This document shows positions 1-64,000 of a stretch of DNA of 64,000 nt, piece by piece. This DNA comes from Thermodesulfobacterium hveragerdense DSM 12571. GTDB lineage: Bacteria > Desulfobacterota > Thermodesulfobacteria > Thermodesulfobacteriales > Thermodesulfobacteriaceae. The notes beneath the pieces are model-generated. The model had not been told where the DNA came from and searched no databases. It saw nothing but the letters and a program-made list of their open reading frames with translations. Numbering within the stretch: position 1 is the stretch's first letter; each line of letters begins with the position of its first letter. The translations under genes and the position numbers were made by a program. The DNA lies in assembly GCF_000423845.1 (NCBI RefSeq), contig NZ_AUIT01000009.1, positions 1 through 64,000 of the forward strand, read 5' to 3'.

Positions 1-196
1 TACCTAAGAAACAGGCAAGTTGTCTTTCATAGTAACCATTAGCTTTATTATCAATACTATCTCTAAGGAATATTTCTCTTTCTTTTTTCATGAGAGCGTT
101 TAAGAGGAGTGCAGCAGCCATTTTGATACCCTCTTTTGATTCAATTTTTGAGATTTCACTTAAAACTTTTTCTAAATCTAAGTCTAAGTTTTCCAT
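1..196 (-). CDS. IS256-family transposase, 5' part only (runs off the left edge)
   Basis: The reading frame starts at an ATG behind a good AGGAGG ribosome site and stays open for 65 codons to the window edge. The start is MENLDLDLEKVLSEI, followed by a stretch with EREIFL and then NKANGYYERQL. The NKANGYYER-type motif near residues 50-60 is characteristic of the N-terminus of IS256 (Mutator-type, DDE) transposases, which normally run to about 400 residues. The catalytic residues would lie outside the window, so activity cannot be judged. It adjoins a broken gene at 307-644, as expected for an insertion. Family assignment is fairly sure; whether the element is intact is unknown. Confidence 0.75.
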   Translation of the reverse strand, partial: MENLDLDLEKVLSEISKIESKEGIKMAAALLLNALMKKEREIFLRDSIDNKANGYYERQLACFLG

Positions 197-306
197 TTTA
201 CAGACCTCCTGGTTAGTTTAGTCTTTTAGGTTTTATGTTATCATTAATTTAAAAAATATTAAAAATTTTTATTATGCCTCTAAAATATTTTATTAAAAGA
301 CACAAT
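197..306. mobile_element. Probable terminal region of the IS256-type element
   Basis: This is a very AT-rich 110-base stretch between the transposase start and the stop of the broken gene at 307. By position it should hold the IS end and its terminal inverted repeat. The other end is outside the window, so neither the repeat nor a target duplication can be identified and the exact border is not resolved. Confidence 0.35.
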
Positions 307-644
307 TTATATTCTACTCCCAAGGGTCTGGCCATACTTTTCAAAAATCTTTTTATTGACATCATTTACCTCAGAAAGTGTACCTGCTTCCATAAGTAAA
401 GATACATAAACATCACTGACTGCTTTATTGGCCAACAAAGAGGCATAGGATGCAAGAGTTTCTCCTTCATCTTTAATGGTTATCTTATACGCGTTCGCAA
501 GAATCCCAATAAGTTTTTCTGTATCCTTAGCATAGATAAAATGCTTGGTCATCACATACAAAAAAAGCCGGTTATCAAAAAGAATATCAAAGAAATGTAG
601 AAAAGTTTCTTTTTTAACTGTTTAATTAATGAAAAATTGGCCAT
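307..644 (-). pseudogene. Frame-disrupted, probably truncated small membrane or sensor protein
   Basis: A good ribosome site (AAAGGAGGG) precedes an ATG at 644, which opens MANFSLIKQLKKKLFYISLI and a hydrophobic segment, but this frame hits TGA just after a run of seven T. One extra T in that run would join it to the downstream frame (about 561 to 307), giving a protein of about 112 residues with one N-terminal membrane segment and an extracytoplasmic part (SLLANKAVSDVYVSLLMEAG). The layout resembles the first membrane helix and start of the sensing domain of a chemoreceptor or histidine kinase, but no family is recognised. The 3' end abuts the IS region. It may be IS-truncated and frameshifted, or a sequencing error in a homopolymer. 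Confidence 0.5.
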
Positions 645-738
645 ACCAATCCCTCCTTTTTTATTTTTTCCATATATTTTTATATTATACATATTTCTTT
701 AAAAAATAATTCTTGATTTAAAAATTACTATAGATACT

Positions 739-2103
739 TTAAGGCAAAAAAGGAAAAATCCCAAGGATTATGGTAAAACTTAAGGTAAAAACGAGTATTA
801 ATCTTAAAGACAGAGGTGTAGAAGGTAGAGATATTTCTCCTTCATAGAAAAACATCTTTACCCCAACCCTTAGATAATAGTATGCGGAAAGGATGCTGAA
901 AAGAATAGAAATTACCGCAACCCAGGTATATCCAGACTCTATGATAGACTTAAATATAAAAAATTTAGCTACAAAACCACCAAAAGGAGGGAGTCCGGTT
1001 AAAGAAAAAAGGAAAACCAACATGGATACAGCTAAAAATAGGTTAGCCTGAGAAAGTCCTAAAAAAGCATTTATCCTTTCTCCTTGAGGAAAAGAAATAA
1101 GAGTAGCAAAGGCCCCAAGGTTCATAAAGGTATACACAAGAGCATAAAAAGAAATAGTTTTGAGTCCTGAGGTTGAGCAGGCTATAACCGCAAGTAAAAG
1201 ATAGCCTGCATGGGCTATAGAAGAATAGGCAAGAAGACGTTTAAGATTGACCTGTCTTAAGGCTAAAACATTACCTATGGCCGCGGTTAAAAGGGCTACA
1301 AAAATCAAAGGGCCTACCCATAGTTCAGGTTTTTGAGACAAGGCTTCTGTCAAAAAACTTGCCATAACCCCTATGGCAGCAACCTTAGGGCCTACAGACA
1401 TAAAAGCTGTAACCGGAGTAGGAGCGCCTTCGTAAACATCAGGAGACCACTGATGAAAAGGGGCAAGCCCAGCCTTAAAAGTAAAGGCAGAAAGGATCAA
1501 TATAATTCCTGTAAAAAGATAAAACGGATGTTGAGATATCAAAAGAAGGTTCTCAGCGATAATCTTAAAAGTTGTTCCTTCAAATATACTGTAAAAAATA
1601 GAAATCCCTAAAATCAACAAGGCTGAAAACATACTACCTAAGAGATAATACTTAAGGGAGGCCTCGTTTGCCTTAGGGTCTGTTACCACAAAACCAGCCA
1701 AAAGATAGAGACAAAGGGACATAAATTCTAAAGAAAGAAAAACACTTAAAAGTTCCTTAGAAGAAACCATAAACATCATCCCTAAGGTGCTAAGCATAAG
1801 AAGAAGGTTAAACTCATAAAAGAGTTCATACTTTATCTGGGAGTAATTCATACCCAAAAGGCTACAAATCCCTAAGTTTATTAAAAATACCAACTTTAAG
1901 GTTTGGCTAAAGGAATCAGCTACAAACATCCCTTTAAAGGCTTCTCCCTGAACCTGAAACAACGTAAGCAAAGTTAAAACAGAAAAAGCGATTACCAGCA
2001 AGGAATGAACCACCCTTTTTTTTATCCAAAGGCCTAATACAAAATAAAACAAAGTAAATCCTATAAAAAGAAGTTCAGGAAAAAGCGGAGTTAAGTTTAT
2101 CAT
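739..2103 (-). CDS. nuoN: NADH-quinone oxidoreductase (complex I) subunit N
   Basis: This 454-residue, highly hydrophobic protein is one of the antiporter-like proton-pumping subunits of complex I, sited next to NuoK in the membrane arm. The family core is visible in the middle: FKAGLAPFHQWSPDVYEGAP with its conserved Lys/His, then SVGPKVAAIGVM and LLAYSSIAHAGYLLL. A conserved glutamate occurs in the early segment SLEFMSLCLYLLAGF. Length is normal for NuoN. It starts with ATG behind AGGAGGT and is the last gene of the operon; the next gene on the left is a broken one. No clear terminator was seen downstream. Confidence 0.93.
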   Translation of the reverse strand: MINLTPLFPELLFIGFTLFYFVLGLWIKKRVVHSLLVIAFSVLTLLTLFQVQGEAFKGMFVADSFSQTLKLVFLINLGICSLLGMNYSQIKYELFYEFNLLLMLSTLGMMFMVSSKELLSVFLSLEFMSLCLYLLAGFVVTDPKANEASLKYYLLGSMFSALLILGISIFYSIFEGTTFKIIAENLLLISQHPFYLFTGIILILSAFTFKAGLAPFHQWSPDVYEGAPTPVTAFMSVGPKVAAIGVMASFLTEALSQKPELWVGPLIFVALLTAAIGNVLALRQVNLKRLLAYSSIAHAGYLLLAVIACSTSGLKTISFYALVYTFMNLGAFATLISFPQGERINAFLGLSQANLFLAVSMLVFLFSLTGLPPFGGFVAKFFIFKSIIESGYTWVAVISILFSILSAYYYLRVGVKMFFYEGEISLPSTPLSLRLILVFTLSFTIILGIFPFLP

Positions 2104-2133
2104 GGTTACCTCCTAAAACTCTTTCTAAAGGCC

Positions 2134-3600
2134 TTAGGTTAGAAAATTGATGATTTGTATCACCGAGTCCTTTAACACACCTAAAAACACCTGGGGATAA
2201 AATCCTATCATAAAAACCAAGACCACTAAAGGTATAAACATTAGCACTTCTCTTAGGTTGAGGTCATAAAGTTGGTCTTTAATCTCAGCAGGCACCTCTT
2301 TTAATACAACCCGATAATAAAGCCAAACCATATAAGCGGTTCCCAAGACAAATCCCATAGGCAAGAAGGCTCCTAAAAAAATCCAGTCTTTGAAAACACC
2401 AAGGGCTATCAAAAATTCCCCTATAAAAGAGTTAGTACCTGGAAAACCTATGGCTGCAGCAGAAAAAAGGGTATAAAAAAACACAAAAATCGGAACAACC
2501 TTTCCAAGCCCTCCATATTTACCCAGGTCTCTTGTGTGTGTTCTTTCGTAGATAACACCTATACACATAAAAAGTGCACCAGTTACTATACCGTGATTGA
2601 TCATTTGAAGGATCGCTCCTTCTATAGCTTCTTTATTTAGGGTAAAGATACCCAACGTAACAAAACCCATGTGGCTTATACTGGAATAGGCTATCAAACG
2701 TTTAAAGTCTGTTTGCATAAGGGTGACTAAGGCTCCATAAATAATCGCTATAACAGAAATTATTTGCATCATCTCTTTTAATCCAAGGGTTGCTTCTGGA
2801 CAGAAAGGAATGGTAAACCTTAAAAATCCATAAGCCCCAACTTTAAGAAGAATTCCAGCCAAAATCACTGAACCTGCGGTAGGGGCTTCTGTATGGGCAT
2901 CAGGAAGCCAGGTATGGAAGGGAAACATGGGAACCTTCACGGCAAAAGCTACAAAAAAGGCTAAAAACAGCCAGTATTGAAGGTTTACAGGCAATTGAAC
3001 TTTAGAAAGCTCTATGACATCAAAAGTCTTTCCTCCTGCATAATAAAGCACGATAATCCCTATTAACATCAACACACTACCAGCAAAGGTAAAGATTACA
3101 AACTTAACCGAGGCATAAATTCTGTTGTGACTACCCCAGATACCTATAAGCAAAAACATCGGGATAAGCATCGCTTCCCAAAAGACATAAAACAAAAACA
3201 TGTCTAACGCACAAAAAACACCTAACATGATGGTTTCCATCATCAAAAGTAAAGCATAAAACTCTTTTACCCTTTGTTTAATAGCTGTCCAGGAACACAA
3301 CACACATAAAACACTGATTAAAAGGGTTAACATAACAAAAAGTAAACTTATTCCATCTATCCCGACCTTATAGTAAGCGTTTAAGAAAGGAATCCACCAA
3401 AAGGTTTCTACAAATTGAAACTGTGGATTGGTTTTGTCAAAATTTGTCCACAAAGGAATACCAAAGACCAAGTTTAACAGGGTAGTCCCTAAGGCAATAA
3501 ACTTAGCCAAACTCTCTTTTTTAACCAGAAAGATCAAAGCAGCCCCTAACAAAGGAAAGAAAATAAGAAAAGAAAGGGTTGGAAAGCCTAATTCACCCAT
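2134..3600 (-). CDS. nuoM: NADH-quinone oxidoreductase (complex I) subunit M
   Basis: A 488-residue antiporter-like membrane subunit of complex I. The NuoM signature is clear: WEAMLIPMFLLIGIWG (proton-path Glu in TM5), KVPMFPFHTWLPDAHTEAPT (conserved Lys and His), ILLKVGAYGFLRF and RLIAYSSISHMGFVTLG. Length is typical for NuoM. It lies 30 bases upstream of nuoN and 12 bases after the NuoL-like gene, with the same orientation, so it is clearly in one operon. It should translocate one proton (or Na+) per turnover. Assignment is firm. Confidence 0.94.
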   Translation of the reverse strand: MGELGFPTLSFLIFFPLLGAALIFLVKKESLAKFIALGTTLLNLVFGIPLWTNFDKTNPQFQFVETFWWIPFLNAYYKVGIDGISLLFVMLTLLISVLCVLCSWTAIKQRVKEFYALLLMMETIMLGVFCALDMFLFYVFWEAMLIPMFLLIGIWGSHNRIYASVKFVIFTFAGSVLMLIGIIVLYYAGGKTFDVIELSKVQLPVNLQYWLFLAFFVAFAVKVPMFPFHTWLPDAHTEAPTAGSVILAGILLKVGAYGFLRFTIPFCPEATLGLKEMMQIISVIAIIYGALVTLMQTDFKRLIAYSSISHMGFVTLGIFTLNKEAIEGAILQMINHGIVTGALFMCIGVIYERTHTRDLGKYGGLGKVVPIFVFFYTLFSAAAIGFPGTNSFIGEFLIALGVFKDWIFLGAFLPMGFVLGTAYMVWLYYRVVLKEVPAEIKDQLYDLNLREVLMFIPLVVLVFMIGFYPQVFLGVLKDSVIQIINFLT

Positions 3601-3612
3601 CTACTCACCCCT

Positions 3613-5391
3613 TTAAGAAAGCATCGGTAAAACCAAAATTAACAAAAGGGTTATCAAACCTATGATCATGAGAAAGGCATAATCTGAAACCTTTCCTGTT
3701 TGGATTACTTTTATAATCTCACTTAACTTTAAAGATCCTTTGGCTAAGTTATGATAACTTTTGTCAACCCCAGAAGTATCAAATTTTTTAGAAAGCCTTG
3801 CTAAGGCTAACATACCTCTTACAAAGATTTTTTCGTAAGCCTCACCGATTATCTGGTAGTCTATCTTAGCGATCACCTTTTCTGCCAAAAACAAAAACCC
3901 AGCTGTGGCCTTGCGATAAAACCAGTCGGTATCAAGGTTTACACATCTGATTTCAGGAGGATAAAGGCCTGAAAGCATAAGTAGGGTAAAGGCTAAGGCC
4001 GAAAAAGCAAGAAGCTGTGTTTGATCGATTACATGGGCTGGGGTATAAGGGTTATAATCTACAGGATAAGGTAAGATACCATAAAGCGTTCCAGGGAAAA
4101 TACCTATAGCCACACATAGAAAAGCCGCTATTCCCATGGCTACCAACATATGAGTAGGGGCTTCCTTAGGTTTTAAGCCAGAGTCATGGCTGAAAAAGGC
4201 AAAAAAGGGAATTTTAATTCCCGAGTGATGGAATACACCAGCAGAAGCAAATAAAAGCGTCAACCATATAAATAGCATTCCTCCTTCACCAGCGGCAGAA
4301 ACTATCATAGACTTACTAACAAAACCACTGGTTAAAGGAACACCAGAAATAGAAGCTGCACCAACGATACAGAATATCGTCGTAAGAGGCATATACTTAT
4401 ATAATCCCCCCAGGTCAGTGGCATTAATCTTCCCAGTTCTATAAAGCACTGCCCCCATAGACATAAAAAGCAAGGCTTTATACAGGATATGGCAAAAGGC
4501 ATGGGCTACTGTACCGTTTAAAGAAAGTTGGGTCCCAATCCCAATACCTGTGATCATAAATCCAACCTGGTTTATAAGGCTATAGGAAAGCACTCGCCTG
4601 AGATTATTTTCGATCACGGCATAAAATATAGGAAAAGCGGTCATCAAAGCCCCTATATAGATTAAAAGCTCTGTCCCGTAAAAACCTCTTGCCAAAACAT
4701 AGACTGCTGTCTTGGTTGTAAAAGCAGAAAGGAAGACCGTTCCTGTTTCGGTAGACTCAGGATAAGCATCAGGAAGCCAGGCATGAAGGATAGGAAAGGC
4801 AGCGTTAATCCCAAAACCCAAAAAGATAAGCCAAGAAGCTAAATCTTGATAATTCAACCCGATATATTCAAACTTAAGAGAACCTGTTTGTTTAAACCAG
4901 AGTACCATACCTCCTAAAAGCAATAAACCTCCGGCTAAATGAACCAACAGATACCTCATACCTGCAGAAATAGCTTTTTTATTCCTAGCTGTAAGGATGA
5001 CCAAGGTTGAAGCTAAGGCCATAATCTCCCAGAAAACATAAAGTGTAGCTAAGTCTCCTGCGAAAACCACCCCTAAAGCTGCACCTGCATAGATAAAAGC
5101 AGATACTAAATGAAGGTTGTCTTTAACATGAAGGCTGTAGATGGCAGCTATAACCGAAATTAAAGAAAAAATATACCCAAAAGGCAAAGACAACCTGTCT
5201 ACCCTTTTTAAAACAAGCTCTAAATCAAGCACCTTAAAAACCCATGAGATACCCTCTGACAAACTAATTACATAGAAAAAAGTCAAAAGCGGTAATCCTA
5301 CTATATAAACGCTCCTAAGCCTACCTCTTAAAAAAGGGATTAACAAACTTCCAAAGATGAGGATGAGTGCAGGGGGTATGTTAATCATCAT
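3613..5391 (-). CDS. NuoL-like (MrpD-related) antiporter subunit of complex I with C-terminal arm
   Basis: A 592-residue membrane protein of the proton-conducting transporter family. Core motifs are WEIMALASTLVIL (Glu), FPILHAWLPDAYPESTETGT, FLSAFTTKTAVYVLARG and RRVLSYSLINQVGFMI. Beyond residue 450 there is an extension with LDTDWFYRK, a long stretch that could be amphipathic, and IQTGKVSDYAFLMIIG near the end; this resembles the C-terminus of NuoL, whose lateral helix braces the other antiporter subunits. The sequence also resembles MrpD. I infer that it takes the NuoL place. Its start overlaps the end of the 83-residue gene by 11 bases. Antiporter family is certain; L versus D naming is uncertain. 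Confidence 0.85.
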   Translation of the reverse strand: MMINIPPALILIFGSLLIPFLRGRLRSVYIVGLPLLTFFYVISLSEGISWVFKVLDLELVLKRVDRLSLPFGYIFSLISVIAAIYSLHVKDNLHLVSAFIYAGAALGVVFAGDLATLYVFWEIMALASTLVILTARNKKAISAGMRYLLVHLAGGLLLLGGMVLWFKQTGSLKFEYIGLNYQDLASWLIFLGFGINAAFPILHAWLPDAYPESTETGTVFLSAFTTKTAVYVLARGFYGTELLIYIGALMTAFPIFYAVIENNLRRVLSYSLINQVGFMITGIGIGTQLSLNGTVAHAFCHILYKALLFMSMGAVLYRTGKINATDLGGLYKYMPLTTIFCIVGAASISGVPLTSGFVSKSMIVSAAGEGGMLFIWLTLLFASAGVFHHSGIKIPFFAFFSHDSGLKPKEAPTHMLVAMGIAAFLCVAIGIFPGTLYGILPYPVDYNPYTPAHVIDQTQLLAFSALAFTLLMLSGLYPPEIRCVNLDTDWFYRKATAGFLFLAEKVIAKIDYQIIGEAYEKIFVRGMLALARLSKKFDTSGVDKSYHNLAKGSLKLSEIIKVIQTGKVSDYAFLMIIGLITLLLILVLPMLS

Positions 5392-5632
5392 AGTAGTCTT
5401 CCCTCCTCATTACCAGAGGCCTTAAAATGTGCTTTGCTGCTAACACCAACAACACACAGGCTACAAAACCAAAGGTTCCATAAAAAGAAGGATAACCATC
5501 AAAACCGAAATAAGCATGTTTATGGATAAAAGGGTCTATTAAAACTACCAGCACCAAAAATAGATAAAACCCTCTTAAAAACCTCTTAACGTTTTCCTGA
5601 TAATCAAAAAAACCTTTTTTTTCTTCTTGCAT
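5381..5632 (-). CDS. Small membrane protein of the complex I operon (83 aa)
   Basis: An 83-residue protein with a short charged N-terminus (MQEEKKGFFDYQENVKRFLR), two hydrophobic segments (about residues 20-37 and 52-70) and a charged C-terminus ending REDYYDD. I do not recognise a named family. It sits between two antiporter-like subunit genes and overlaps the start of the NuoL-like gene by 11 bases, which suggests translational coupling. A role as accessory subunit or assembly factor of the antiporter section is an inference from position only. Confidence 0.75.
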   Translation of the reverse strand: MQEEKKGFFDYQENVKRFLRGFYLFLVLVVLIDPFIHKHAYFGFDGYPSFYGTFGFVACVLLVLAAKHILRPLVMRREDYYDD

Positions 5633-5646
5633 AAAGGTACCCCCCT

Positions 5647-5796
5647 TTAGTGAGGCCTGTATCCCAGATAAAAGATGAAAAACAAATACAAAACAGCAAT
5701 GGTAAAAACTATGTAAAATGCCCTTTTGTATCCTGGCCAGGGGTTATGTTTTAGTATTTGTCTTTCTTGGGCTCCATTTTCCTGAGGCAAGCTCAC
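5647..5796 (-). CDS. 49-residue single-span membrane protein in the complex I operon
   Basis: A short gene starting with GTG, whose GTGA overlaps the TGA stop of the antiporter-like gene upstream; AAGGAGG lies 7 bases before the start. The product opens MSLPQENGAQERQILKHNPW, has one hydrophobic span (about residues 26-43) and ends YLGYRPH. The ribosome site, the coupled stop/start and the tight fit between neighbours support a real gene. Function is unknown; it may be a small structural subunit accompanying the extra antiporter. Confidence 0.7.
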   Translation of the reverse strand: MSLPQENGAQERQILKHNPWPGYKRAFYIVFTIAVLYLFFIFYLGYRPH

Positions 5797-7274
5797 CTAA
5801 TAACCTCCTTAGCAAGGTTTATTAAAAAGTCCGGATAAAGACCTAAAATAACGCTGATGATAGCTGTAATCAAAAGGGTAGTAGCCATAAAAGGGTTTTC
5901 TTTGACTGGATGATGGGTTTCATGCCCTTCTCCCTTATATTCCTTAAAATAAGCTCTATAAACTATGGGAAAAAAATAGCCTGCATTAAGTAAAGAACTA
6001 AAAAGAAGGACAACTAAGGTCCAAAAATTATGGGCTTCTATGGTACCAAGAAGGAGATACCATTTGGTAATAAAGCCTCCTACCATAGGGATACCTACCA
6101 TACCAAGTGCTCCTATCGTAAAAGAGGCCATGGTAATAGGTAGTTTTTTCGCTATACCGTCGAGTTGACTAACCTCAGTTTTGTGAGCACAAACATAGAT
6201 AGAGCCAGCACAAAAAAAGAGGGTTATTTTGGCAAAGGCATGGTTAGAGATATGGATAATGCTTCCGATAGTACCATGATAGGTAAGCAAAAGAGCACCG
6301 AGTAAGATGTATGAAAGTTGGCTAACGGTTGAATAGGCAAGCCTTGCTTTTAAGTTATCTCTGGTAAGGGCAATGATCGAAGCAGTGGTAATGGTAAAAG
6401 CTGCTATAAAAAGAGCCAAATCCGTGGTATAAAGAAGTTTCATCGTTTCTTGACCAAACACAAAAAATATGGTTCTTAACACGGTAAAAACCCCGGTTTT
6501 TACCACCGCTACCGCATGAAGAAGGGCAGAAACTGGAGTAGGAGCCACCATCGCCGCAGGAAGCCAACCATGTAAAGGCATCGCAGCAGCCTTGGCAAAC
6601 CCATAAAAATACATAAGAAAAAGTACACTTAAAAGTCCTCGATGAGCCTCTACTATATGGCTAGGGAAGATTCCTCCTTTTTGAAACTCAAGGGTACCTG
6701 CTAAAAGATAGGTGATGGTTATGGCTGCTACCAAAAACAGCTTAGCAGAACCTATCAAATAAATGGCATACTTTCTCGCCCCGGCTCGAGCCTCTTGTGT
6801 CTCATGATGAGCCACTAAAGGATAGGTTACAAAGGTAAGGGCTTCGTAAAATAAAAACATCGTAAAAAGGTTGGCAGAAAAGGCAACCCCTATGGTAGAA
6901 GAAAGTGCACCAGCAAAACAAGCATAAAATCGAGTTTGTTTTTGTTCGTGATGGCCCCTCATGTATCCTATAGAATAAAACGTAGTAATGATCCATAAAA
7001 ATGAGGCTCCAAGGGCAAAAAGCAGTCCCATCGCATCTACTCTAAACTTCAAAGAGATCCCAGGAAGTATAGAGAAAACTTCAAACTCTAAAATCTTTCC
7101 TGAAACTACCTCAGGGACCATCGATAAAACCAAGATAAATTTGATTATACCTGCCAAAACAGACCAGAATTCTCTTAAGTTAGGATTCCTTTCTCCGGTA
7201 GCGATGATAAAGGGTATAGCTAAAAGAGAAACCAGCACACAGAGTAAAGGTGTGATAGAGGTTTCTACTACCAT
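5793..7274 (-). CDS. Extra antiporter-like (MrpD/NuoL-family) subunit in the complex I operon
   Basis: A 493-residue membrane protein of the proton-conducting transporter family. The core is visible as FYEALTFVTYPLVAHH (Glu), AKAAAMPLHGWLPAAMVAPT, HAVAVVKTGVFTVLR (Lys) and LAYSTVSQLSYILLG. It lacks the long C-terminal arm of the 592-residue homologue downstream. With NuoM, NuoN and that homologue it makes four antiporter-like subunits in the operon, where canonical complex I has three. It lies one base after nuoK and is coupled to the 49-residue gene. Whether it is built into the complex or forms a separate Na+/H+ module cannot be told from sequence. Confidence 0.85.
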   Translation of the reverse strand: MVVETSITPLLCVLVSLLAIPFIIATGERNPNLREFWSVLAGIIKFILVLSMVPEVVSGKILEFEVFSILPGISLKFRVDAMGLLFALGASFLWIITTFYSIGYMRGHHEQKQTRFYACFAGALSSTIGVAFSANLFTMFLFYEALTFVTYPLVAHHETQEARAGARKYAIYLIGSAKLFLVAAITITYLLAGTLEFQKGGIFPSHIVEAHRGLLSVLFLMYFYGFAKAAAMPLHGWLPAAMVAPTPVSALLHAVAVVKTGVFTVLRTIFFVFGQETMKLLYTTDLALFIAAFTITTASIIALTRDNLKARLAYSTVSQLSYILLGALLLTYHGTIGSIIHISNHAFAKITLFFCAGSIYVCAHKTEVSQLDGIAKKLPITMASFTIGALGMVGIPMVGGFITKWYLLLGTIEAHNFWTLVVLLFSSLLNAGYFFPIVYRAYFKEYKGEGHETHHPVKENPFMATTLLITAIISVILGLYPDFLINLAKEVIR

Positions 7275-7275
7275 C

Positions 7276-7596
7276 TTAGTCTTCCCTCAATAAATTGAAT
7301 TCGTCTACTTTTAAGGTTGCTTTATTACGATAGGTTATAACCAAGAGAATAAGACCCACAGCTACAGCTCCAGCAGCACACCCTATGATAAAAAGCGCCA
7401 TAACCTGAGGTCTTATGTCTTGTAAATAATGGCCTAAAGCCACTAAAGAAAGATTGACTGCATTAAGCATAATCTCTATAGAAAGAAGTAACATTATCAG
7501 GTTTCTTCTGATAAGAAAACCTACCAGACCTATCCCAAAAAGACAAAAGCTTACAATAAGATACCAGCTAAGAGGAACCATTAGTCTTCCTCCCAA
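7276..7596 (-). CDS. nuoK: NADH-quinone oxidoreductase subunit K
   Basis: A 106-residue protein with three membrane segments, the normal form of NuoK. The central helices carry the two buried glutamates of the family in MLLLSIEIMLNAVNLSLVA and FIIGCAAGAVAVGLILLVI-type context. The start overlaps the end of nuoJ by 29 bases. Members of the family are thought to carry protons between the quinone-site subunit and the antiporters. It could start at an internal ATG (VPLSWYLIV), giving about 101 residues. Confidence 0.92.
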   Translation of the reverse strand: MGGRLMVPLSWYLIVSFCLFGIGLVGFLIRRNLIMLLLSIEIMLNAVNLSLVALGHYLQDIRPQVMALFIIGCAAGAVAVGLILLVITYRNKATLKVDEFNLLRED

Positions 7597-8089
7597 AAAG
7601 CATAATTCCTATCCCAATAAGGGGTACTAAAAGGATAAACCCTAACAAAATAAGAGGATAAACATAGTCGCTAAAAAGAACCAAGCCTAAGGCTTTACTG
7701 TGTCCTTCCTTTTCTATAAACTCTATGGTATAAGGACCTTGATAAAAAATCTTATAATTCAAACCACCTATTACTAAAAAAAACACCAGCAAAAGAATAG
7801 CCCAAACTCTTAACTGCCAAGACTTTAAAAACACCTCACCTTTTTCTTCCTCTTTCAGGTCTAACAGAAAGATGACAAACAAAAACATCACCAAGATCGC
7901 CCCTGCATAAACTATAATCTGTACCACCGCTAAAAATTCTGCATTAAGTAAAAGATACAACCCTCCTAAATGCACAAAGGTTAATAAAATCCAGAGCAAA
8001 CTTTTTACAGGATTTTTCTGAGTAATACCTAAAATCCCTGTCCCTAAAATCATCAAGGCAAAATAAAGAAAAAGACCTTGTAGAACCAT
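7568..8089 (-). CDS. nuoJ: NADH-quinone oxidoreductase subunit J
   Basis: A 173-residue membrane protein with the NuoJ pattern: LLNAEFLAVVQIIVYAGAIL followed by VMFLFVIFLLD, the conserved third-helix region of the family, then a hydrophilic loop and two further membrane spans. Length and position between nuoH and nuoK fit. It sits 9 bases after nuoH. NuoJ forms part of the coupling region of complex I. Confidence 0.92.
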   Translation of the reverse strand: MVLQGLFLYFALMILGTGILGITQKNPVKSLLWILLTFVHLGGLYLLLNAEFLAVVQIIVYAGAILVMFLFVIFLLDLKEEEKGEVFLKSWQLRVWAILLLVFFLVIGGLNYKIFYQGPYTIEFIEKEGHSKALGLVLFSDYVYPLILLGFILLVPLIGIGIMLFGRKTNGSS

Positions 8090-8098
8090 CCTTTTCTC

Positions 8099-9112
8099 CT
8101 ATGCAAACAACTTTTTAAACAAGATGGTAATAAAAAGGTTCACAAATCCCAAAGGTATTAGAACTTTCCATCCAAGACTTAATAACTGGTCAAACCTGTA
8201 TCTTGGGAAAGTAGCCCTAACCCAGATATAAAGAAAGATAAAAAGATACACCTTTAACAAAAACCACACCCATCCTGGTATCCACTTCAAAAAAGGAAGA
8301 ATAGCCATCACATATTTAGGAACGGTCCATCCACCTAAATAACACAGCGCTGCCAGGCTTGCCATGATATACATAGCTGTATATTCTCCGAGGAAAAACA
8401 AGGCATACCTAAAAGCACTATATTCGGTTAGATACCCAGCAACCAGCTCGGTTTCTGCCTCAGGAAGGTCAAAAGGGGTTCTGTTGGTTTCAGCAAAGGC
8501 AGCGATCACAAAAACCACGAAACCTATTATCTGAGGTATGGCATAAAAACCAAAAAAGGAGTTATGCTGAGCAACGACGATGTCGCTCAGCTTAAGAGAT
8601 CCTGCCATAAGAACTACCGAGGCTAAGCTTAAGGTTAGAGCGATTTCGTAGCTTAGCACCTGAGCAGCTGACCTTAGTCCACCTAAAAAGGAATATCTGC
8701 TGTTAGAGGACCAGCCTGCAAGGATAATACCATATACAGCCAAACTGGCTGAAGCCAGAATAAAAAGAACTCCTACGTTGAGGTCTGCTAAAATAAAACC
8801 TTGCTCAAAAGGGATGACCGTAAGATTAACCGCGGTAAAAGCAAAAACTATGATCGGAGCTATCTTAAATACCGGTTGATAGGCAGATTGAGGGATTATG
8901 TCTTCTTTTCCGAAAATTTTTAAAAAATCAGCTAAAGGCTGAAGAATACCATGAGGTCCTACTTCTTTTGGACCAAAACGTGCCTGAGCTCTTCCGATTA
9001 TCTTTCTTTCAGCATAGGTGGTAAAGGCCACATGCACCAAGGTTATAGCAAAGATAAATACAGTTTTTAAAACCAAAAAACCAAACTGATAAAAATCTAA
9101 AGTTCTATCCAT
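8099..9112 (-). CDS. nuoH: NADH-quinone oxidoreductase subunit H
   Basis: A 337-residue membrane subunit that joins the quinone site to the membrane arm. Family motifs are AERKIIGRAQARFGP, GILQPLADFLKIFGKED, and FAETNRTPFDLPEAETELVA followed by GYLTEYSAFRYALFFLGEY with the conserved acidic residues. Length is normal; I see no large insertion of the kind reported for some complex I types with extra pump subunits. It lies between nuoC and nuoJ in the operon. Confidence 0.94.
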   Translation of the reverse strand: MDRTLDFYQFGFLVLKTVFIFAITLVHVAFTTYAERKIIGRAQARFGPKEVGPHGILQPLADFLKIFGKEDIIPQSAYQPVFKIAPIIVFAFTAVNLTVIPFEQGFILADLNVGVLFILASASLAVYGIILAGWSSNSRYSFLGGLRSAAQVLSYEIALTLSLASVVLMAGSLKLSDIVVAQHNSFFGFYAIPQIIGFVVFVIAAFAETNRTPFDLPEAETELVAGYLTEYSAFRYALFFLGEYTAMYIMASLAALCYLGGWTVPKYVMAILPFLKWIPGWVWFLLKVYLFIFLYIWVRATFPRYRFDQLLSLGWKVLIPLGFVNLFITILFKKLFA

Positions 9113-9133
9113 GGTTTGTCCTTCTCCCTAAGT

Positions 9134-9616
9134 CTAACGGATTAGGTCCTTTACTCCATCCCAGGGGCCTTCCCCTTTAACAGGATAATCTTTTCTCAAA
9201 GGATAACCTTTCCAGTCTTCTGGCATGTAAATCCTTTTTAAATCTGGATGCCCTTTAAAAACGATCCCAAACATGTCATAGCATTCCCTTTCTAACCAGT
9301 TGGCAACAGGCCAAAGGTCTACTACACTGTCTATGGTAAGGTCTTCTTCATCGATAAGGGCTTTTATCCTAAGCTGAACCTTATTAGGAAGGCTATAAAG
9401 CTGATAAACTACCGCAAAACGAGGGATCTTCCCTAAAAAATCTACCCCAAAAAGGTCTTGCAGATAGTTAAAACTCCAATTCTCTTTAAGCCACCTTAAA
9501 ACAGCTTTTACTTTATCTTTTTTTACCACCAAAAACTTCTGTTTTCTAAACTCTCCTATCTCTAAAATTTCTTCTTTAAATTGCTGTTGAAGGTCCTTTA
9601 AGATCTCTTCAACCAT
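9134..9616 (-). CDS. nuoC: NADH-quinone oxidoreductase subunit C
   Basis: A 160-residue soluble protein of the 30-kDa complex I subunit family. The C-terminal signature ERECYDMFGIVFKGHPDLKR then GYPLRKDYPVKGEGPWDG is diagnostic. It is a separate polypeptide, not fused to NuoD. Its start lies within the end of nuoA (19-base overlap), so the two are probably translationally coupled. It contributes to the peripheral arm near the quinone site. Confidence 0.93.
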   Translation of the reverse strand: MVEEILKDLQQQFKEEILEIGEFRKQKFLVVKKDKVKAVLRWLKENWSFNYLQDLFGVDFLGKIPRFAVVYQLYSLPNKVQLRIKALIDEEDLTIDSVVDLWPVANWLERECYDMFGIVFKGHPDLKRIYMPEDWKGYPLRKDYPVKGEGPWDGVKDLIR

Positions 9617-9981
9617 TCCAAAGCCTCCTTTTTGATCTCATAAAAATAGCCTAACAAAATAAGAAAGATAAAAAACAGCATCCCCCAGAAACCAAGGAAA
9701 CCAAGGCTATTAAAGGTTAAGGCCCAAGGAAAAAGAAAGACCAACTCCACGTCAAACACCACAAAAAGGATAGCTAACACATAATAACCGATGAAGAACC
9801 TTTCTCTTACCTCTCCTGAAGGCAAATTACCTGATTCATAGGCCATAAGTTTCACAGCGGTCTTTTTCTTTGGACTAAGCAATTGATTTATAAAAATCGC
9901 GGCCACACTAAAAATGGTAGCAAAAATTAACATCAAAAAAACAGGCAAGTATTTTATCGGTAAGTAAGTACCTGGGGTCAC
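9598..9981 (-). CDS. nuoA: NADH-quinone oxidoreductase subunit A
   Basis: A 127-residue protein with three membrane segments. The NuoA loop and second-helix signature YESGNLPSGEVRERFFIGYY and FVVFDVELVFLFPWAL (conserved Asp/Glu pair) is plain; many homologues have CG where this has SG in the first loop. It follows nuoI by 3 bases and overlaps nuoC. The order I-A-C differs from the usual A-B-C-D start of bacterial nuo operons. Confidence 0.92.
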   Translation of the reverse strand: MTPGTYLPIKYLPVFLMLIFATIFSVAAIFINQLLSPKKKTAVKLMAYESGNLPSGEVRERFFIGYYVLAILFVVFDVELVFLFPWALTFNSLGFLGFWGMLFFIFLILLGYFYEIKKEALEWLKRS

Positions 9982-9984
9982 AGG

Positions 9985-10545
9985 CTAACCCTCCTTTTTA
10001 ATCCTGATAGGGGTAGGAAACCTTTTTTCATAAGGAAGTCTTATCCTTTCTATCCCTCTTAGATACCAGAATTTGTTTATATATTCTTGGTGCTTATAAA
10101 GACTTAAAAACTCATCCCAGTTTTGAAGTAACTTTTCTTTGGTAAAGTAATTTTCCTCTTTATCGTATGCTGCATACTCATAAAACTCAGTAAGGACGAT
10201 AGCATTTACAGGGCATACCTCTACACAATATCCACAATAAACACATCTAAAGGCCTCAATTTCATATTTAGTAAGCACTCTTCTTCCTGAGGTTTCATCT
10301 TCCTTGTATCCGATGTAGATGCACTGAGAAGGACAAACTCTTGCACATCTTAAACAGGCCACACATCTCTCTTTACCTGTTTCAGGGTCTCTAACTAAGG
10401 CATGTCTTCCTCTAAAACCTGGAGCGATCTCTCTTTTTTGTTTGGGGTATCTTATGGTAACCGGCTGGGTAAAAATGGTTCTTAAGGTGATTAAAAGCCC
10501 TTTTATAAGGTCTATCAACAAGATCTTTTTTAACAGTTGTTTCAT
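9985..10545 (-). CDS. nuoI: NADH-quinone oxidoreductase subunit I (two 4Fe-4S clusters)
   Basis: A 186-residue ferredoxin-like subunit. An amphipathic N-terminal stretch is followed by two cluster motifs, CVACLRCARVCPSQCIYIG (about residues 61-79) and CVYCGYCVEVCPVNAI (about 100-116), which bind the clusters that pass electrons to NuoB. The first four bases overlap the nuoD stop. The placement between nuoD and nuoA is unusual. Because NuoEFG are absent, this subunit or NuoB could also be the docking point for an alternative electron donor. Confidence 0.93.
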   Translation of the reverse strand: MKQLLKKILLIDLIKGLLITLRTIFTQPVTIRYPKQKREIAPGFRGRHALVRDPETGKERCVACLRCARVCPSQCIYIGYKEDETSGRRVLTKYEIEAFRCVYCGYCVEVCPVNAIVLTEFYEYAAYDKEENYFTKEKLLQNWDEFLSLYKHQEYINKFWYLRGIERIRLPYEKRFPTPIRIKKEG

Positions 10546-11747
10546 TTATCAGCCTCTCCCATAACGATATCAAGGGTTCCGATGATGGCTACCACGTCTG
10601 CCAAAAACTGACCCTCTGCAAGCTTAGGAATGGCTGAAATATGTATAAAAGAGGGCACCCTAATCCTTACCCGGTAAGGTCTCCCTGAGCCATCACTTAT
10701 GATAAAAAACCCAAGTTCTCCTTTTGCCCCTTCTACTGCTGAATAGATTTCCCCTTCAGGTAAAAGAGGTTCCTTCTCTTTTAAAAAAGAAATAAAAGCA
10801 CCGGTAGACCAACCTTCTGGATGAAGCTTTTTTTTACCAGAAGGGGGAAGGTCTAACTCTATAGCGTTTTCTGCCAGGATACTTCCTTCTGGCATTTTCT
10901 GAATACATTGTTTAACTATTTTAGCAGATTGCCTCATCTCTTGGACACGACATAAATATCTATCATAGGTATCTCCGTGTTTTCCTACCGGGACCTCAAA
11001 ATCTACCTCACTGTATGCGTCATAAGGGAAATGTTTTCTTACATCATAGTTTATTCCCGAACCCCTAAGACTGGGACCTGTAAGACCATAAGCTATAGCA
11101 TCTTCAGGATTTATAACTCCAACCCCTCTGGTACGGGCTATCCAAATCCTGTTTTCTGTAAGCAAACCCTCGTATTCATCTATTTTTTGAAAAAATCCAT
11201 CGATAAACCTGTCTATTTTTTCTAAGGTTTTTTCTTCTACATCAATCCTTACTCCTCCTATTCTTGGATAACTAAAGGTAAGCCTTGCTCCGCAAATTTC
11301 TTCTAAAAACCAGAGGATCTGTTCTCTTTCTCTAAAACAATAAAGAAAGACTGTCATCGCACCTATATCAAGGGCATGAGTAGCTAACCAAAGTAAATGA
11401 TTGCTAATCCTTGACAATTCGCAGACCATAGTACGGAGAAACTTAGCTCTTGGAGGAGGCTCTATCCCTAAAAGTCTCTCAACAGCCACACAATAACCTA
11501 CGTTGTTTATCATGCTTGCGATGTAATCTAACCTATCGGTTAAAGGTACAACTTGAGGATAGGTTTTAGTCTCAGCAAGCTTTTCTATACCTCGATGAAG
11601 ATACCCTACCTCAGGCCTACAGCGGGCAACCCTTTCCCCCTCAAGTTCTAAAAAAAGCTTTAACACTCCATGGGTAGCTGGATGGTGAGGACCCATCTGT
11701 AAAACAAACTTTGAGGGTTCTATCTGTTCTAAAACATACCCTTTCAT
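10542..11747 (-). CDS. nuoD: NADH-quinone oxidoreductase subunit D
   Basis: A 401-residue protein of the 49-kDa complex I subunit/NiFe hydrogenase large-subunit family. The N-terminal [20 protein letters not shown] is the classic quinone-site motif; later [27 protein letters not shown] and a C-terminal [20 protein letters not shown] end with [13 protein letters not shown]. The cysteines that bind the NiFe centre in hydrogenases are absent, so this is a NuoD and not a hydrogenase. It overlaps nuoB and nuoI by 4 bases each. Confidence 0.95.
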
Positions 11748-12259
11748 TTGTTATAACCTTCTAAAATTTTTTGTTGTAATTTTATAATCCCCTGGAAAAA
11801 AGCCTCTGGCCTTGGTGGACAACCAGGTATGTAAACATCTACCGGAAGGATCTGGTCTACCCCTTGCAAAACACTATAGGTTTGAAAAATTCCTCCGGTT
11901 GAGGCACAGCTACCTACCGCAATAACGAACTTAGGCTCTGGCATCTGATCATAAAGCCTTCTCACAATCGGAGCCATTTTATAGGTAACCGTTCCGGCTA
12001 CTATCATCAAATCTGCTTGACGAGGAGAGGCTCTAAAAAGAACCCCTAACCTATCAAAATCATAATGACTGGCACCGGCTGCCATCATCTCTATCGCACA
12101 GCAGGCAAGCCCAAAGGTAAGGGGCCAAAGCGAATTTGCCCGGCCCCAGTTTATGAGTTTATCAAGGGTGGTGAGAAGGACACTATCAGTCCCTTTTATC
12201 AATTTTACCCCGTCTGCTATTTCAACCGTAGGGTCTTTCATCTTAATAGAGGTTAACAT
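11744..12259 (-). CDS. nuoB: NADH-quinone oxidoreductase subunit B (cluster N2)
   Basis: A 171-residue protein carrying the N2 4Fe-4S ligands: the paired cysteines in [14 protein letters not shown], the cysteine of [13 protein letters not shown] and that of [12 protein letters not shown]. These four residues define NuoB. The start codon lies 17 bases inside the end of the four-cluster ferredoxin gene upstream, which ties the molybdoenzyme pair to the complex I genes at the translational level. Confidence 0.95.
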
Positions 12260-12749
12260 AGGCTTCTTTTACAAACTTTTCTCTTTTTAGGGTGGAAGCT
12301 TCTTGAGCTGAAACCCACTTTAAAGCATGGGTAGTACATTTAGACACACAAGCAGGTAAAAGTCCCTGGTCAATCCTGTCTTTACAATAATCACACTTTA
12401 CTACTTTTCCGGTCTCTGGGTTAAACTGAGGAATACCCCAAGGACAGGCAGTGATACAGTTCTTACAACCTACACAAAGATTGGGTTCTATAAAAACTAT
12501 CCCATCCTTAGCCCTTTTCTGCATGGCTCCTGTGGGACAGGCTTTTACACACCAGGGATCTTCACAATGAAAACAGGGCATAAAGATAAAACGTTGAACC
12601 ACCTGTTCGTTTATAGTTTTGATATCAGTTGGGATGATCCTGCAAAGCCTTGGACCAGGGCCTAACCCTTTGTTGGTTTTACAGTGAACCTCACAGGCAA
12701 AACAACCGATACATCTGTTGTGATCCTGATATATATAATAAAGGCTCAT
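12243..12749 (-). CDS. Four-cluster ferredoxin-like electron-transfer subunit
   Basis: A 168-residue protein of the DMSO-reductase FeS-subunit family (PsrB, DmsB, HybA or HycB type). Sixteen cysteines in four groups can bind four 4Fe-4S clusters: [37 protein letters not shown] and CDYCKDR followed by ACVSKC. There is no signal peptide or membrane anchor, so it should be cytoplasmic. It lies between the molybdopterin oxidoreductase gene (14 bases away) and nuoB (17-base overlap). I infer that it carries electrons between the Mo subunit and the NuoB/NuoI clusters. Confidence 0.88.
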
Positions 12750-12763
12750 AACTCCCCTCCTTC

Positions 12764-14851
12764 TTAAGCTTTTTTTACTGTTACAAAGGTTTCAAAAAGA
12801 ACACCTGTATGGCTTCCTAATGCAAATTTATCAAAAGCACCTTTAAGCAATCTTCCCTCGTTAAGCCCTTTACCATAAACCCTGCTAAGCCAGGGGATGT
12901 CGTTTTGATATCCTCTTACCATAAATACTGCCTCAGGATGGATAAAAGGAGTTACTTTGGCCTTGATCTTTCCTGTATAGTCTCCTGAGGAAACCTCTAC
13001 CCAATCTCCATCTTTAATCCTTAATCTTCCTGCTACCTCGTCGTTTATCCAGAGTTCGTTTTCTGGTTTGATTTCATTTAATAAAGGATTATTCTGGGTC
13101 CTAACATGGGTATGCATGGCTGCCCTTCCAAAAATAAGTCTAAACTCTCCTTCTTCTACCCTAGGTTTCTCTGGAGTTTTATAGGGATAAAAGTCAGGAA
13201 CCTCTCTTTCTTGCATCTTAGAAGATACTATTTCGATCTTTCCGGAAGGAGTTTTAAACTTTAGCTGATCCCGAGAATAAAGGACCTGCTCCTTACAGAG
13301 AGAAACAAAACCTTTAGCCTCAAAGTCTTCGATTTTTACTCCTGTACCCTCTAATTGATAATTCCAGATGTCCTCAATGCTTTCATAGGGGACGTATTTT
13401 TCCAAACCAAGCTTTTTACATAACTGAGTAAAAATCCACCACCTAGGCTTGGTATCATAAACCGGATCGATGGCCTTCCTTCTTAAGATAAAGGCAGGTT
13501 TAGCTCCTCTCTGTAAACCAACGATGTCATCCCTTTCAAGATAGGTTGATTCTGGAAGGATAACATCAGCAAACCAACCGGTAGTCCCATAATCTACAGG
13601 AATATGGACTAAAAGTTCGAGTTTCCTGGTGATTTCCTTGATGTCTTCTAAAGGTATCCCGGCAAAGGGATCATACCTATATACAAAAAGCGCCTTTATA
13701 GGATAGGGTTCTTCGGTTTTGATCGCTTTGTATAGATGTAAGATATGACCGGCGCCGTCATATAAAAATCCTTTGCCTAATTCAGCTTCAATTCGTTTAT
13801 CTTGAGGGGCTGGAATGGGGTCTAAAAGACTTTTTAACGGTTGAGCTCCTACTTCTTTAGGAGATTTTGCTAAAATCAAACCTCCTTTCTGTTCCAAATT
13901 TCCAAGTAAAAAGTTTAATATCCAGACTGCCCTGGCATAATAGAAAGAATCTGTATACCTTGCACCGAACCAGTAAGGATAGATTATCACCCTTGGCTTA
14001 GCTTCCGCAAGTTCTCTTGCCAATTTTATGATTTGGTACTCAGGAACTCCAGACTCTGCCTCAGCCCACTTAGGAGTATAAGGTTTTATAAAGTCTTCTA
14101 AATCTGTAATACCTGTCATATAATTATTTACAAAATCTCTGTCGTATAGATCTTCTTTTAAAATTTGATGGATCAGAGCCAGCACTACAGCATAGTCTGT
14201 CCCAGGTCTGATTTTGAAGTATCGTGTTGCCTTGGTGGCAGTTACATTTACCCTTGGGTCAAAATAAGTAAGCTTAGCTCCCTTTTCTAAAGCTTTTAAT
14301 ACATTATTAGCCTCTTTAACCACAACTGCATCAAAAAAGGCCCTACCAAAAGACACTATATGTCTGGCGTTGGCAAAATCATAACTTATTTGATTTCTCT
14401 GAATACCGATTAAACTTTGAAGAGCTAAATCTGCGTCTTTTCTACAAAGGTCATCATGGTTAAAATAGTTGGGAGAACCTATGGCCTTGATAAAAACCCT
14501 TTGCATTTCTCCAAAAAGACCACCTCCTCGGTCTAAAAGAGCCACAGACTTAGGTCCGTATTTACCGATAATCTCAGAAAGTCGGTTGGCAATGTAATTC
14601 AACGCCTCCTCCCAGGAAACCCTTTTCCATTCTCCTGACCCTCTCTCCCCTACTCTTACCATAGGACCTTGCGGACGCTCAAAATCATATAGATGGACCA
14701 ACCCAGCAGAGCCCCTGGCACAGAGTGCCCCCTCAATACCAGCTGCATAGGGATTACCCTCTATCCAGGTAATCCTTCCATCTGTTACCTCAACCCTTAT
14801 AGGACACCTTGCAGAACACATCCCACATACAGAAAACACCTGTTTTTTCAT
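12764..14851 (-). CDS. Cytoplasmic molybdopterin oxidoreductase, PsrA/PhsA-like
   Basis: A 695-residue bis-molybdopterin enzyme of the DMSO reductase superfamily. An N-terminal 4Fe-4S motif uses C9, C12, C16 and C44 (CGMCSARC). C136 in NHDDLCRKDADLAL is the likely Mo ligand. It is followed by Arg where formate dehydrogenases have His, so formate is an unlikely substrate. The ADVILPESTYLERDD-type segment and overall length are closest to polysulfide/thiosulfate reductase catalytic subunits. No Tat signal is present, so unlike most PsrA/PhsA it should stay in the cytoplasm. It heads the nuo operon and lacks an NrfD-type anchor of its own, so complex I is its probable partner. The substrate is not known. 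Confidence 0.85.
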   Translation of the reverse strand: MKKQVFSVCGMCSARCPIRVEVTDGRITWIEGNPYAAGIEGALCARGSAGLVHLYDFERPQGPMVRVGERGSGEWKRVSWEEALNYIANRLSEIIGKYGPKSVALLDRGGGLFGEMQRVFIKAIGSPNYFNHDDLCRKDADLALQSLIGIQRNQISYDFANARHIVSFGRAFFDAVVVKEANNVLKALEKGAKLTYFDPRVNVTATKATRYFKIRPGTDYAVVLALIHQILKEDLYDRDFVNNYMTGITDLEDFIKPYTPKWAEAESGVPEYQIIKLARELAEAKPRVIIYPYWFGARYTDSFYYARAVWILNFLLGNLEQKGGLILAKSPKEVGAQPLKSLLDPIPAPQDKRIEAELGKGFLYDGAGHILHLYKAIKTEEPYPIKALFVYRYDPFAGIPLEDIKEITRKLELLVHIPVDYGTTGWFADVILPESTYLERDDIVGLQRGAKPAFILRRKAIDPVYDTKPRWWIFTQLCKKLGLEKYVPYESIEDIWNYQLEGTGVKIEDFEAKGFVSLCKEQVLYSRDQLKFKTPSGKIEIVSSKMQEREVPDFYPYKTPEKPRVEEGEFRLIFGRAAMHTHVRTQNNPLLNEIKPENELWINDEVAGRLRIKDGDWVEVSSGDYTGKIKAKVTPFIHPEAVFMVRGYQNDIPWLSRVYGKGLNEGRLLKGAFDKFALGSHTGVLFETFVTVKKA

Positions 14852-15008
14852 ATACCCTCCCCTGCCTACTTTTTACCCCAAGTTTTTATAGAGTTTAATA
14901 ACAAAATTTATGCCTAAAAACAGAAAAAAAACTTACTTGCCTAATAAAGAGTCTTTCTACTAACCGATTACCTATTTGGACTGAAGGTTGTCCCAAAAAG
15001 GACAACGA
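14852..15008. other. Intergenic stretch between the hmc and Mo/nuo operons
   Basis: These 157 bases separate two same-strand operons and must hold the promoter of the Mo/nuo operon if it is not read from hmc. I see no convincing promoter hexamers. A perfect 7-bp hairpin (GTTGTCC, loop of 6, GGACAAC, 14987-15006) lies directly after the hmcC stop. It has no U-run after it on the minus strand, so at most it is a weak terminator or a processing site. Confidence 0.4.
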
Positions 15009-16205
15009 TTAGTCTGAAAGGATAGGAAGTCTTCTTATCATAAACCTGGTAGATAAGATGATTAACACAACCATCGAAAGAGAAAGAGCAACCTCCATCC
15101 AGGAAGGATAGTATTTTTGAGACCAAGGAATATACCAGTTATAGGCAATCAAACAGACTGTCAGACGATTAACTATTATCCCTAAGGCTATCCAAAAAGA
15201 CAATACCCTCACCCAAAAAGGTTTTTCTTCCTTTACAGCCCATAAAAGTAAAATCATTGGAATTACACCAAAAAGCAAATGTTCTAACACAAAAAAGACT
15301 CCATAGGTAGAACTTAAACTTATATAATGTAGTTTTTCTTGATGAAAAAGGTCTAATCCCTTAAGAAGAAGATATAACGTCAAAACCACAGCCAAAGCTT
15401 TTCCAAGACCAAGGGTCTTCTTATCAAATGCCTTTTGGTCAAACCTTTTTAGCTGATGTTTGAAATATCTATGAGTAATCGAACTTTCTATTACCACCAC
15501 AGCCATTCCACCTAACACTGCTGTAATAAGAAAAAACAAAGGTAACAAAGGAGAATACCAGAGGGGATGTAGCTTGGTTGGAGCTATCAAAAAAAGTGCT
15601 CCTAAGGCTGACTGATGGCCACCGGCTATGATCACCCCAAAAGCCGTAGCCCAAATCCCCAAGGAAGAAAAGAAGTTTCTCAACCTTTCTTGCCCTAACC
15701 ATTCAAAAAAGGAAGGGAACCACTCAACCACACAGATGATGATATACAGAAAGAAATGCCAACCAACTAAAAACAGCACCGATTCTAAACCCCAGGACCA
15801 AACGATAGGATAAAACACCCGATAATACCTTCCAAGGTCAAAAAGAAGGGCTATAACCGCAAAAACATATCCTAACAGGCTTGAAAGGATGGCAGGTCTG
15901 GCAAAACTCTTGTAATCTTTCAGTCTAAAAAGATATACCACAGTTCCTAAGGTTAACCCAGGAGCTGCAAGGGCGATACCTGCTAAAATGTCAAAGGCTA
16001 TCCACAGCCCCCAAGGATAGTCGTTATTTAAGTTGGTCGCAGGACCAAGGCCAAAAATAAGCCTATAAACCATCGCGTAAAAACCAAAAAGCAAAATTAT
16101 TCCTGCTATCACATTCCAAGGAGTAAAGAGCCCAAAAACATAAGACTTAAAATCTGGAGCTAAGAGCAACTTTTGTTTAAATCCCTTTAAATCAAACTTT
16201 TCCAT
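15009..16205 (-). CDS. hmcC: HmcC: NrfD/PsrC-family integral membrane subunit
   Basis: A 398-residue, strongly hydrophobic protein with about ten membrane segments, typical of the NrfD/PsrC family that exchanges electrons between FeS subunits and menaquinone. Recognisable family stretches are DYPWGLWIAFDILAGIALAA in the second helix and FLVGWHFFLYIIICVVEW. It ends the operon, 2 bases after the FeS subunit gene. The company of a 16-haem cytochrome and an HdrD-like protein makes HmcC the best match. Confidence 0.87.
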   Translation of the reverse strand: MEKFDLKGFKQKLLLAPDFKSYVFGLFTPWNVIAGIILLFGFYAMVYRLIFGLGPATNLNNDYPWGLWIAFDILAGIALAAPGLTLGTVVYLFRLKDYKSFARPAILSSLLGYVFAVIALLFDLGRYYRVFYPIVWSWGLESVLFLVGWHFFLYIIICVVEWFPSFFEWLGQERLRNFFSSLGIWATAFGVIIAGGHQSALGALFLIAPTKLHPLWYSPLLPLFFLITAVLGGMAVVVIESSITHRYFKHQLKRFDQKAFDKKTLGLGKALAVVLTLYLLLKGLDLFHQEKLHYISLSSTYGVFFVLEHLLFGVIPMILLLWAVKEEKPFWVRVLSFWIALGIIVNRLTVCLIAYNWYIPWSQKYYPSWMEVALSLSMVVLIILSTRFMIRRLPILSD

Positions 16206-16207
16206 CT

Positions 16208-17173
16208 TTATTCCTCGTCTTTACCCTTCTTAGACATAGCCTTATAAGCTAAGTAGACCAGCACCGGAGAGGCTAAAATTTCTAACACCTTTACGGCAAA
16301 AAGATAGTTTCTGGTATAAACCGCCGGGCTGTTTTTAAGTCCAGTAGGCAATCCTATCCTTTTAAAAGGCACCGGAGAGAGATATAACCAGCTTGTCCCA
16401 CCAAAATCGTCCTCCCCATAGACCTTAGGATAGTATCTATGTGGGTTGTCTGCAATCAATTTATAAGCAAGTTTTAATAACTCCTCCCGTTTCCCAAACT
16501 TCAAGGCATCAGCCGAACAAACAGCCACACAGGCAGGTACTTTGCCTTCAACCATCCTGTCAAAGCACATCGTGCATTTAGTAACCTGTGGGGTTAAAGG
16601 GTCATAGTATTCATAGGCAGGAATGTCAAAAGGACAGGCAACCATACAATACCTACATCCTACGCATACCGTAGGATTATAGATCACCGCCCCTTCTTCT
16701 GTCCTTGTAAATGCCCCAACAAAACACGAAGAAGCACAGGCTGGGTCTAAACAGTGCATACATTGTTTTTTTACATAGATAACTTTTCCGTCAACATCAA
16801 ACCGATTTACTACCGTAAAAGCACCGGCAGAAGGTCTTCTAATTTTTTCAAAAACTGAATTGATTTCAAATCTTGACCTTTCAAAATTTTCTATCGGCTG
16901 ATTAGGGTTTTTATTCCATTCATTACAGGCCCATTCACATCTACGACACCCTATACATTTAGTAGCATCAAAAAGTACGCCATAACTTCCTTCTTTAGGT
17001 TCGTACTTGCTCTCTTTTCTTTTTAGGTAGATCTCCCAGTTTTTAGCGTTGGCCTGGGTATGGGTGGTTTTAAAACCTCTTTCTTCTTCGATAAATTTAG
17101 AGGCTGAACCTATTCCCAAAATCCCAGGTAAGCTCAAAAAACCTTTCAAAAAATCCCTTCTTTTCATACCCAT
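16208..17173 (-). CDS. hmcB: HmcB: periplasmic four-cluster FeS protein with Tat signal
   Basis: A 321-residue protein beginning MGMKRRDFLKGFLSLPG, a Tat signal with the RRDFLK core. Four cluster motifs follow: CIGCRRCEWACNEWN, CMHCLDPACASSCF, CVGCRYCMVACP and CTMCFDR with PACVAVC. Near the C-terminus there is one hydrophobic span (VLEILASPVLVYLAYKAM), which would anchor it to the membrane from the periplasmic side. It lies between hmcD and hmcC. It should pass electrons between the multihaem cytochrome and the NrfD-like subunit. Confidence 0.88.
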   Translation of the reverse strand: MGMKRRDFLKGFLSLPGILGIGSASKFIEEERGFKTTHTQANAKNWEIYLKRKESKYEPKEGSYGVLFDATKCIGCRRCEWACNEWNKNPNQPIENFERSRFEINSVFEKIRRPSAGAFTVVNRFDVDGKVIYVKKQCMHCLDPACASSCFVGAFTRTEEGAVIYNPTVCVGCRYCMVACPFDIPAYEYYDPLTPQVTKCTMCFDRMVEGKVPACVAVCSADALKFGKREELLKLAYKLIADNPHRYYPKVYGEDDFGGTSWLYLSPVPFKRIGLPTGLKNSPAVYTRNYLFAVKVLEILASPVLVYLAYKAMSKKGKDEE

Positions 17174-17176
17174 TTC

Positions 17177-17293
17177 CTAAAACTTTTTCTTAGGCTTAAA
17201 CCATAAAAAAAGCAGGATGAACATAAAAAACGCGGCTCCAGAAATCACATATTCCGCACCATGATAACTAAAAAGTTTTTCCCATATATACAT
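17177..17293 (-). CDS. hmcD: HmcD: 38-residue single-span membrane protein
   Basis: A very small gene in the gap between the cytochrome and hmcB. It starts at ATG 17293 just after GGGAGAAAAA and encodes MYIWEKLFSYHGAEYVISGA, a hydrophobic span (about residues 15-31) and a basic end FKPKKKF. Hmc operons of sulfate reducers carry such a tiny membrane subunit in the same place between hmcA and hmcB/C, which is why I call it real. The sequence itself is too short to identify a family. Confidence 0.72.
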   Translation of the reverse strand: MYIWEKLFSYHGAEYVISGAAFFMFILLFLWFKPKKKF

Positions 17294-17302
17294 TTTTTCT
17301 CC

Positions 17303-18913
17303 CTAAAAACTAGGTAAACCTCTCTCTTTTTTAGGTATATGGCAACTATCACAACTCATAGCCTTTTCTATCTTTAAATACTCATGGCATTTAATACACT
17401 GTCCATGATAAGCTGCCTGTAGTCTTGGCCTTTCAGGGTGTAAAGCATCAAAACTTATTCCATGGCAAGAACTGCATTTAACCTCTTGTCCTTTTATTTT
17501 CCCTTCAGGGTTCGTTTTATGATGACATCCTTTACACAGGGTTTCTTCCTTATCATGGAAGTATACCGCAAGTCTATTGCCTGAGGTCTTAGCAACCAAA
17601 CTTTTCACTATCTTTTGATGAGGCATGGTTGCCTTTTCAAACTCCTTGGATAAAACCTCTATTTCTATTTGAGATTTTATCTCTCCTGAATAGGGTTTTA
17701 AATTTTTAATATCAGACCTCGCTCTACCTATATGGCATTTAACACAAGTAGTTTCAGAAGCAACTTCTGTGCGAGAGGTTTCTTTTTTGTCAAGATGATG
17801 ACAAGCTAAACATTCTTTTCTTGCCTTTATCTCCTTTTGATGACATCCCTGGCAGCTTCTGTCTGAAAATACTGAATGAAAAGCTGTGACAGCATTTACA
17901 AAATTCCCTTTAGGACTACCTTCTAAGGTATGACAATTCCGACACCCTTCAAGTCTTTCATGATGACAATCTCTACATTTCTGGGCTGTAAACTGGTGAA
18001 TTCGGTGATTAAACACTACTGCTTTCATCTTAGAAGCTTTAGGGAATTCCATCCAATAAATCTCTTTTTGTCCTCTCTCTGGCCTTGGAGCTTTAGACAG
18101 ATCTTCCAAACTCCTTTTTTCTCCTTTATGGCAATCACTGCAGATTATCGGACCACCCTTTTTCCCATCCTTTTTTAATTCTACATGACAGTTCAAACAT
18201 AACCCATGAAAGGCCTGAGAAAGGTTTAAACTTTTTTCTTGAGCTATCTTCAATATCTTGGTTAACTCAGGACCTTTCTTCTTAGTAAAATCATGGCAAT
18301 AGTAGCAAGATTCTTCTTTACCTTTGATATATTTTAGAGCCTTCCCTTTATCACGTTCTTCTAAATCATAGGTATGATGGCACTTCTCACATTTTTGGTC
18401 TAACTCTTTGACATGGGTTTCATGGTAAACAAAATCAAAATCAAACTTAGGATAGTTTATATCTTTGTACGCATAAATATTTACATGGCAATCCCCACAA
18501 GAAAGTCTTACCGGACCATAAGGTTTTTGCTCAAGCTTTTTCTGTTGATGGCATTTAATGCAAGCTTGATGGTAAAGGTCTTTTAACTTTTCTGGATCTT
18601 TAACAGATAAAAACTCCTTAGGAAAAACAAAACGTAGATTCTTGTTATTATCTACCGGGTGACAAATCCCACAACCTTCTTTTTCTAACGCCTTAACATG
18701 TTTTAGGTGGTTAAACAAAACAGGGGCATACTCTAACCTCCCAAAAACCTCAGGATGTTTAATAAGAAGAAGATTTTTCTGGACCTCTGTAGGAGTTAAA
18801 GTTTTTTCCACTTTTCTAAAGGGTTCAGTTAAAGCCAAGGGATTACTCAAACAGCACCAGAATAAAACCGTCAAACCTAACCCTAAAATCAACAAGACTG
18901 TTTCTTTCTTCAT
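17303..18913 (-). CDS. hmcA: HmcA: sixteen-haem periplasmic cytochrome c
   Basis: A 536-residue exported protein. A hydrophobic signal segment (residues 5-27) is followed by exactly sixteen CxxCH haem-c motifs: CGICH, CIKCH, CGDCH, CEKCH, CYYCH, CLNCH, CSDCH, CRDCH, CRNCH, CQGCH, CLACH, CVKCH, CKGCH, CSSCH, CIKCH and CDSCH. Sixteen haems and this length fit the high-molecular-weight cytochrome HmcA of sulfate reducers, in which the haems are arranged as cytochrome c3-like units. Known HmcA takes electrons from periplasmic hydrogenase or formate dehydrogenase via c3. It lies 1 base after hmcF. The cysteine pair near residue 20 could be a lipidation site but no clear lipobox is seen. Confidence 0.93.
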   Translation of the reverse strand: MKKETVLLILGLGLTVLFWCCLSNPLALTEPFRKVEKTLTPTEVQKNLLLIKHPEVFGRLEYAPVLFNHLKHVKALEKEGCGICHPVDNNKNLRFVFPKEFLSVKDPEKLKDLYHQACIKCHQQKKLEQKPYGPVRLSCGDCHVNIYAYKDINYPKFDFDFVYHETHVKELDQKCEKCHHTYDLEERDKGKALKYIKGKEESCYYCHDFTKKKGPELTKILKIAQEKSLNLSQAFHGLCLNCHVELKKDGKKGGPIICSDCHKGEKRSLEDLSKAPRPERGQKEIYWMEFPKASKMKAVVFNHRIHQFTAQKCRDCHHERLEGCRNCHTLEGSPKGNFVNAVTAFHSVFSDRSCQGCHQKEIKARKECLACHHLDKKETSRTEVASETTCVKCHIGRARSDIKNLKPYSGEIKSQIEIEVLSKEFEKATMPHQKIVKSLVAKTSGNRLAVYFHDKEETLCKGCHHKTNPEGKIKGQEVKCSSCHGISFDALHPERPRLQAAYHGQCIKCHEYLKIEKAMSCDSCHIPKKERGLPSF

Positions 18914-18914
18914 C

Positions 18915-20255
18915 CTAAGGTCTTAACCTCTCAGGGATTTCCATATGTTCTGCTATCAGGTCTGCCAAAAATTTAACATGGGCCTCTACTTTATAGTGCT
19001 CAATCAAATCTTCTATCCCCTTATGACAGGTATGACAAGGTGCTATCACTAAAGATGCCCCTGTTTCTTTTATCTGTTCTATCTTGACTTTTCCTCCTTC
19101 TATCCTTGCCCCCTTCCAGGGAGGCCCTGCATCAACCATCCCTCCTCCTGAACTACAACAATAATTGTATTCTTGATTAGGGGTCATTTCCACAAAATCT
19201 TCACAAAGTTCCCTAACTATAAATCTGAGTTTTTGTCCTAACCCTCTGTATCTCACTATGTTGCAAGGATCTTGTAAGGTAGCCTTTTCTTTAACCTTAT
19301 GAGCGATCTTTATCTTTCCCTGGGTTAAAATCTCATAGAAAAACTCTACCGCATGGATAAAAGGTATAGGGGCCTCTTTCCAGCCTAAAAGTCTTGCTGA
19401 TTCATAAAGCGCTGCTCTATAGGCATGTCCGCACTCTGTAATCAAAATCCTTTTAACCCTTAGTTTAGAGGCTATTTCATAATGCCTTTTGGTTACCAAC
19501 GTCATCGTCTCAAAATCATGCATATAAAGCGACTTATTGGTATAATCCCAACCGTCTGTGTCAGGTAAAGTAAAATCAACCCCTGAGACAAGCATAATCT
19601 TAAGCATGTTAGAAAGCAAAGGGGTCATGTATTTAGCTTCAAGACCATGAATAAGTAACAAAATGTCTGCATCTTTTTTCCCAAGAGGGATCCTTGCATT
19701 TTTTATCTCATACCTTAGCTCGTTCTCTATCCATTGTATCGTGTCTATCCACTCATCCTGTTTAAACCAGAGCATGTTGTAAGAAGACATATGACTGTAG
19801 ACCTGGTCCTGAATAAACTGAGGAGCTACCCCTAAAACCCCACAAAGTCTTCTCACCAAAGAGATCAAATAGGCAATATCAATACCGAAGGGACAAAACT
19901 GAGTACACCGGCGACAAAGATTACATTCGGTAAAAGCAATCCTTGCATATCGCTTTAAATCGGCTTTTTCTATTTTGCCTTTTTTAGCAACCAAGTCTCC
20001 TAAGGTGAGCTTTACTTTTGAGGCCGGCGCATAACTTGGGTCTCTGTCATGAGAAAGATAATGATGACAAGACGCAGAACACATACCACAGCGCATACAA
20101 GTTTCTAAAAAGATCTTAAATCTTACCGTAACCTCTTCGTTTAAAACCCTCTCGATAGCCCTTTTAATCTTTTGTTGGTCTAATCGTTCTATCGTTTTGT
20201 CTATCCCTATATCAGAAACCGGTTTTCTTACAAACCCTTCCATGTTTTTCCTCAA
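18915..20255 (-). CDS. hmcF: HmcF: HdrD-like FeS protein with CCG domains
   Basis: A 446-residue cytoplasmic protein. Two ferredoxin-type motifs, CMRCGMCSASCHHY (from residue 53) and CNLCRRCTQFCPFGID, are followed by two cysteine-rich CCG-type domains, seen as ITECGHAYRAALYE with DPCNIVRYRG, and YNYCCSSGGGMVDAGPPW with APCHTC. This is the HdrD/GlpC/TmcB/HmcF architecture. It faces the cytoplasm and is thought to hand electrons to a cytoplasmic acceptor, possibly in sulfate reduction. It overlaps hmcE by 4 bases. Confidence 0.9.
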   Translation of the reverse strand: MRKNMEGFVRKPVSDIGIDKTIERLDQQKIKRAIERVLNEEVTVRFKIFLETCMRCGMCSASCHHYLSHDRDPSYAPASKVKLTLGDLVAKKGKIEKADLKRYARIAFTECNLCRRCTQFCPFGIDIAYLISLVRRLCGVLGVAPQFIQDQVYSHMSSYNMLWFKQDEWIDTIQWIENELRYEIKNARIPLGKKDADILLLIHGLEAKYMTPLLSNMLKIMLVSGVDFTLPDTDGWDYTNKSLYMHDFETMTLVTKRHYEIASKLRVKRILITECGHAYRAALYESARLLGWKEAPIPFIHAVEFFYEILTQGKIKIAHKVKEKATLQDPCNIVRYRGLGQKLRFIVRELCEDFVEMTPNQEYNYCCSSGGGMVDAGPPWKGARIEGGKVKIEQIKETGASLVIAPCHTCHKGIEDLIEHYKVEAHVKFLADLIAEHMEIPERLRP

Positions 20256-20917
20256 TAGTCCTTTGACCGCCTAACCGCACCAAACTCTGAGGCAGTATAG
20301 GCTCTAATCAACCAAAAATAAAAGATATGCGAAAACTTGGTAAAGGGAATAAAAATTAACATCACCTCTCCCAACAAAATATGTAAACCTGCTATAACCT
20401 GATAGGGTAAAAACATCTGATATCTTGCTAAAAACCCGGTTAAAAAAACTAAGATCACCAAAGCTAAAAGAGCATAATCTACTGGGGTGCTTAGATACTT
20501 AACATCCTTAACCAAAAAACGTCTCAAAAGTAAAACAACTCCACAGATAATGGTTAAGACTGTTAAAAAATCAGAAACAATATTAGGTAAAGCCCACCAG
20601 CTTATCCCCCAGGATTCCTTCCACATTTCGATATGACCTAAAAAAAAGAGAGGGGTTAACAAAAGCCCTACATGAAAGACATAGCTTATCACAGTAAAAA
20701 GAGGCCTTTGTCTCATGCTGTAGCTACCAAAAGGTAAAAGCCAAAATAGATAAGACCTAAGCGTATGTTTAAGACTAAAATATCCATAGAGTACTTTATC
20801 TTTTTGAGCTCTTTTAAAAAAGTTATAGAGGTTATAAACTAAACCTAAAAAAAAGACCAAAAAAGACACCCAAGCCAAAGGGCCTCTTACTATCTCAAAA
20901 AACGTCATAAGTTTCAC
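20252..20917 (-). CDS. hmcE: HmcE/TmcC: NarI-like membrane cytochrome b
   Basis: A 221-residue membrane protein with about five spans, of the nitrate reductase gamma (NarI) family. Histidines suitable for haem b lie in VISYVFHVGLLLTPLFFLGH and AGLHILLGEVMLIFIPFTKF with HIFYFWL. Length fits HmcE/TmcC. It overlaps the tryptophan-rich gene upstream and hmcF downstream by 4 bases each, so expression is coupled. The likely role is to carry electrons across the membrane to HmcF. Confidence 0.87.
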   Translation of the reverse strand: MKLMTFFEIVRGPLAWVSFLVFFLGLVYNLYNFFKRAQKDKVLYGYFSLKHTLRSYLFWLLPFGSYSMRQRPLFTVISYVFHVGLLLTPLFFLGHIEMWKESWGISWWALPNIVSDFLTVLTIICGVVLLLRRFLVKDVKYLSTPVDYALLALVILVFLTGFLARYQMFLPYQVIAGLHILLGEVMLIFIPFTKFSHIFYFWLIRAYTASEFGAVRRSKDY

Positions 20918-22116
20918 ACCTTAATTTCTTTCGTAAAATAGCTCTTCTCTTTTATACCTTTTATCAACAGGATATCCTCTTCTAAAAACACTGGATCCCA
21001 TAAATAGGTATAAGGGCCTTCTAAAACCTTATTTTCTACCAGGAGATAATATCCTCCATCTTTTTCGGCTTTAGCTGCTATTTTACTACCCTTAGGACTA
21101 AATACAGAGTCTCCTATCCTTTCCCAAATAAGGTCCCAACAAACCTCGTCTACCACCAATCCCCATCGGTTTTGATGTCTTACTACCACGGCTATCCTTT
21201 CTCCATCGGGACTAAAATGGGGCTCTAACACCATCTGTCCAAAGGTTGGCTTCCAAGTTTTCCCATCTACTGCTAAGGTCCACTTTCCAAGCTCTAAGGC
21301 CACAACCGCTGCCACCATCTTCTTTTCAGGAAAAACCTTAAGATTCCATAACTGGGTAAAAGACCTTTCCCAAAAAGGACTACCATCACAGTATAACTCC
21401 CATCCTCGAGAAGTTTTTACAGGAGCAACCACCTGATTCTCATCTAAAAACCTTGGTTCCCAAACCTGGTAAAAACTTTTTTCCCAACACACATTATCTA
21501 CCACTATGGTAAAGCTTCTGTCAGTAAGTCTTACAGCTGTAGCTACCCTTGTCTCCTTAGGGCTAAAGCAACAACCAAAAAGGGCTAAAAACTTTTTATC
21601 CCAAAAAACGTCGTTTACCGCAAGCGACCACATTCCTTTGGCAAAGTTAAAAATCTCTAACACCGGATAATTTTCTAACCTCACATAAGTAGCTACTTTA
21701 GCCCCTGTAGGAGACACAAAAAGATCTCTGGTATCATAAAAACTATGACTCCAGGGAATCCCATCCACACAAACCGTGTAGTTTCCGTCGATTTTAACGT
21801 TAGCTAAGACCTTCTGCCCTGAGTTATCTGTTTTTAGGTTCCATAGATATTCAAAAAACTCTTCCCATAAAACACCTTCTTTCCAAACTGTCCACAACCC
21901 GTCTTTTTGAACAGAAGCTATCAAATCTCCGTTAGGTGTAAACTGAAGTAAATTTACCCTTTCAAAAGGCTCATCTATGGTCTTACCATTAACCCAAATA
22001 AACCTTTGTCCTTCTTCATCCTCAACAACCGTGGCTATTTTATCTCCTAAAGAGTTAACCACCAATTCTGAAAAATTTGCATATTTTTCTAATACTCGAA
22101 GGTCTACCCAGGACAT
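20914..22116 (-). CDS. Tryptophan-rich beta-repeat protein, TmcD-like
   Basis: A 400-residue protein with about 20 tryptophans. It is built from recurring units of about 45-50 residues in which a phrase such as VDGKTWKPTF, VDNVCWEKSF or VDEVCWDLIW is followed by W-x-P/N and a hydrophilic turn; other repeats read FSPDGERIAVVVRHQNRW and FSPKGSKIAAKAEKDG. This suggests a beta-propeller of WD40-like blades. TmcD, the tryptophan-rich subunit of the Tmc complex of sulfate reducers, is the best match by composition and context. No signal peptide is seen. No ribosome site precedes the ATG; the promoter lies so close that the message would be almost leaderless. It overlaps hmcE by 4 bases. Confidence 0.7.
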   Translation of the reverse strand: MSWVDLRVLEKYANFSELVVNSLGDKIATVVEDEEGQRFIWVNGKTIDEPFERVNLLQFTPNGDLIASVQKDGLWTVWKEGVLWEEFFEYLWNLKTDNSGQKVLANVKIDGNYTVCVDGIPWSHSFYDTRDLFVSPTGAKVATYVRLENYPVLEIFNFAKGMWSLAVNDVFWDKKFLALFGCCFSPKETRVATAVRLTDRSFTIVVDNVCWEKSFYQVWEPRFLDENQVVAPVKTSRGWELYCDGSPFWERSFTQLWNLKVFPEKKMVAAVVALELGKWTLAVDGKTWKPTFGQMVLEPHFSPDGERIAVVVRHQNRWGLVVDEVCWDLIWERIGDSVFSPKGSKIAAKAEKDGGYYLLVENKVLEGPYTYLWDPVFLEEDILLIKGIKEKSYFTKEIKV

Positions 22117-22184
22117 CTTAGCTAAAGTATTTAGCGATAATGAGAATAAAAGTCAAGAGTGTTTTTCGACGATTTTAGCTAAAA
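22117..22184. promoter_or_regulatory. Two TTAGCTAA palindromes flanking the hmc promoter
   Basis: A perfect 12-base palindrome TTTTAGCTAAAA lies at 22173-22184, upstream of the -35 hexamer, and a second copy of the core, CTTAGCTAAAG, lies at 22117-22127, over the expected transcription start and next to the start codon. The centres are 57 bases apart. One palindrome on each side of a promoter is a common operator layout; the regulator is unknown. Confidence 0.4.
22128..22156 (-). promoter_or_regulatory. Sigma70-type promoter of the hmc operon with Fur-box-like spacer
   Basis: On the minus strand TTGACT (22156-22151) is followed after exactly 17 bases by TAAATA (22133-22128). Transcription would begin about 6 bases before the ATG at 22116. 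The spacer reads, on the plus strand, GATAATGAGAATAAAAGTC (22136-22154), which agrees with the classical 19-base Fur box at 14 positions. The hexamers are seen; the Fur relation is an inference and such AT-rich matches can be chance. Confidence 0.55.
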
Positions 22185-22214
22185 ATTGTATTTTTTATCT
22201 GATTTTTTTGTTTA

Positions 22215-22682
22215 TTATGTCCTATGATAAGGGATTTTCTTTAATATGGTAAAACTTCGGTAAAGGGCTTCCATCAACACCAAAATAGCTATTTCGTGGT
22301 TAAGGGTTAGAGGAGAAAGGCTAAGAAGAAAATGGGCTTTATGTTTTAACTCAGGAGATATTCCCTCAGGACCTCCTACTAAAAAACATAAATCTTTTGA
22401 GGCCTCAAGCCATTTTTCGATTTTAGAGGCAAGTTCTATGGTATTAAGAGTTTGTCCTCTCTCATCCAAAACCACCAAAATTTCGTCTTCAGAAAGATGC
22501 TTTTTTAAAACTTTTTCTTCTATCCTCAGTCTTTCTTCCTTTTTTTCTATCCTACCTTTAACCTTAGGTAGACATACCTCTACAGGACATAGCGGGGCAA
22601 TTTTTTTGGCATAGTAAGAAATTCCTTCTTCTATAAAACTAAACTTTAAAGGCCCAGGGGCTAAAACCTTTATTTTTCTAAT
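22215..22682 (-). CDS. rlmH: RlmH: 23S rRNA (pseudouridine1915-N3)-methyltransferase, probable ATT start
   Basis: The frame encodes the whole SPOUT-family methyltransferase RlmH: residues 2-5 RKIK, then VLAPGPLKFSFIEEGISYYA, LVVLDERGQTLNT in the middle, FLVGGPEGISPE (SAM-binding knot) and the C-terminal LMEALYRSFTILKKIPYHR. No ATG, GTG or TTG precedes the conserved N-terminus in frame. An ATT at 22682-22680, 6 bases after AGGAGG, gives a product of 155 residues, exactly the usual family length. The nearest standard start codon (GTG at 22478) would delete the first 68 residues. The gene overlaps the end of lptD by 13 bases. Family assignment is firm; the ATT start is an inference. Confidence 0.88.
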   Translation of the reverse strand: MRKIKVLAPGPLKFSFIEEGISYYAKKIAPLCPVEVCLPKVKGRIEKKEERLRIEEKVLKKHLSEDEILVVLDERGQTLNTIELASKIEKWLEASKDLCFLVGGPEGISPELKHKAHFLLSLSPLTLNHEIAILVLMEALYRSFTILKKIPYHRT

Positions 22683-24844
22683 CCATAACCTCCTAAACCT
22701 TTTAATTCTACCCTAAAGAAAAATTTTGTGTCCTTAGGGGTGACTGAAACACCTCCTCCTAATAGATAGCAATCATGTACATAAGAAAGACCCAACCTCA
22801 TCTCGGTATTTTCTTCAAGCCTTAAATTTCTACTCAGATAAAAGTCTGTTTGCAACCTTTGAAAAAATCGGTGAGAAAGGGAAAGGGTAAGTTGTCTTGT
22901 ATTCCAGGCTTTATCATCCTGGAAAGTCAGGCCTACACGGTCAACCATCCAATCAGTTAACCCAAGGTCAAAGGAGTGTTTTTTAAAACCTAATCCATAA
23001 AAGTTATAACTTCCATCGTATCTTAAAGAAAGGTGTGGGGTGTAATTTAACAGCACCTGAAGGCCTAAGTCTGAAAACTTTCTCTTCTCACTTGAGGTAG
23101 CGGTAGGAGTTTCTTCTACGTTAAACTGATACTGTTGATAAACTTTTACCCTTAAAAAGTCTGGCTGGTTTTTAAGTCGAAAAAGTTGCCATAACCCATA
23201 TTCTAAGGTATTTATCTCTTCATCAGAAAGGTCTTCATAGGTAAAAACAGGTATGTTTGTCTCCGAAGGTTTTTTCTTAAAATAATAGGTTACATATGGC
23301 TTTAAGACGTGTAAAAAGGTTAAGTTGCGGTTTAAAGGTAAAGGTACTTCATAAAACTTAAAAATCTGAGTATAGGTGGTAAAAGAAACATCGTAGTAAT
23401 GGTTGTTTAAACTGTTTTTTGAAAAACCTGTAGAATCGTCAAGGATAAAATGGTTTAGGAAATAACTTGCCTTAAACTCGTTCAACAAAAAAGAGGTTTT
23501 AAAAGGATAAGCTATCTCTAAGTTTGAGCTTAGTTTGTGCCCATAGTACCCCTCTTTTCTAAAACTATAGTTATGTACCAAGCTAAAGTTTGTCATAAGG
23601 TTTCCTATGGTCTTAAAAGGCAACAAATTTAGACGAAAACCCCAAAGAGGTTGTAAAACCGTGTCTTTATCAGAAGCTCCATGATAGTCAAGATAGGAAC
23701 TTTCTATCCTTGAATAAAGACTACCACGATAATATTGAGCCCAAAAACGAGATGTTCTATATTCTTGATTTTTTTCTTCTAAAGTGCGATGAAACCTTTC
23801 TAAAAAAAAAGTCTTTGAAGAGGAAAAGCCATTTTCTCCTATGTCAAACTCTTCCAAAAAGTCTTTATTGGAGACCACATCTATGTCCAGATGGAAATCA
23901 AGATTTGGTTTAGGTGTGTAATCGATTTTCCCTACAAACCACCATTTATGTTTTTTCTCTTCCTCTTTTTCTGTATCGCCAAGTAAAGTTTTTTTATTAT
24001 CCTTTAGATATCTCAATTTAAAAACCCCTTCTAAAGGTTCTATCAATCTGAACTGGCTTTCTAAATCTAACAATAAACCTCTTTTGGTAAGAAACATCGG
24101 CGATAAGGTAAAATCAACCTGGTCGGTATATGGCCAGAAAAAAGGTAGTTGAAGTCCTAACCCTAATCTATTCCCCTGAATTATTTTAGGAAATAAAAAA
24201 CCTGTACTTCTTTGAGGAACCATCGGGAGGGTTACCTTGGGAACATAGGCTGTTTTAGGCACAGAAACCACAGTTTGTTTTTTAATCTTAAACTTGGTAG
24301 CCTCTCCTTTACTTATCCCTTCTGGGGTCAAAACAAACTCTCGAACTTCTAAGCTCCAGGGAGGAAAGTCTTTTTCATTTTCACAATCAAACTCACAGGA
24401 ACTAACCAAAGCACTTTTAGCCAGGTATTCGTTTAAGGCGTTTTTATGTAAATCCTTAGCCTTAATCCTGATCCCTTCCTTTTTCAAAAACATAAAGATG
24501 TTTTTTCCCCAAAACTCTTCGTTTCTCAAATCTAAAAAGGCCTGATCTCCTTCAAAGGTTGCATTTTTGGTAAAATCAAAAATTTTATACTGATAAAGGA
24601 TTAAGTAGCGGGTAGAAACTTCGTATTTAGCCTTTTGAGCCCAGATGAGCATACTGTTAGTCTGAATTACCACATCCCCTTCAGCTACCAAAATTTTAAA
24701 ATCATTAAAGGCTTCCACCTTTTGAGCAGTAACCTCCAAAGGTTTAGAAACAGAACCAAAAGCTTGAACAGGGACAAAAAAGAAGCAGGCCGAAATTATC
24801 CATAAAAATACCTTTGAAAAAAACAACTTAACCCAAAATCCCAT
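22670..24844 (-). CDS. lptD: LptD: outer-membrane lipopolysaccharide assembly protein
   Basis: A 724-residue exported protein. A signal peptide (about residues 1-30, ending near VQAFGS) leads into an OstA/LptA-like beta-jellyroll domain (EVTAQKVEAFNDFKILVAEG, DVVIQTNSMLIWAQKAKYEV), then a long beta-barrel region with alternating aromatic segments to the C-terminus. A cysteine pair (CEFDCEN, residues about 148-152) may take part in disulfides. Together this is the LptD family, which inserts LPS into the outer membrane and so indicates a Gram-negative envelope. It lies between the ferritin-like gene and rlmH. Confidence 0.87.
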   Translation of the reverse strand: MGFWVKLFFSKVFLWIISACFFFVPVQAFGSVSKPLEVTAQKVEAFNDFKILVAEGDVVIQTNSMLIWAQKAKYEVSTRYLILYQYKIFDFTKNATFEGDQAFLDLRNEEFWGKNIFMFLKKEGIRIKAKDLHKNALNEYLAKSALVSSCEFDCENEKDFPPWSLEVREFVLTPEGISKGEATKFKIKKQTVVSVPKTAYVPKVTLPMVPQRSTGFLFPKIIQGNRLGLGLQLPFFWPYTDQVDFTLSPMFLTKRGLLLDLESQFRLIEPLEGVFKLRYLKDNKKTLLGDTEKEEEKKHKWWFVGKIDYTPKPNLDFHLDIDVVSNKDFLEEFDIGENGFSSSKTFFLERFHRTLEEKNQEYRTSRFWAQYYRGSLYSRIESSYLDYHGASDKDTVLQPLWGFRLNLLPFKTIGNLMTNFSLVHNYSFRKEGYYGHKLSSNLEIAYPFKTSFLLNEFKASYFLNHFILDDSTGFSKNSLNNHYYDVSFTTYTQIFKFYEVPLPLNRNLTFLHVLKPYVTYYFKKKPSETNIPVFTYEDLSDEEINTLEYGLWQLFRLKNQPDFLRVKVYQQYQFNVEETPTATSSEKRKFSDLGLQVLLNYTPHLSLRYDGSYNFYGLGFKKHSFDLGLTDWMVDRVGLTFQDDKAWNTRQLTLSLSHRFFQRLQTDFYLSRNLRLEENTEMRLGLSYVHDCYLLGGGVSVTPKDTKFFFRVELKGLGGYGLEK

Positions 24845-24883
24845 GATAAAAGATAGCTTTAGAGTAAAAATCCTAAACGATCG

Positions 24884-25180
24884 TTAGTTTTCTTCTTCGT
24901 CTTCTAAGAGTTCGCTTATTTCTTCTTCGCCAGCCTCGAGCTCTTCTTCCTGTTCTTCATCTTTGATTAAAAGCATCGATAAAAACTCTCCTACATGTGT
25001 CTTTTCTTCTCTGGCTATGTCAAGAAGTACAGCTTGTAAGTTTTCATCTTCAGTTAAAGAAGCAAGCTGTTCATAAAGGTTGATGGCATCAAGCTCAGCT
25101 ATGATCGCTATCCTAAGAATCTGTTTATCTAAGTCCTCTGGATCAATCTTTGAAAGGTCAAAAGGTATCTTTGAAAGCAT
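24884..25180 (-). CDS. Encapsulated-ferritin-like small diiron protein
   Basis: A 98-residue helical protein with a two-helix ferritin-like core: AIIAELDAINLYEQLASL and LLDIAREEKTHVGEFLSMLL. The spaced Glu, the EExxH motif and the Tyr match the encapsulated ferritin (EncFtn) family and the N-terminal domain that is fused to the encapsulin shell in Pyrococcus, to which the core looks very close from memory. Such proteins need to dimerise to build the iron site. The C-terminus is extremely acidic (EEQEEELEAGEEEISELLED). No shell protein gene is in this window. The protein probably oxidises and stores iron, perhaps after loading into a nanocompartment encoded elsewhere. Confidence 0.8.
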   Translation of the reverse strand: MLSKIPFDLSKIDPEDLDKQILRIAIIAELDAINLYEQLASLTEDENLQAVLLDIAREEKTHVGEFLSMLLIKDEEQEEELEAGEEEISELLEDEEEN

Positions 25181-25479
25181 AGGAATCCTCCTATTTTAAG
25201 ATATTATAACTATTTTAGCTTGTTTTTTTCTAAAAAGCAAGCTAAAAAGAGAGTTGTTGAATCTCATTAAATTATAACTAAAAAACCACTGCAAACACTA
25301 AGTTTAGTTTTCTTGATTGTTAACGAATATACAAAAAATTTGTATTTTAACACAAAAACTTCAAAAAATCAAACAATTATTTTTAAAAATTAACTATAAT
25401 TAATCATTATAACCCTTGATTTTAGAAATAAAAAATCATACTAAATAATTAAAGAAGGAAATAAAAAGGAGGGTATGTT
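25181..25479. other. Divergent intergenic region between the ferritin-like gene and fdhA
   Basis: About 300 AT-rich bases between divergent genes. It holds a -10-like TATAAT for the ferritin-like gene (25208-25203, minus) with a long inverted repeat just upstream. A weak candidate promoter for fdhA (TTGATT at 25416, CATACT at 25437) has only a 15-base spacer. No small ORF or RNA gene is evident. Confidence 0.45.
25213..25247. promoter_or_regulatory. Inverted repeat upstream of the ferritin-like gene
   Basis: TTTTAGCTTG (25213-25222) and CAAGCTAAAA (25238-25247) form a perfect 10-bp inverted repeat. Adding a T/A tract inside it gives about 16 potential base pairs around a 3-base loop. It lies immediately upstream of TATAAT (25208-25203), so it would cover the -35 area: an operator, or a hairpin if transcription starts further upstream. 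The half-site TTTTAGCT also occurs in the hmc promoter palindrome. Confidence 0.4.
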
Positions 25480-28400
25480 ATGGGTGGAATAAGTAGGCGA
25501 AACTTTTTAAAATTGTCGTTAGGTTCTCTGGTTTTAAGTTCTATTTCAATAGACCTTACCCCTGTTAAGTCTTATGCAGCTACAGAACTCAAAATCAAAA
25601 ACGCTAAAGAAAGTACCTCTATTTGTCCCTATTGTTCTGTAGGATGCAGTATAATTGTTTATACAAAAGGAGGCAAGGTAGTACAGGTAGAAGGTGATCC
25701 AGATAGCCCTATCAATCAGGGTTCCCTATGCCCTAAAGGAGCTTCTTTATTGCAAATGGCCAACAATCCTTACAGGGTTACAGAACCTCTTTATCGTGCT
25801 CCAGGAGCTACCGAATGGAAAAAGGTTTCTTGGGAATGGGCTCTTTCTGAGATAGCTAAAAGGGTTAAGGCTACAAGAGATAAATATTTTATTCTTAAAG
25901 ATGAAAAAGGGCGAGTGGTAAACAGAGTTGAAGCTATTGCTCATGTAGGGTCAGCTGCCTTGGATAATGAAGAATGTTATCTCTTACAAAAACTGATGAG
26001 GGCCTTAGGATTAGTTTACATCGAGCATCAGGCGCGAATATGACACAGCGCTACCGTAGCGGCTCTGGCAGAGTCGTACGGACGTGGCGCAATGACCAAC
26101 CACTGGGTTGACCTTAAAAACGCTGATGTAATCATCGTTATGGGTGGTAACCCTGCTGAAAACCATCCTATATCGATGAAATGGATATTGAAGGCCCAAA
26201 AGGAAAAAGGAGCTAAACTTTTAGTCATAGACCCCAAGTTTACCAGAACAGCCTCTAAAGCAGACCTGTATGTTCCTATCCGTCCAGGCACTGACATAGC
26301 TTTCTTAGGTGGTCTTATCAAATATATCATAGATAATGAACTCTACTTCAAAGAGTATGTAATCAACTATACCGACCTTTCTTATTTAGTAGATCCCAAC
26401 TTTAAAGGTCCCGAAGACTTAGATGGATATTTTTCAGGGTATGACCCAAAAACCAGAAAATATGATAAAGCTACCTGGAAATACCAGTTAGACGAAAAAG
26501 GGGTTCCTAAAAAAGACCCAACCCTTAAAGACCCTAATTGTTTATTTCAGCTTTTAAAAAAGCACTATCGTAGATATACCTTAGATATGGTAGCAGAAAT
26601 AACAGGTGCTCCTAAGGAAAAAATTCTTGAAGCTTATAAGATCATCGCCTCAACTGGGAAGCCCAACAAAGTCGCCACTATTTGTTATGCGATGGGATGG
26701 ACCCAGCATACCGTAGGAGTTCAGAACGTAAGAGCGATGTCTATCATTCAACTACTTCTTGGTAACATAGGAATGGCTGGAGGTGGTGTTAATGCCCTAA
26801 GAGGTGAAAGTAACGTCCAAGGCTCAACAGATATGGGGCTTCTTTTCCATGTGTTACCCGGATATTTACCCACTCCAAAGGCTTCTTGGGTTGATTTAAA
26901 AACTTATATAGAGGTAAATACCCCAAAAACCGCAGAACCCAAGAGTCTCAACTGGTGGAAAAACAGACCTAAATACATCGTGAGCTTGCTTAAGGCTTTT
27001 TATGGAGATAATGCAACCAAAGAAAACGATTTTTGTTATGGTTATCTTCCTAAACTTGACGATAATACTACTTATAGCTGGTATGACATCTTTGATGCCA
27101 TGTATAAAGGGAAGATTAAAGGATTTTTTGCCTGGGGACAAAACCCAGCCTGCTCCAGTGCTAACGCTAATAAGGTCAGAAAGGCTTTGTCTAAGCTTGA
27201 TTGGCTGGTTTGTGTAAACCTTTGGGACAATGAAACCTCTTCCTTCTGGAAAGGGCCTGGGATGGATCCTAAGAAGATTAAGACCGAGGTGTTTTTCTTA
27301 CCTTGTGCTTCTTCAGTAGAAAAACAAGGTAGTATCACTAATTCTGGAAGGTTAGCTCAATGGAGGTATAAAGCTGTTGAACCTCCTGGAAAGTGTATGC
27401 CTGATGCCGAGATCATGAATGAGCTTTATCATAAGATTAAAGAACTTTATCAGAAACAAGGAGGGGTTTTCCCTGACCCAATACTCAAACTTAACTGGAA
27501 TTATGGGGACAAACATGTAGACATAGAAAAGGTAGCCAAAGAGATTAACGGTTACTATACCAAAGATGTGGTTTCTCATCCTATAGACAAAAAAACTTAC
27601 AAAAAAGGACAACAGGTTCCATCTTTTGTGTTCTTACTTGATGATGGTTCAACAGCCTGTGGAAACTGGATTTTCTCTGCTTCTTTTACTGAAGCAGGCA
27701 ACATGATGAAAAGAAGAGGGAAAGAAGATCCTACAGGTCTTGGTTTGTATTCTAACTGGGCCTGGTGTTGGCCTCTTAACAGAAGGATTATTTACAACAG
27801 GGCAAGTGTTGATCCTATGGGCAACCCTTGGGATCCACAAAGACCTGTTATTAAATGGGATGCACAGAATAAAAAATGGGTCGGAGATGTTCCTGATGGC
27901 CCACAACCACCTTTAGCGATGGAAGGAGGAGTATTACCTTTTATCATGAAACCCTCTGGTGTAGGAACTATATTTGGAGCTGGTTTAGCTGATGGACCTT
28001 TCCCCACTTACTATGAGCCTGTTGAATCACCTTTTAAGAACCTACTTTATCCGAAAGTCCATTTTAATCCTGTAGCCAGAACTTACGATAGTCCAGATGA
28101 CAAATTTGTAGTAGGTACTGATCCTAAATATCCTTATGTAGGTACCACTTACAGGGTTACTGAACACTGGCAGACCGGTGTTATGACCAGACATACTCCA
28201 TGGTTGTTAGAGCTTGAACCTCAGATTTTTGCAGAGATAGACCCAGAGCTTGCTAAGGAAAAAGGCATAAAGAGCGGGGATAAGGTAATAGTCTCCAGTC
28301 CGAGAGGAGAAATATGGGCAATAGCTATCGTTACAGAAAGAATAAGGCCACTTATCGTTCAGGGGAAGAAGTGTCATATGATAGGCATCCCCTGGCATTA

Positions 28401-28521
28401 TGGATGGAAGTTCCCTAAGAATGGAGGGGATAGTGCTAACCTTATTACACCTAACGTGGTTGACCCAAATACCTTTATACAAGAAACAAAGTGTTTTATC
28501 GTAAACATAAGAAAGGCATAG
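25480..28521 (+). CDS. fdhA: Periplasmic formate dehydrogenase major subunit, selenoprotein (TGA at 26041 = Sec)
   Basis: Read through the in-frame TGA this is a 1013-residue protein, the size of FdnG/FdhA. It starts with a Tat signal (SRRNFLKLSLG) and has a 4Fe-4S motif CPYCSVGCS. Codon 188 is TGA inside HQARI-U-HSATVAALAES, the well-conserved active-site stretch of Sec formate dehydrogenases; the His after it is present. Downstream come YGRGAMTNHWVD, GNPAENHPISMKW and the molybdopterin (or W-pterin) binding core. A SECIS-like hairpin follows the TGA. It reduces CO2 or, more probably, oxidises periplasmic formate with FdhB. The TGA is neither a frameshift nor decay, since the flanking protein is intact. 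Confidence 0.95.
26048..26090 (+). promoter_or_regulatory. SECIS-like hairpin directing selenocysteine insertion
   Basis: The hairpin begins 4 bases after the TGA. An outer GCGC/GCGC pair is followed by an internal loop, CCGTA/TACGG (26054-26058 with 26077-26081), a bulged G at 26059, CGGCTCT/AGAGTCG (26060-26066 with 26070-26076) and a GGC apical loop. The layout (bulged base on the 5' side, short upper stem and G-rich apical loop about 25 bases after UGA) is that of bacterial SECIS elements read by SelB. Confidence 0.75.
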
Positions 28522-28530
28522 CCCAATAAA

Positions 28531-28556
28531 AAGGAGGTAGGGGAACCTACCTCCTT
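28531..28556 (+). other. Intercistronic hairpin between fdhA and fdhB
   Basis: AAGGAGGTAG and CTACCTCCTT form a perfect 10-bp stem with a 6-base loop, 9 bases after the fdhA stop. No U-run follows, so it is not a simple terminator. It buries an SD-like sequence that no start codon uses. It may protect the 3' end of the fdhA message or set the fdhA:fdhB ratio. Confidence 0.65.
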
Positions 28557-28580
28557 GAAAAAATTAAAAGGAGGAAAAGT

Positions 28581-29309
28581 ATGGCACGCAAAGCTTTATT
28601 AATAACTCCAGACCTTTGTGTAGGATGTAGAGGTTGTCAGGTGGCTTGCAAGTCTTGGAATGACCTTCCAGCAGAAGAGACCAAAAACAACGGAACTCAT
28701 GAAAACCCACCAGACCTCACCGGATATACCTATAACCGTATCCGGTTTATCGAAAAAGTAAACGAAAAAGGGGAAGTTCAATGGTTGTTCGTAAGTCACA
28801 GGTGTTTACACTGTGGAGAACCTGCCTGTGTAGAAATCTGCCCTGTAAAGGCTCTTAAAAAAGATGCTGAAACCGGTATAGTTTATTATGATAAAAACCA
28901 GTGTATCGGATGTCAGGCCTGTCAAGCCGCATGTCCTTTTAACATACCAAGGTATGATAAAAACGGAAAGATTTCTAAGTGCCATTTCTGCATCGACAGG
29001 GTTAAAGCTGGGCTTAGTCCAGCTTGTGCTAAAACCTGTCCTACTGAAGCCATCAAGTATGGAAACCGCGAAGAATTGATTAAAGAGGCTAAAGCAGAAG
29101 GATACTCTGTACTTTATGGAGAAACAGAGTTAGGAGGCTTGGGGGTAGTGTATGCTCTAAAGGCTTCTCCTAAAGAGTATAACTTAGCAGAAAATCCGAA
29201 AAAACCGGAAAACTTGATCGCTATGGGACAGATGCTAAGAACCCTCATCGAGAAAGGAGTTGCCCTTTCACCTTCTGTGCTTAAAGACATAGGGTTGATA
29301 AAAGGATAG
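28581..29309 (+). CDS. fdhB: Formate dehydrogenase FeS subunit (four 4Fe-4S clusters)
   Basis: A 242-residue protein with four cluster motifs: CVGCRGCQVACKSWN, CLHCGEPACVEICP, CIGCQACQAACPFNIP and CHFCIDR with ACAKTCP. It follows fdhA behind GGAGG. It lacks the C-terminal membrane helix of FdnH and no gamma (cytochrome b) subunit gene follows, so the pair should be a soluble periplasmic FdhAB, exported together on the Tat signal of FdhA. In such systems electrons go to c-type cytochromes, which suits the Hmc complex nearby. Confidence 0.93.
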   Translation: MARKALLITPDLCVGCRGCQVACKSWNDLPAEETKNNGTHENPPDLTGYTYNRIRFIEKVNEKGEVQWLFVSHRCLHCGEPACVEICPVKALKKDAETGIVYYDKNQCIGCQACQAACPFNIPRYDKNGKISKCHFCIDRVKAGLSPACAKTCPTEAIKYGNREELIKEAKAEGYSVLYGETELGGLGVVYALKASPKEYNLAENPKKPENLIAMGQMLRTLIEKGVALSPSVLKDIGLIKG

Positions 29310-29335
29310 AAAAAAGAAAAAAACTAAAATCTTAC

Positions 29336-29372
29336 AGAAAGGGGGAGGTATTTTCTCCCCCTTTTTTCTTTT
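29336..29372 (+). terminator. Rho-independent terminator after fdhB
   Basis: GGGGGAG (29341-29347) pairs with CTCCCCC (29355-29361) around a 7-base loop, preceded by AAA and followed by TTTTTTCTTTTTT. This ends the fdhAB message; fdhE begins 66 bases further on. Confidence 0.85.
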
Positions 29373-29437
29373 TTATCTTAAGTTATTATAGAAGTAATGT
29401 GGTCAAAAAATCAATCCAAAACAAGAAGGAGAAAAAA

Positions 29438-30190
29438 ATGGATTTAAAGATTTGGATAGAAAAACTTATCACAGAAAAACCACATTTAAAAGAGGTTTTA
29501 AGTTTATATGACAAGGTAGCAGGGTTTAACAAAGAATGTGAAAAAATTCTTAAAACCGAGAATCCTTCAGAAAGCTTGGGTAAACTTTTAGAAATTTTTG
29601 GGAAAACCTTTGAGGTACCCTATGAATTTATTTCTTTTTTAAAAGAGGGATTAGAAGGAAAAGAAGAAGAGATTTTTTTTTATCCTAAAAAATTATGGGA
29701 AATAGCTTTCCCTGAAGAAGAAGTTGCTGAGGAAGAGATAACAAGAATGCTCTTTTTATTAAGTATGCCTCTTTTTAGAAAACTTGCTTTAGAAGTTAGA
29801 AAGGGTAAGCTCAATTCAGAAGATCAGAAAATATGTCTTGTGTGTGGGAAGTTTTTTTCTTTATCGGTTATAGATGAAAACAACAAACGTTATTTTCTTT
29901 GTCCTGTTTGTGGTTATAAAGAAGAAGGACCAAGGATTGGATGCAGTTATTGTGGTCATACCAACTGTGAAAAGATAGACCTCTTGGTAGATGAAGATGA
30001 AATAAGGGTTGAACTTTGTAAGGACTGCAAAAGTTATGTAAAAAGTTTTAAAGAAACCATGTCCCTATATTTAAAATATCCTGACCCTTATCTTATAGAC
30101 CTAATAAGCCTTCCTTTAGATGTGGTTGCCCAAGAACGTGGGTTTGTTAGAAGGTCTCCTAACGTTTTAGGGATAAGGGAGATTAAGTAA
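29438..30190 (+). CDS. fdhE: FdhE: formate dehydrogenase maturation protein
   Basis: A 250-residue protein whose C-terminal half carries four CxxC pairs (CLVC, CPVC, CSYC, CKDC) that form the rubredoxin-like iron sites of FdhE. SYCGHTNCEKIDLLVDED and the C-terminal DVVAQERGF are also family features. FdhE is needed for activity of Tat-exported formate dehydrogenases. I chose the ATG at 29438 because AAGGAG lies 6 bases before it; an upstream GTG at 29399 would add 13 lysine-rich residues without a ribosome site. The stop overlaps the next start by one base. Confidence 0.88.
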   Translation: MDLKIWIEKLITEKPHLKEVLSLYDKVAGFNKECEKILKTENPSESLGKLLEIFGKTFEVPYEFISFLKEGLEGKEEEIFFYPKKLWEIAFPEEEVAEEEITRMLFLLSMPLFRKLALEVRKGKLNSEDQKICLVCGKFFSLSVIDENNKRYFLCPVCGYKEEGPRIGCSYCGHTNCEKIDLLVDEDEIRVELCKDCKSYVKSFKETMSLYLKYPDPYLIDLISLPLDVVAQERGFVRRSPNVLGIREIK

Positions 30191-32121
30191 TGGGAAAAAA
30201 GGTTTTTCATGAAATCTTAAGTCTTGAGGAAGCATTACACATTTTGGTGCAAAACTTTAAACAAAAGGTATTTCATCCTCTTCCTGTAGAAAAGATAAAG
30301 GTTAAAGAAGCCTTAGGAAGGGTCACAGCAGAGCCTGTATTTGCTAAACGTTCGTCTCCTTATTTCCATTCAGCTGCGATGGATGGTTATGCTGTTCATT
30401 CTAAAGATACCTTTAACGCTACAGAAAAAGACCCTGTGCTTTTAAAAATAGGAGAGCAAGCCCTCTGGATAGAGACAGGTGACCCTTTACCTGAGGGGTT
30501 TGATGCAGTTATTCCGGTAGAAGAGGTTAATGTTAAAGAAGGTTTTATCGAGATATACAAATCTTATCCCCCTTACCATGACGTCCGTCCTGTGGGAGAA
30601 GACATCGTGGCTACTGAGATGATCATTCCAGAAAATCATTTTATAAGACCCTTTGAAATCGGGGCTATGTTGGCAAGTGGTATCTTAGAGGTTGTAGTAA
30701 GAAAAAAACCCAAGGTAGGCATTATTCCTACAGGTTCTGAATTGTTAACTCCTGAAGAGGCTGAAAAAGAAGGTCTTAACCCACCCAGCTTGATAGAATA
30801 TAACTCTTCTGTTTTGAAAGGACTTTTAGAAAAAGACGGAGCTGAGGTTAAAGTTTATCCTATAGCTAAAGATGATGAGTTTTCTATAAAATCTTCTATA
30901 GAAAAAGCTTTGATAGAAAATGATATGGTACTCTTAAATGCTGGTTCAGGCTATGGTAAGGAAGACTTTACCTATAAGGTGTTAAGTGAGTTAGGAGAGG
31001 TTATAATTAACGGGGTAGCTATCAAACCAGGGAAGCCCTTTATCGCAAGTTTTTGTAAAAATAAACCTGTTTTAGGAATACCTGGTTATCCAGTTTCAGC
31101 CATCTTTTGTTATCAACTTTTTGTAAGACCTCTTATTGAGCTTTACTTAGGGGCTAAACTACCCAAGGAAGAAAAGATCAAAGGCCTTCTTTCTCGTCAA
31201 CTTTCTTCTCCTGTAGGAGTAGATGAATTTGTAAGGGTAAAGGTGGGAAAGGTAGGAGAAAAGTACATAGTTTCTCCTTTGGGGAGAGGAGCTGGATTAC
31301 TTATGTCAGTGGTTAGGGCAGACGGTTATCTATGGATCCCAGCAGGTATTGAGGGATTTTCTCCTGGGAAAGAGGTAGAGGTGTTTCTCTGGAGAAACAA
31401 AGAAGAGATAGATTACACCTTAGTGTGTATAGGAAGCCATGACAATACCCTTGATGTGGTCTACAACTTCTTACGTAGGAAATATCCTCATATTTCTCTT
31501 TCTTCAGCTCATGTAGGATCTATGGGAGGTCTTATAGCTATCAAGAAAGGAGAAGCCCATCTTGCAGGCACACACCTTTTAGATGAAACAACCGGAGAAT
31601 ATAACATACCTTTTATTAAAAGAATCTTGCCTGAACGTTCGGTAGTATTGGTAAATCTAGTTTACAGGATACAAGGGTTTATCGTAAAAAAAGGTAATCC
31701 TAAAAACATCTTTAGTTTTTCTGACCTTACTCGAGAAGATGTGGTGTTTATCAACAGACAAGCTGGTTCAGGAACAAGGCTTCTTCTTGACAAACATTTG
31801 AAGGATTTAGGAATAAATCCTTCTCAGATAAGAGGTTATGACCAAGAAGAATATACTCATATGGGAGTAGCTCAGGCGGTTGCGAGTGGAAGGGCTGATG
31901 TAGGGCTTGGGATTTATGCGGCGGCTAAGGCTTTAGATTTAGATTTTATACCTTTAGCAGAAGAACGTTATGATATCCTTATTCCCAAGGAATTTTTAGA
32001 CTTAGAGATGGTTCAGGCCTTTTTAGACATAATCAGAAATGACGAAGAGTTTAAAAAGATGGTGGTAAACTTAGGAGGATACGACGTAAGGCATATGGGA
32101 AAAATCATTTACGAAAACTAA
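30190..32121 (+). CDS. MoeA fused to a periplasmic-binding-protein-like domain
   Basis: A 643-residue two-domain protein. Residues 1 to about 405 are MoeA, the molybdopterin molybdenumtransferase: SPYFHSAAMDGYAVHS, TGDPLPEGFDAVIPVEEV, NAGSGYGKEDFT, GVAIKPGKPF and GIPGYPVSAIF. Residues from about 415 on form a PBP-like domain (CIGSHDNTLDVVYNFL, SAHVGSMGGLIAIKKGEAHL, FINRQAGSGTRLLLD) like those in ModE/LysR-related proteins that sense molybdate or tungstate or a cofactor intermediate. This fusion is known in anaerobes and archaea. Placement with fdhE suggests it completes the pterin cofactor of the formate dehydrogenase. Confidence 0.88.
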   Translation: MGKKVFHEILSLEEALHILVQNFKQKVFHPLPVEKIKVKEALGRVTAEPVFAKRSSPYFHSAAMDGYAVHSKDTFNATEKDPVLLKIGEQALWIETGDPLPEGFDAVIPVEEVNVKEGFIEIYKSYPPYHDVRPVGEDIVATEMIIPENHFIRPFEIGAMLASGILEVVVRKKPKVGIIPTGSELLTPEEAEKEGLNPPSLIEYNSSVLKGLLEKDGAEVKVYPIAKDDEFSIKSSIEKALIENDMVLLNAGSGYGKEDFTYKVLSELGEVIINGVAIKPGKPFIASFCKNKPVLGIPGYPVSAIFCYQLFVRPLIELYLGAKLPKEEKIKGLLSRQLSSPVGVDEFVRVKVGKVGEKYIVSPLGRGAGLLMSVVRADGYLWIPAGIEGFSPGKEVEVFLWRNKEEIDYTLVCIGSHDNTLDVVYNFLRRKYPHISLSSAHVGSMGGLIAIKKGEAHLAGTHLLDETTGEYNIPFIKRILPERSVVLVNLVYRIQGFIVKKGNPKNIFSFSDLTREDVVFINRQAGSGTRLLLDKHLKDLGINPSQIRGYDQEEYTHMGVAQAVASGRADVGLGIYAAAKALDLDFIPLAEERYDILIPKEFLDLEMVQAFLDIIRNDEEFKKMVVNLGGYDVRHMGKIIYEN

Positions 32122-32149
32122 AATTGATAAACCTTAGGAGGGTGGAAAG

Positions 32150-33451
32150 GTGGAGGTAAACTTTTGGGATCCAAAGATAGAGACTATGCCTCAACAAGAT
32201 CTAAAAGCCCTGCAGTTAGAAAAACTTAAAAAGGTGGTAACGTTAGTTTATGAAAGGGTACCCCATTATCGTAAAAAGTTTGAAGAAGCAAAGGTAAAAC
32301 CTGAAGACATAAAGTCGTTAGAAGATGTGGTGAGATTACCTTTTACTACTAAGGATGACTTGTTTGTAGACTATCCTTATGGGCTTTTAGCCGTACCTTT
32401 AGAAGAGGTAGTAAGACTACACACCTCAAGTGGTACCACCGGAAAACCAAAGGCGTTATTTTTTACCAAAAAGGATGTAGACGCTCAGGCAGAGTTGATC
32501 GCAAGGAATTTAGTTATGACAGGCACAACTCGAGGAGATGTGCTTCAAAACTCTATGACTTATGGACTTTTTACCGGAGCTTTGGTAATGCATTATGGGG
32601 CTGAAAAGTTAGGGGTTTTGGTAATTCCTGCGGGTCCGGGAAATACAGAAAGACAAATAGAACTTATGAAGACCTTTGGTACAACCTGCTTTCACATGAC
32701 CCCAAGCTATGCCCTTTATGTAGCCTCTGTAATCTTAAATAAAGGCCTTGACCCAAAACGAGATCTAAGGATTAAAAGAGCCTATTTAGGAGCAGAACCT
32801 TATAGTGAAGAAACCAGAAAAAAGATAGAAGAACTATTAGGAATTGATGTTTACAACTGTTATGGTTTGTCTGAGATGGGAGGCCCTGGAGTAGGGTTTG
32901 AGTGTGTGTATAAAGAGGGACTACATATATGGGAAGACGCTTTTTTGGTAGAGATCATAAATCCTGAAACCGGAGAGCCTGTTAAGGAAGGTGAGATAGG
33001 AGAATTGGTGTTAACTTCGCTTAACCGTGAGGGGATGCCTCTTATTCGCTACCGAACAAGGGACCTCACGTTCTTTTTTACAGAACCTTGTGCCTGTGGA
33101 AGGACCCATAGAAGAATTAGCAGGATTTTAGGACGTGCAGACGATATGTTCATCGTAAGAGGGGTAAACATCTTCCCTCAGCAAATAGAATCAGTGTTGA
33201 TGGGTATCAAAGGAGTAGCTGAAAACTATCAAATAGTGCTTGAAAACTACGATGAAATGATAGTAAGGGTAGAAATAGACAGAGAATTTTTTGACGGAAG
33301 GATAGAAAGGTTGCTCAAACTAAAAGAAGAGATTGTAGAAAAACTGAGAGAAGCCATTTTGGTTAAACCTAAGGTAGAATTATTAGAACCTGGAACCTTG
33401 CCTGTAAGTGAAGGTAAAGCTAAAAGGGTGATAGATAAAAGGACTTTATAA
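32150..33451 (+). CDS. Phenylacetate-CoA ligase family protein (first copy)
   Basis: A 433-residue AMP-forming acyl-CoA ligase. The P-loop [16 protein letters not shown], the adenylate segment NCYGLSEMGGPGVGFEC, LTSLNREGMPLIRYRTRDLT and the C-terminal GRADDMFIVRGVNIFP with SEGKAKRVIDKR are all present, so the enzyme should be active. It starts with GTG behind AGGAGGG. The ACT-domain gene that follows and a second ligase/ACT pair form a unit. In anaerobes this pairing accompanies conversion of aryl acids made from aromatic amino acids; the substrate here is not proven. Confidence 0.88.
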   Translation: MEVNFWDPKIETMPQQDLKALQLEKLKKVVTLVYERVPHYRKKFEEAKVKPEDIKSLEDVVRLPFTTKDDLFVDYPYGLLAVPLEEVVRLHTSSGTTGKPKALFFTKKDVDAQAELIARNLVMTGTTRGDVLQNSMTYGLFTGALVMHYGAEKLGVLVIPAGPGNTERQIELMKTFGTTCFHMTPSYALYVASVILNKGLDPKRDLRIKRAYLGAEPYSEETRKKIEELLGIDVYNCYGLSEMGGPGVGFECVYKEGLHIWEDAFLVEIINPETGEPVKEGEIGELVLTSLNREGMPLIRYRTRDLTFFFTEPCACGRTHRRISRILGRADDMFIVRGVNIFPQQIESVLMGIKGVAENYQIVLENYDEMIVRVEIDREFFDGRIERLLKLKEEIVEKLREAILVKPKVELLEPGTLPVSEGKAKRVIDKRTL

Positions 33452-33476
33452 ATTCTAAAACATTTAGGAGGCTTTT

Positions 33477-33896
33477 ATGTACAAGGTAGAAATTATCTCT
33501 ATATTTGTGGAAAACAAACCTGGTAAGCTTGAAAAAATTACCAAACTGCTGGCAGAGGCATATATAAACATACTTGGATTTTCTATCACAGATGCCAGGG
33601 ATTTTGGTATCATAAAATTTTTAGTAGACAAACCTAAAGAAGCCTATGAGCTCTTCAAAAAAAATGGGTTTGTGGTAGCCTTAAACCCTGCCTTAGGAAT
33701 AGAGATGAAAGATAAGCCAGGTGGTCTCTATGAAGTAGTAAAGTTTATTTCTTCTAAAGGAATAAACATAGAAAATGCTTTGGTTTATGTAGCAGAAAGT
33801 AGGGAAAAAGCCTATTTTATTTTTGAGGTAGAAAATTTTGAAGAAGCCCTAAAAAAACTCAAAGACAACGGGTTTGAGCTTTTAAAGCTTGTCTAA
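33477..33896 (+). CDS. Tandem ACT-domain protein (first copy)
   Basis: A 139-residue protein made of two ACT domains: ISIFVENKPGKLEKITKLLA at the N-terminus and IEMKDKPGGLYEVVKFISSK from about residue 77. ACT domains bind amino acids and tune linked enzymes. It sits 25 bases after the ligase gene and is homologous to the second ACT protein at 35253. I infer that it senses aromatic amino acids for the ligase; no direct evidence is available. Confidence 0.85.
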   Translation: MYKVEIISIFVENKPGKLEKITKLLAEAYINILGFSITDARDFGIIKFLVDKPKEAYELFKKNGFVVALNPALGIEMKDKPGGLYEVVKFISSKGINIENALVYVAESREKAYFIFEVENFEEALKKLKDNGFELLKLV

Positions 33897-33932
33897 CACA
33901 TATAAAACATGTGTAGAAGGAGGGGAAGTCTG

Positions 33933-35237
33933 ATGTTTTGGGACAAACAGTTAGAATGTATAGAACCAGAGAAATTAAGAGAAATCCAGCTTCAAAGGTT
34001 AAAAGAGATAGTCAAACGAGTTTACGAAAAGGTTCCTTTTTATCGAAAAAAGTTTGATGAAGCAGGGATTAAGCCTGAAGATATCAGGTCTTTGGAAGAT
34101 ATTAAATACCTTCCTTTTACCAGTAAGAATGATATGAGAGAGGCTTATCCCTTTGGATTGTTTGCCGTACCTCTATCAGAGATAGTGGAAATCCATACCT
34201 CAAGTGGCACCACCGGAAAGCCTGTGGTTGCCGGATATACGGTTAAAGACATCGCCCTTTGGGCTGAGGTGATGGCCCGTTGTTTGATTATGGTAGGGGC
34301 TACCAAGGACGATATCGTTCAGATAGCCTATGGTTATGGTCTATTTACCGGAGGGTTAGGTTTTCATTATGGAGCCCAGAAAATAGGAGCAACGGTAGTT
34401 CCTGCTTCAGCCGGGAATACAAAAAGACAGATAGAACTGATGAAAGACTTTGGAACCACCTTTATAGCCTGTACCCCTTCTTACGCTCTTTACCTGGCTG
34501 AGTATGCAAAAGAAGAGATGGGTATAGACCTTTCAACCCTAAAGCTTAGAATAGGAAGTTTTGGAGCAGAGATGTGGACCGAAGAAATGAGAAGGGAAAT
34601 AGAGAGAAGAATGGGGATTAAAGCTTACAACGTCTATGGCTTAACGGAGATTATCGGGCCTGGAGTAGCCCATGAATGTTCTGCTCAGCAAGGCCTTCAT
34701 GTGTGGGAGGACCATTTTTACCCAGAAATCATAGACCCTGAGACAGGAGAACCTCTTCCTGAGGGACAAGAAGGAGAGTTAGTTTTAACCAGTTTAACCA
34801 GAGAAGGTATGCCGATGATAAGGTTTAGAACAAGGGACATCACCACCCTCCATAGAGAAAAATGTGCCTGTGGAAGGACCTTGGCAAGGATAGAACGGAT
34901 TAAAGGAAGGTCTGACGACATGATAAAAGTAAGAGGGGTGATGATCTTTCCGTATCAAATAGAACAGGCTATCCTTGAGGTGCAGGGCGTAGAACCTCAT
35001 TATCAAATCATCCTTACTCGTCCTCATTATCTGGATGAAGTGGAGGTACAAGTAGAGATGTCTAAGGAAATCTTTTCAGACGACGTAAAAACGATAGAAA
35101 CCCTAAGAAAACGTTTAGAAAAAAAGATAGAACAAACGGTTGGGGTAAGGGTTAAGGTAACGTTGGTTGAACCTAAATCTATCCCGAGAAGTGAGGGTAA
35201 AGCCAAAAGGATCATCGACAAACGTAATCTTAAATAA
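33933..35237 (+). CDS. Phenylacetate-CoA ligase family protein (second copy)
   Basis: A 434-residue homologue of the first ligase with the same motifs: [53 protein letters not shown] and [17 protein letters not shown] chose the ATG at 33933 because AGAAGGAGGGG precedes it at the right distance; an upstream ATG at 33909 would include that ribosome site in the coding frame. The two ligases are clearly diverged, which suggests an old duplication and different substrates. Confidence 0.88.
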
Positions 35238-35252
35238 ACCAGGAGGATTGGT

Positions 35253-35684
35253 ATGAAGATTAAACAGATATCAGTGTTTTTAGAAAATAAAAAAGGTAGG
35301 CTTTATGAAGCTTTAAAGGCTATAGCAGACCACGGGATAAACATCCGGGCTTTGTCTATAGCCGACACCTCTGAGTTTGGAATCCTCCGAATGATAGTGC
35401 CACAACCTGAGGAGGCTAAAAAAGTTTTAGAAGAAGCGGGATTTACCACTAAGATAACCAACGTGGTTGCCGTAGGGATAAAAGATGAACCTGGAGGACT
35501 GGCAGGAGTACTTAAACATCTTTACGATGCAGACATAAACGTAGAGTATATCTATGCTTTTGTAGAAAAATCTGGAGAAAAAGCAGTGGTGGTTTTAAGG
35601 ACTAACAACTTAGATAAAACCATAGATTTATTACAGGAAAAAGGGGTTCATCTTTTATCCTGGGAAGAAATCAAAGAACTTTAA
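35253..35684 (+). CDS. Tandem ACT-domain protein (second copy)
   Basis: A 143-residue protein with two ACT domains, ISVFLENKKGRLYEALKAIA and GIKDEPGGLAGVLKHLYDAD. It follows the second ligase by 15 bases, behind AGGAGG. Its stop is only 6 bases from the stop of the convergent pilus gene, with no terminator between. Confidence 0.85.
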   Translation: MKIKQISVFLENKKGRLYEALKAIADHGINIRALSIADTSEFGILRMIVPQPEEAKKVLEEAGFTTKITNVVAVGIKDEPGGLAGVLKHLYDADINVEYIYAFVEKSGEKAVVVLRTNNLDKTIDLLQEKGVHLLSWEEIKEL

Positions 35685-35690
35685 GTGTGA

Positions 35691-36527
35691 TTATTTTTGG
35701 CAAAATTCTTTAAGAAGAGTTATTTGCTGGTGTAAATCAGGATTGTTTTCTAATTTTTTCAATTCTATGCAAGCTTTGGTAGTGTCTCCTTTTTTAAAAT
35801 AGGCTATTATTAAGTTGTAATGTATCATGGGATCCTTGTTTAAAGATAAGGCCTTATTAAAAAAATTTATAGCCTCCTCAAGCTCTCCAGCTTCCATCAA
35901 ACAAGCTCCTACATTGTTCATCACCCAAGGGTCCTTTTTTTCTTTTAGATAACTTTTGTAATAAAAGATTGCTTTTCGATAATTTCCTTTTTTTCTTTCT
36001 TCTTCAGCCATAATTAAAAGGTTATTCAACAAATCTTCTTGGGTCATAAGAAAGCCTTCTACAGGTTGTTCTTTATTCGGTTTTTGAGAAAAAGACGAAT
36101 AGGAAGGGCTTGGAAGACTTGAAGGATAAGAGTTATAGACTTTTTTTTGAGGTTTGTTCATCATAGAAGATGGTCTATTAGGTTTTCCTGAGGGGTTAGA
36201 GGGTATGGTTTTAGTCATAGAAGAAAGATTTGTGTCTGTCGATAAAGAGGCTGTGTTATTAGGAAGGTTATTCCTTGGTATTGAAGAAAATTGATTGACA
36301 AAAGTATGGTTTTTATTTTTGTTTAAAGGAAGAGAAAATTTAATATAATAACTTAAAAAAAGTAGTCCTATTCCTGAAATAACGGTTAATCCTAAAAATC
36401 CCAGGAACAAAACCATAGGTCTTATTTTCAAAAACTGCCTTATTCTTGTTAAAGTCTGTCTGTTTAAATCCTCTTTTGGAGTTTCTCTGTCTTTTATTTT
36501 TTGCAAAATATCGTAAAGTTTACTCAT
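35691..36527 (-). CDS. TPR protein of the MSHA-type pilus locus (MshN-like)
   Basis: A 278-residue protein. A cytoplasmic N-terminus of about 37 residues (LYDILQKIKDRETPKEDL) is followed by one membrane span (about 38-62), a low-complexity Ser/Asn/Pro linker (about 70-150) and at least two tetratricopeptide units (KGNYRKAIFYYKSYLKEKKD, AGELEEAINFFNKALSLNKD) to the C-terminus. This membrane-anchored TPR layout and the place at the end of the pilus operon fit MshN, which has a role in pilus assembly. It starts 3 bases after the secretin gene. Confidence 0.7.
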   Translation of the reverse strand: MSKLYDILQKIKDRETPKEDLNRQTLTRIRQFLKIRPMVLFLGFLGLTVISGIGLLFLSYYIKFSLPLNKNKNHTFVNQFSSIPRNNLPNNTASLSTDTNLSSMTKTIPSNPSGKPNRPSSMMNKPQKKVYNSYPSSLPSPSYSSFSQKPNKEQPVEGFLMTQEDLLNNLLIMAEEERKKGNYRKAIFYYKSYLKEKKDPWVMNNVGACLMEAGELEEAINFFNKALSLNKDPMIHYNLIIAYFKKGDTTKACIELKKLENNPDLHQQITLLKEFCQK

Positions 36528-36530
36528 TTT

Positions 36531-38117
36531 TTATATTAAGTTTACTTTTATGATTATTACCAGCTCAGTTTTCTGTTTAGAACTCTGTTTGGTTTTAAAA
36601 AGGTTCCCCAAAATAGGTACATCCCCTATTCCCATAATTTTTTTCTCGTTGGTTGTATCTTTTTCAAGAATAAGTCCTCCTAAAACTATTATATCCCCTG
36701 GGATTGCTTTTATTATAGAGGTAGCTTCTCGAAGGTTTACTTCTGGTAAAGTTATAGAGGTATCTTGGCCAAAATCTTCTCTTTTTAAAGCAATAATGTC
36801 GCTTTTTATAGGTACTACGTGAAGAAAAATCTCATCATTTTCTGTAAGATAAGGTGTTACAGCTAACAAAACCCCTTCAAAAATAGAAGATGTTTCTATA
36901 TTAGTTTGGACCTGGGCTGTTTGTTGAGCTGAAACCAAATTTCTGGTAATTTCTTTTACAAACTCTACAGATTTACCTACACTTATCAAAGCAGGTTGTC
37001 CATGGATAACTCTTAAACGAGGGTTTGAAAGTAGATTTATATTCCCATACTGCTTTAATGCGTTTAAAATCAGGTTGAGATTAGGTGTCCCCCTAAAAGA
37101 AAGAGATATGGTGGGTTCGTTATTTTTTGTGGTTAAACGAGAGGTTAGCTCGTCCAAATGTATCGAATTTTGGCCTAAAGGTAAATTAGCGATTTCTAAC
37201 CAATCAATACCAAGATTATGTTCTTTATTTAGTACTACCTCTATAATTTTTGCCTCAATAACTACCTGTTTTTTATACTTTGTTTTTAAGTTTTCTATAA
37301 ATTTAGCAATCATTTTAAGATGGCTCGATCTATCTTTGACGTATAGAGTACCTGTAAGTCTATTAAGGGTATAAAGTCCCTCTTCACTAATTAGATCTTG
37401 GAGTGAATTCTCTATCTGGGTATATACATCTATATGTTTTTTTTCTAATTGTCCTTTTATTTCGTATTTTCCTTTCAACCCAGAATTACCAGATGAAGAA
37501 GTTCCTCCGGTAGAACTGCCTGAAGAAGTTCCCATCCCTGTTGCCCCACCCAGCACATCTCCTCCTAAATTAAACTCACTTTCCTGAACTAAATGTAAAA
37601 AATCTAAATGAAAAGTCCTTTCTTCGAAAGGAGTAATATAAAGAACTCCTTTTTTGATTTGATAGTGTAAGTCTAAGGATTCAACAATAGATTCTAAGAT
37701 ATTTTTTAATGGTTGGTTTTGGAACTGAAAGGTTATTTTTCTATTTTCCTGAGGAACATATTTATACACCTCAGGAGAAATCACTATGTTAAGACCTGCT
37801 TCTTTAGCCAAAAAATAAAGAACGTTGTCAAAGTTCTCATCTTTAAAAGAAACCTTAAGCACCTTGGTTTCAAGTGGAGAAACTTCTTTATATAACGGGG
37901 TTAATACCTTATGTTTTGAAGGGGCTTGCGAAGAATTAGAAAAATTAGAAGCAGGTTTTTGAGTTTCGTTAAAAGAATGAAGTTTTAAAAAATCAGAAGA
38001 GTTTTTTTCCACTTCATAGTCTTTAGCCGCACAACTTACTAAAAAAACAAAACTAAAAACTAACAGTTGCTCCCAAAAAAACTCTTTTAGTCTGTCCTTT
38101 AACCTGTAAATCCACAT
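36531..38117 (-). CDS. mshL: Secretin of the MSHA-type pilus (MshL/PilQ family)
   Basis: A 528-residue outer-membrane secretin with a lipoprotein signal (LLVFSFVFLVSC, Cys about 29). An STN-like domain (SFKDENFDNVLYFLAKEAGL) is followed by a Ser/Gly-rich linker, an N1-type domain (LTGTLYVKDRSSHLKMIAKF) and the C-terminal secretin barrel (VEAKIIEVVLNKEHNLGIDW, VPILGNLFKTKQSSKQKTEL). It forms the gate through which the pilus leaves. The ATG at 38117 lies behind TAGGAGA and inside the end of the preceding gene, an overlap of 65 bases. Confidence 0.88.
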   Translation of the reverse strand: MWIYRLKDRLKEFFWEQLLVFSFVFLVSCAAKDYEVEKNSSDFLKLHSFNETQKPASNFSNSSQAPSKHKVLTPLYKEVSPLETKVLKVSFKDENFDNVLYFLAKEAGLNIVISPEVYKYVPQENRKITFQFQNQPLKNILESIVESLDLHYQIKKGVLYITPFEERTFHLDFLHLVQESEFNLGGDVLGGATGMGTSSGSSTGGTSSSGNSGLKGKYEIKGQLEKKHIDVYTQIENSLQDLISEEGLYTLNRLTGTLYVKDRSSHLKMIAKFIENLKTKYKKQVVIEAKIIEVVLNKEHNLGIDWLEIANLPLGQNSIHLDELTSRLTTKNNEPTISLSFRGTPNLNLILNALKQYGNINLLSNPRLRVIHGQPALISVGKSVEFVKEITRNLVSAQQTAQVQTNIETSSIFEGVLLAVTPYLTENDEIFLHVVPIKSDIIALKREDFGQDTSITLPEVNLREATSIIKAIPGDIIVLGGLILEKDTTNEKKIMGIGDVPILGNLFKTKQSSKQKTELVIIIKVNLI

Positions 38118-38541
38118 AATAGTCTCCTATTTTCAAAACCTTTATATCCTTGTTAATCTTGCTTTTTTCTGCAAACACTCCTCCGTTTATTACACATTTT
38201 TTATTCTTCCCCTCTATATAAATCATATTTAAAGTCATTTTTGGTTTTTCAACAAAAGTATACGAAGACGTATATAAAGACGAAGATTTGGGAAAATCTT
38301 GGAATGGAAGTAAAAAAGGATCTTTATTTATGGTGTATCTTTCTGTTAATTTAAGCGGGGTCAAATAGCGTAGATTATTAAACTCATGGATAATCTCTAT
38401 ATAGGTTGAAGACAAAGTGATTGCACGATATAGGTCTGACTCAAGTTGTTTCTTTGTAAAAAGTAAATAGATTAAAAAGCTCAAAAACAATACTACACAG
38501 GGTCCCCAAAAAATTAGATATATCTTATACTTCTCTTTCAT
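38053..38541 (-). CDS. Pilus assembly protein, MshK/PilP-like
   Basis: A 162-residue protein with one N-terminal membrane span (about residues 8-28), a linker rich in Ser and Tyr, and a small C-terminal beta domain (VINGGVFAEKSKINKDIKVL, KIGDYYVDLQVKGQTKRVFL) of the kind found in GspC/PilP/MshK, which contact the secretin. The position directly before the secretin gene supports this. Sequence identity to a named family is weak. Its last 65 bases also code for the start of the secretin in another frame. Confidence 0.65.
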   Translation of the reverse strand: MKEKYKIYLIFWGPCVVLFLSFLIYLLFTKKQLESDLYRAITLSSTYIEIIHEFNNLRYLTPLKLTERYTINKDPFLLPFQDFPKSSSLYTSSYTFVEKPKMTLNMIYIEGKNKKCVINGGVFAEKSKINKDIKVLKIGDYYVDLQVKGQTKRVFLGATVSF

Positions 38542-38544
38542 AAC

Positions 38545-38979
38545 TTAATCTAAAATGTATTTTATTTTTTCTCCAGTAATGTTCATTATATAAAAACAAT
38601 CCTTCAAGGTGGCATTATCTTTTTTTTCACAAGAGGAAATAGTAGCTTCATTTATCCTAAACAAGCTTCCCTTCTCAGAGGATAAAGAAGAAAGAATAGA
38701 AAGTAAAGAATTAAGATTTTTTATCTCAATAGAGACAGATATAGGCATATTCTGGAGAGGAATAAACTTTTCTGGATTAACCTCAGTCATAAGAAAGTAA
38801 ACTTGTTGAACTTGAGAGATTAAAATTTGTTTGTTTTGTATAAGGGTGTTATAATTTTTTTGATTATTTAATAACCTTCCCAATTGATAACTTAAAAACA
38901 GCAAAGAAAATAAGAAAAGCAGTAAGCTCACATACCACAAAATAATTTGTTTTTTATAGTTTTTTAACTGCTCTCTCAT
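38545..38979 (-). CDS. Pilus assembly protein, MshJ/PilO-like
   Basis: A 144-residue protein with an N-terminal membrane span (about 11-31), a heptad-like stretch and a small ferredoxin-like fold region (ISVSIEIKNLNSLLSILSSL). This is the PilO/GspM/MshJ layout. It overlaps the end of the MshI-like gene by 4 bases and precedes the MshK-like gene by 3 bases. The assignment depends mainly on topology and position. Confidence 0.62.
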   Translation of the reverse strand: MREQLKNYKKQIILWYVSLLLFLFSLLFLSYQLGRLLNNQKNYNTLIQNKQILISQVQQVYFLMTEVNPEKFIPLQNMPISVSIEIKNLNSLLSILSSLSSEKGSLFRINEATISSCEKKDNATLKDCFYIMNITGEKIKYILD

Positions 38980-40289
38980 CTCTTTATAACCGCTTCTAAT
39001 TTTAAAATGCCTTTATTTTCCTTTCCTGAAAAGTTAAAGCTACTTTTTTCTATTTCAAATTGTTTTTCAAAATGGGAAATCAAGTCTTCTGCCTTTTTTT
39101 GGGCAATCATCAAGTCTCCTTTTATTTCAACTTCTATTATAATTTTATTATTTCCTATTGTTACATTTTTTAAAATAAAGTCACTATCCCAAATTTGAGA
39201 AAGCCATAGTAAAAATTCATCCAGTCTTAAAGTAGTTCTTTTTTCTTTTTCTAACTCAAGATAGGTTTTGATTTTTGGAAGCGAAGTTTCTGGTATTCTA
39301 TAACTAAGTTCGTTGATTATCTTTTTTACAGACAAAACTTCAGAATCGATATGTTTTTGTAACTCTAAATTATGTTTATAAAGGAATAGTCCTAATAAAA
39401 GGTTAATCCCTGTTAATCCCCAAAAAACAGGCATTAACCTTTCAACCCAGTTTATTTGAGTTAAAAATAGTTTTTCTGAAAAAGGCAAAAAGTTAAAAAC
39501 AGGGTCTAATACTGTTGCTCCAAAAAATTCTGGATATTCCATGACTTCAACCGGAAGTTTGGAGTCAAAGTTGATCAAAGGTAAGTTACTTTCTCTTAAA
39601 ATTTCCTCTAAGTTTATCTGTTCTATCCCTTTACCTAAAAAGGCTAAACCCTTTAAATCTTCTTGAAAAAACCTATATACATAATCTTTCACCATCAAAA
39701 CGTTTTCTAAAATCGTTTGGGAAGAAATTCCAAGAAATTCATCTATTACTGTAAACCTTACATAAAGAAGAGCTTGTTTAGAAGCTACTATATACCAAAT
39801 TCTGGTTTTATCAAAAATAACCAGTAATACAGGGAAACCCATCTTCTCTGAAAAAAGAATCCTTTGAAAACAACAGAAAATACAAAGAACTTTATGGGTA
39901 ATTAATTCTATTTTTGCCTGAATATTTTTTAACTTTTCCAAATAATTATTAATATCCTTTTCTTCTATACCAAAAACAAAGACTTTTGAAGTAGTTTCTA
40001 AGGTTTCGACAACCTTATAGACTACCTTGGGAGTAGTTAAAAAAACCCCACTCTCTTTAACTCGATTCTCTGCTTGTACTTTAATAAACTCAGATACTTT
40101 ACCTGGAATGTTTAAAAGGTCTGCCAAAAAAACCTGAGAATCCAACACCAAATAAACTCTTTGTTTTTTCAGTTGAATAAGATCTATTTCAGGAAAAAAC
40201 TCGAAACATTTAGTTTTTTTACTAAAATAAAATCCTGTAAACAAATCTTCTTTTAAAGGTGTTACAATCCACATATTTTTTCTACTCAT
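38976..40289 (-). CDS. Fused PilM-PilN-like inner-membrane platform protein (MshI-like)
   Basis: A 437-residue protein. Residues 1 to about 280 look like a PilM/GspL actin-like cytoplasmic domain (VYLVLDSQVFLADLLNIPGK, FLGKGIEQINLEEIL), then a membrane span (about 292-307, LTGINLLLGLFLY), then a coiled-coil stretch and a PilN-like periplasmic domain (WLSQIWDSDFILKNVTIGNN). Systems of the T4P type often encode these as two proteins; one chain resembles GspL. It overlaps the ATPase gene by 4 bases. Confidence 0.68.
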   Translation of the reverse strand: MSRKNMWIVTPLKEDLFTGFYFSKKTKCFEFFPEIDLIQLKKQRVYLVLDSQVFLADLLNIPGKVSEFIKVQAENRVKESGVFLTTPKVVYKVVETLETTSKVFVFGIEEKDINNYLEKLKNIQAKIELITHKVLCIFCCFQRILFSEKMGFPVLLVIFDKTRIWYIVASKQALLYVRFTVIDEFLGISSQTILENVLMVKDYVYRFFQEDLKGLAFLGKGIEQINLEEILRESNLPLINFDSKLPVEVMEYPEFFGATVLDPVFNFLPFSEKLFLTQINWVERLMPVFWGLTGINLLLGLFLYKHNLELQKHIDSEVLSVKKIINELSYRIPETSLPKIKTYLELEKEKRTTLRLDEFLLWLSQIWDSDFILKNVTIGNNKIIIEVEIKGDLMIAQKKAEDLISHFEKQFEIEKSSFNFSGKENKGILKLEAVIKR

Positions 40290-41176
40290 TTAGTCCTTAT
40301 CCCAAAAAAAGTTCTTGTTTTTATAGGAAAAACTTCATCTGGGAAAGAGGCTCTGGCTATCTTAAGATGTTTTTTCTTGATTTTTTGAGACCTTTCTGCA
40401 TAGGCTACCAGTAAAGTCCTATCCATAAGCTTATTTATAAGCCTTGGTATACCTTGTGTCATTTTATATAAAAGTTTTTCAAAACCCCTTTCAAAAATTA
40501 TCACAGGATGTCCTGCCTTAGCTAAGCGAAATCTGATGTACTCTCCGGTTTCTTCTAAGTTAAAGGGTGTTAAATTTTCCCATATGGTAATCCTCTGTGA
40601 TAGCTGATATAGCTTATCATTCCTTAGTTTGTCGGTTAATAAAGGCTGTCCAACCAAAAAAAACTGTATTAACTTGTTCTTTTCTGTCTCGAAATTACTT
40701 AAAAGTCTAAGTTCTTCAAGGGTTTCTATGGGAAGATTTTGGGCTTCGTCTATGATGATAATCAGAGTTTTACCCTGTTGTTGTAGTTCTTTCAGGGCTT
40801 TATATAATAAGTTTAACGTTGTTTCTTTAGAAAGAGAAAAATCCTCCTCAACACAAAGGTTTAGTGCTCGACAAAGGGCTGATATGATTTCTTGAGGCGA
40901 AAGAGTAGGAGTAAGGAGAAAAACTTTTTGGTAGTCTTCAGGTAAAAAATTTAAAAGAAGTTTAATGATTAAAGTTTTACCAAGACCTGGGGCTCCAGTA
41001 AGTACTATAAAACCCTCTTTTTTAAAAATCCCATATTTTAATATTTCTATAATTTTTATATGGTTAGACGAAGGGAAAAAGTAAGCTGGGTCAGGGGTAA
41101 GAGAAAAAGGAGGCTCTTTAAGCCCAAAAAAGGTTAAATAGTTAAAGATTTCTTCTTCCTTAGTTCCAAGGTTCAT
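40286..41176 (-). CDS. mshM: ExeA/MshM-type AAA ATPase
   Basis: A 296-residue ATPase with Walker A GAPGLGKTLIIKLLLN, Walker B LIIIIDEAQNLP and sensor region FFLVGQPLLTDKL. The N-terminal FGLKEPPFSLTPDPAYFFPS is typical of ExeA/GspA/MshM proteins, which help secretin or pilus assembly. The C-terminus is basic. It lies between the 57-residue gene and the MshI-like gene. Confidence 0.85.
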   Translation of the reverse strand: MNLGTKEEEIFNYLTFFGLKEPPFSLTPDPAYFFPSSNHIKIIEILKYGIFKKEGFIVLTGAPGLGKTLIIKLLLNFLPEDYQKVFLLTPTLSPQEIISALCRALNLCVEEDFSLSKETTLNLLYKALKELQQQGKTLIIIIDEAQNLPIETLEELRLLSNFETEKNKLIQFFLVGQPLLTDKLRNDKLYQLSQRITIWENLTPFNLEETGEYIRFRLAKAGHPVIIFERGFEKLLYKMTQGIPRLINKLMDRTLLVAYAERSQKIKKKHLKIARASFPDEVFPIKTRTFFGIRTK

Positions 41177-41178
41177 AC

Positions 41179-41352
41179 TTACAATCTTCTATAAATATAG
41201 AATATTAACAAAAAACTCCCCAAAATTACACAAATTTGTCCTGTCCTAACTTGAAACAACACCTTTTCATAGCTTAAATTAGGGTCGATGCTCAAAATAA
41301 AAAAATACCCTAAGGCTATCAAGATAAGTGCTAATAATAAAAACAGTATCAT
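41179..41352 (-). CDS. 57-residue two-span membrane protein in the pilus operon
   Basis: A short gene that fills the gap between the GspF-type and MshM-type genes. It starts at ATG 41352 and encodes MILFLLLALILIALGYFFIL, a short loop (SIDPNLSYEKVLFQVRTGQ), a second hydrophobic segment and a basic end YIYRRL. The stop is 2 bases before the next start. No family is recognised. Operon fit and amphipathic layout support a real gene. Confidence 0.6.
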   Translation of the reverse strand: MILFLLLALILIALGYFFILSIDPNLSYEKVLFQVRTGQICVILGSFLLIFYIYRRL

Positions 41353-41357
41353 ATAAC

Positions 41358-42557
41358 CTAAAGCTTCCCAAGTTGAGAAATAAGTTCATATATAGGGCCT
41401 ATAAGTGCGATGATTATGATCAAAAAAACTATACCAGCTATACTGATAATAAGAGGCTCAAGAACCTTACTTATAGTTTGAATTAAGTTTTGTATTTGAG
41501 TAAAATAATAGTCTGCCAGTATTTTCATTTGTTCAGGAAGTCTTCCTGTTTTTTCACCCACATCAACTACTCTAATGTCAAAGGGATTAAAAATCTTTTC
41601 CTGTTTTAAAGCTTCACTTAAAGATATGCCAGCGGTTATTTTTTCCTTTATTCTTAAAATTGTTTGTTTCGTAAGCTGGGTCCTTAAAGAATTATACATT
41701 AAATCAAAACTTCTTAAAATATCTACCCCTGTTTCTAAAAGTAAAGAAAAATATTCAAAAAAGAAAGCCAGAAAACTGGATCTTTTTACAAATCCTACTA
41801 TAGGAATCTTAAGCAACCATTTTTCTATAAATACTTGGGTTTTAGGGTTTCTATAAAGCCCTAATCCTAAAATGATTAATAATACAGGGATAGATAAAAT
41901 CAAAAGATAGTACCTTTGGAACATTTCTACAACTTTTATCAGGATGATGGTAGTATAAGGTAGTTTAATCTGCATCTGTTTAAAAACATCTAAAATTTTA
42001 GGTAATACATATAGTAACCAGAAAAGAAAAGCTGAAGAAATAGAAAATAAGACAAATACAGGATACATCATAGCTCTTTTGGTCTGAGAAATGATTTCGT
42101 CTACCCTATAGAGATGTTTAGCTGCATCGTCTAAGGTTTTTCCAAGTCTTCCTGTCTCTTCTCCTATTTTAACCAAAAAATTTACTACAGGTGGAAAGAT
42201 ACGGGTTTTACTTATTGCTTCTGAAAGAGGAGTTCCTGTTAACATATCAGCTATGATTTGAGCTATTTTTCTTTTTAAAAGAGGATTAACCACCGTTTCT
42301 TGCAAATCTTTAAGAGCAGAAAGAACAGGCACACCAGCAGAGAGTAAAAAAGCTAAATTATGACAAAACTCAGCCAAATCTCTCCTTTTTATCCTTCTAA
42401 AAGCAAACTTTTCACTTAAAAAGGTTGTTCTATATTTTAAAAGGATAAGCCCTTCTTTAGAAAGATAATTAAAGAATTCTTCTAAATTTAAAGCTTCAAC
42501 CTCTCCTTTTACCTTTAACCCCTCTTGGTTCAAAGCCTGATATTTATATACTGGCAT
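41358..42557 (-). CDS. mshG: Type II secretion/pilus inner-membrane platform protein (GspF/MshG family)
   Basis: A 399-residue membrane protein with the two T2SSF domains: LAEFCHNLAFLLSAGVPVLS with TGRLGKTLDDAAKH, and FFEYFSLLLETGVDILRSFD with VGEKTGRLPEQMKILADYYF. The N-terminal MPVYKYQALNQEGLKVKGEV is typical. It forms the rotor-like platform on which the ATPase acts. It overlaps mshE by one base. Confidence 0.92.
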   Translation of the reverse strand: MPVYKYQALNQEGLKVKGEVEALNLEEFFNYLSKEGLILLKYRTTFLSEKFAFRRIKRRDLAEFCHNLAFLLSAGVPVLSALKDLQETVVNPLLKRKIAQIIADMLTGTPLSEAISKTRIFPPVVNFLVKIGEETGRLGKTLDDAAKHLYRVDEIISQTKRAMMYPVFVLFSISSAFLFWLLYVLPKILDVFKQMQIKLPYTTIILIKVVEMFQRYYLLILSIPVLLIILGLGLYRNPKTQVFIEKWLLKIPIVGFVKRSSFLAFFFEYFSLLLETGVDILRSFDLMYNSLRTQLTKQTILRIKEKITAGISLSEALKQEKIFNPFDIRVVDVGEKTGRLPEQMKILADYYFTQIQNLIQTISKVLEPLIISIAGIVFLIIIIALIGPIYELISQLGKL

Positions 42558-44197
42558 TAACCAATCACCCTTCTTATTTCTTCAACCGTGGTTATTCCTT
42601 GTAAAACCTTGTTTTTGGCATCTTCCCGTAACGTCTTAATATTTTTTGCCTTCATAAGTTCTAAAAATTCTGGGAAAGTAGCCTCTTTAGAAAGAAGTTT
42701 AATAAAATCTTCGTCTATATACACGATTTCTGTTATCACCGTTCTTCCAAGATATCCTTTAAACCTACAGGCTTCACACCCTTTACCTTTATAATAGATA
42801 CCGTCTTTAGGTAGCTCATAATAATCGAGTAGTTTAGGGTGTGGGAGATATTCTTCTTTACAGTAAGGACAGACTTTTCTAACTAATCTTTGCCCTAAAA
42901 GACCTACTAAGGTTGAGGCCAATAAATCTGAGGAGATGTTTAGGTCCCTCAAACGAAAAATCGTAGAAAGGGCATTGTTGGTATGTAAGGTAGAAAGGAA
43001 AAGATGACCTGTGAGAGCAGCCCTTACTGCCATCTGAGCAGTTTCTTCATCTCTTATCTCCCCTACCAAGATTACATCAGGGTCTTGTCTTAAAAAGTGT
43101 CTTATAGCTTTAGCAAAATTATAACCAATGTCCTCGTGTACCTGGGTCTGCCTTATTAAAGGCAACCCGTATTCTATGGGATCTTCTGCCGTAAGTACGT
43201 TTTTCTCAAGAAGATTAAGTGTCCTAAGGCAAGCAAACAAGGTAGTCGTCTTACCAGAACCTGTAGGACCTGTAACCAAAAACATCCCATAAGGAGAGGA
43301 CATTATCCTCTTAATAAGTTCAACCTGATCCTCAGAAAATCCTAAATATGAAAGATGCTGGACATAGGCTCCTGAGGGTAAAAACCTTAAAACAAAATTT
43401 TCTCCAAAAGGAGTTCTTACACTCGAAATCCTTATATCAAAAGTTTCCCCTAAAAAAGAGAACTGCATTTTTCCATCTTGAGGAAGCCTTGATTCTGCAA
43501 TATCCATCAGACCTTTTATTTTGATTACGTTTATTAACTTACCGTATACAGCCTTAGGAAAAACCACTAAAGGTTCAAGCACTCCATCTATCCTAACATA
43601 AACACGGACACTTTTTTCTGTAGGGCTGATATGTAGGTCTGTAGCCCTTTTCATTATACTTAAAATCAAAATTTTCTCTAAAAGTTCTTCCGCATTAAAA
43701 TCTGCTTGAGGATTAACTTTTAATTTTTCAACTATAGTAGAAATCTGAGATTCAACCGGATTTTCTAAAAAATAATAAAATTTTTCTATAGCTTTATTAA
43801 TCTGTGCAGAAGAAGCAACAACCGGAGAGATTTTTAATCCTGAAACTCTTGATGCTGCTTCGATTAATTGATAGTTAAAAGGGTCAGATATAGCCAATTC
43901 AAGAGCTCTGTCTGTGGTTATCCTTATCGGAAGAACCCCATATTTTCTTGCAAAAGAAGGTGAAATACTATTTAAAGCCTCTTTAGAAGGGTTAGTCTGA
44001 GATAAATCTACAAAAGGCAGTCGAGATTGCTTAGCAAGAACTATAGCAATTTCAAGGTCTGTTACCAGACCGGTTCTTACCAAAACCTCTCCTAATTTCT
44101 CTCCTGTAGCTTTTTGTTCAAGTAAAGCAAACTGTATGTACTCTTCAGTAATGTACCCTTCCTCTTTAAGAAGCTGCCCTATAGGCTTTCTTTCCAT
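42557..44197 (-). CDS. mshE: Pilus extension ATPase (GspE/MshE family) with MshEN c-di-GMP domain
   Basis: A 546-residue assembly ATPase. Residues 4-57 hold two 24-residue MshEN-type motifs, PIGQLLKEEGYITEEYIQFA and KLGEVLVRTGLVTDLEIAIV with LAKQ, separated by five residues, as in c-di-GMP-binding MshE. The ATPase core has Walker A GPTGSGKTTTLFACL, an Asp box, Walker B VILVGEIRDEETAQ and a His box. A zinc-binding Cys group (CPYC, CEAC) is near the C-terminus. It powers pilin polymerisation, probably under c-di-GMP control. Confidence 0.92.
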   Translation of the reverse strand: MERKPIGQLLKEEGYITEEYIQFALLEQKATGEKLGEVLVRTGLVTDLEIAIVLAKQSRLPFVDLSQTNPSKEALNSISPSFARKYGVLPIRITTDRALELAISDPFNYQLIEAASRVSGLKISPVVASSAQINKAIEKFYYFLENPVESQISTIVEKLKVNPQADFNAEELLEKILILSIMKRATDLHISPTEKSVRVYVRIDGVLEPLVVFPKAVYGKLINVIKIKGLMDIAESRLPQDGKMQFSFLGETFDIRISSVRTPFGENFVLRFLPSGAYVQHLSYLGFSEDQVELIKRIMSSPYGMFLVTGPTGSGKTTTLFACLRTLNLLEKNVLTAEDPIEYGLPLIRQTQVHEDIGYNFAKAIRHFLRQDPDVILVGEIRDEETAQMAVRAALTGHLFLSTLHTNNALSTIFRLRDLNISSDLLASTLVGLLGQRLVRKVCPYCKEEYLPHPKLLDYYELPKDGIYYKGKGCEACRFKGYLGRTVITEIVYIDEDFIKLLSKEATFPEFLELMKAKNIKTLREDAKNKVLQGITTVEEIRRVIG

Positions 44198-44211
44198 ACC
44201 TTCCTGAACCC

Positions 44212-45996
44212 TTAATAAAATCCTATCCCAAAATTGCTAATTTCAACAGTTTGAGTGCTACCTCCGGTTGCCTGAGTAAACCCAAACTTGACCGAACTCA
44301 TAGAAGAAGGTAATTGAAAACAATGATAAATTGTAGGGGTTGACGAGTAATCAAGGGTTAAATCATTACAATTAATGCAGTCAACCCATGCTTTGATAAG
44401 GGCATAGTTTTGAGGATTGGAACCACAGTTATTACAGTTTGGATTACACTTTGTGTGAATTTCTATCCTTACCGAATGTTTCACGCCATCCTCTAACCAG
44501 GTAGGATTGCTGGTATAACGACACCCTGGATCTTGATTATTACATAAAGGATTTGAGCCCATCGTAGTAGAACTACCGTGTGTCACACTGCCTCTTTTAA
44601 CGATGGCAATATGATTATAAGTCCCTGGATCGTTCCTTCCTCCATTCGGATAGATATCAAATTCAACCGCCACAGAATCATAGGACAAACCATCAAAACC
44701 TAACCTCTCTCCAGTACCCCCACAGACATTTGTAGGCATACTCTCAGCAACCACAGCACAAGTAAAACCATCTGCGTAATTTCTTGAATCAGATGAGGTA
44801 TCAGGGTTGAGAAACCTAAACTCAAAATAAGCCCTCATGGTTTTGCCATTGAGCTGATAAGAAGAGGGGAACCAAAAACAACCAAAAGTGTTGCCTTGGT
44901 TTCCTCCTAATTGTAAAACGTTACCAAATACATTAACTGCATTTTGATTGTTTTCCGTTTGTAAAAATTGATTGATGTTGTTATCAAAGGACACCATAGC
45001 TCCTTGAGGTCCTCCTGTAGAAGAAGAAGTTGACGGATTTATCGTAAGCACCAAGGTCTTTTGGGCGATGTTATCGTTCCCTCCGTTAGGGTCTTGGTTA
45101 TCTCTTACAAAGATGGTTAAAGAAAAACTTCCCTGCTGTGAAGGGGATCCTGTTAAAGTTAAAACATCAGCTTGTCCCCAGGATGTTTCATCCAGACTCA
45201 AACAATCGTTTGAAGTAGCATTAGGATTTATGTTAATACCAGGTAATGTACCATTAACCTGAACACACCATCTATACTTCCCGTTTCCTACTAAAAAAGG
45301 AACACCTCCTTGGGCATAAACTGTAGCACTGTATTGAGAACCAACATACCCATAAGGAAGTTCGTTGTTCAAAATCTTAAGTTGGGCTCCTTGACAACCT
45401 ATCTTTATTCTCATTTCTTCTAAAGTAATCCATTTGACTACATCGTCATACTCTTCTGGTCTTGCCAAATCGTATGGATAACCATCTATGTTAGGGGTTC
45501 CCTGAGTATAAACTATATAACATGTTTTACCTGAAGGACAAGAAGTAGCATTAGAACCAGTTTGGACATTATAATTTGGACCACCACTTACCACTATAAA
45601 AGCTACATTTTCAATCCGATTTGTACAGGTTGCATCTAAACATACTACCAAATTGGAAGTCCTTTTTCCACAAATTCCTTCTGATGGGTTGTTAGGATTA
45701 CTGGTTAAATTTAGGTCAACAAAATAAACCAGTGGTTTATTCCACGGGTCATAAGGATTTCTTACTATCTGGGTAAACTCTGTAGAAAGAGGAAGTCTGT
45801 TTTCACGAGCAGCAAAACCTATCACAGATTCCACAGCTGCATTAACGATTTCTTTGGCTTCTGTAAGCTTAGCTCTTTTAGTAAGAACCCCAACTAAACT
45901 TGCACCTAAACCAATAAGAAATCCCAAGATTATCAACACGATAGCAATTTCTATAAGAGTAAAACCTTTTGTATTCTTTATCTCAAAGCTTTTCAT
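44212..45996 (-). CDS. Prepilin with C-terminal L-type lectin-like domain (putative pilus adhesin)
   Basis: A 594-residue protein that begins with a class III prepilin signal (KG then FTLIEIAIVLIILGFLIGLG; cleavage after Gly11). A pilin-like stalk (to about residue 200) is followed by an Ig/cadherin-like region (NNELPYGYVGSQYSATVYAQ to about 330), a Ser/Thr/Gly hinge and, from about 340, an L-type lectin-like fold: YADGFTCAVVAES, YDSVAVEFDIYPNG, NDPGTYNHIAIVKRG and SVKFGFTQATGG. The AVEFD and NHIAI elements resemble the metal/sugar site of legume-type lectins. Many cysteines suggest disulfide stabilisation. It could be a tip adhesin of the pilus. The lectin call is by fold pattern, and sugar binding is not shown. 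Confidence 0.75.
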   Translation of the reverse strand: MKSFEIKNTKGFTLIEIAIVLIILGFLIGLGASLVGVLTKRAKLTEAKEIVNAAVESVIGFAARENRLPLSTEFTQIVRNPYDPWNKPLVYFVDLNLTSNPNNPSEGICGKRTSNLVVCLDATCTNRIENVAFIVVSGGPNYNVQTGSNATSCPSGKTCYIVYTQGTPNIDGYPYDLARPEEYDDVVKWITLEEMRIKIGCQGAQLKILNNELPYGYVGSQYSATVYAQGGVPFLVGNGKYRWCVQVNGTLPGININPNATSNDCLSLDETSWGQADVLTLTGSPSQQGSFSLTIFVRDNQDPNGGNDNIAQKTLVLTINPSTSSSTGGPQGAMVSFDNNINQFLQTENNQNAVNVFGNVLQLGGNQGNTFGCFWFPSSYQLNGKTMRAYFEFRFLNPDTSSDSRNYADGFTCAVVAESMPTNVCGGTGERLGFDGLSYDSVAVEFDIYPNGGRNDPGTYNHIAIVKRGSVTHGSSTTMGSNPLCNNQDPGCRYTSNPTWLEDGVKHSVRIEIHTKCNPNCNNCGSNPQNYALIKAWVDCINCNDLTLDYSSTPTIYHCFQLPSSMSSVKFGFTQATGGSTQTVEISNFGIGFY

Positions 45997-46005
45997 GTTT
46001 TGAGT

Positions 46006-46036
46006 AGAGGATACTTAAGGTTTTCAGGTATCCTCT
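46006..46036 (-). other. Intercistronic hairpin between the two pilin genes
   Basis: AGAGGATAC (46006-46014) and GTATCCTCT (46028-46036) form a perfect 9-bp stem in the 48-base gap between the major-pilin-like gene and the lectin prepilin gene. No U-run follows on the minus strand. It probably stabilises or partly ends the abundant pilin message, so that less of the downstream assembly genes is made. Confidence 0.6.
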
Positions 46037-46044
46037 TAGATTAT

Positions 46045-46659
46045 TTAAAAATTCATCCAAATATCTAAATATCCAGAAGAAGGATAGTCATTACCATTGC
46101 ATGTAGCACCAGCATATCTTGCTATTGATCCAGTGGTACATTTACCGTCATCCATAGCTCTATCAATGGCTGCTGCTGCTTGAGCTTCTAAATTTCTAAG
46201 GGTAATCCATAAACCTGACTTTATTTGTCCACCAACAGTGTAAGTTCCGGTAAACATATCTATAGGTCCACCAAACACATGCTTTGGCACCATAGAGGTT
46301 GGATTATTATCCGTAGGATCACCAGAAATAATATTAGAATACTTTAAATGTCTCCATAGATTGCATGATTCTTCACCAGCAGTATCACAATAACCTCCCT
46401 CTACCCAACCATTGCCATTCCCATTCGGTGCACCTGTAAATTTGTTTGAAGCTGTAGGATCATCGCCTGGATAATATCCATACTTGTCATAATAGGTATA
46501 AAAAGCTGCGGTAAACTCTTTAAGTTGGCTTTGAATCCTTTTAATCTTAGCATTATATATTAACTCCTGTCCTTTAAATATGGCACCTAATATGATACCA
46601 ATAATCACAAGCACAATCGCCAATTCAACCAACGTAAACCCTCGCACCTTACGCCTCAT
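46045..46659 (-). CDS. Type IV pilin, probable main pilin of the MSHA-type locus
   Basis: A 204-residue prepilin with a short basic leader (MRRKVRG) and the processed N-terminus FTLVELAIVLVIIGIILGAI carrying the conserved Glu5. The tail includes YYDKYGYYPGDDPTASNKF and two cysteine pairs. It is the first gene of the pilus operon, has the strongest promoter seen in the window and a full SD (AGGAGGTGAT), which fits a highly expressed major pilin. Confidence 0.85.
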   Translation of the reverse strand: MRRKVRGFTLVELAIVLVIIGIILGAIFKGQELIYNAKIKRIQSQLKEFTAAFYTYYDKYGYYPGDDPTASNKFTGAPNGNGNGWVEGGYCDTAGEESCNLWRHLKYSNIISGDPTDNNPTSMVPKHVFGGPIDMFTGTYTVGGQIKSGLWITLRNLEAQAAAAIDRAMDDGKCTTGSIARYAGATCNGNDYPSSGYLDIWMNF

Positions 46660-46696
46660 AGTATCACCTCCTGCAATTTTTAAAAATTTTTATTTC

Positions 46697-46725
46697 ATTT
46701 TATTTATTGCTCAATACTTTGTCAA
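46697..46725 (-). promoter_or_regulatory. Strong sigma70 promoter of the pilus operon
   Basis: Minus strand TTGACA (46725-46720), exactly 17 bases, then TAAAAT (46702-46697). The -10 lies about 38 bases before the pilin start codon, leaving a leader of about 30 bases with a full-length SD. This is the best consensus promoter in the window. Confidence 0.8.
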
Positions 46726-46954
46726 GACCTCGCGTTCGATCAAAAAAATTATCCCTGAAATTAAGAATAGTTAGATCAAAATTCTGTCCCTAAAGTTAAA
46801 ATTCCCTTCCTAATAACCAATTTTTAAAGGATAGAGAGGGAAAAAATGGGTAGTATTTCATTAATTATAATCTAAATTTTAAAGAAAGACTTAAGGAAAG
46901 TTAGGGTATAAAAATAGCTTGACCTTTTTTAGAGGTTCTTCTAAAATTTTTTAT
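46726..46954. other. Divergent intergenic region between pilus and bd-like operons
   Basis: About 230 AT-rich bases upstream of the pilin promoter, before the plus-strand bd-like operon. A TATAAA (46907-46912) lies upstream of the plus-strand gene but has no matching -35 hexamer. No ORF, RNA gene or repeat of note was found. Confidence 0.4.
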
Positions 46955-47998
46955 ATGGAAAACTTGGTTTTTTATCCTGAAAAACTTCCTTTTTATTCTT
47001 CATTCTTAATTTTCTTAGAGCATACCTTCTTTCTCCTCCATATCTTGCTTATCAATCTTATTTTAGGATGGTCGATGTTTTTTGCATACCAACAGTTAAA
47101 AGAAGACTTCCTTCCGGAAACTGCTCGTCTTTTTCTTAAGAAAAAACCGATTCTGTTTGCTTTAGCTATCAACATGGCCATCCCTGCCCTTCTTTTCCTT
47201 CAGGTAGTCTATGGACCTCTATTTTTTACAAGTTCTATCATACTTGCTACCTATTGGATGCTTATCATCCCTTCTGTTATCTTGGTCTACTATCTTTCTT
47301 ACCTCATCTCTAAGAAAAGTTCTTCTCAAAAGCCTTTCAAACCTTTTATTTTTATTCAAGCTTTTATCCTTCTTTATATAGTCTTTATCTTAATAAGCAA
47401 CCTTACACTTCTGGAAAACCCCGAAAAGTGGCACGTCTATTTTGCTAATAGAAAAGGCACCTATCTGCCCTTAGATATACCTTATCTATATTTTAAATAT
47501 CTACATTTTTTGGTAGGGTCTTTGGCTGTAAGCGGTTTGAGCTTAGGGATTTTGGGACATTATAAAAACGATAAAATGTGCCTTATAAAAGGGCTAAACC
47601 TATTTTTTTACTTAACCCTGTTGCAAATAGGAGTAGGAATAGCCTTTCTATTATCTCTACCTTCAGAGATAAGAGGCTTATTTTTAGGCAATGACCCAAA
47701 AGTTGCTTTCTTTTTTTACTTAAGCATTGTTTGTGTTATCGGTTCTCTATATTTTAGCAAAAAGCATCACTTAAAACTAACTACATCGTTTTTTATACTT
47801 ACCCTTATTTTTATGGTAGTAAACAGGTTTAACTTGAGAGCCCTTCAGTTGTCTTCTTATTATCAAACAGAACTGTTGCAAGTTTCTCCTCAAATGGATG
47901 TTTTCTTGGTGTTTTTACTGTTTTTGGGGTTAGGGATTGTTACGGTGTATTACTTTTTAAAAAATAGTTTCTCTAAGCAGGGAGAAAGAAAAGTATGA
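46955..47998 (+). CDS. CydA-related membrane subunit of a cytochrome bd-superfamily complex
   Basis: A 347-residue membrane protein with about nine spans and little resemblance to CydB. The N-terminus FLEHTFFLLHILLINLILGW looks like the first helices of CydA, and FKYLHFLVGSLAVSGLSLGI resembles the CydA helix bearing the haem b558 His. Both His residues could bind haem. The start at ATG 46955 is chosen over an upstream TTG at 46919; neither has a clear ribosome site. The stop overlaps the start of the fused multihaem gene by 4 bases, so the products are probably partners. The name is tentative; it may be a second CydA-like subunit. Confidence 0.6.
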   Translation: MENLVFYPEKLPFYSSFLIFLEHTFFLLHILLINLILGWSMFFAYQQLKEDFLPETARLFLKKKPILFALAINMAIPALLFLQVVYGPLFFTSSIILATYWMLIIPSVILVYYLSYLISKKSSSQKPFKPFIFIQAFILLYIVFILISNLTLLENPEKWHVYFANRKGTYLPLDIPYLYFKYLHFLVGSLAVSGLSLGILGHYKNDKMCLIKGLNLFFYLTLLQIGVGIAFLLSLPSEIRGLFLGNDPKVAFFFYLSIVCVIGSLYFSKKHHLKLTTSFFILTLIFMVVNRFNLRALQLSSYYQTELLQVSPQMDVFLVFLLFLGLGIVTVYYFLKNSFSKQGERKV

Positions 47999-50667
47999 AC
48001 TATCCTGTTTGGGAAACTTATTTTATAAATCCTGGGCTTTGGGTAGCAATTATTGCGGTTTTTCATGTTTTTATTTCTCACTTTGCCGTAGGAGGAGGAA
48101 TCTTTCTCTGGTATACAGACAGACTTTCTGTGTTGACCAACGATCAAGACTTACGAGAATTTGTGCGTAAACATACCTGGTTTTTCCTTTTGATCACGAT
48201 GGTTTTGGGCGGGGTTTCTGGAGTAGGTATTTGGTTTATCATAGGGATTGCAAGCCCTGAGGCTACCTCAATCCTTATAAATCAGTTTGTTTTCTTCTGG
48301 GCTATAGAATGGGTGTTTTTCTTTGTGGAAATAGTAGCTCTTTTGATATACCACTACAAGTTCGATGAATTGTCTGACAAACTGCGTCTTAGGGTAGCGC
48401 TGCTATACGCCATCTCTGCCTGGATGAGCTTATTTGTCATAAACGGTATTATTTGTTTTATGTTAACTCCTGGAAAATGGTTAGAAACCAGAAATCCTTG
48501 GCACGGTTTTTTTAATCCTTCAAGCTTTCCAAGTCTATTTTTTAGAACAGGTATCAGCCTTATGTTGGCTGGTATCTTTGGAATTTTTAGTACTCTATTT
48601 TTCTCTCCCAAGGAGAAAAGACCTTTTCTTTTAAAATATAACGTAAAATGGCTTTATGTAGCCTTTCCTTTTATATTCTTTTCAAGTATTTGGTACTTTC
48701 TAACCGTCCCAGAACTATCTAAATTGTTTAACTTTTTGTTTAACAGACAGGTTCTGATGGCTAAAAAAGTTCTTTATGTTTCCTCTGCGTTGATTTATCT
48801 AATTTCTCTTGCTTTTTTAGTAAAAGTCAATCCTGGGTTACAAAGGTTATTAGCCTTTCTCCTTCTTTTTATAGGGTTGCTATGGTTAGGTAGTTTTGAA
48901 CATATAAGGGAGTATGCACGAAGACCTTATGTAATATATGGTTATCTTTATTCTTTTGGGATAAGGGTTGAGGAGGAAAAGAAACTTAACAGCGAAGGTT
49001 TTTTAAAACATGCAAGATGGGCTATGGTTAAAGAAGTTACAGAAGACAATAAAATTTTGGCGGGGAGAGAAATTTTCAACCTACAATGTCTATCCTGCCA
49101 CACCATAAAAGGGCTAAGAAACGATGTGGTTGAAAAAGCCCGGGGTTTTACCTACTTTGGAATGGTTTCCCAGTTATATGGACAAGGAAAAGTTCTTGGT
49201 TATATGCCTAAATTTATAGGTACAGAAAAAGAGAGAGAAGCTCTTGCTGCATTTATTGTTAAAGAACTTTTAAGAAAACCTGAAAATCCCCCTGAACTTA
49301 AACCTGTTATCAGAGAACTTAAAACTCAACCTTTTACCTTTGACCCACAAAAAGACCAGTATGTTATCTTTGTTTTTAGTCCTCTGGGTATGAAATGTGT
49401 TACCGATGCAGACAGATGGTTTAGTTTCTTATATCCTGGAAGCACTTTTGAAGCTTTGGTTATTAAGAGAGGGCCTAAACCTGAAATGCTTGACAACACA
49501 AAAGTTCAATTAGTTTACAAAGTTGAACCTGGTTTTGAAACACCCTCTAAACATGTCCTTTTCTGGGATTATGCTACAGAATTTTTTAACCAAACCATTC
49601 CTAAGGATTTAGGGTTAACTGGCAAAGGGCTTAACGGCACTTTTGATTGGGATGAAAAAAGAAAAATTTTTATAGCTAAGGGGATCCCTGTTTTACCTTA
49701 TAAAAACGACGGAACATACAACCCTTATCCTGTTTTTGAGATAGAAGCTGTAGATAAAGTTTCAGGCAAAGTTTTACAGCGCACCAAAGCCGTTTCTCCT
49801 GTAGCGACTGAGTTCCGTTGCTATGTGTGTCATGAAGGAGGCCCAAGATGGAATGGTGTAGCCGGTATCTCTGATCAAACAGCCATTAACATACTTAAAG
49901 CCCATGATAAAAACCATCAAACCAACTTCTATAAATCTGCTCTTCAAGGGAAACCTGTTTTCTGTCAAAAATGTCATGCCGATTTTATCGTAGGGAGTGA
50001 GGGAATAAAGGGTCATAATAGTTTTTCAGCAGCCATGCATGGATGGCATGCAAACTATATGCCCTATAAAGATGAAAAAGCCTGTTATTTATGTCATCCT
50101 GATCATCCCAAAGGAAATACCAAATGTTACAGAGATATTCATAAAAAATTAGGGTTAGAGTGTGTTGATTGTCATGGAAATATAGATCTTCATGCCACAT
50201 CTCTTCTCAAGAAAACGAACACAAAAACCTCCAAATTTTTGCTTGCACATCTCAACCCCCCAATACCTAAAGACCAGATAACACCAAGAAAGCCCTGGGT
50301 TCAGCAACCTGACTGTCTTAACTGCCATAAAGGCTTTCAAAAACCAGCTCAAGAGGCTAAGGGTTATAATAACTGGACTGAAGATGTCTCAGGCCTTTTC
50401 CGAGTAAGAAAGGATAACACACAAAAACTACCTTGTCTTGTCTGTCATGGCTCTCCCCATGCATTATATCCAGCTTTTAACCCCTATGGTATGGGTAGAG
50501 ATAACCTGCAACCTTTACAGTACCAGAAAAACATCTTACCTATAGGTGCAAACTTAAAATGTGAAGTATGTCATGTAAAAAAGATGAAGATACCTTTTCA
50601 TCATCCCAACCTTATAAGAACCTTTAGAAATACCAACCTTTTACCTTCTAAAAAAGCCTTAGAATAA
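47995..50667 (+). CDS. Cytochrome bd-superfamily subunit fused to an eight-haem cytochrome c domain
   Basis: An 890-residue protein. Residues 1 to about 325 are CydA-like: AVFHVFISHFAVGGGIFLWY (His24/29), AIEWVFFFVEIVALLIYHY (Glu105, Glu112) and FEHIREYARRPYVIYG, which resembles the GWxxxExGRQPW motif of CydA. At the place of the CydA b558 His there is FFRTGISLMLAG without His. Residues from about 350 carry a class I cytochrome c (CLSCH at 365, Met in GYMPKF), then seven further CxxCH sites (CYVCH, CQKCH, CYLCH, CVDCH, CLNCH, CLVCH, CEVCH) to the C-terminus. It looks like an oxidase fed by cytochrome c or carrying its own wire, not a plain quinol oxidase. Confidence 0.75.
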   Translation: MNYPVWETYFINPGLWVAIIAVFHVFISHFAVGGGIFLWYTDRLSVLTNDQDLREFVRKHTWFFLLITMVLGGVSGVGIWFIIGIASPEATSILINQFVFFWAIEWVFFFVEIVALLIYHYKFDELSDKLRLRVALLYAISAWMSLFVINGIICFMLTPGKWLETRNPWHGFFNPSSFPSLFFRTGISLMLAGIFGIFSTLFFSPKEKRPFLLKYNVKWLYVAFPFIFFSSIWYFLTVPELSKLFNFLFNRQVLMAKKVLYVSSALIYLISLAFLVKVNPGLQRLLAFLLLFIGLLWLGSFEHIREYARRPYVIYGYLYSFGIRVEEEKKLNSEGFLKHARWAMVKEVTEDNKILAGREIFNLQCLSCHTIKGLRNDVVEKARGFTYFGMVSQLYGQGKVLGYMPKFIGTEKEREALAAFIVKELLRKPENPPELKPVIRELKTQPFTFDPQKDQYVIFVFSPLGMKCVTDADRWFSFLYPGSTFEALVIKRGPKPEMLDNTKVQLVYKVEPGFETPSKHVLFWDYATEFFNQTIPKDLGLTGKGLNGTFDWDEKRKIFIAKGIPVLPYKNDGTYNPYPVFEIEAVDKVSGKVLQRTKAVSPVATEFRCYVCHEGGPRWNGVAGISDQTAINILKAHDKNHQTNFYKSALQGKPVFCQKCHADFIVGSEGIKGHNSFSAAMHGWHANYMPYKDEKACYLCHPDHPKGNTKCYRDIHKKLGLECVDCHGNIDLHATSLLKKTNTKTSKFLLAHLNPPIPKDQITPRKPWVQQPDCLNCHKGFQKPAQEAKGYNNWTEDVSGLFRVRKDNTQKLPCLVCHGSPHALYPAFNPYGMGRDNLQPLQYQKNILPIGANLKCEVCHVKKMKIPFHHPNLIRTFRNTNLLPSKKALE

Positions 50668-50671
50668 AGAC

Positions 50672-52471
50672 TTACAGCTCTATTCTCGTTAATACTCCGT
50701 GAAGTTTGGCAGGAGGAAGGTTGAGAAATTTAACAAAATGGGGGCTAATTTGTTTTATAAAGGCATAAATTTTCCACAGAGGATGTTGAGTCTCGATATC
50801 CTCGAGGCCATAAAAGATAACCCGTTCGTTTATACCCTGTTCTTTTAAGATATCTTCAACCTTAAGCCTTTCCATATAACCGTAAGCAATCTCAAAAAAC
50901 TTAGCTCCAGGGCAGATTTCTTCTAAAAAACTGGTGGTAATACCATAAGGCTCGTTTTTTCTTATTAGGGAAACAAAGATGTTTTCTTCATAGAGAATCC
51001 CATGAACAAAGATGTTTTCGATAACGTAGGGGGGAAAATGTTCAGGGTCACGGATAAAGTAAAGTGCCTTGCCTTGGATTTTAGGATTTTCTTTATAAAA
51101 TTTAGCAAAATTAGTCACAAATTCTTTCTGATTGAAAAACCTCAGGCTTTTATATAGTCTTTTTTGTCCTTGGGTATAAAGAAGTATTATGGAAAAAGGA
51201 ATTACAGCAAGTACCAGAGCCCAAAATCCTCCGTGAGGAAGCTTAAAAAGGGTTGAAGTAAAGTATAAAAAGGTGGTAGAAGTGGTTAAGACTGCAAGGA
51301 ATAAAAAAGGATATCGTTTTTTTAGATAAAAAATCGTGATGAGAAAAATCCCTGTAATGGTCATATTTCCTGTAACTGCAAGACCGTAAGCTGCTGCCAA
51401 ATTGGTAGAGGTTTGAAACTCAAACATGATAAAAACCACGGCTAAGAAAAGAAACCAATTGATCGTTCCTATGTAAATCTGAGAATGTAGCTCAGGAGAA
51501 GTATACTTTACTCTCATTAAAGGCAAATATCTGGCAGACATCGCCTGATAAACCACACTAAACATACAGCTGATCATAGCTTGAGAGGCGATCACCGTTG
51601 CCATCAACGCTAAACACAAAAAAGGCACATAAGCTGGGGCAAAGGTATTTAAACACATCTCAAAAAGAATGCTTTTCGACTCCGGATGTCTTAAAAGAAA
51701 AGCCCCTTGGCCAAAATAGTTCACCACCAGGGCTGTTAGAACTAAATACCAAGCTCTTTTTATGGGTTTTGCCCCAAGATGCCCCATGTCAGCATACATA
51801 GCTTCACTACCTGTAGCACAAAGGATAACCTCTCCTAAGATCAGGTAGGCCTTCCACCCGTTTTGTTTGAAAAACTCTAAGGCATACCAAGGGTTTATCG
51901 CTAAGATAACTTCAGGACTCAAAAACAAGTTTAAAAACCCAAGGATAAAAAGATTTAAAAACCAAAGGCTCATGATAGGGCCAAAAGCCCCTGAAACCTT
52001 TTCTGTCCCTCTTTTCTGAAAATAAAACAAACCTAAAGCAATTAACACACTGAGTAAAACTACCTCTGTTTTTTCTAAAGGTCTTAACCCAGGGATATAA
52101 GAAATTCCTTCTACAGCACTCATTATACTTATGGCAGGGGTGATAACCCCATCTCCCATAAGAAAGGAAATACCTATAAAAGACAAAAAAACCACCGAGC
52201 CTAAAAATCTCTTACGACCTCTTAATAAAGTACGCAAAATCTCAGAAAGAATTAAAGTGCCTCCTTCTCCTCGCAAACTAAGACTCATAGCTAAGACGGT
52301 GTATTGAATGGTAGGGATGATAATCAAAGTCCAAAAGATCAAGGATAATACGCCTAAAACATTTTCTTTCGTGGGTGGCAGAAAAAGGAAAATAACAGGT
52401 AAGGTATAGATAGGACTTGTTCCTATGTCTCCAAAAACAAGCCCTATAGCCTTAACAATTTTTTGGCTCAT
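50672..52471 (-). CDS. kup: KUP-family potassium uptake protein
   Basis: A 599-residue transporter with about twelve spans and a C-terminal soluble tail. The family start FGDIGTSPIYTLPVIF, SLSLRGEGGTLILSEILRTL, VITPAISIMSAVEGI and GSEAMYADMGHLGAKPIKRA are all present. It imports K+ with protons. Its stop lies 4 bases from the stop of the convergent multihaem gene, and it begins one base after proS. Confidence 0.92.
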   Translation of the reverse strand: MSQKIVKAIGLVFGDIGTSPIYTLPVIFLFLPPTKENVLGVLSLIFWTLIIIPTIQYTVLAMSLSLRGEGGTLILSEILRTLLRGRKRFLGSVVFLSFIGISFLMGDGVITPAISIMSAVEGISYIPGLRPLEKTEVVLLSVLIALGLFYFQKRGTEKVSGAFGPIMSLWFLNLFILGFLNLFLSPEVILAINPWYALEFFKQNGWKAYLILGEVILCATGSEAMYADMGHLGAKPIKRAWYLVLTALVVNYFGQGAFLLRHPESKSILFEMCLNTFAPAYVPFLCLALMATVIASQAMISCMFSVVYQAMSARYLPLMRVKYTSPELHSQIYIGTINWFLFLAVVFIMFEFQTSTNLAAAYGLAVTGNMTITGIFLITIFYLKKRYPFLFLAVLTTSTTFLYFTSTLFKLPHGGFWALVLAVIPFSIILLYTQGQKRLYKSLRFFNQKEFVTNFAKFYKENPKIQGKALYFIRDPEHFPPYVIENIFVHGILYEENIFVSLIRKNEPYGITTSFLEEICPGAKFFEIAYGYMERLKVEDILKEQGINERVIFYGLEDIETQHPLWKIYAFIKQISPHFVKFLNLPPAKLHGVLTRIEL

Positions 52472-54169
52472 CTAAGCTCCCTTTTTCGCAAACCCTTGGA
52501 CGTAGTTTTCTATTTCCTCAGGCTTAAGATATACCCTTTCTCCTGTCTTCCTTTGCTTGATTTCTACCTCTCCTTTTTCTTCAAAAGCCTTACCTAAGAT
52601 GATTTGCAGAGGCACCCCTATGAGATCAAGGTCGTTAAACTTTACCCCTGGGCGTTCATCTCTGTCATCAAGCAAAACATCCCACTTTTGACTTAAACCC
52701 TGGTATAAACTTTCTGCCTTTTCTTTAAAACTATCTTTTAAAGGTATAATTCCTATTTGAACAGGTGCTATTTGCCAGGGGAAAATGATACCTTTTTCGT
52801 CATGGTTCTGTTCTATGGTTGCCGCAAGCACCCTGCTAACCCCTATACCATAACACCCCATGATAAAAGGTTTCATCTGGCCGTCTTTATCAAGAAACAT
52901 GGCTTTCATAGGAAGGCTGTATTTAGTGCCAAGCTTAAAAATATGTCCTACTTCAATCCCTTTCAAAAAACTTAATGGCTTTCTACAACGAGGGCAAAGG
53001 TCTCCTTCCGTTGCTTTTCTGACATCAGCTATTATGTCTGGAGTAAAGGTTTCTCCAAGGTTAGCGTTAATATAGTGATATTCGTCTTCGTTAGCACCTA
53101 TAACAAAGTTAGGATATCCAACTAAACTTTTATCGGCAATTATCTTTATCTTTAACCCTTTAGGGCCGATAAAACCTGGGTTGGCTCCTGCTATCTTTCT
53201 TATTTCTTCATCCTTTGCCATCCTAAAGGGTTTACCACCTAAAATCTTCTCAAGTTTTACTTCGTTTACCTCATGGTCTCCTCTTATACAAACTGCTACA
53301 GCCTCGTTTTCTTCTACGATATAGATTAAGGTTTTGGTAATTTTAGCCACAGGTAAACCTAAGAAATCTGCTACCTCCTTAGCTGTCCTTACCCCTGGGG
53401 TATAAACCCTCTCTAAAGGCTTAGGTGATTCTTGAGGGTAGGTTTCTAAAGTTTCGGCAGGGGTTAACTCTATGTTTGAAGCATAACCACAGGCTTCACA
53501 AAAGGCTATGGTATCTTCTCCAGTTTCTGCAAGTACCATAAACTCATGAGAAACATCCCCTCCTATAGCTCCGGTATGAGCCTCTACAGCCTTAAACTTA
53601 AGACCACAGTTTTCAAAGATACGATGATAGGTTTCGTACATTTTCTGATAACTTTTTTCTAAACCTTCTTCGTTAGCATCAAAACTGTAGGCATCTTTCA
53701 TGATAAACTCTCGTGCCCTCATGATACCAAACCTGGGGCGTATTTCATCTCTAAACTTAACCGCGATCTGATAAAGGATTAAAGGTAGGTCCTTATAAGA
53801 CTTCACATCCCTTCTCACGATATCGGTTACTACCTCTTCATGGGTAGGCCCAAGACAAAAATCATGGTCCTTTCTGTCTTTTATCCTTAAAAGTTCCTTG
53901 CCATAAAGCTCCCATCTACCTGTTTCTTGCCAAAGTTCAGCAGGCTGGACCAAAGGCATAAGTATTTCAAGAGCACCTGCCTTATTCATTTCCTCTCTCA
54001 CTATTTGTTCTATCTTCTTTAAGGCCTTAAAACCTAAAGGTAAAAAGTTATAAATTCCAGAGGCTAACTTTCTTATCATTCCGGCCCTTAAAAGCAACTT
54101 ATGACTAACAGTTTCAGCCTCTGAAGGGTCTTCGCGAAGGGTAGGCATAAAATATCGGCTTAATCTCAT
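52472..54169 (-). CDS. proS: Prolyl-tRNA synthetase (bacterial type)
   Basis: A 565-residue class II synthetase of the bacterial type: LLLRAGMIRKLASGIYNFLP, LGPTHEEVVTDIVRRD, FRDEIRPRFGIMRAREFIMK (motif 2) and GCYGIGVSRVLAATIEQNHD (motif 3). An INS editing domain of about 180 residues sits between motifs 2 and 3 (DFLGLPVAKITKTLIYIVEE), as in most bacteria. It charges tRNA-Pro. Confidence 0.96.
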   Translation of the reverse strand: MRLSRYFMPTLREDPSEAETVSHKLLLRAGMIRKLASGIYNFLPLGFKALKKIEQIVREEMNKAGALEILMPLVQPAELWQETGRWELYGKELLRIKDRKDHDFCLGPTHEEVVTDIVRRDVKSYKDLPLILYQIAVKFRDEIRPRFGIMRAREFIMKDAYSFDANEEGLEKSYQKMYETYHRIFENCGLKFKAVEAHTGAIGGDVSHEFMVLAETGEDTIAFCEACGYASNIELTPAETLETYPQESPKPLERVYTPGVRTAKEVADFLGLPVAKITKTLIYIVEENEAVAVCIRGDHEVNEVKLEKILGGKPFRMAKDEEIRKIAGANPGFIGPKGLKIKIIADKSLVGYPNFVIGANEDEYHYINANLGETFTPDIIADVRKATEGDLCPRCRKPLSFLKGIEVGHIFKLGTKYSLPMKAMFLDKDGQMKPFIMGCYGIGVSRVLAATIEQNHDEKGIIFPWQIAPVQIGIIPLKDSFKEKAESLYQGLSQKWDVLLDDRDERPGVKFNDLDLIGVPLQIILGKAFEEKGEVEIKQRKTGERVYLKPEEIENYVQGFAKKGA

Positions 54170-54183
54170 GGTTTACGCCCTCC

Positions 54184-54675
54184 TTACAGAAGGTCTATTT
54201 TTTCCCAGGTCTTAGAAGTTAAATCAAGGACTACCATCGTAGGAATTCCCTCTTTTCCCAAAACCTCTCCTGGGTTAACTACCAAGGCCCTTCCTATCTC
54301 TTTTACTTCAAACTTATGGGTATGACCACAAAAAACATAATCAAACTCATGACTTTTTGCTAAAACATAGGCAAGTTTAGGATAATGCACCATCGCTATA
54401 TTAAAACCCTTTATCTCTAAAAACACTTGTTCTCCGTGAAAATTGATCCACGGATATTTTTTTAGATGTTCATACATCAAGGCTATATCACCTCTGTTAT
54501 TCCCAACGATAAAATGCACCTCTTTCTGAAAAGAACCCAACAGAGGTATCATAAAAGGAGAAATCAGGTCTCCACAGTGGAAAAGGATTTCACAGCCTTT
54601 TTGTTGAGCAACCTTTATAGCCTTTTCTGTGTTAAAAATGTTATCATGGGTATCACTGATAACCCCGACCAACAT
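54184..54675 (-). CDS. YfcE/MJ0936-family metallophosphoesterase
   Basis: A 163-residue calcineurin-like phosphoesterase with metal-binding motifs GVISDTHDN, LFHCGDLIS, IVGNNRGD, MVHYP and FCGHTHKFE. The length and the NPGEVLGKEG segment fit small YfcE/MJ0936-type phosphodiesterases. The physiological substrate is unknown. It lies 1 base after the UbiD-family gene. Confidence 0.88.
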   Translation of the reverse strand: MLVGVISDTHDNIFNTEKAIKVAQQKGCEILFHCGDLISPFMIPLLGSFQKEVHFIVGNNRGDIALMYEHLKKYPWINFHGEQVFLEIKGFNIAMVHYPKLAYVLAKSHEFDYVFCGHTHKFEVKEIGRALVVNPGEVLGKEGIPTMVVLDLTSKTWEKIDLL

Positions 54676-54676
54676 C

Positions 54677-56143
54677 TTACTTTATCCTCCTCATCTGTTC
54701 CTCGATTTTTTTCCAAACTTTTTCAACCTTGGTTTTGATTTCATCAGACATAACCGCCTCTTCTGGCCATTCCCTTAAATATCCCTCTTCTCTCCATTTT
54801 CTGGTAGCATCGATACACATCTTCGAACCATAGGCTGGATAAGGACTTGCATGATCAAGGGCATCAACAGGTCCTTTAACTACCATGACATCCCTTTCTG
54901 GGTCTACGTTGCCTGACATGTAAAACAGCACCTCACTTATGTTCTGAACGTTTACTTCTTTGTCAACCACCACGATTATTTTGGTAAACATCATCTGCCC
55001 AAGGCCCCATAAGGCTGAGGCTACTTTAAAGGCATGACCCGGATATCTTTTATCTATAGACACAAAGGCTAAGTTATGAAAAACCCCCTCCCAAGGAAGA
55101 TGAATATCTATTATTTCGGGAAGGATCTTTTTTAGCAGAGGTAAAAACAACCTTTCTGTAGCTTTACCAAGAAAGCAATCCTCTTGAGGAGGTTTACCTA
55201 CGATGGTAGCCGGATAGATAGCATCTTTTCTTAAGGTAATACAGGTCACTCTAAACACTGGATAGTAGTCTGGAGGGGTATAGTAACCGGTGTGATCCCC
55301 AAAAGGTCCTTCAAGTCTTCTTTCAAAAGGTTCTACATATCCTTCAAGGACGATCTGACTTTCTGCAGGCACCTCAAGAGGCACAGTCAAACATTTTACC
55401 AGTTCAACCGGGGACCTTCTTAAAAATCCTGCTAACAAAAACTCGTCTATGTCTTCAGGTAAAGGAGCTGTGGCCGCATAGATAATTGCAGGATCGGGGC
55501 CTATAGCTACGGCTACCGGCAACTTTTCTCCTTTTCTTTCTGCTTTTCTATAGTGCTTAGCCCCGGTCTTATGTATTTGCCAGTGCATACCGGTTTCATT
55601 CTTACTAAACACCTGCATCCGGTACATACCTACGTTATAAGTTCCGGTTTCAGGATCCTTGGTGATCACACAAGGAAGTGTTATAAAAGGACCTCCGTCC
55701 TTAGGCCAACATTTTAGAATAGGAAGTTTATAAAAATTTACCTCATCTCCTTCCCAAACTATCTCCTGACAGGGAGCTTTTTCAACCCTTTTAGGAAAAA
55801 GATTGGAGGCACGTAAAAGCTTCGGGACAAGCTTTAATTTCTCAAAAAAAGACCCAGGTTTTGTTACCTCTATAAACTCGGCAACCTCTTTTCCAAGCTC
55901 ATCAAGATCCTTTACCCTCAGGGCTAAACATATCCTTTTATAACTTCCCATAAGGTTGGTAACCACAGGGATTTTATAGCCCTTTACTTTTTCGAACAAA
56001 AGGGCTGGGCCAAATTTTTTACAAACCCTGTCGGTAATCTCTGTTATCTCAAGCTCAGGAGAAACCTCTTCTTTAACCTTTATCAACTCCTTTTCCTGTT
56101 CCAGCACCTGTAAAAACTCTTGTAAACTTTTAAAACTTGCCAT
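54677..56143 (-). CDS. UbiD-family decarboxylase
   Basis: A 488-residue prenylated-FMN decarboxylase. Typical segments are VVTNLMGSYKRICLAL, GMYRMQVFSKNETGMHWQIH, EGPFGDHTGYYTPPDYYPVF and the C-terminal ASPYPAYGSKMCIDATRKW with the Glu/Arg/Glu active-site context (EFILAG-like). A role in menaquinone synthesis or another decarboxylation is possible. I chose ATG 56143, which follows GAGGT; a longer frame from 56182 would overlap purF and has no ribosome site. The stop of purF lies 2 bases upstream. Confidence 0.88.
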   Translation of the reverse strand: MASFKSLQEFLQVLEQEKELIKVKEEVSPELEITEITDRVCKKFGPALLFEKVKGYKIPVVTNLMGSYKRICLALRVKDLDELGKEVAEFIEVTKPGSFFEKLKLVPKLLRASNLFPKRVEKAPCQEIVWEGDEVNFYKLPILKCWPKDGGPFITLPCVITKDPETGTYNVGMYRMQVFSKNETGMHWQIHKTGAKHYRKAERKGEKLPVAVAIGPDPAIIYAATAPLPEDIDEFLLAGFLRRSPVELVKCLTVPLEVPAESQIVLEGYVEPFERRLEGPFGDHTGYYTPPDYYPVFRVTCITLRKDAIYPATIVGKPPQEDCFLGKATERLFLPLLKKILPEIIDIHLPWEGVFHNLAFVSIDKRYPGHAFKVASALWGLGQMMFTKIIVVVDKEVNVQNISEVLFYMSGNVDPERDVMVVKGPVDALDHASPYPAYGSKMCIDATRKWREEGYLREWPEEAVMSDEIKTKVEKVWKKIEEQMRRIK

Positions 56144-56144
56144 T

Positions 56145-57521
56145 TTATACCTCTGCGATGTCTTTTTTAAAACTAAAATCAACCTCTATCGGATACTCTC
56201 CGGTAAAACAGGCTAAGCACAGCTTGTTTCTTAGATCACCTAAAGCATCAACCAACCCTTCTATGCTAAGGTAATAAAGGGTATCTATGTCTAAGAACTT
56301 TCTTATCTCTTCCACACTATGTTTAGCTGCGATAAGCTCTGACCTCGAAGGAAAATCTATCCCAAAAAAGCAGGGAAACCTTATCGGAGGGCAAGAAAGC
56401 AAAAAATGGACCTTTTTAGGTCCAAGCTCCTTTATTCCTCTAAACCGGTTTTTACTGGTTGTTCCTCTTACTAATGAATCGTCTACTATAATAATTTCTC
56501 TATTTTTGATAAGTTCCTTTACCGGGTTTAATTTCATCTTTACAGAAAGATCCCTAAGACGCTGCGAAGGTTGTATAAAAGTCCTTCCTATGTAATGATT
56601 CCTTATCATTCCAAACTCAAGAGGGATACCACTTGCCTGTGAATATCCGATGGCTGCATAAGTACCTGAATCAGGAAAGGGCATCACAAAATCTGCCTCT
56701 AAAGGACATTCTTTATAAAGATTTTTACCTAACTGTTTTCTTACAGGATATACAGTTTTGCCAAAGATATGGCTATCAGGCCTGGCAAAATAGATAAACT
56801 CAAAAACACAGTGGCTCTTGGGAAACTTTTCTTTTTTAAAGGGAAAATAAGACTTGGGCCCTTCTTGAGTTATGACCAAAATCTCCCCTGGAGCTACCTC
56901 TCTTAAATACTGAGCCCCGATAAGATCAAACGCGCAGGTCTCAGAGGCTATTACATAACCTCCGTTAATCATCCCTAAACTAAGAGGCCGAAAACCCCAG
57001 GGATCTCTGAAGGCAACTAAAGTGTCATCATAAAGAAGAAGAATAGAATAAGCCCCCTTTATCTTTCTCATCGTCTCAGAAATAGCCTCTACCAGTCCTT
57101 TTTTAAGGTTTCTCACGATTAAATGAATAATAACTTCACTATCCATCGTAGTTTGAAAGATATGTCCTTCTTCCTCGAGGGAACACCTGATCTGATAGGC
57201 ATTAACCAAATTTCCGTTGTGAGCAATAGCTATCTTTTTTTTAGCAAAACTAATACAAAAAGGCTGAGCGTTTTGAACAATACTGGAACCTGTAGTGGAA
57301 TACCTTACGTGACCAATAGCTATTTTACCTTTAAGTCTTCTTAACACCTCTTCGTTAAAAACTTCACTTACCAACCCTAAGGCCTTCCACTCTCTTACGG
57401 TTTCTCCATCATAAACCGCAATCCCAGCACTTTCTTGACCTCTGTGTTGAAGCGAATAAAGCCCAAAATATGTATAGTTAGCAGCTTCCTCTACACCAAA
57501 AATCCCAAAAAGTCCACACAT
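56145..57521 (-). CDS. purF: Amidophosphoribosyltransferase
   Basis: A 458-residue enzyme for the first step of purine synthesis. The catalytic Cys2 is exposed at the N-terminus (MCGLFGIFG) without a propeptide. Other signatures are SLQHRGQESAGIAVYDG, IGHVRYSTTGSS, and the PRPP-loop EIIIVDDSLVRGTTSKN. Several cysteines (SCPPIRFPCFFGIDF and LACFTGEYP) fit the 4Fe-4S type of the enzyme, which suits an anaerobe. Confidence 0.95.
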   Translation of the reverse strand: MCGLFGIFGVEEAANYTYFGLYSLQHRGQESAGIAVYDGETVREWKALGLVSEVFNEEVLRRLKGKIAIGHVRYSTTGSSIVQNAQPFCISFAKKKIAIAHNGNLVNAYQIRCSLEEEGHIFQTTMDSEVIIHLIVRNLKKGLVEAISETMRKIKGAYSILLLYDDTLVAFRDPWGFRPLSLGMINGGYVIASETCAFDLIGAQYLREVAPGEILVITQEGPKSYFPFKKEKFPKSHCVFEFIYFARPDSHIFGKTVYPVRKQLGKNLYKECPLEADFVMPFPDSGTYAAIGYSQASGIPLEFGMIRNHYIGRTFIQPSQRLRDLSVKMKLNPVKELIKNREIIIVDDSLVRGTTSKNRFRGIKELGPKKVHFLLSCPPIRFPCFFGIDFPSRSELIAAKHSVEEIRKFLDIDTLYYLSIEGLVDALGDLRNKLCLACFTGEYPIEVDFSFKKDIAEV

Positions 57522-57539
57522 CTTTGTTCACCTCTCTTA

Positions 57540-58862
57540 TTACTCTACTATACCTCCGACAGTCAACTCAGGGATTCTTAAGGTAGGTTGCCCGTCTGAA
57601 ACAGGAACCCCTTGGCCGTCTTTTCCACAAACCCCAGGCTCAAAATGCAAATCCTCTCCTACCATGTCTATGATTTCTAATACCTTGGGACCATTTCCTA
57701 CTAAAGTAGCACCTTTAACAGGATAGGCTATCTCTCCTTTATCTATGTAATAACCTTCTCTTACTTCAAACACAAAATCTCCTGTTAAAGGGTTAACCTC
57801 TCCTCCGCCCATCTTTTTTACTAAAATCCCTTTTTCTATGCTTTTAAGGATGTCTTCAGACTTATGAGGACCTTTGGCTATATAGGTATTGGCCATGCGA
57901 GGTATAGGGATGCACCTATAATCTTGTCTTCTTCCATGTCCATTAGGTGTTTTCTGGTATTTAAATGCAGTTAACCTGTCATAAAGATAGGTTTTAAGCC
58001 TTCCGTTCTCTATCAAAACTACCGGTTGAGTGTAGATACCTTCGTCATCCACCTGATAAGAACCATAAAGACCTTCTATCGTTGGGTCGTCAACCACCGT
58101 AATCAAAGGACTGGCTACTTTTTCCCCAATCTTACCTGAATAAACCGAAAGCCCCTCTTCTCCATGGTCTGCCTCAAGACCATGTCCTACAGCCTCATGT
58201 ATCATCGTTCCTCCTGCCTGACCTGCTAAGACTACAGGCATAACCCCTGCAGGAGCCTTCTTAGCTGAAAGCATAGTTACAGCCAACCTTGAGGCTCGTT
58301 CAGGAAGAACTAAAAACTCTTCTAAATCCTTTACCTGTTCAAAGTTCATCTTTCTCCCTACGACCTCATAACCTCTCTCAAGCCTGCCATCCTTTTCTGC
58401 AACTACTATCACTCCCAACTTGGTATATTCCCTTTTCTCAGAGGAAAAATTTCCTTCAGAAGTAAAAATCCATACCTCTTTTATGACCTCGCTATAAAAA
58501 AGACGATAGTGTTTTATCTCTTTTGTAGACCAAACCTTATTTTTTAATTCTTCTAAATATTCAAGCCTGGTGGTTAGTTTTTTAGAAACCTCTTCCTCAC
58601 AAGGTCTTTTTGTCTGTAAAATCAACTCTCTTAAACCTTCCTCAAAAAATCCATTAGAAAAATAGAGTTTGTTAATAAACTCTGGGGTGATTTTTCTTAT
58701 GGCTGAACCTTCTTCTACACCCCAATTGACCTCGTCTATTCTGTCTGGCTCAACCACTATTTTAAGCGTTTCAACCCTTTCTAAATAAAGATCTCCATAA
58801 AAAACATCCTTAAACCATCCTTGGGCAAAACTTTTTAAGTGCTTTAAATCAGCCTCTAACAT
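57540..58862 (-). CDS. tldD: TldD-family metalloprotease
   Basis: A 440-residue protein with the zinc motif HEAVGHGLEAD followed by DDPTIEGLYGSYQVDDEG, GRLKTYLYDRLTA and NTYIAKGPHKSEDIL. These identify TldD. In other bacteria TldD acts with TldE/PmbA to trim unfolded peptides such as microcin B17 precursors. No tldE is next to it in this window. Confidence 0.9.
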   Translation of the reverse strand: MLEADLKHLKSFAQGWFKDVFYGDLYLERVETLKIVVEPDRIDEVNWGVEEGSAIRKITPEFINKLYFSNGFFEEGLRELILQTKRPCEEEVSKKLTTRLEYLEELKNKVWSTKEIKHYRLFYSEVIKEVWIFTSEGNFSSEKREYTKLGVIVVAEKDGRLERGYEVVGRKMNFEQVKDLEEFLVLPERASRLAVTMLSAKKAPAGVMPVVLAGQAGGTMIHEAVGHGLEADHGEEGLSVYSGKIGEKVASPLITVVDDPTIEGLYGSYQVDDEGIYTQPVVLIENGRLKTYLYDRLTAFKYQKTPNGHGRRQDYRCIPIPRMANTYIAKGPHKSEDILKSIEKGILVKKMGGGEVNPLTGDFVFEVREGYYIDKGEIAYPVKGATLVGNGPKVLEIIDMVGEDLHFEPGVCGKDGQGVPVSDGQPTLRIPELTVGGIVE

Positions 58863-58890
58863 CTCAATACCTTCTTAATTTTTATCTCTG

Positions 58891-59850
58891 TTATTTTAAC
58901 AAACTTACATAATTTTGAAACTCCTTTTTGTTCAAGCAACCTTTCCTTCCGTAATCCCTTAGGCTTATCCCTGCGGTATAAATCCCAAGGCTTAAAGCTT
59001 TCTCGTCAGGCAATCCTAAGGCTATACCTGCCATTACTCCAGCGTTAAAATAATCACCTGCCCCGGTATTATCTACTAGCCTTTCTACCTTTAGACTTGA
59101 GGCTGTGATAAACCTATCCTTACTCACCAAGGTTGCGCCCTTTTTGCCTTGTTTTAGAAATATCTTTTCTATACCTAACTCTAAAAGGTCATAAGGAGTT
59201 TTGTTTAACACGCTAAGTTCTTCTTCTGTGATAAAAAGATGTTTAGTCTTTTTTAACCAAGGCAAAAGGAAATCCCATCCCAAAGCGGTGTATATTCTAC
59301 CTGGGTCAAAACAAAAAGGAGTAACCTTGCTAAGAAGATTCAGTTGAAAATTCTTTCCTTCTTCGGAGGCAAGGGAAGAAAAGTGGTAAACCCCTGCAGG
59401 CAAGACCTTGGTTGATAAAAGAGAAGGGAGATATTTTTCTGCATCCCCTGGACTTACGATGATAAACCTGTCATGAGATGGGCTTAAGATTATCAAAGCT
59501 AAACTGGTAGTTCCTTTTTTTATGATATACTCAGAAACAAGATTTACCGAAGAAAATTCCTCTAAAATCTTTGTGCCAAAGGGGTCTTCTCCCACCGCCC
59601 CTAAAAAACTACACCTAAAATCCCAAAGACTAAGGGCATAAAGGGTATTAGCTGAAGAACCACCTCCCCCTTCAAACAAAAAGTTGCTTTTTTTCTCTAA
59701 AAAATTAAGTACCTCTAAAAACTCCTTTCTTTTTAAGGCTATTTCGCCCCCTGGGATAGCTTGTATGTTTTTTTCTTTTAAAATATTAAGGTCTTCTACC
59801 TCAAAAAAAATATCCCAATTAAGCGCCCCACAACCTACAAAATCAAACAT
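58891..59850 (-). CDS. PfkB-family sugar or nucleoside kinase
   Basis: A 319-residue kinase with the two family signatures, a Gly-rich N-terminal region (FEGGGGSSANTLYALSLW, GAVGEDPFGTKIL) and the C-terminal VDNTGAGDYFNAGVMAGIA with catalytic Asp. It starts at ATG behind AGGAGG. The substrate cannot be told from sequence. It begins the minus-strand run that ends at kup and is divergent from rnpB. Confidence 0.88.
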   Translation of the reverse strand: MFDFVGCGALNWDIFFEVEDLNILKEKNIQAIPGGEIALKRKEFLEVLNFLEKKSNFLFEGGGGSSANTLYALSLWDFRCSFLGAVGEDPFGTKILEEFSSVNLVSEYIIKKGTTSLALIILSPSHDRFIIVSPGDAEKYLPSLLSTKVLPAGVYHFSSLASEEGKNFQLNLLSKVTPFCFDPGRIYTALGWDFLLPWLKKTKHLFITEEELSVLNKTPYDLLELGIEKIFLKQGKKGATLVSKDRFITASSLKVERLVDNTGAGDYFNAGVMAGIALGLPDEKALSLGIYTAGISLRDYGRKGCLNKKEFQNYVSLLK

Positions 59851-59942
59851 TAAGCCTCCTTATGAAACAGTTTTATAGGTAATTTTAACGTAGAGTTTAT
59901 TTTTTGGATAGGCTCAAATTTTGAAAAGAAGGTCAGTTCTGG

Positions 59943-59970
59943 TTGAAAAATTTAAAAAACAACCTATGTT
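59943..59970 (+). promoter_or_regulatory. Promoter of rnpB
   Basis: TTGAAA (59943-59948), 16 bases, TATGTT (59965-59970). The mature RNase P RNA begins 10 bases after the -10 hexamer, close to where initiation is expected. Confidence 0.55.
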
Positions 59971-59979
59971 TTAAAACCA

Positions 59980-60373
59980 GAGGGCAGGGTTTAAGAGGTG
60001 ATTGCTCCAAGGGATTAGCCCTTGGGGAGGAAAGTCCGGGCTCCACAGGGGAGGACGCCGGGTAACACCCGGAGGGAGTAATCCCTGGAAAGGGCCACAG
60101 AAAACAGACCGCCAGCGGCCAGAGAGGACTTTTCCTTTCTGGTGCGGGCATGGGTGAAAAGGTGGGGTAAGAGCCCACCGCACCGGGTGGTAACACCTGG
60201 TGGCACGGCAACCCCCGTCCGGAGCAAGGCCAAACAGAGCCATGGGTGCCCCGCCTGCTAAGGCTCAGGTAGGCCGCTTAAGAAGAGGAGTAATCCTCTT
60301 CTCAGAGAAATAATCACCGCCTGGGTAATTTTTACCCAGGTAACAGAACCCGGCTTACTTAAACCCTGCCCTC
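59980..60373 (+). ncRNA. rnpB: RNase P RNA (type A)
   Basis: About 394 bases with the hallmark GAGGAAAGTCCGGGCTCC (60027 on), the universal P4/CR-I region, a later ACAGAAAACAGACCGCC segment and an ACAGAACCCGGCTTA 3' region (CR-V). The 5' GAGGGCAGGGTTT and 3' AAACCCTGCCCTC pair perfectly as a 13-bp P1 helix. The gene is much richer in G+C than its surroundings, as expected for a structured RNA in a thermophile. It processes the 5' ends of tRNAs. Open frames on the minus strand here are shadows of the RNA gene. Confidence 0.97.
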
Positions 60374-60396
60374 ATAATCTTAAAACAAGAGTAACC

Positions 60397-60990
60397 ATGT
60401 TTAAGCATGTAGATTTTGTAAAAAGTGTTTTCAAGTTAGAAGAACTCCCTCCTCCAGAATTTCCTGAAATTGCCTTTTTAGGAAGGTCAAACGTAGGTAA
60501 ATCCTCTTTAATCAATGCCTTTTTAAACCGTAAAAAGGTAGCCAAAGTCTCTTCTACCCCTGGATTTACCAAAGCCTTAAACTTTTTTAGAATAGATTTT
60601 AAGTTTTATTTAGTAGACCTCCCTGGGTACGGGTTTGCTAAGGTCCCTGTTGAGGTACAAAAACACTGGAAATACCTGATAGAAGGATATCTAAAAGCAG
60701 TGAGAGACTTTAGGAATCTTGTCCTTATTTTTGACATAAGACGTAATCCCGATGAGGCAGACATCCAGCTGGTTGAGTTTGTGAAACACCTTAAAAAACC
60801 TCACTGTATAATCCTAAACAAGATCGATACCTTATCCCTTAGAGAAGTAGAACGTCAAGCCTCTGTTTATCAAAAAACATTCAAACCTAATCCAGAAACT
60901 CCTCTTTTCCTAATCTCTTGTAAAGAATCTAAGGGGATACCCCAGTTAAGATCTCATCTCTTGTCTTGTTTGGGCTTTAAAAATAATTGA
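60397..60990 (+). CDS. engB: EngB/YsxC-type ribosome-assembly GTPase
   Basis: A 197-residue GTPase with G1 GRSNVGKSSLIN, G3 DLPGYGF, G4 NKID and G5 SCKES motifs. Length and the phrase FRIDFKFYLVDLPGYGFAKV are diagnostic. It works in assembly of the large ribosomal subunit. It begins 24 bases after the rnpB 3' end with no terminator between, so the two may be read together. Confidence 0.93.
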   Translation: MFKHVDFVKSVFKLEELPPPEFPEIAFLGRSNVGKSSLINAFLNRKKVAKVSSTPGFTKALNFFRIDFKFYLVDLPGYGFAKVPVEVQKHWKYLIEGYLKAVRDFRNLVLIFDIRRNPDEADIQLVEFVKHLKKPHCIILNKIDTLSLREVERQASVYQKTFKPNPETPLFLISCKESKGIPQLRSHLLSCLGFKNN

Positions 60991-61016
60991 GGAATTTTTC
61001 CTCAAAGTTTTTACTA
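60987..61016 (+). terminator. Rho-independent terminator after engB
   Basis: TTGAGGAA (60987-60994) and TTCCTCAA (60998-61005) form an 8-bp stem with a 3-base loop, followed by AGTTTTTACTATTTTT. The stem includes the engB stop codon. Confidence 0.75.
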
Positions 61017-61065
61017 TTTTTGGTGTTTTTCCATCTAATAATTGATAATTCTATATTCTTTGTTT

Positions 61066-61082
61066 TGGCATAACTATTGCTA
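61066..61082 (+). promoter_or_regulatory. Sigma54-type promoter of the DUF485-actP operon
   Basis: TGGCATAACTATTGCTA has GG and GC exactly ten bases apart and agrees with the -24/-12 consensus (TGGCAY N5 TTGCW) at nearly all positions. The DUF485 start codon lies about 45 bases further on, with AGGAGGTG before it. An enhancer-binding activator would be needed; no gene for one is in the window. Confidence 0.7.
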
Positions 61083-61126
61083 TTTATTTTATCAGAAAAT
61101 AAATCTCAAAAAGGAGGTGTTTAAAT

Positions 61127-61420
61127 ATGAAAGAGGTGTTAAGTTCTCCTAAGTTTCAAACGTTAATTTCTCAAAAAAACAAGGTAGCTTTTGGTCTTAC
61201 TTTTATCCAGATGTTAATCTATTATGGTTTTATCTACTTTTTAGCTTTTAAAAAAGACTTTTTAGCCATTAAGATTACCGGATCAATACCTTTAGGAATT
61301 CCTCTTGGAATTTCAGTAATAATTTTTTCCTGGCTATTAACCGGGGTTTATACCCTTTGGGCAAACAGCGTCTATGATAGGTTGGTTGAAGAGATTAAAA
61401 GAAAAATAGAAAAACATTAA
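61127..61420 (+). CDS. DUF485 membrane protein
   Basis: A 97-residue protein with two membrane spans (about 24-42 and 55-80) and basic ends, typical of DUF485. Such proteins are almost always encoded before an acetate/solute:Na+ symporter, as here, and may help or regulate the transporter. The ribosome site is AGGAGGTG. Confidence 0.85.
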   Translation: MKEVLSSPKFQTLISQKNKVAFGLTFIQMLIYYGFIYFLAFKKDFLAIKITGSIPLGIPLGISVIIFSWLLTGVYTLWANSVYDRLVEEIKRKIEKH

Positions 61421-61437
61421 AATAAGGGGGATGTAAG

Positions 61438-62982
61438 ATGGAAATGCAGACAACCTTAGGGCAACCTAACGTGGTTTCTATTTTGTTTTTCTTTTTATTT
61501 ACTTTAACTACTCTTTATATTACCTACTTAGCTGCGAAACGGACTAAGACAGCTTCTGAGTACTATGCAGCAGGAAGAAGTATCACTGGATTTCAAAACG
61601 GACTTGCGTTGGCTGGAGATTACATGAGTGCAGCCTCTTTCCTTGGGATTGCTGGGTTGGTAGCGTTAAAAGGTTATGATGGTTTGATTTATTCCATCGG
61701 ATTTTTGGTAGGCTGGCCGATAGTGATGTTTCTTATAGCTGAGCAATTAAGAAACCTTGGTAAGTATACCTTTGCAGATGTAGTAGCTTACAGGCTTAAA
61801 CAAAAGCCTATAAGGATTGCCTCTTCTTTTGGGTCTTTGGCTACCGTTCTTCTTTACCTTATTGCTCAGATGGTAGGAGCTGGTTCTCTTATAAAACTTT
61901 TGTTTGGATTACCCTATGATTTGGCGGTTGTTTTAGTAGGGACTATAATGATTATTTATGTTCTTTTTGGTGGAATGATTGCTACTACTTGGGTTCAGAT
62001 TATCAAGGCTTGTCTTTTGCTTGGTGGAGCTACTTTGCTTGCCATTCTCACGTTGGTTAAGTTTGGTTTTAGCTTTAATGAATTGTTTGGTTTTATCAAT
62101 GAAAAGTATGGAGAAAAAAGGCTTCTTCCAGGAGGCCTTGTAGCCAATCCATGGGATGCTATTTCTCTTGGTATAGCCCTTATGTTTGGAACAGCAGGGC
62201 TCCCTCACATACTTATGAGATTTTATACCGTTCCTGACGCTAAAGAAGCCAGAAAGTCGGTTTTTTATGCTACAGGATTTATCGGATATTTTTACATTCT
62301 TACATTTATTATAGGTTTTGGTGCAGCTGCCATAGTAGGAGAAAACTTGATTAAAAGTATAGAAAAAGGCGGAAATATGGCAGCTCCTCTTTTGGCAGAG
62401 GCTGTGGGAGGAACGATATTTTTAGGATTTATCGCTGCGGTAGCCTTTGCTACCATTCTTGCGGTGGTTGCAGGACTTACTTTAGCAGGAGCAGGAGCCC
62501 TTTCTCATGACTTATACACCAACGTAATAAAAAAAGGAAGAGCCACAGAAGAAGAACAGGTAAAAGTGGCAAGGTTAGCTACCCTTATCTTAGGAATCCT
62601 TGCGATTTTTCTTGGTATAGCTTTTAAGGGACAAAACGTGGCTTTTATGGTAGGACTTGCCTTTGCTATAGCTGCCAGTGCTAACTTTCCTTCTCTAATT
62701 CTTTCTATCTTCTGGAAAAAAATTTCTACTTCAGGTGTAGTAGCAGGCATCTTGACAGGGGTTACCCTTTCTGTGGTTCTTATCATCTTGAGCCCCACTG
62801 TTTGGGTAGACATTTTTAAAAACCCTGCTCCCATCTTTCCTTGGAAAAATCCTGCTCTTATTTCTATGCCAGCAAGTTTTATCATGGCTATCTTAGTATC
62901 TCTTTTGACACCAGAAAAAGAAGCTCAAGAAAAGTTTGAAGAGGAAAAGGTTAGAACCTATCTGGGTGTGGGGATAGAATAG
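61438..62982 (+). CDS. actP: Acetate permease (sodium:solute symporter family)
   Basis: A 514-residue transporter with about thirteen spans. [40 protein letters not shown], and [20 protein letters not shown] are typical of ActP-type acetate or pyruvate symporters. It lies 17 bases after DUF485 and is joined to the regulator-like gene downstream by a 1-base gap. Uptake of acetate or a related carboxylate is likely. Confidence 0.9.
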
Positions 62983-62983
62983 C

Positions 62984-64000
62984 ATGCTTGATGCAGAAAG
63001 GTTTATAAGGGAGGTACCCCCTTTTAGGGGGCTCCCCTCATCTGTTATAGCTACTTTAGTAGAAAAAATAAAGGTAAAAGTCTATCCTAAAAACGAGGTT
63101 ATCTACCGGAAAAAAGACCTCTCTGAATATTTATATATTGTAAGGAAAGGATATGTAGTCTTAGAAAAAGAAGGTACTATCTTAGACCAACTTCAAGAAG
63201 GAGAAACCTTTGGTTATTTACCCTTAATAACTGATCAGGAACTTGACCATTCAGCCCGTGCGGTAGAAGATACCGTAGTATTTTTAATTAAAAAAGAGGA
63301 TTTTTTAAACCTTTTTCAAAACTATTCAGTAGTCCAAAGTTTTTATACCCAAAAACTGGCTCAAAAACTGGCAGAAGCTTTAAACCAGAAAAAAGACCAG
63401 TGGGGAACTTTTAGCTCTGTACCTCTCTCAAAATTGAACCTAAACCCCCCTGTCATCGTAGAGGGAGAAAACTCCGTAGAAAAGGTCATTCAGGAGATGG
63501 TAGAAAAAAATGTCACCGCTTGTTTAGTTAAATTAGAAAAGGGATATGGGATTATAACTGAGCGAGACGTTATAAAAAAACTTCTATATCAGGGGTTGGA
63601 TAAAAAAGAAACTAAAGCCCAAAATATAGCTTCTTTCCCTTTGGTGTATTTAGAAAAAGAAGCCCCCTTATCTCAAGCTATGCTTCTTATGACACAACAC
63701 CGTATAAGAAAAATAGTGGTGGTTGATGAAGGAATACCTGTGGGTATTTTAGAGGATACAGACATCATCTCCCTTGGCAGCAAAAACCTTATTACCATAA
63801 CTAAAGAAATAGAAAGAACCAACTCTTTAGAAGAACTAAAAAAAATTTATTACCACTGTTTTTATTCTGCCATAGATTTTGCCATAAAAGAAAAAGACCC
63901 AGAGTTGATAGGAAGATATCTTTCTGAAATAAGGGATGGGATCATCAAAAAGGTATTTCTTCTAACCCTATCTGAAAGAAACCTTTCTCTTCTACCAAGC
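62984..64000 (+). CDS. cNMP-binding/CBS-pair protein, DUF294 type (runs off the right edge)
   Basis: The first 339 codons of a longer protein. Residues 1 to about 130 are a cyclic-nucleotide-binding-like domain (PKNEVIYRKKDLSEYLYIVR, LQEGETFGYLPL). About 155-275 form a pair of CBS domains (VIQEMVEKNVTACLV, MLLMTQHRIRKIVVVDEGIP). The rest leads into a helical region that in this family precedes a nucleotidyltransferase-like domain. Such genes commonly sit next to actP and probably sense nucleotides to control carbon uptake. The frame is open to the edge, so the 3' end is missing. Confidence 0.82.
   Translation, partial: MLDAERFIREVPPFRGLPSSVIATLVEKIKVKVYPKNEVIYRKKDLSEYLYIVRKGYVVLEKEGTILDQLQEGETFGYLPLITDQELDHSARAVEDTVVFLIKKEDFLNLFQNYSVVQSFYTQKLAQKLAEALNQKKDQWGTFSSVPLSKLNLNPPVIVEGENSVEKVIQEMVEKNVTACLVKLEKGYGIITERDVIKKLLYQGLDKKETKAQNIASFPLVYLEKEAPLSQAMLLMTQHRIRKIVVVDEGIPVGILEDTDIISLGSKNLITITKEIERTNSLEELKKIYYHCFYSAIDFAIKEKDPELIGRYLSEIRDGIIKKVFLLTLSERNLSLLPS

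Follow-up and report, generated by a model that had tools for sequence, protein, structure and literature searches.

We propose that two genes of the thermophilic, sulfate-reducing anaerobe Thermodesulfobacterium hveragerdense DSM 12571 probably encode the subunits of a copper-free O2 reductase, a heterodimer that belongs to the cytochrome bd superfamily and would be fed by periplasmic c-type cytochromes and not by quinol. The pair lies in a contiguous stretch of 64,000 nucleotides, here called the window. A sequence-only reading of the window had suggested a cytochrome-fed or wired terminal oxidase, or another reductase activity. Its account of the anatomy has stood up to conservation analysis and profile comparison, and the terminal-oxidase role is kept only as the best inference.

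The gene pair and its CydA-like subunits

The complex had been placed at 46955-50667, and two open reading frames fill exactly this interval, with the partner gene lying 5' and overlapping the large-subunit gene by 4 bp:

46955..47998, + strand: partner subunit gene; a CydA'-like paralogue of 347 aa with an ATG start, about 8 TM helices and no CxxCH
47995..50667, + strand: large subunit gene; 890 aa, comprising a CydA-like core, a class I cytochrome c and a heptahaem module

An alternative start of the partner, a TTG at 46919, is possible. The pair stands alone, with a potassium transporter gene on one side and, on the other, a minus-strand cluster that resembles pilin/type II secretion genes (names assigned by eye), and its closest named match is found in T. 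thermophilum DSM 1276, with 96% identity over 435 queried residues. No FNR/CRP-like palindromes were found near the operon, and promoter hits were no more frequent than expected by chance.

The membrane part of the large subunit carries the following features:

47995..49014, + strand: CydA-like membrane core (residues 1-340), for which 8 TM helices are predicted
48064..48081, + strand: H24, equivalent to CydA His19, and an extra invariant H29 on TM1, from alignment and conservation
48307..48330, + strand: TM3 glutamates E105 and E112, which probably correspond to CydA Glu99 and Glu107
48544..48546, + strand: R184, occupying the place of His186, which is a b558 ligand in CydA
48898..48927, + strand: motif E302-x-x-R305-E306-x-x-R309-x-P311, with E306 aligned with CydA Glu445, the b595 ligand

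The Pfam model Cyt_bd_oxida_I (PF01654) covers residues 17-203 at 36 bits, above its cut-off of 26.2, and profile-profile comparison (hhalign) of the core with canonical CydA, represented by a profile of 12 sequences, gave E values of 1e-8 to 1e-11. Control comparisons by the same procedure, with CydB, a K+ transporter and reversed profiles, gave E values of 0.03-0.6, so that the match to CydA is not explained by membrane composition. Relatives came from plasmid records and from two sets of genomes, 60 nearby ones and 297 of the phylum; H24, H29, E105, E302, R305, E306 and R309 were present in all 51 relatives compared, as was the Arg at position 184, and E112 was present in 50. The two TM3 glutamates are 7 residues apart, compared with 8 for Glu99 and Glu107 of CydA, and their pairing is therefore treated as probable.

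In E. coli, His186 and Met393 are the ligands of haem b558, Glu445 is that of b595 and His19 that of haem d (PMC8585947). The conserved C-terminal motif of the core reads in full ExxRExxRxPY, its last Glu, E306, being aligned with Glu445 of the E. coli AEYGRQPW; the ExxRE-type loop described earlier is thereby both supported and refined. The position of Met393 is occupied by L260, which is unconserved among the relatives, and the Q-loop is absent, the gap between TM6 and TM7 being about 10-20 residues compared with about 80 in the genome's own CydA. By these comparisons the large subunit is a divergent CydA and a member of the bd superfamily, in which the predicted active-site haem residues are kept, and which, unlike the canonical quinol-oxidising bd enzymes (qOR), has lost the b558 ligands and the Q-loop. 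Both the His and Glu ligands of the core and the missing b558 His had been picked out from the letters alone, and the conservation data agree on each point.

H29, which stands where CydA has Pro, and R184 are family-specific changes near haem sites, and they count against the explanation that we prefer. The TM3 spacing, off by one, and the lack of an upstream FNR/CRP-like site also weigh against it. AlphaFold models, built from two near-identical sequences each, reached pLDDT values of only 42-43 for both the core (residues 1-440) and the partner.

Three features of the partner subunit could be set against those of CydA:

47039..47041, + strand: partner H29, in 21/21 sequences, at the position of CydA His19, which ligates haem d in E. 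coli
47504..47506, + strand: partner H184, aligned with CydA His186 (b558 ligand), in 19/21
47825..47839, + strand: partner RxxxR (R291, R295), in 21/21, corresponding to R305/R309 in the large subunit

A family-profile search with the partner alone matched no informative family. When its profile was compared with others, E values were 7e-11 to 5e-13 against the core, 5e-7 to 1e-7 against CydA and 0.011 against CydB, and no TM3 Glu pair was conserved in the alignment of 21 partner sequences. Of 65 related loci (some counted twice), 63 have the partner and core genes side by side on one strand. Judged by these profiles, the partner is a remote CydA paralogue and not a CydB, and it may hold one b-type haem at H184 and/or H29. 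The earlier description of a partner unlike CydB that carries a b558-type His is confirmed by both the CydB comparison and the conservation of H184.

The haem c chain

Behind the core, the large subunit continues into three further segments:

49027..49269, + strand: class I cytochrome c domain, with C365LSCH and axial M404
49303..49809, + strand: linker domain without CxxCH (residues 437-605), which shares homology with the N-terminal portion of a secreted heptahaem cytochrome that occurs as a separate protein
49819..50574, + strand: seven CxxCH (609-856) and eight further invariant His, of which His 869 and 870 lie just beyond

A class I cytochrome c followed by seven more CxxCH sites had been claimed, and eight motifs were indeed counted, at residues 365, 609, 657, 697, 723, 774, 814 and 856. 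C365xxCH and M404 are kept in 51 of 51 relatives. A match to a cbb3-type cytochrome c model of Pfam over residues 354-421 was under its cut-off, and the C-terminal matches to cytochrome c7/c3 families were over theirs. Ten octahaem proteins were compared, and all of them share the other seven CxxCH motifs and the non-motif His residues 637, 682, 685, 716, 733, 822, 869 and 870. These eight His are candidate distal ligands, and the seven haems are probably bis-His, with the haem-ligand pairing in the heptahaem part predicted from the sequence. Since seven distal ligands are needed and eight invariant His are present, the simplest view is that the chain serves electron transfer alone. Seven bis-His haems suit electron transfer and not a second catalytic site.

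A secreted, free-standing heptahaem protein of 423 aa (L075) is encoded in another genome of the family and aligns with 32% identity over 407 residues (E 6.5e-62); the existence of this homologue marks the region after residue 436 as a separate module.

Distribution and relation to known systems

Three main forms of the core were found, with one haem, three haems (L066-L068) or eight haems. Proteins of the one-haem form are about 440-460 aa long and their partner gene follows the core gene; those of the octahaem form, where the start is clear, have 854-909 aa, and their partner gene, where found, comes first. The octahaem form occurs in 13 of 297 genomes of the phylum, spread over seven Desulfobacterota families and including four Thermodesulfobacterium genomes. 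Only 4 of the 14 members of the genus carry it, with no such match in the ten other Thermodesulfobacterium genomes, so that the pair is not essential, a point that likewise counts against the explanation that we prefer; either lateral acquisition or differential loss would explain this patchiness.

In the tree, a clade with 100/99 support unites the octahaem and trihaem proteins with one one-haem protein whose partner gene comes first, and it is separate from the one-haem clade otherwise carried by the window's own family. Within this clade the octahaem form may have arisen once or more than once. A deep tree that combined canonical CydA with the core and the partner gave no resolved branching order for the three. 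An 8-haem cytochrome encoded next to L066 was considered as a split version of the octahaem form and was rejected, because its family is PF11783 and its match to the C-terminal module is only weak. One-haem relatives are also found in aerobes (Thermus, Agrobacterium, Methylosinus plasmids). Two alphaproteobacterial copies are followed by genes for a RegB/RegA-type redox kinase and regulator (best NCBIfam matches, under curated cut-offs), and the Methylosinus pair adjoins a methanobactin copper-acquisition cluster, a neighbourhood that is expected for a copper-independent oxidase.

The one-haem CydA-c and its partner (Thermodesulfobacteriota, Thermus, Agrobacterium, Methylosinus) share with the octahaem pair the same core, at 25-35% identity to the core in the window, the same ligands and the same partner, and differ from it in having one haem c, in having the CydA gene first and in forming a separate clade. 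Canonical CydAB (E. coli bd-I/bd-II) is homologous to the large subunit in the core and its b595/d residues, whereas the octahaem pair has no b558 ligands, Q-loop or CydB and has eight haem c. Within the superfamily, Murali et al. 2021 distinguish a quinol group (qOR) from non-quinol families (OR-C, OR-N); as later papers summarise it (PMC10839748, PMC12342949, PMC12324825), the quinol site is lost in the non-quinol families, cytochrome c is thought to be the donor, and the second subunit of OR-N is a CydA paralogue. By that description the octahaem pair resembles OR-C and OR-N, with no quinol site and a CydA paralogue as second subunit. OR-C is said to be the haem-c-bearing family in the 2021 scheme of Murali et al., and we take it to be the likely home of the octahaem large subunit, whose fused haem c and absent quinol site fit. 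With its 8 TM helices and 8 CxxCH, the large subunit is unlike the OR-N CydAA' of Nitrospira/Nitrospina. The OR-N-like protein of Nitrospina has about 14 TM helices, with three helices in the place of the Q-loop and no mention of fused haem c (PMC3578206).

Proteins of this architecture have been noticed before. Degli Esposti et al. 2015 (PMC5322542) reported cydA chimaeras fused to multiple c-type cytochromes in more than 50 delta-proteobacteria, with no adjoining cydB, and discarded them as not proper bd oxidases. These chimaeras are very probably the same group as the octahaem pair, and the account given there assigns them no clade and offers neither a partner subunit nor an analysis of ligands. 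The literature searched yielded no functional study of CydA fused to multihaem cytochrome c, and the octahaem pair thus belongs to a noticed but uncharacterised kind. The present work newly identifies the partner as a CydA paralogue whose adjacency to the core is conserved, and adds the census of ligands and the octahaem clade.

Proposed function and its alternatives

Because the quinol site and b558 are gone from the core and the b595/d residues are kept, the periplasmic c haems are the simplest source of electrons. Electrons would pass from the tetrahaem c3/hydrogenase pool to the seven low-spin haems, from these to the Met/His haem c (c1), and from there to a b595/d-like pair in the large subunit. 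At this haem pair O2 would be reduced to water with cytoplasmic protons, some proton-motive force would be generated, and the CydA-paralogue partner would take the place of CydB. In this scheme the direction of electron flow, the donor, O2 as the substrate, the types of haem and the presence of a haem in the partner are all predicted from the protein sequences. The host genome encodes c3-type and Hmc-type multihaem cytochromes and canonical CydAB, the only other haem oxidase found there; no haem-copper oxidase was found in it. The role of the pair in a strict anaerobe would be O2 removal or low-level respiration, giving microaerobic protection or energy gain, for which the two oxidases of Desulfovibrio vulgaris offer a precedent (PMC4383621). 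A fuller version, in which the octahaem wire drains the periplasmic cytochrome pool or extracellular electrons to O2 without quinones, and in which the low-spin haem b has moved into the CydA paralogue, leaving the three haem sites of CydA divided between two homologous subunits, is tentative, and we consider it rather unlikely.

Alternatively, the core or the partner might exchange electrons with menaquinone, with the octahaem chain leading to or from periplasmic or extracellular partners and no gas as substrate. Conduits of this kind often use multihaem modules, some of the haem modules here resemble MtrC/MtrF-type domains in Pfam, and a b558-type His is kept in the partner. Such a quinone/cytochrome c oxidoreductase is nevertheless improbable, as there is neither a Q-loop nor a counterpart of Met393, the conserved H24/E306 pair indicates high-spin haem sites, and no obvious extracellular-transfer genes lie near the one-haem relatives examined. 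We give a similarly low probability to a scheme in which the b595/d-like pair reduces a different small ligand, such as nitric oxide or peroxide, with the same cytochrome input and with O2 as a secondary substrate. Enzymes of the bd type bind NO and handle peroxide, the invariant H29 and R184 imply a site that differs from that of CydA, and one trihaem relative adjoins an octahaem cytochrome of PF11783; against this, the residues that in CydA are linked to the chemistry of O2 (the E99, E107 and E445 positions) are retained, the neighbours inspected in the window and in the relatives, mostly by eye, include no consistent N-oxide genes, and the alphaproteobacterial relatives adjoin genes of redox control.

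It is less probable still that the heptahaem module is the catalytic end, for instance as a reductase of sulfur or nitrogen oxyanions, and that the CydA-like core is a mere anchor. Although multihaem models of the NrfH/DmsE type gave weak matches, below cut-off, and the module has a free-standing secreted homologue (L075), the invariant distal His suffice for all seven haems, the haem residues of the core are invariant, and the one-haem form, which has no such module, is conserved with the same partner.

Together, these results turn a previously set-aside group of proteins into a defined and testable heterodimer in culturable anaerobes. If active, the pair would be a cytochrome-c-fed oxidase of the bd type, a class that was predicted from phylogeny and of which none has been purified in the literature found. 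The periplasmic multihaem pool of sulfate reducers would then be coupled to defence against O2 without copper or quinol.

A candidate electron source in the window

17303-22116, minus strand: Hmc-like electron-transfer cluster

The octahaem oxidase could plausibly draw electrons from this cluster, which encodes a class III multihaem cytochrome with several PF02085 stretches, a CCG/4Fe-4S protein and a NarI-like membrane cytochrome b (PF02665), together with a 400-aa protein that had no match in Pfam.

Elsewhere in the window, a 724-aa open frame (22670-24844, minus strand) gave no Pfam match at a threshold of 1e-5, and the plus-strand region 26092-32121 begins with a gene for a molybdopterin oxidoreductase (26092-28521), with a gene for a MoeA-PBP fusion (30190-32121) lying further downstream.

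Haem-bearing relatives

Relatives' loci (locus-internal coordinates)
L070 1747-4684; L071 1860-4774; L072 1919-4853: variant with haem-motif partner
L066 3510-7938: trihaem CydA-c and partner, then secreted octahaem cytochrome, PF11783 (Cytochrome_cB)
L073 3115-3819; L074 2901-3896; L075 3497-4768: free-standing heptahaem-module homologues, same bacterial family
L026 9983-20399: one-haem CydA-c/partner pair, then RegB/RegA-like genes and methanobactin cluster, Methylosinus plasmid pMSC49c

In the variant of L070-L072, two CxxCH motifs lie at the C-terminal end of the partner, where L070 has cytochrome c domains, and the gene before that of the core encodes a dihaem protein. The L075 homologue has a start resembling a signal peptide and an NDLGMHC stretch N-terminal to its haems.

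The Methylosinus pair

Because the RegB/RegA-like genes and methanobactin cluster come after it, the arrangement suggests that this pair is a copper-independent oxidase, employed when copper is limiting.
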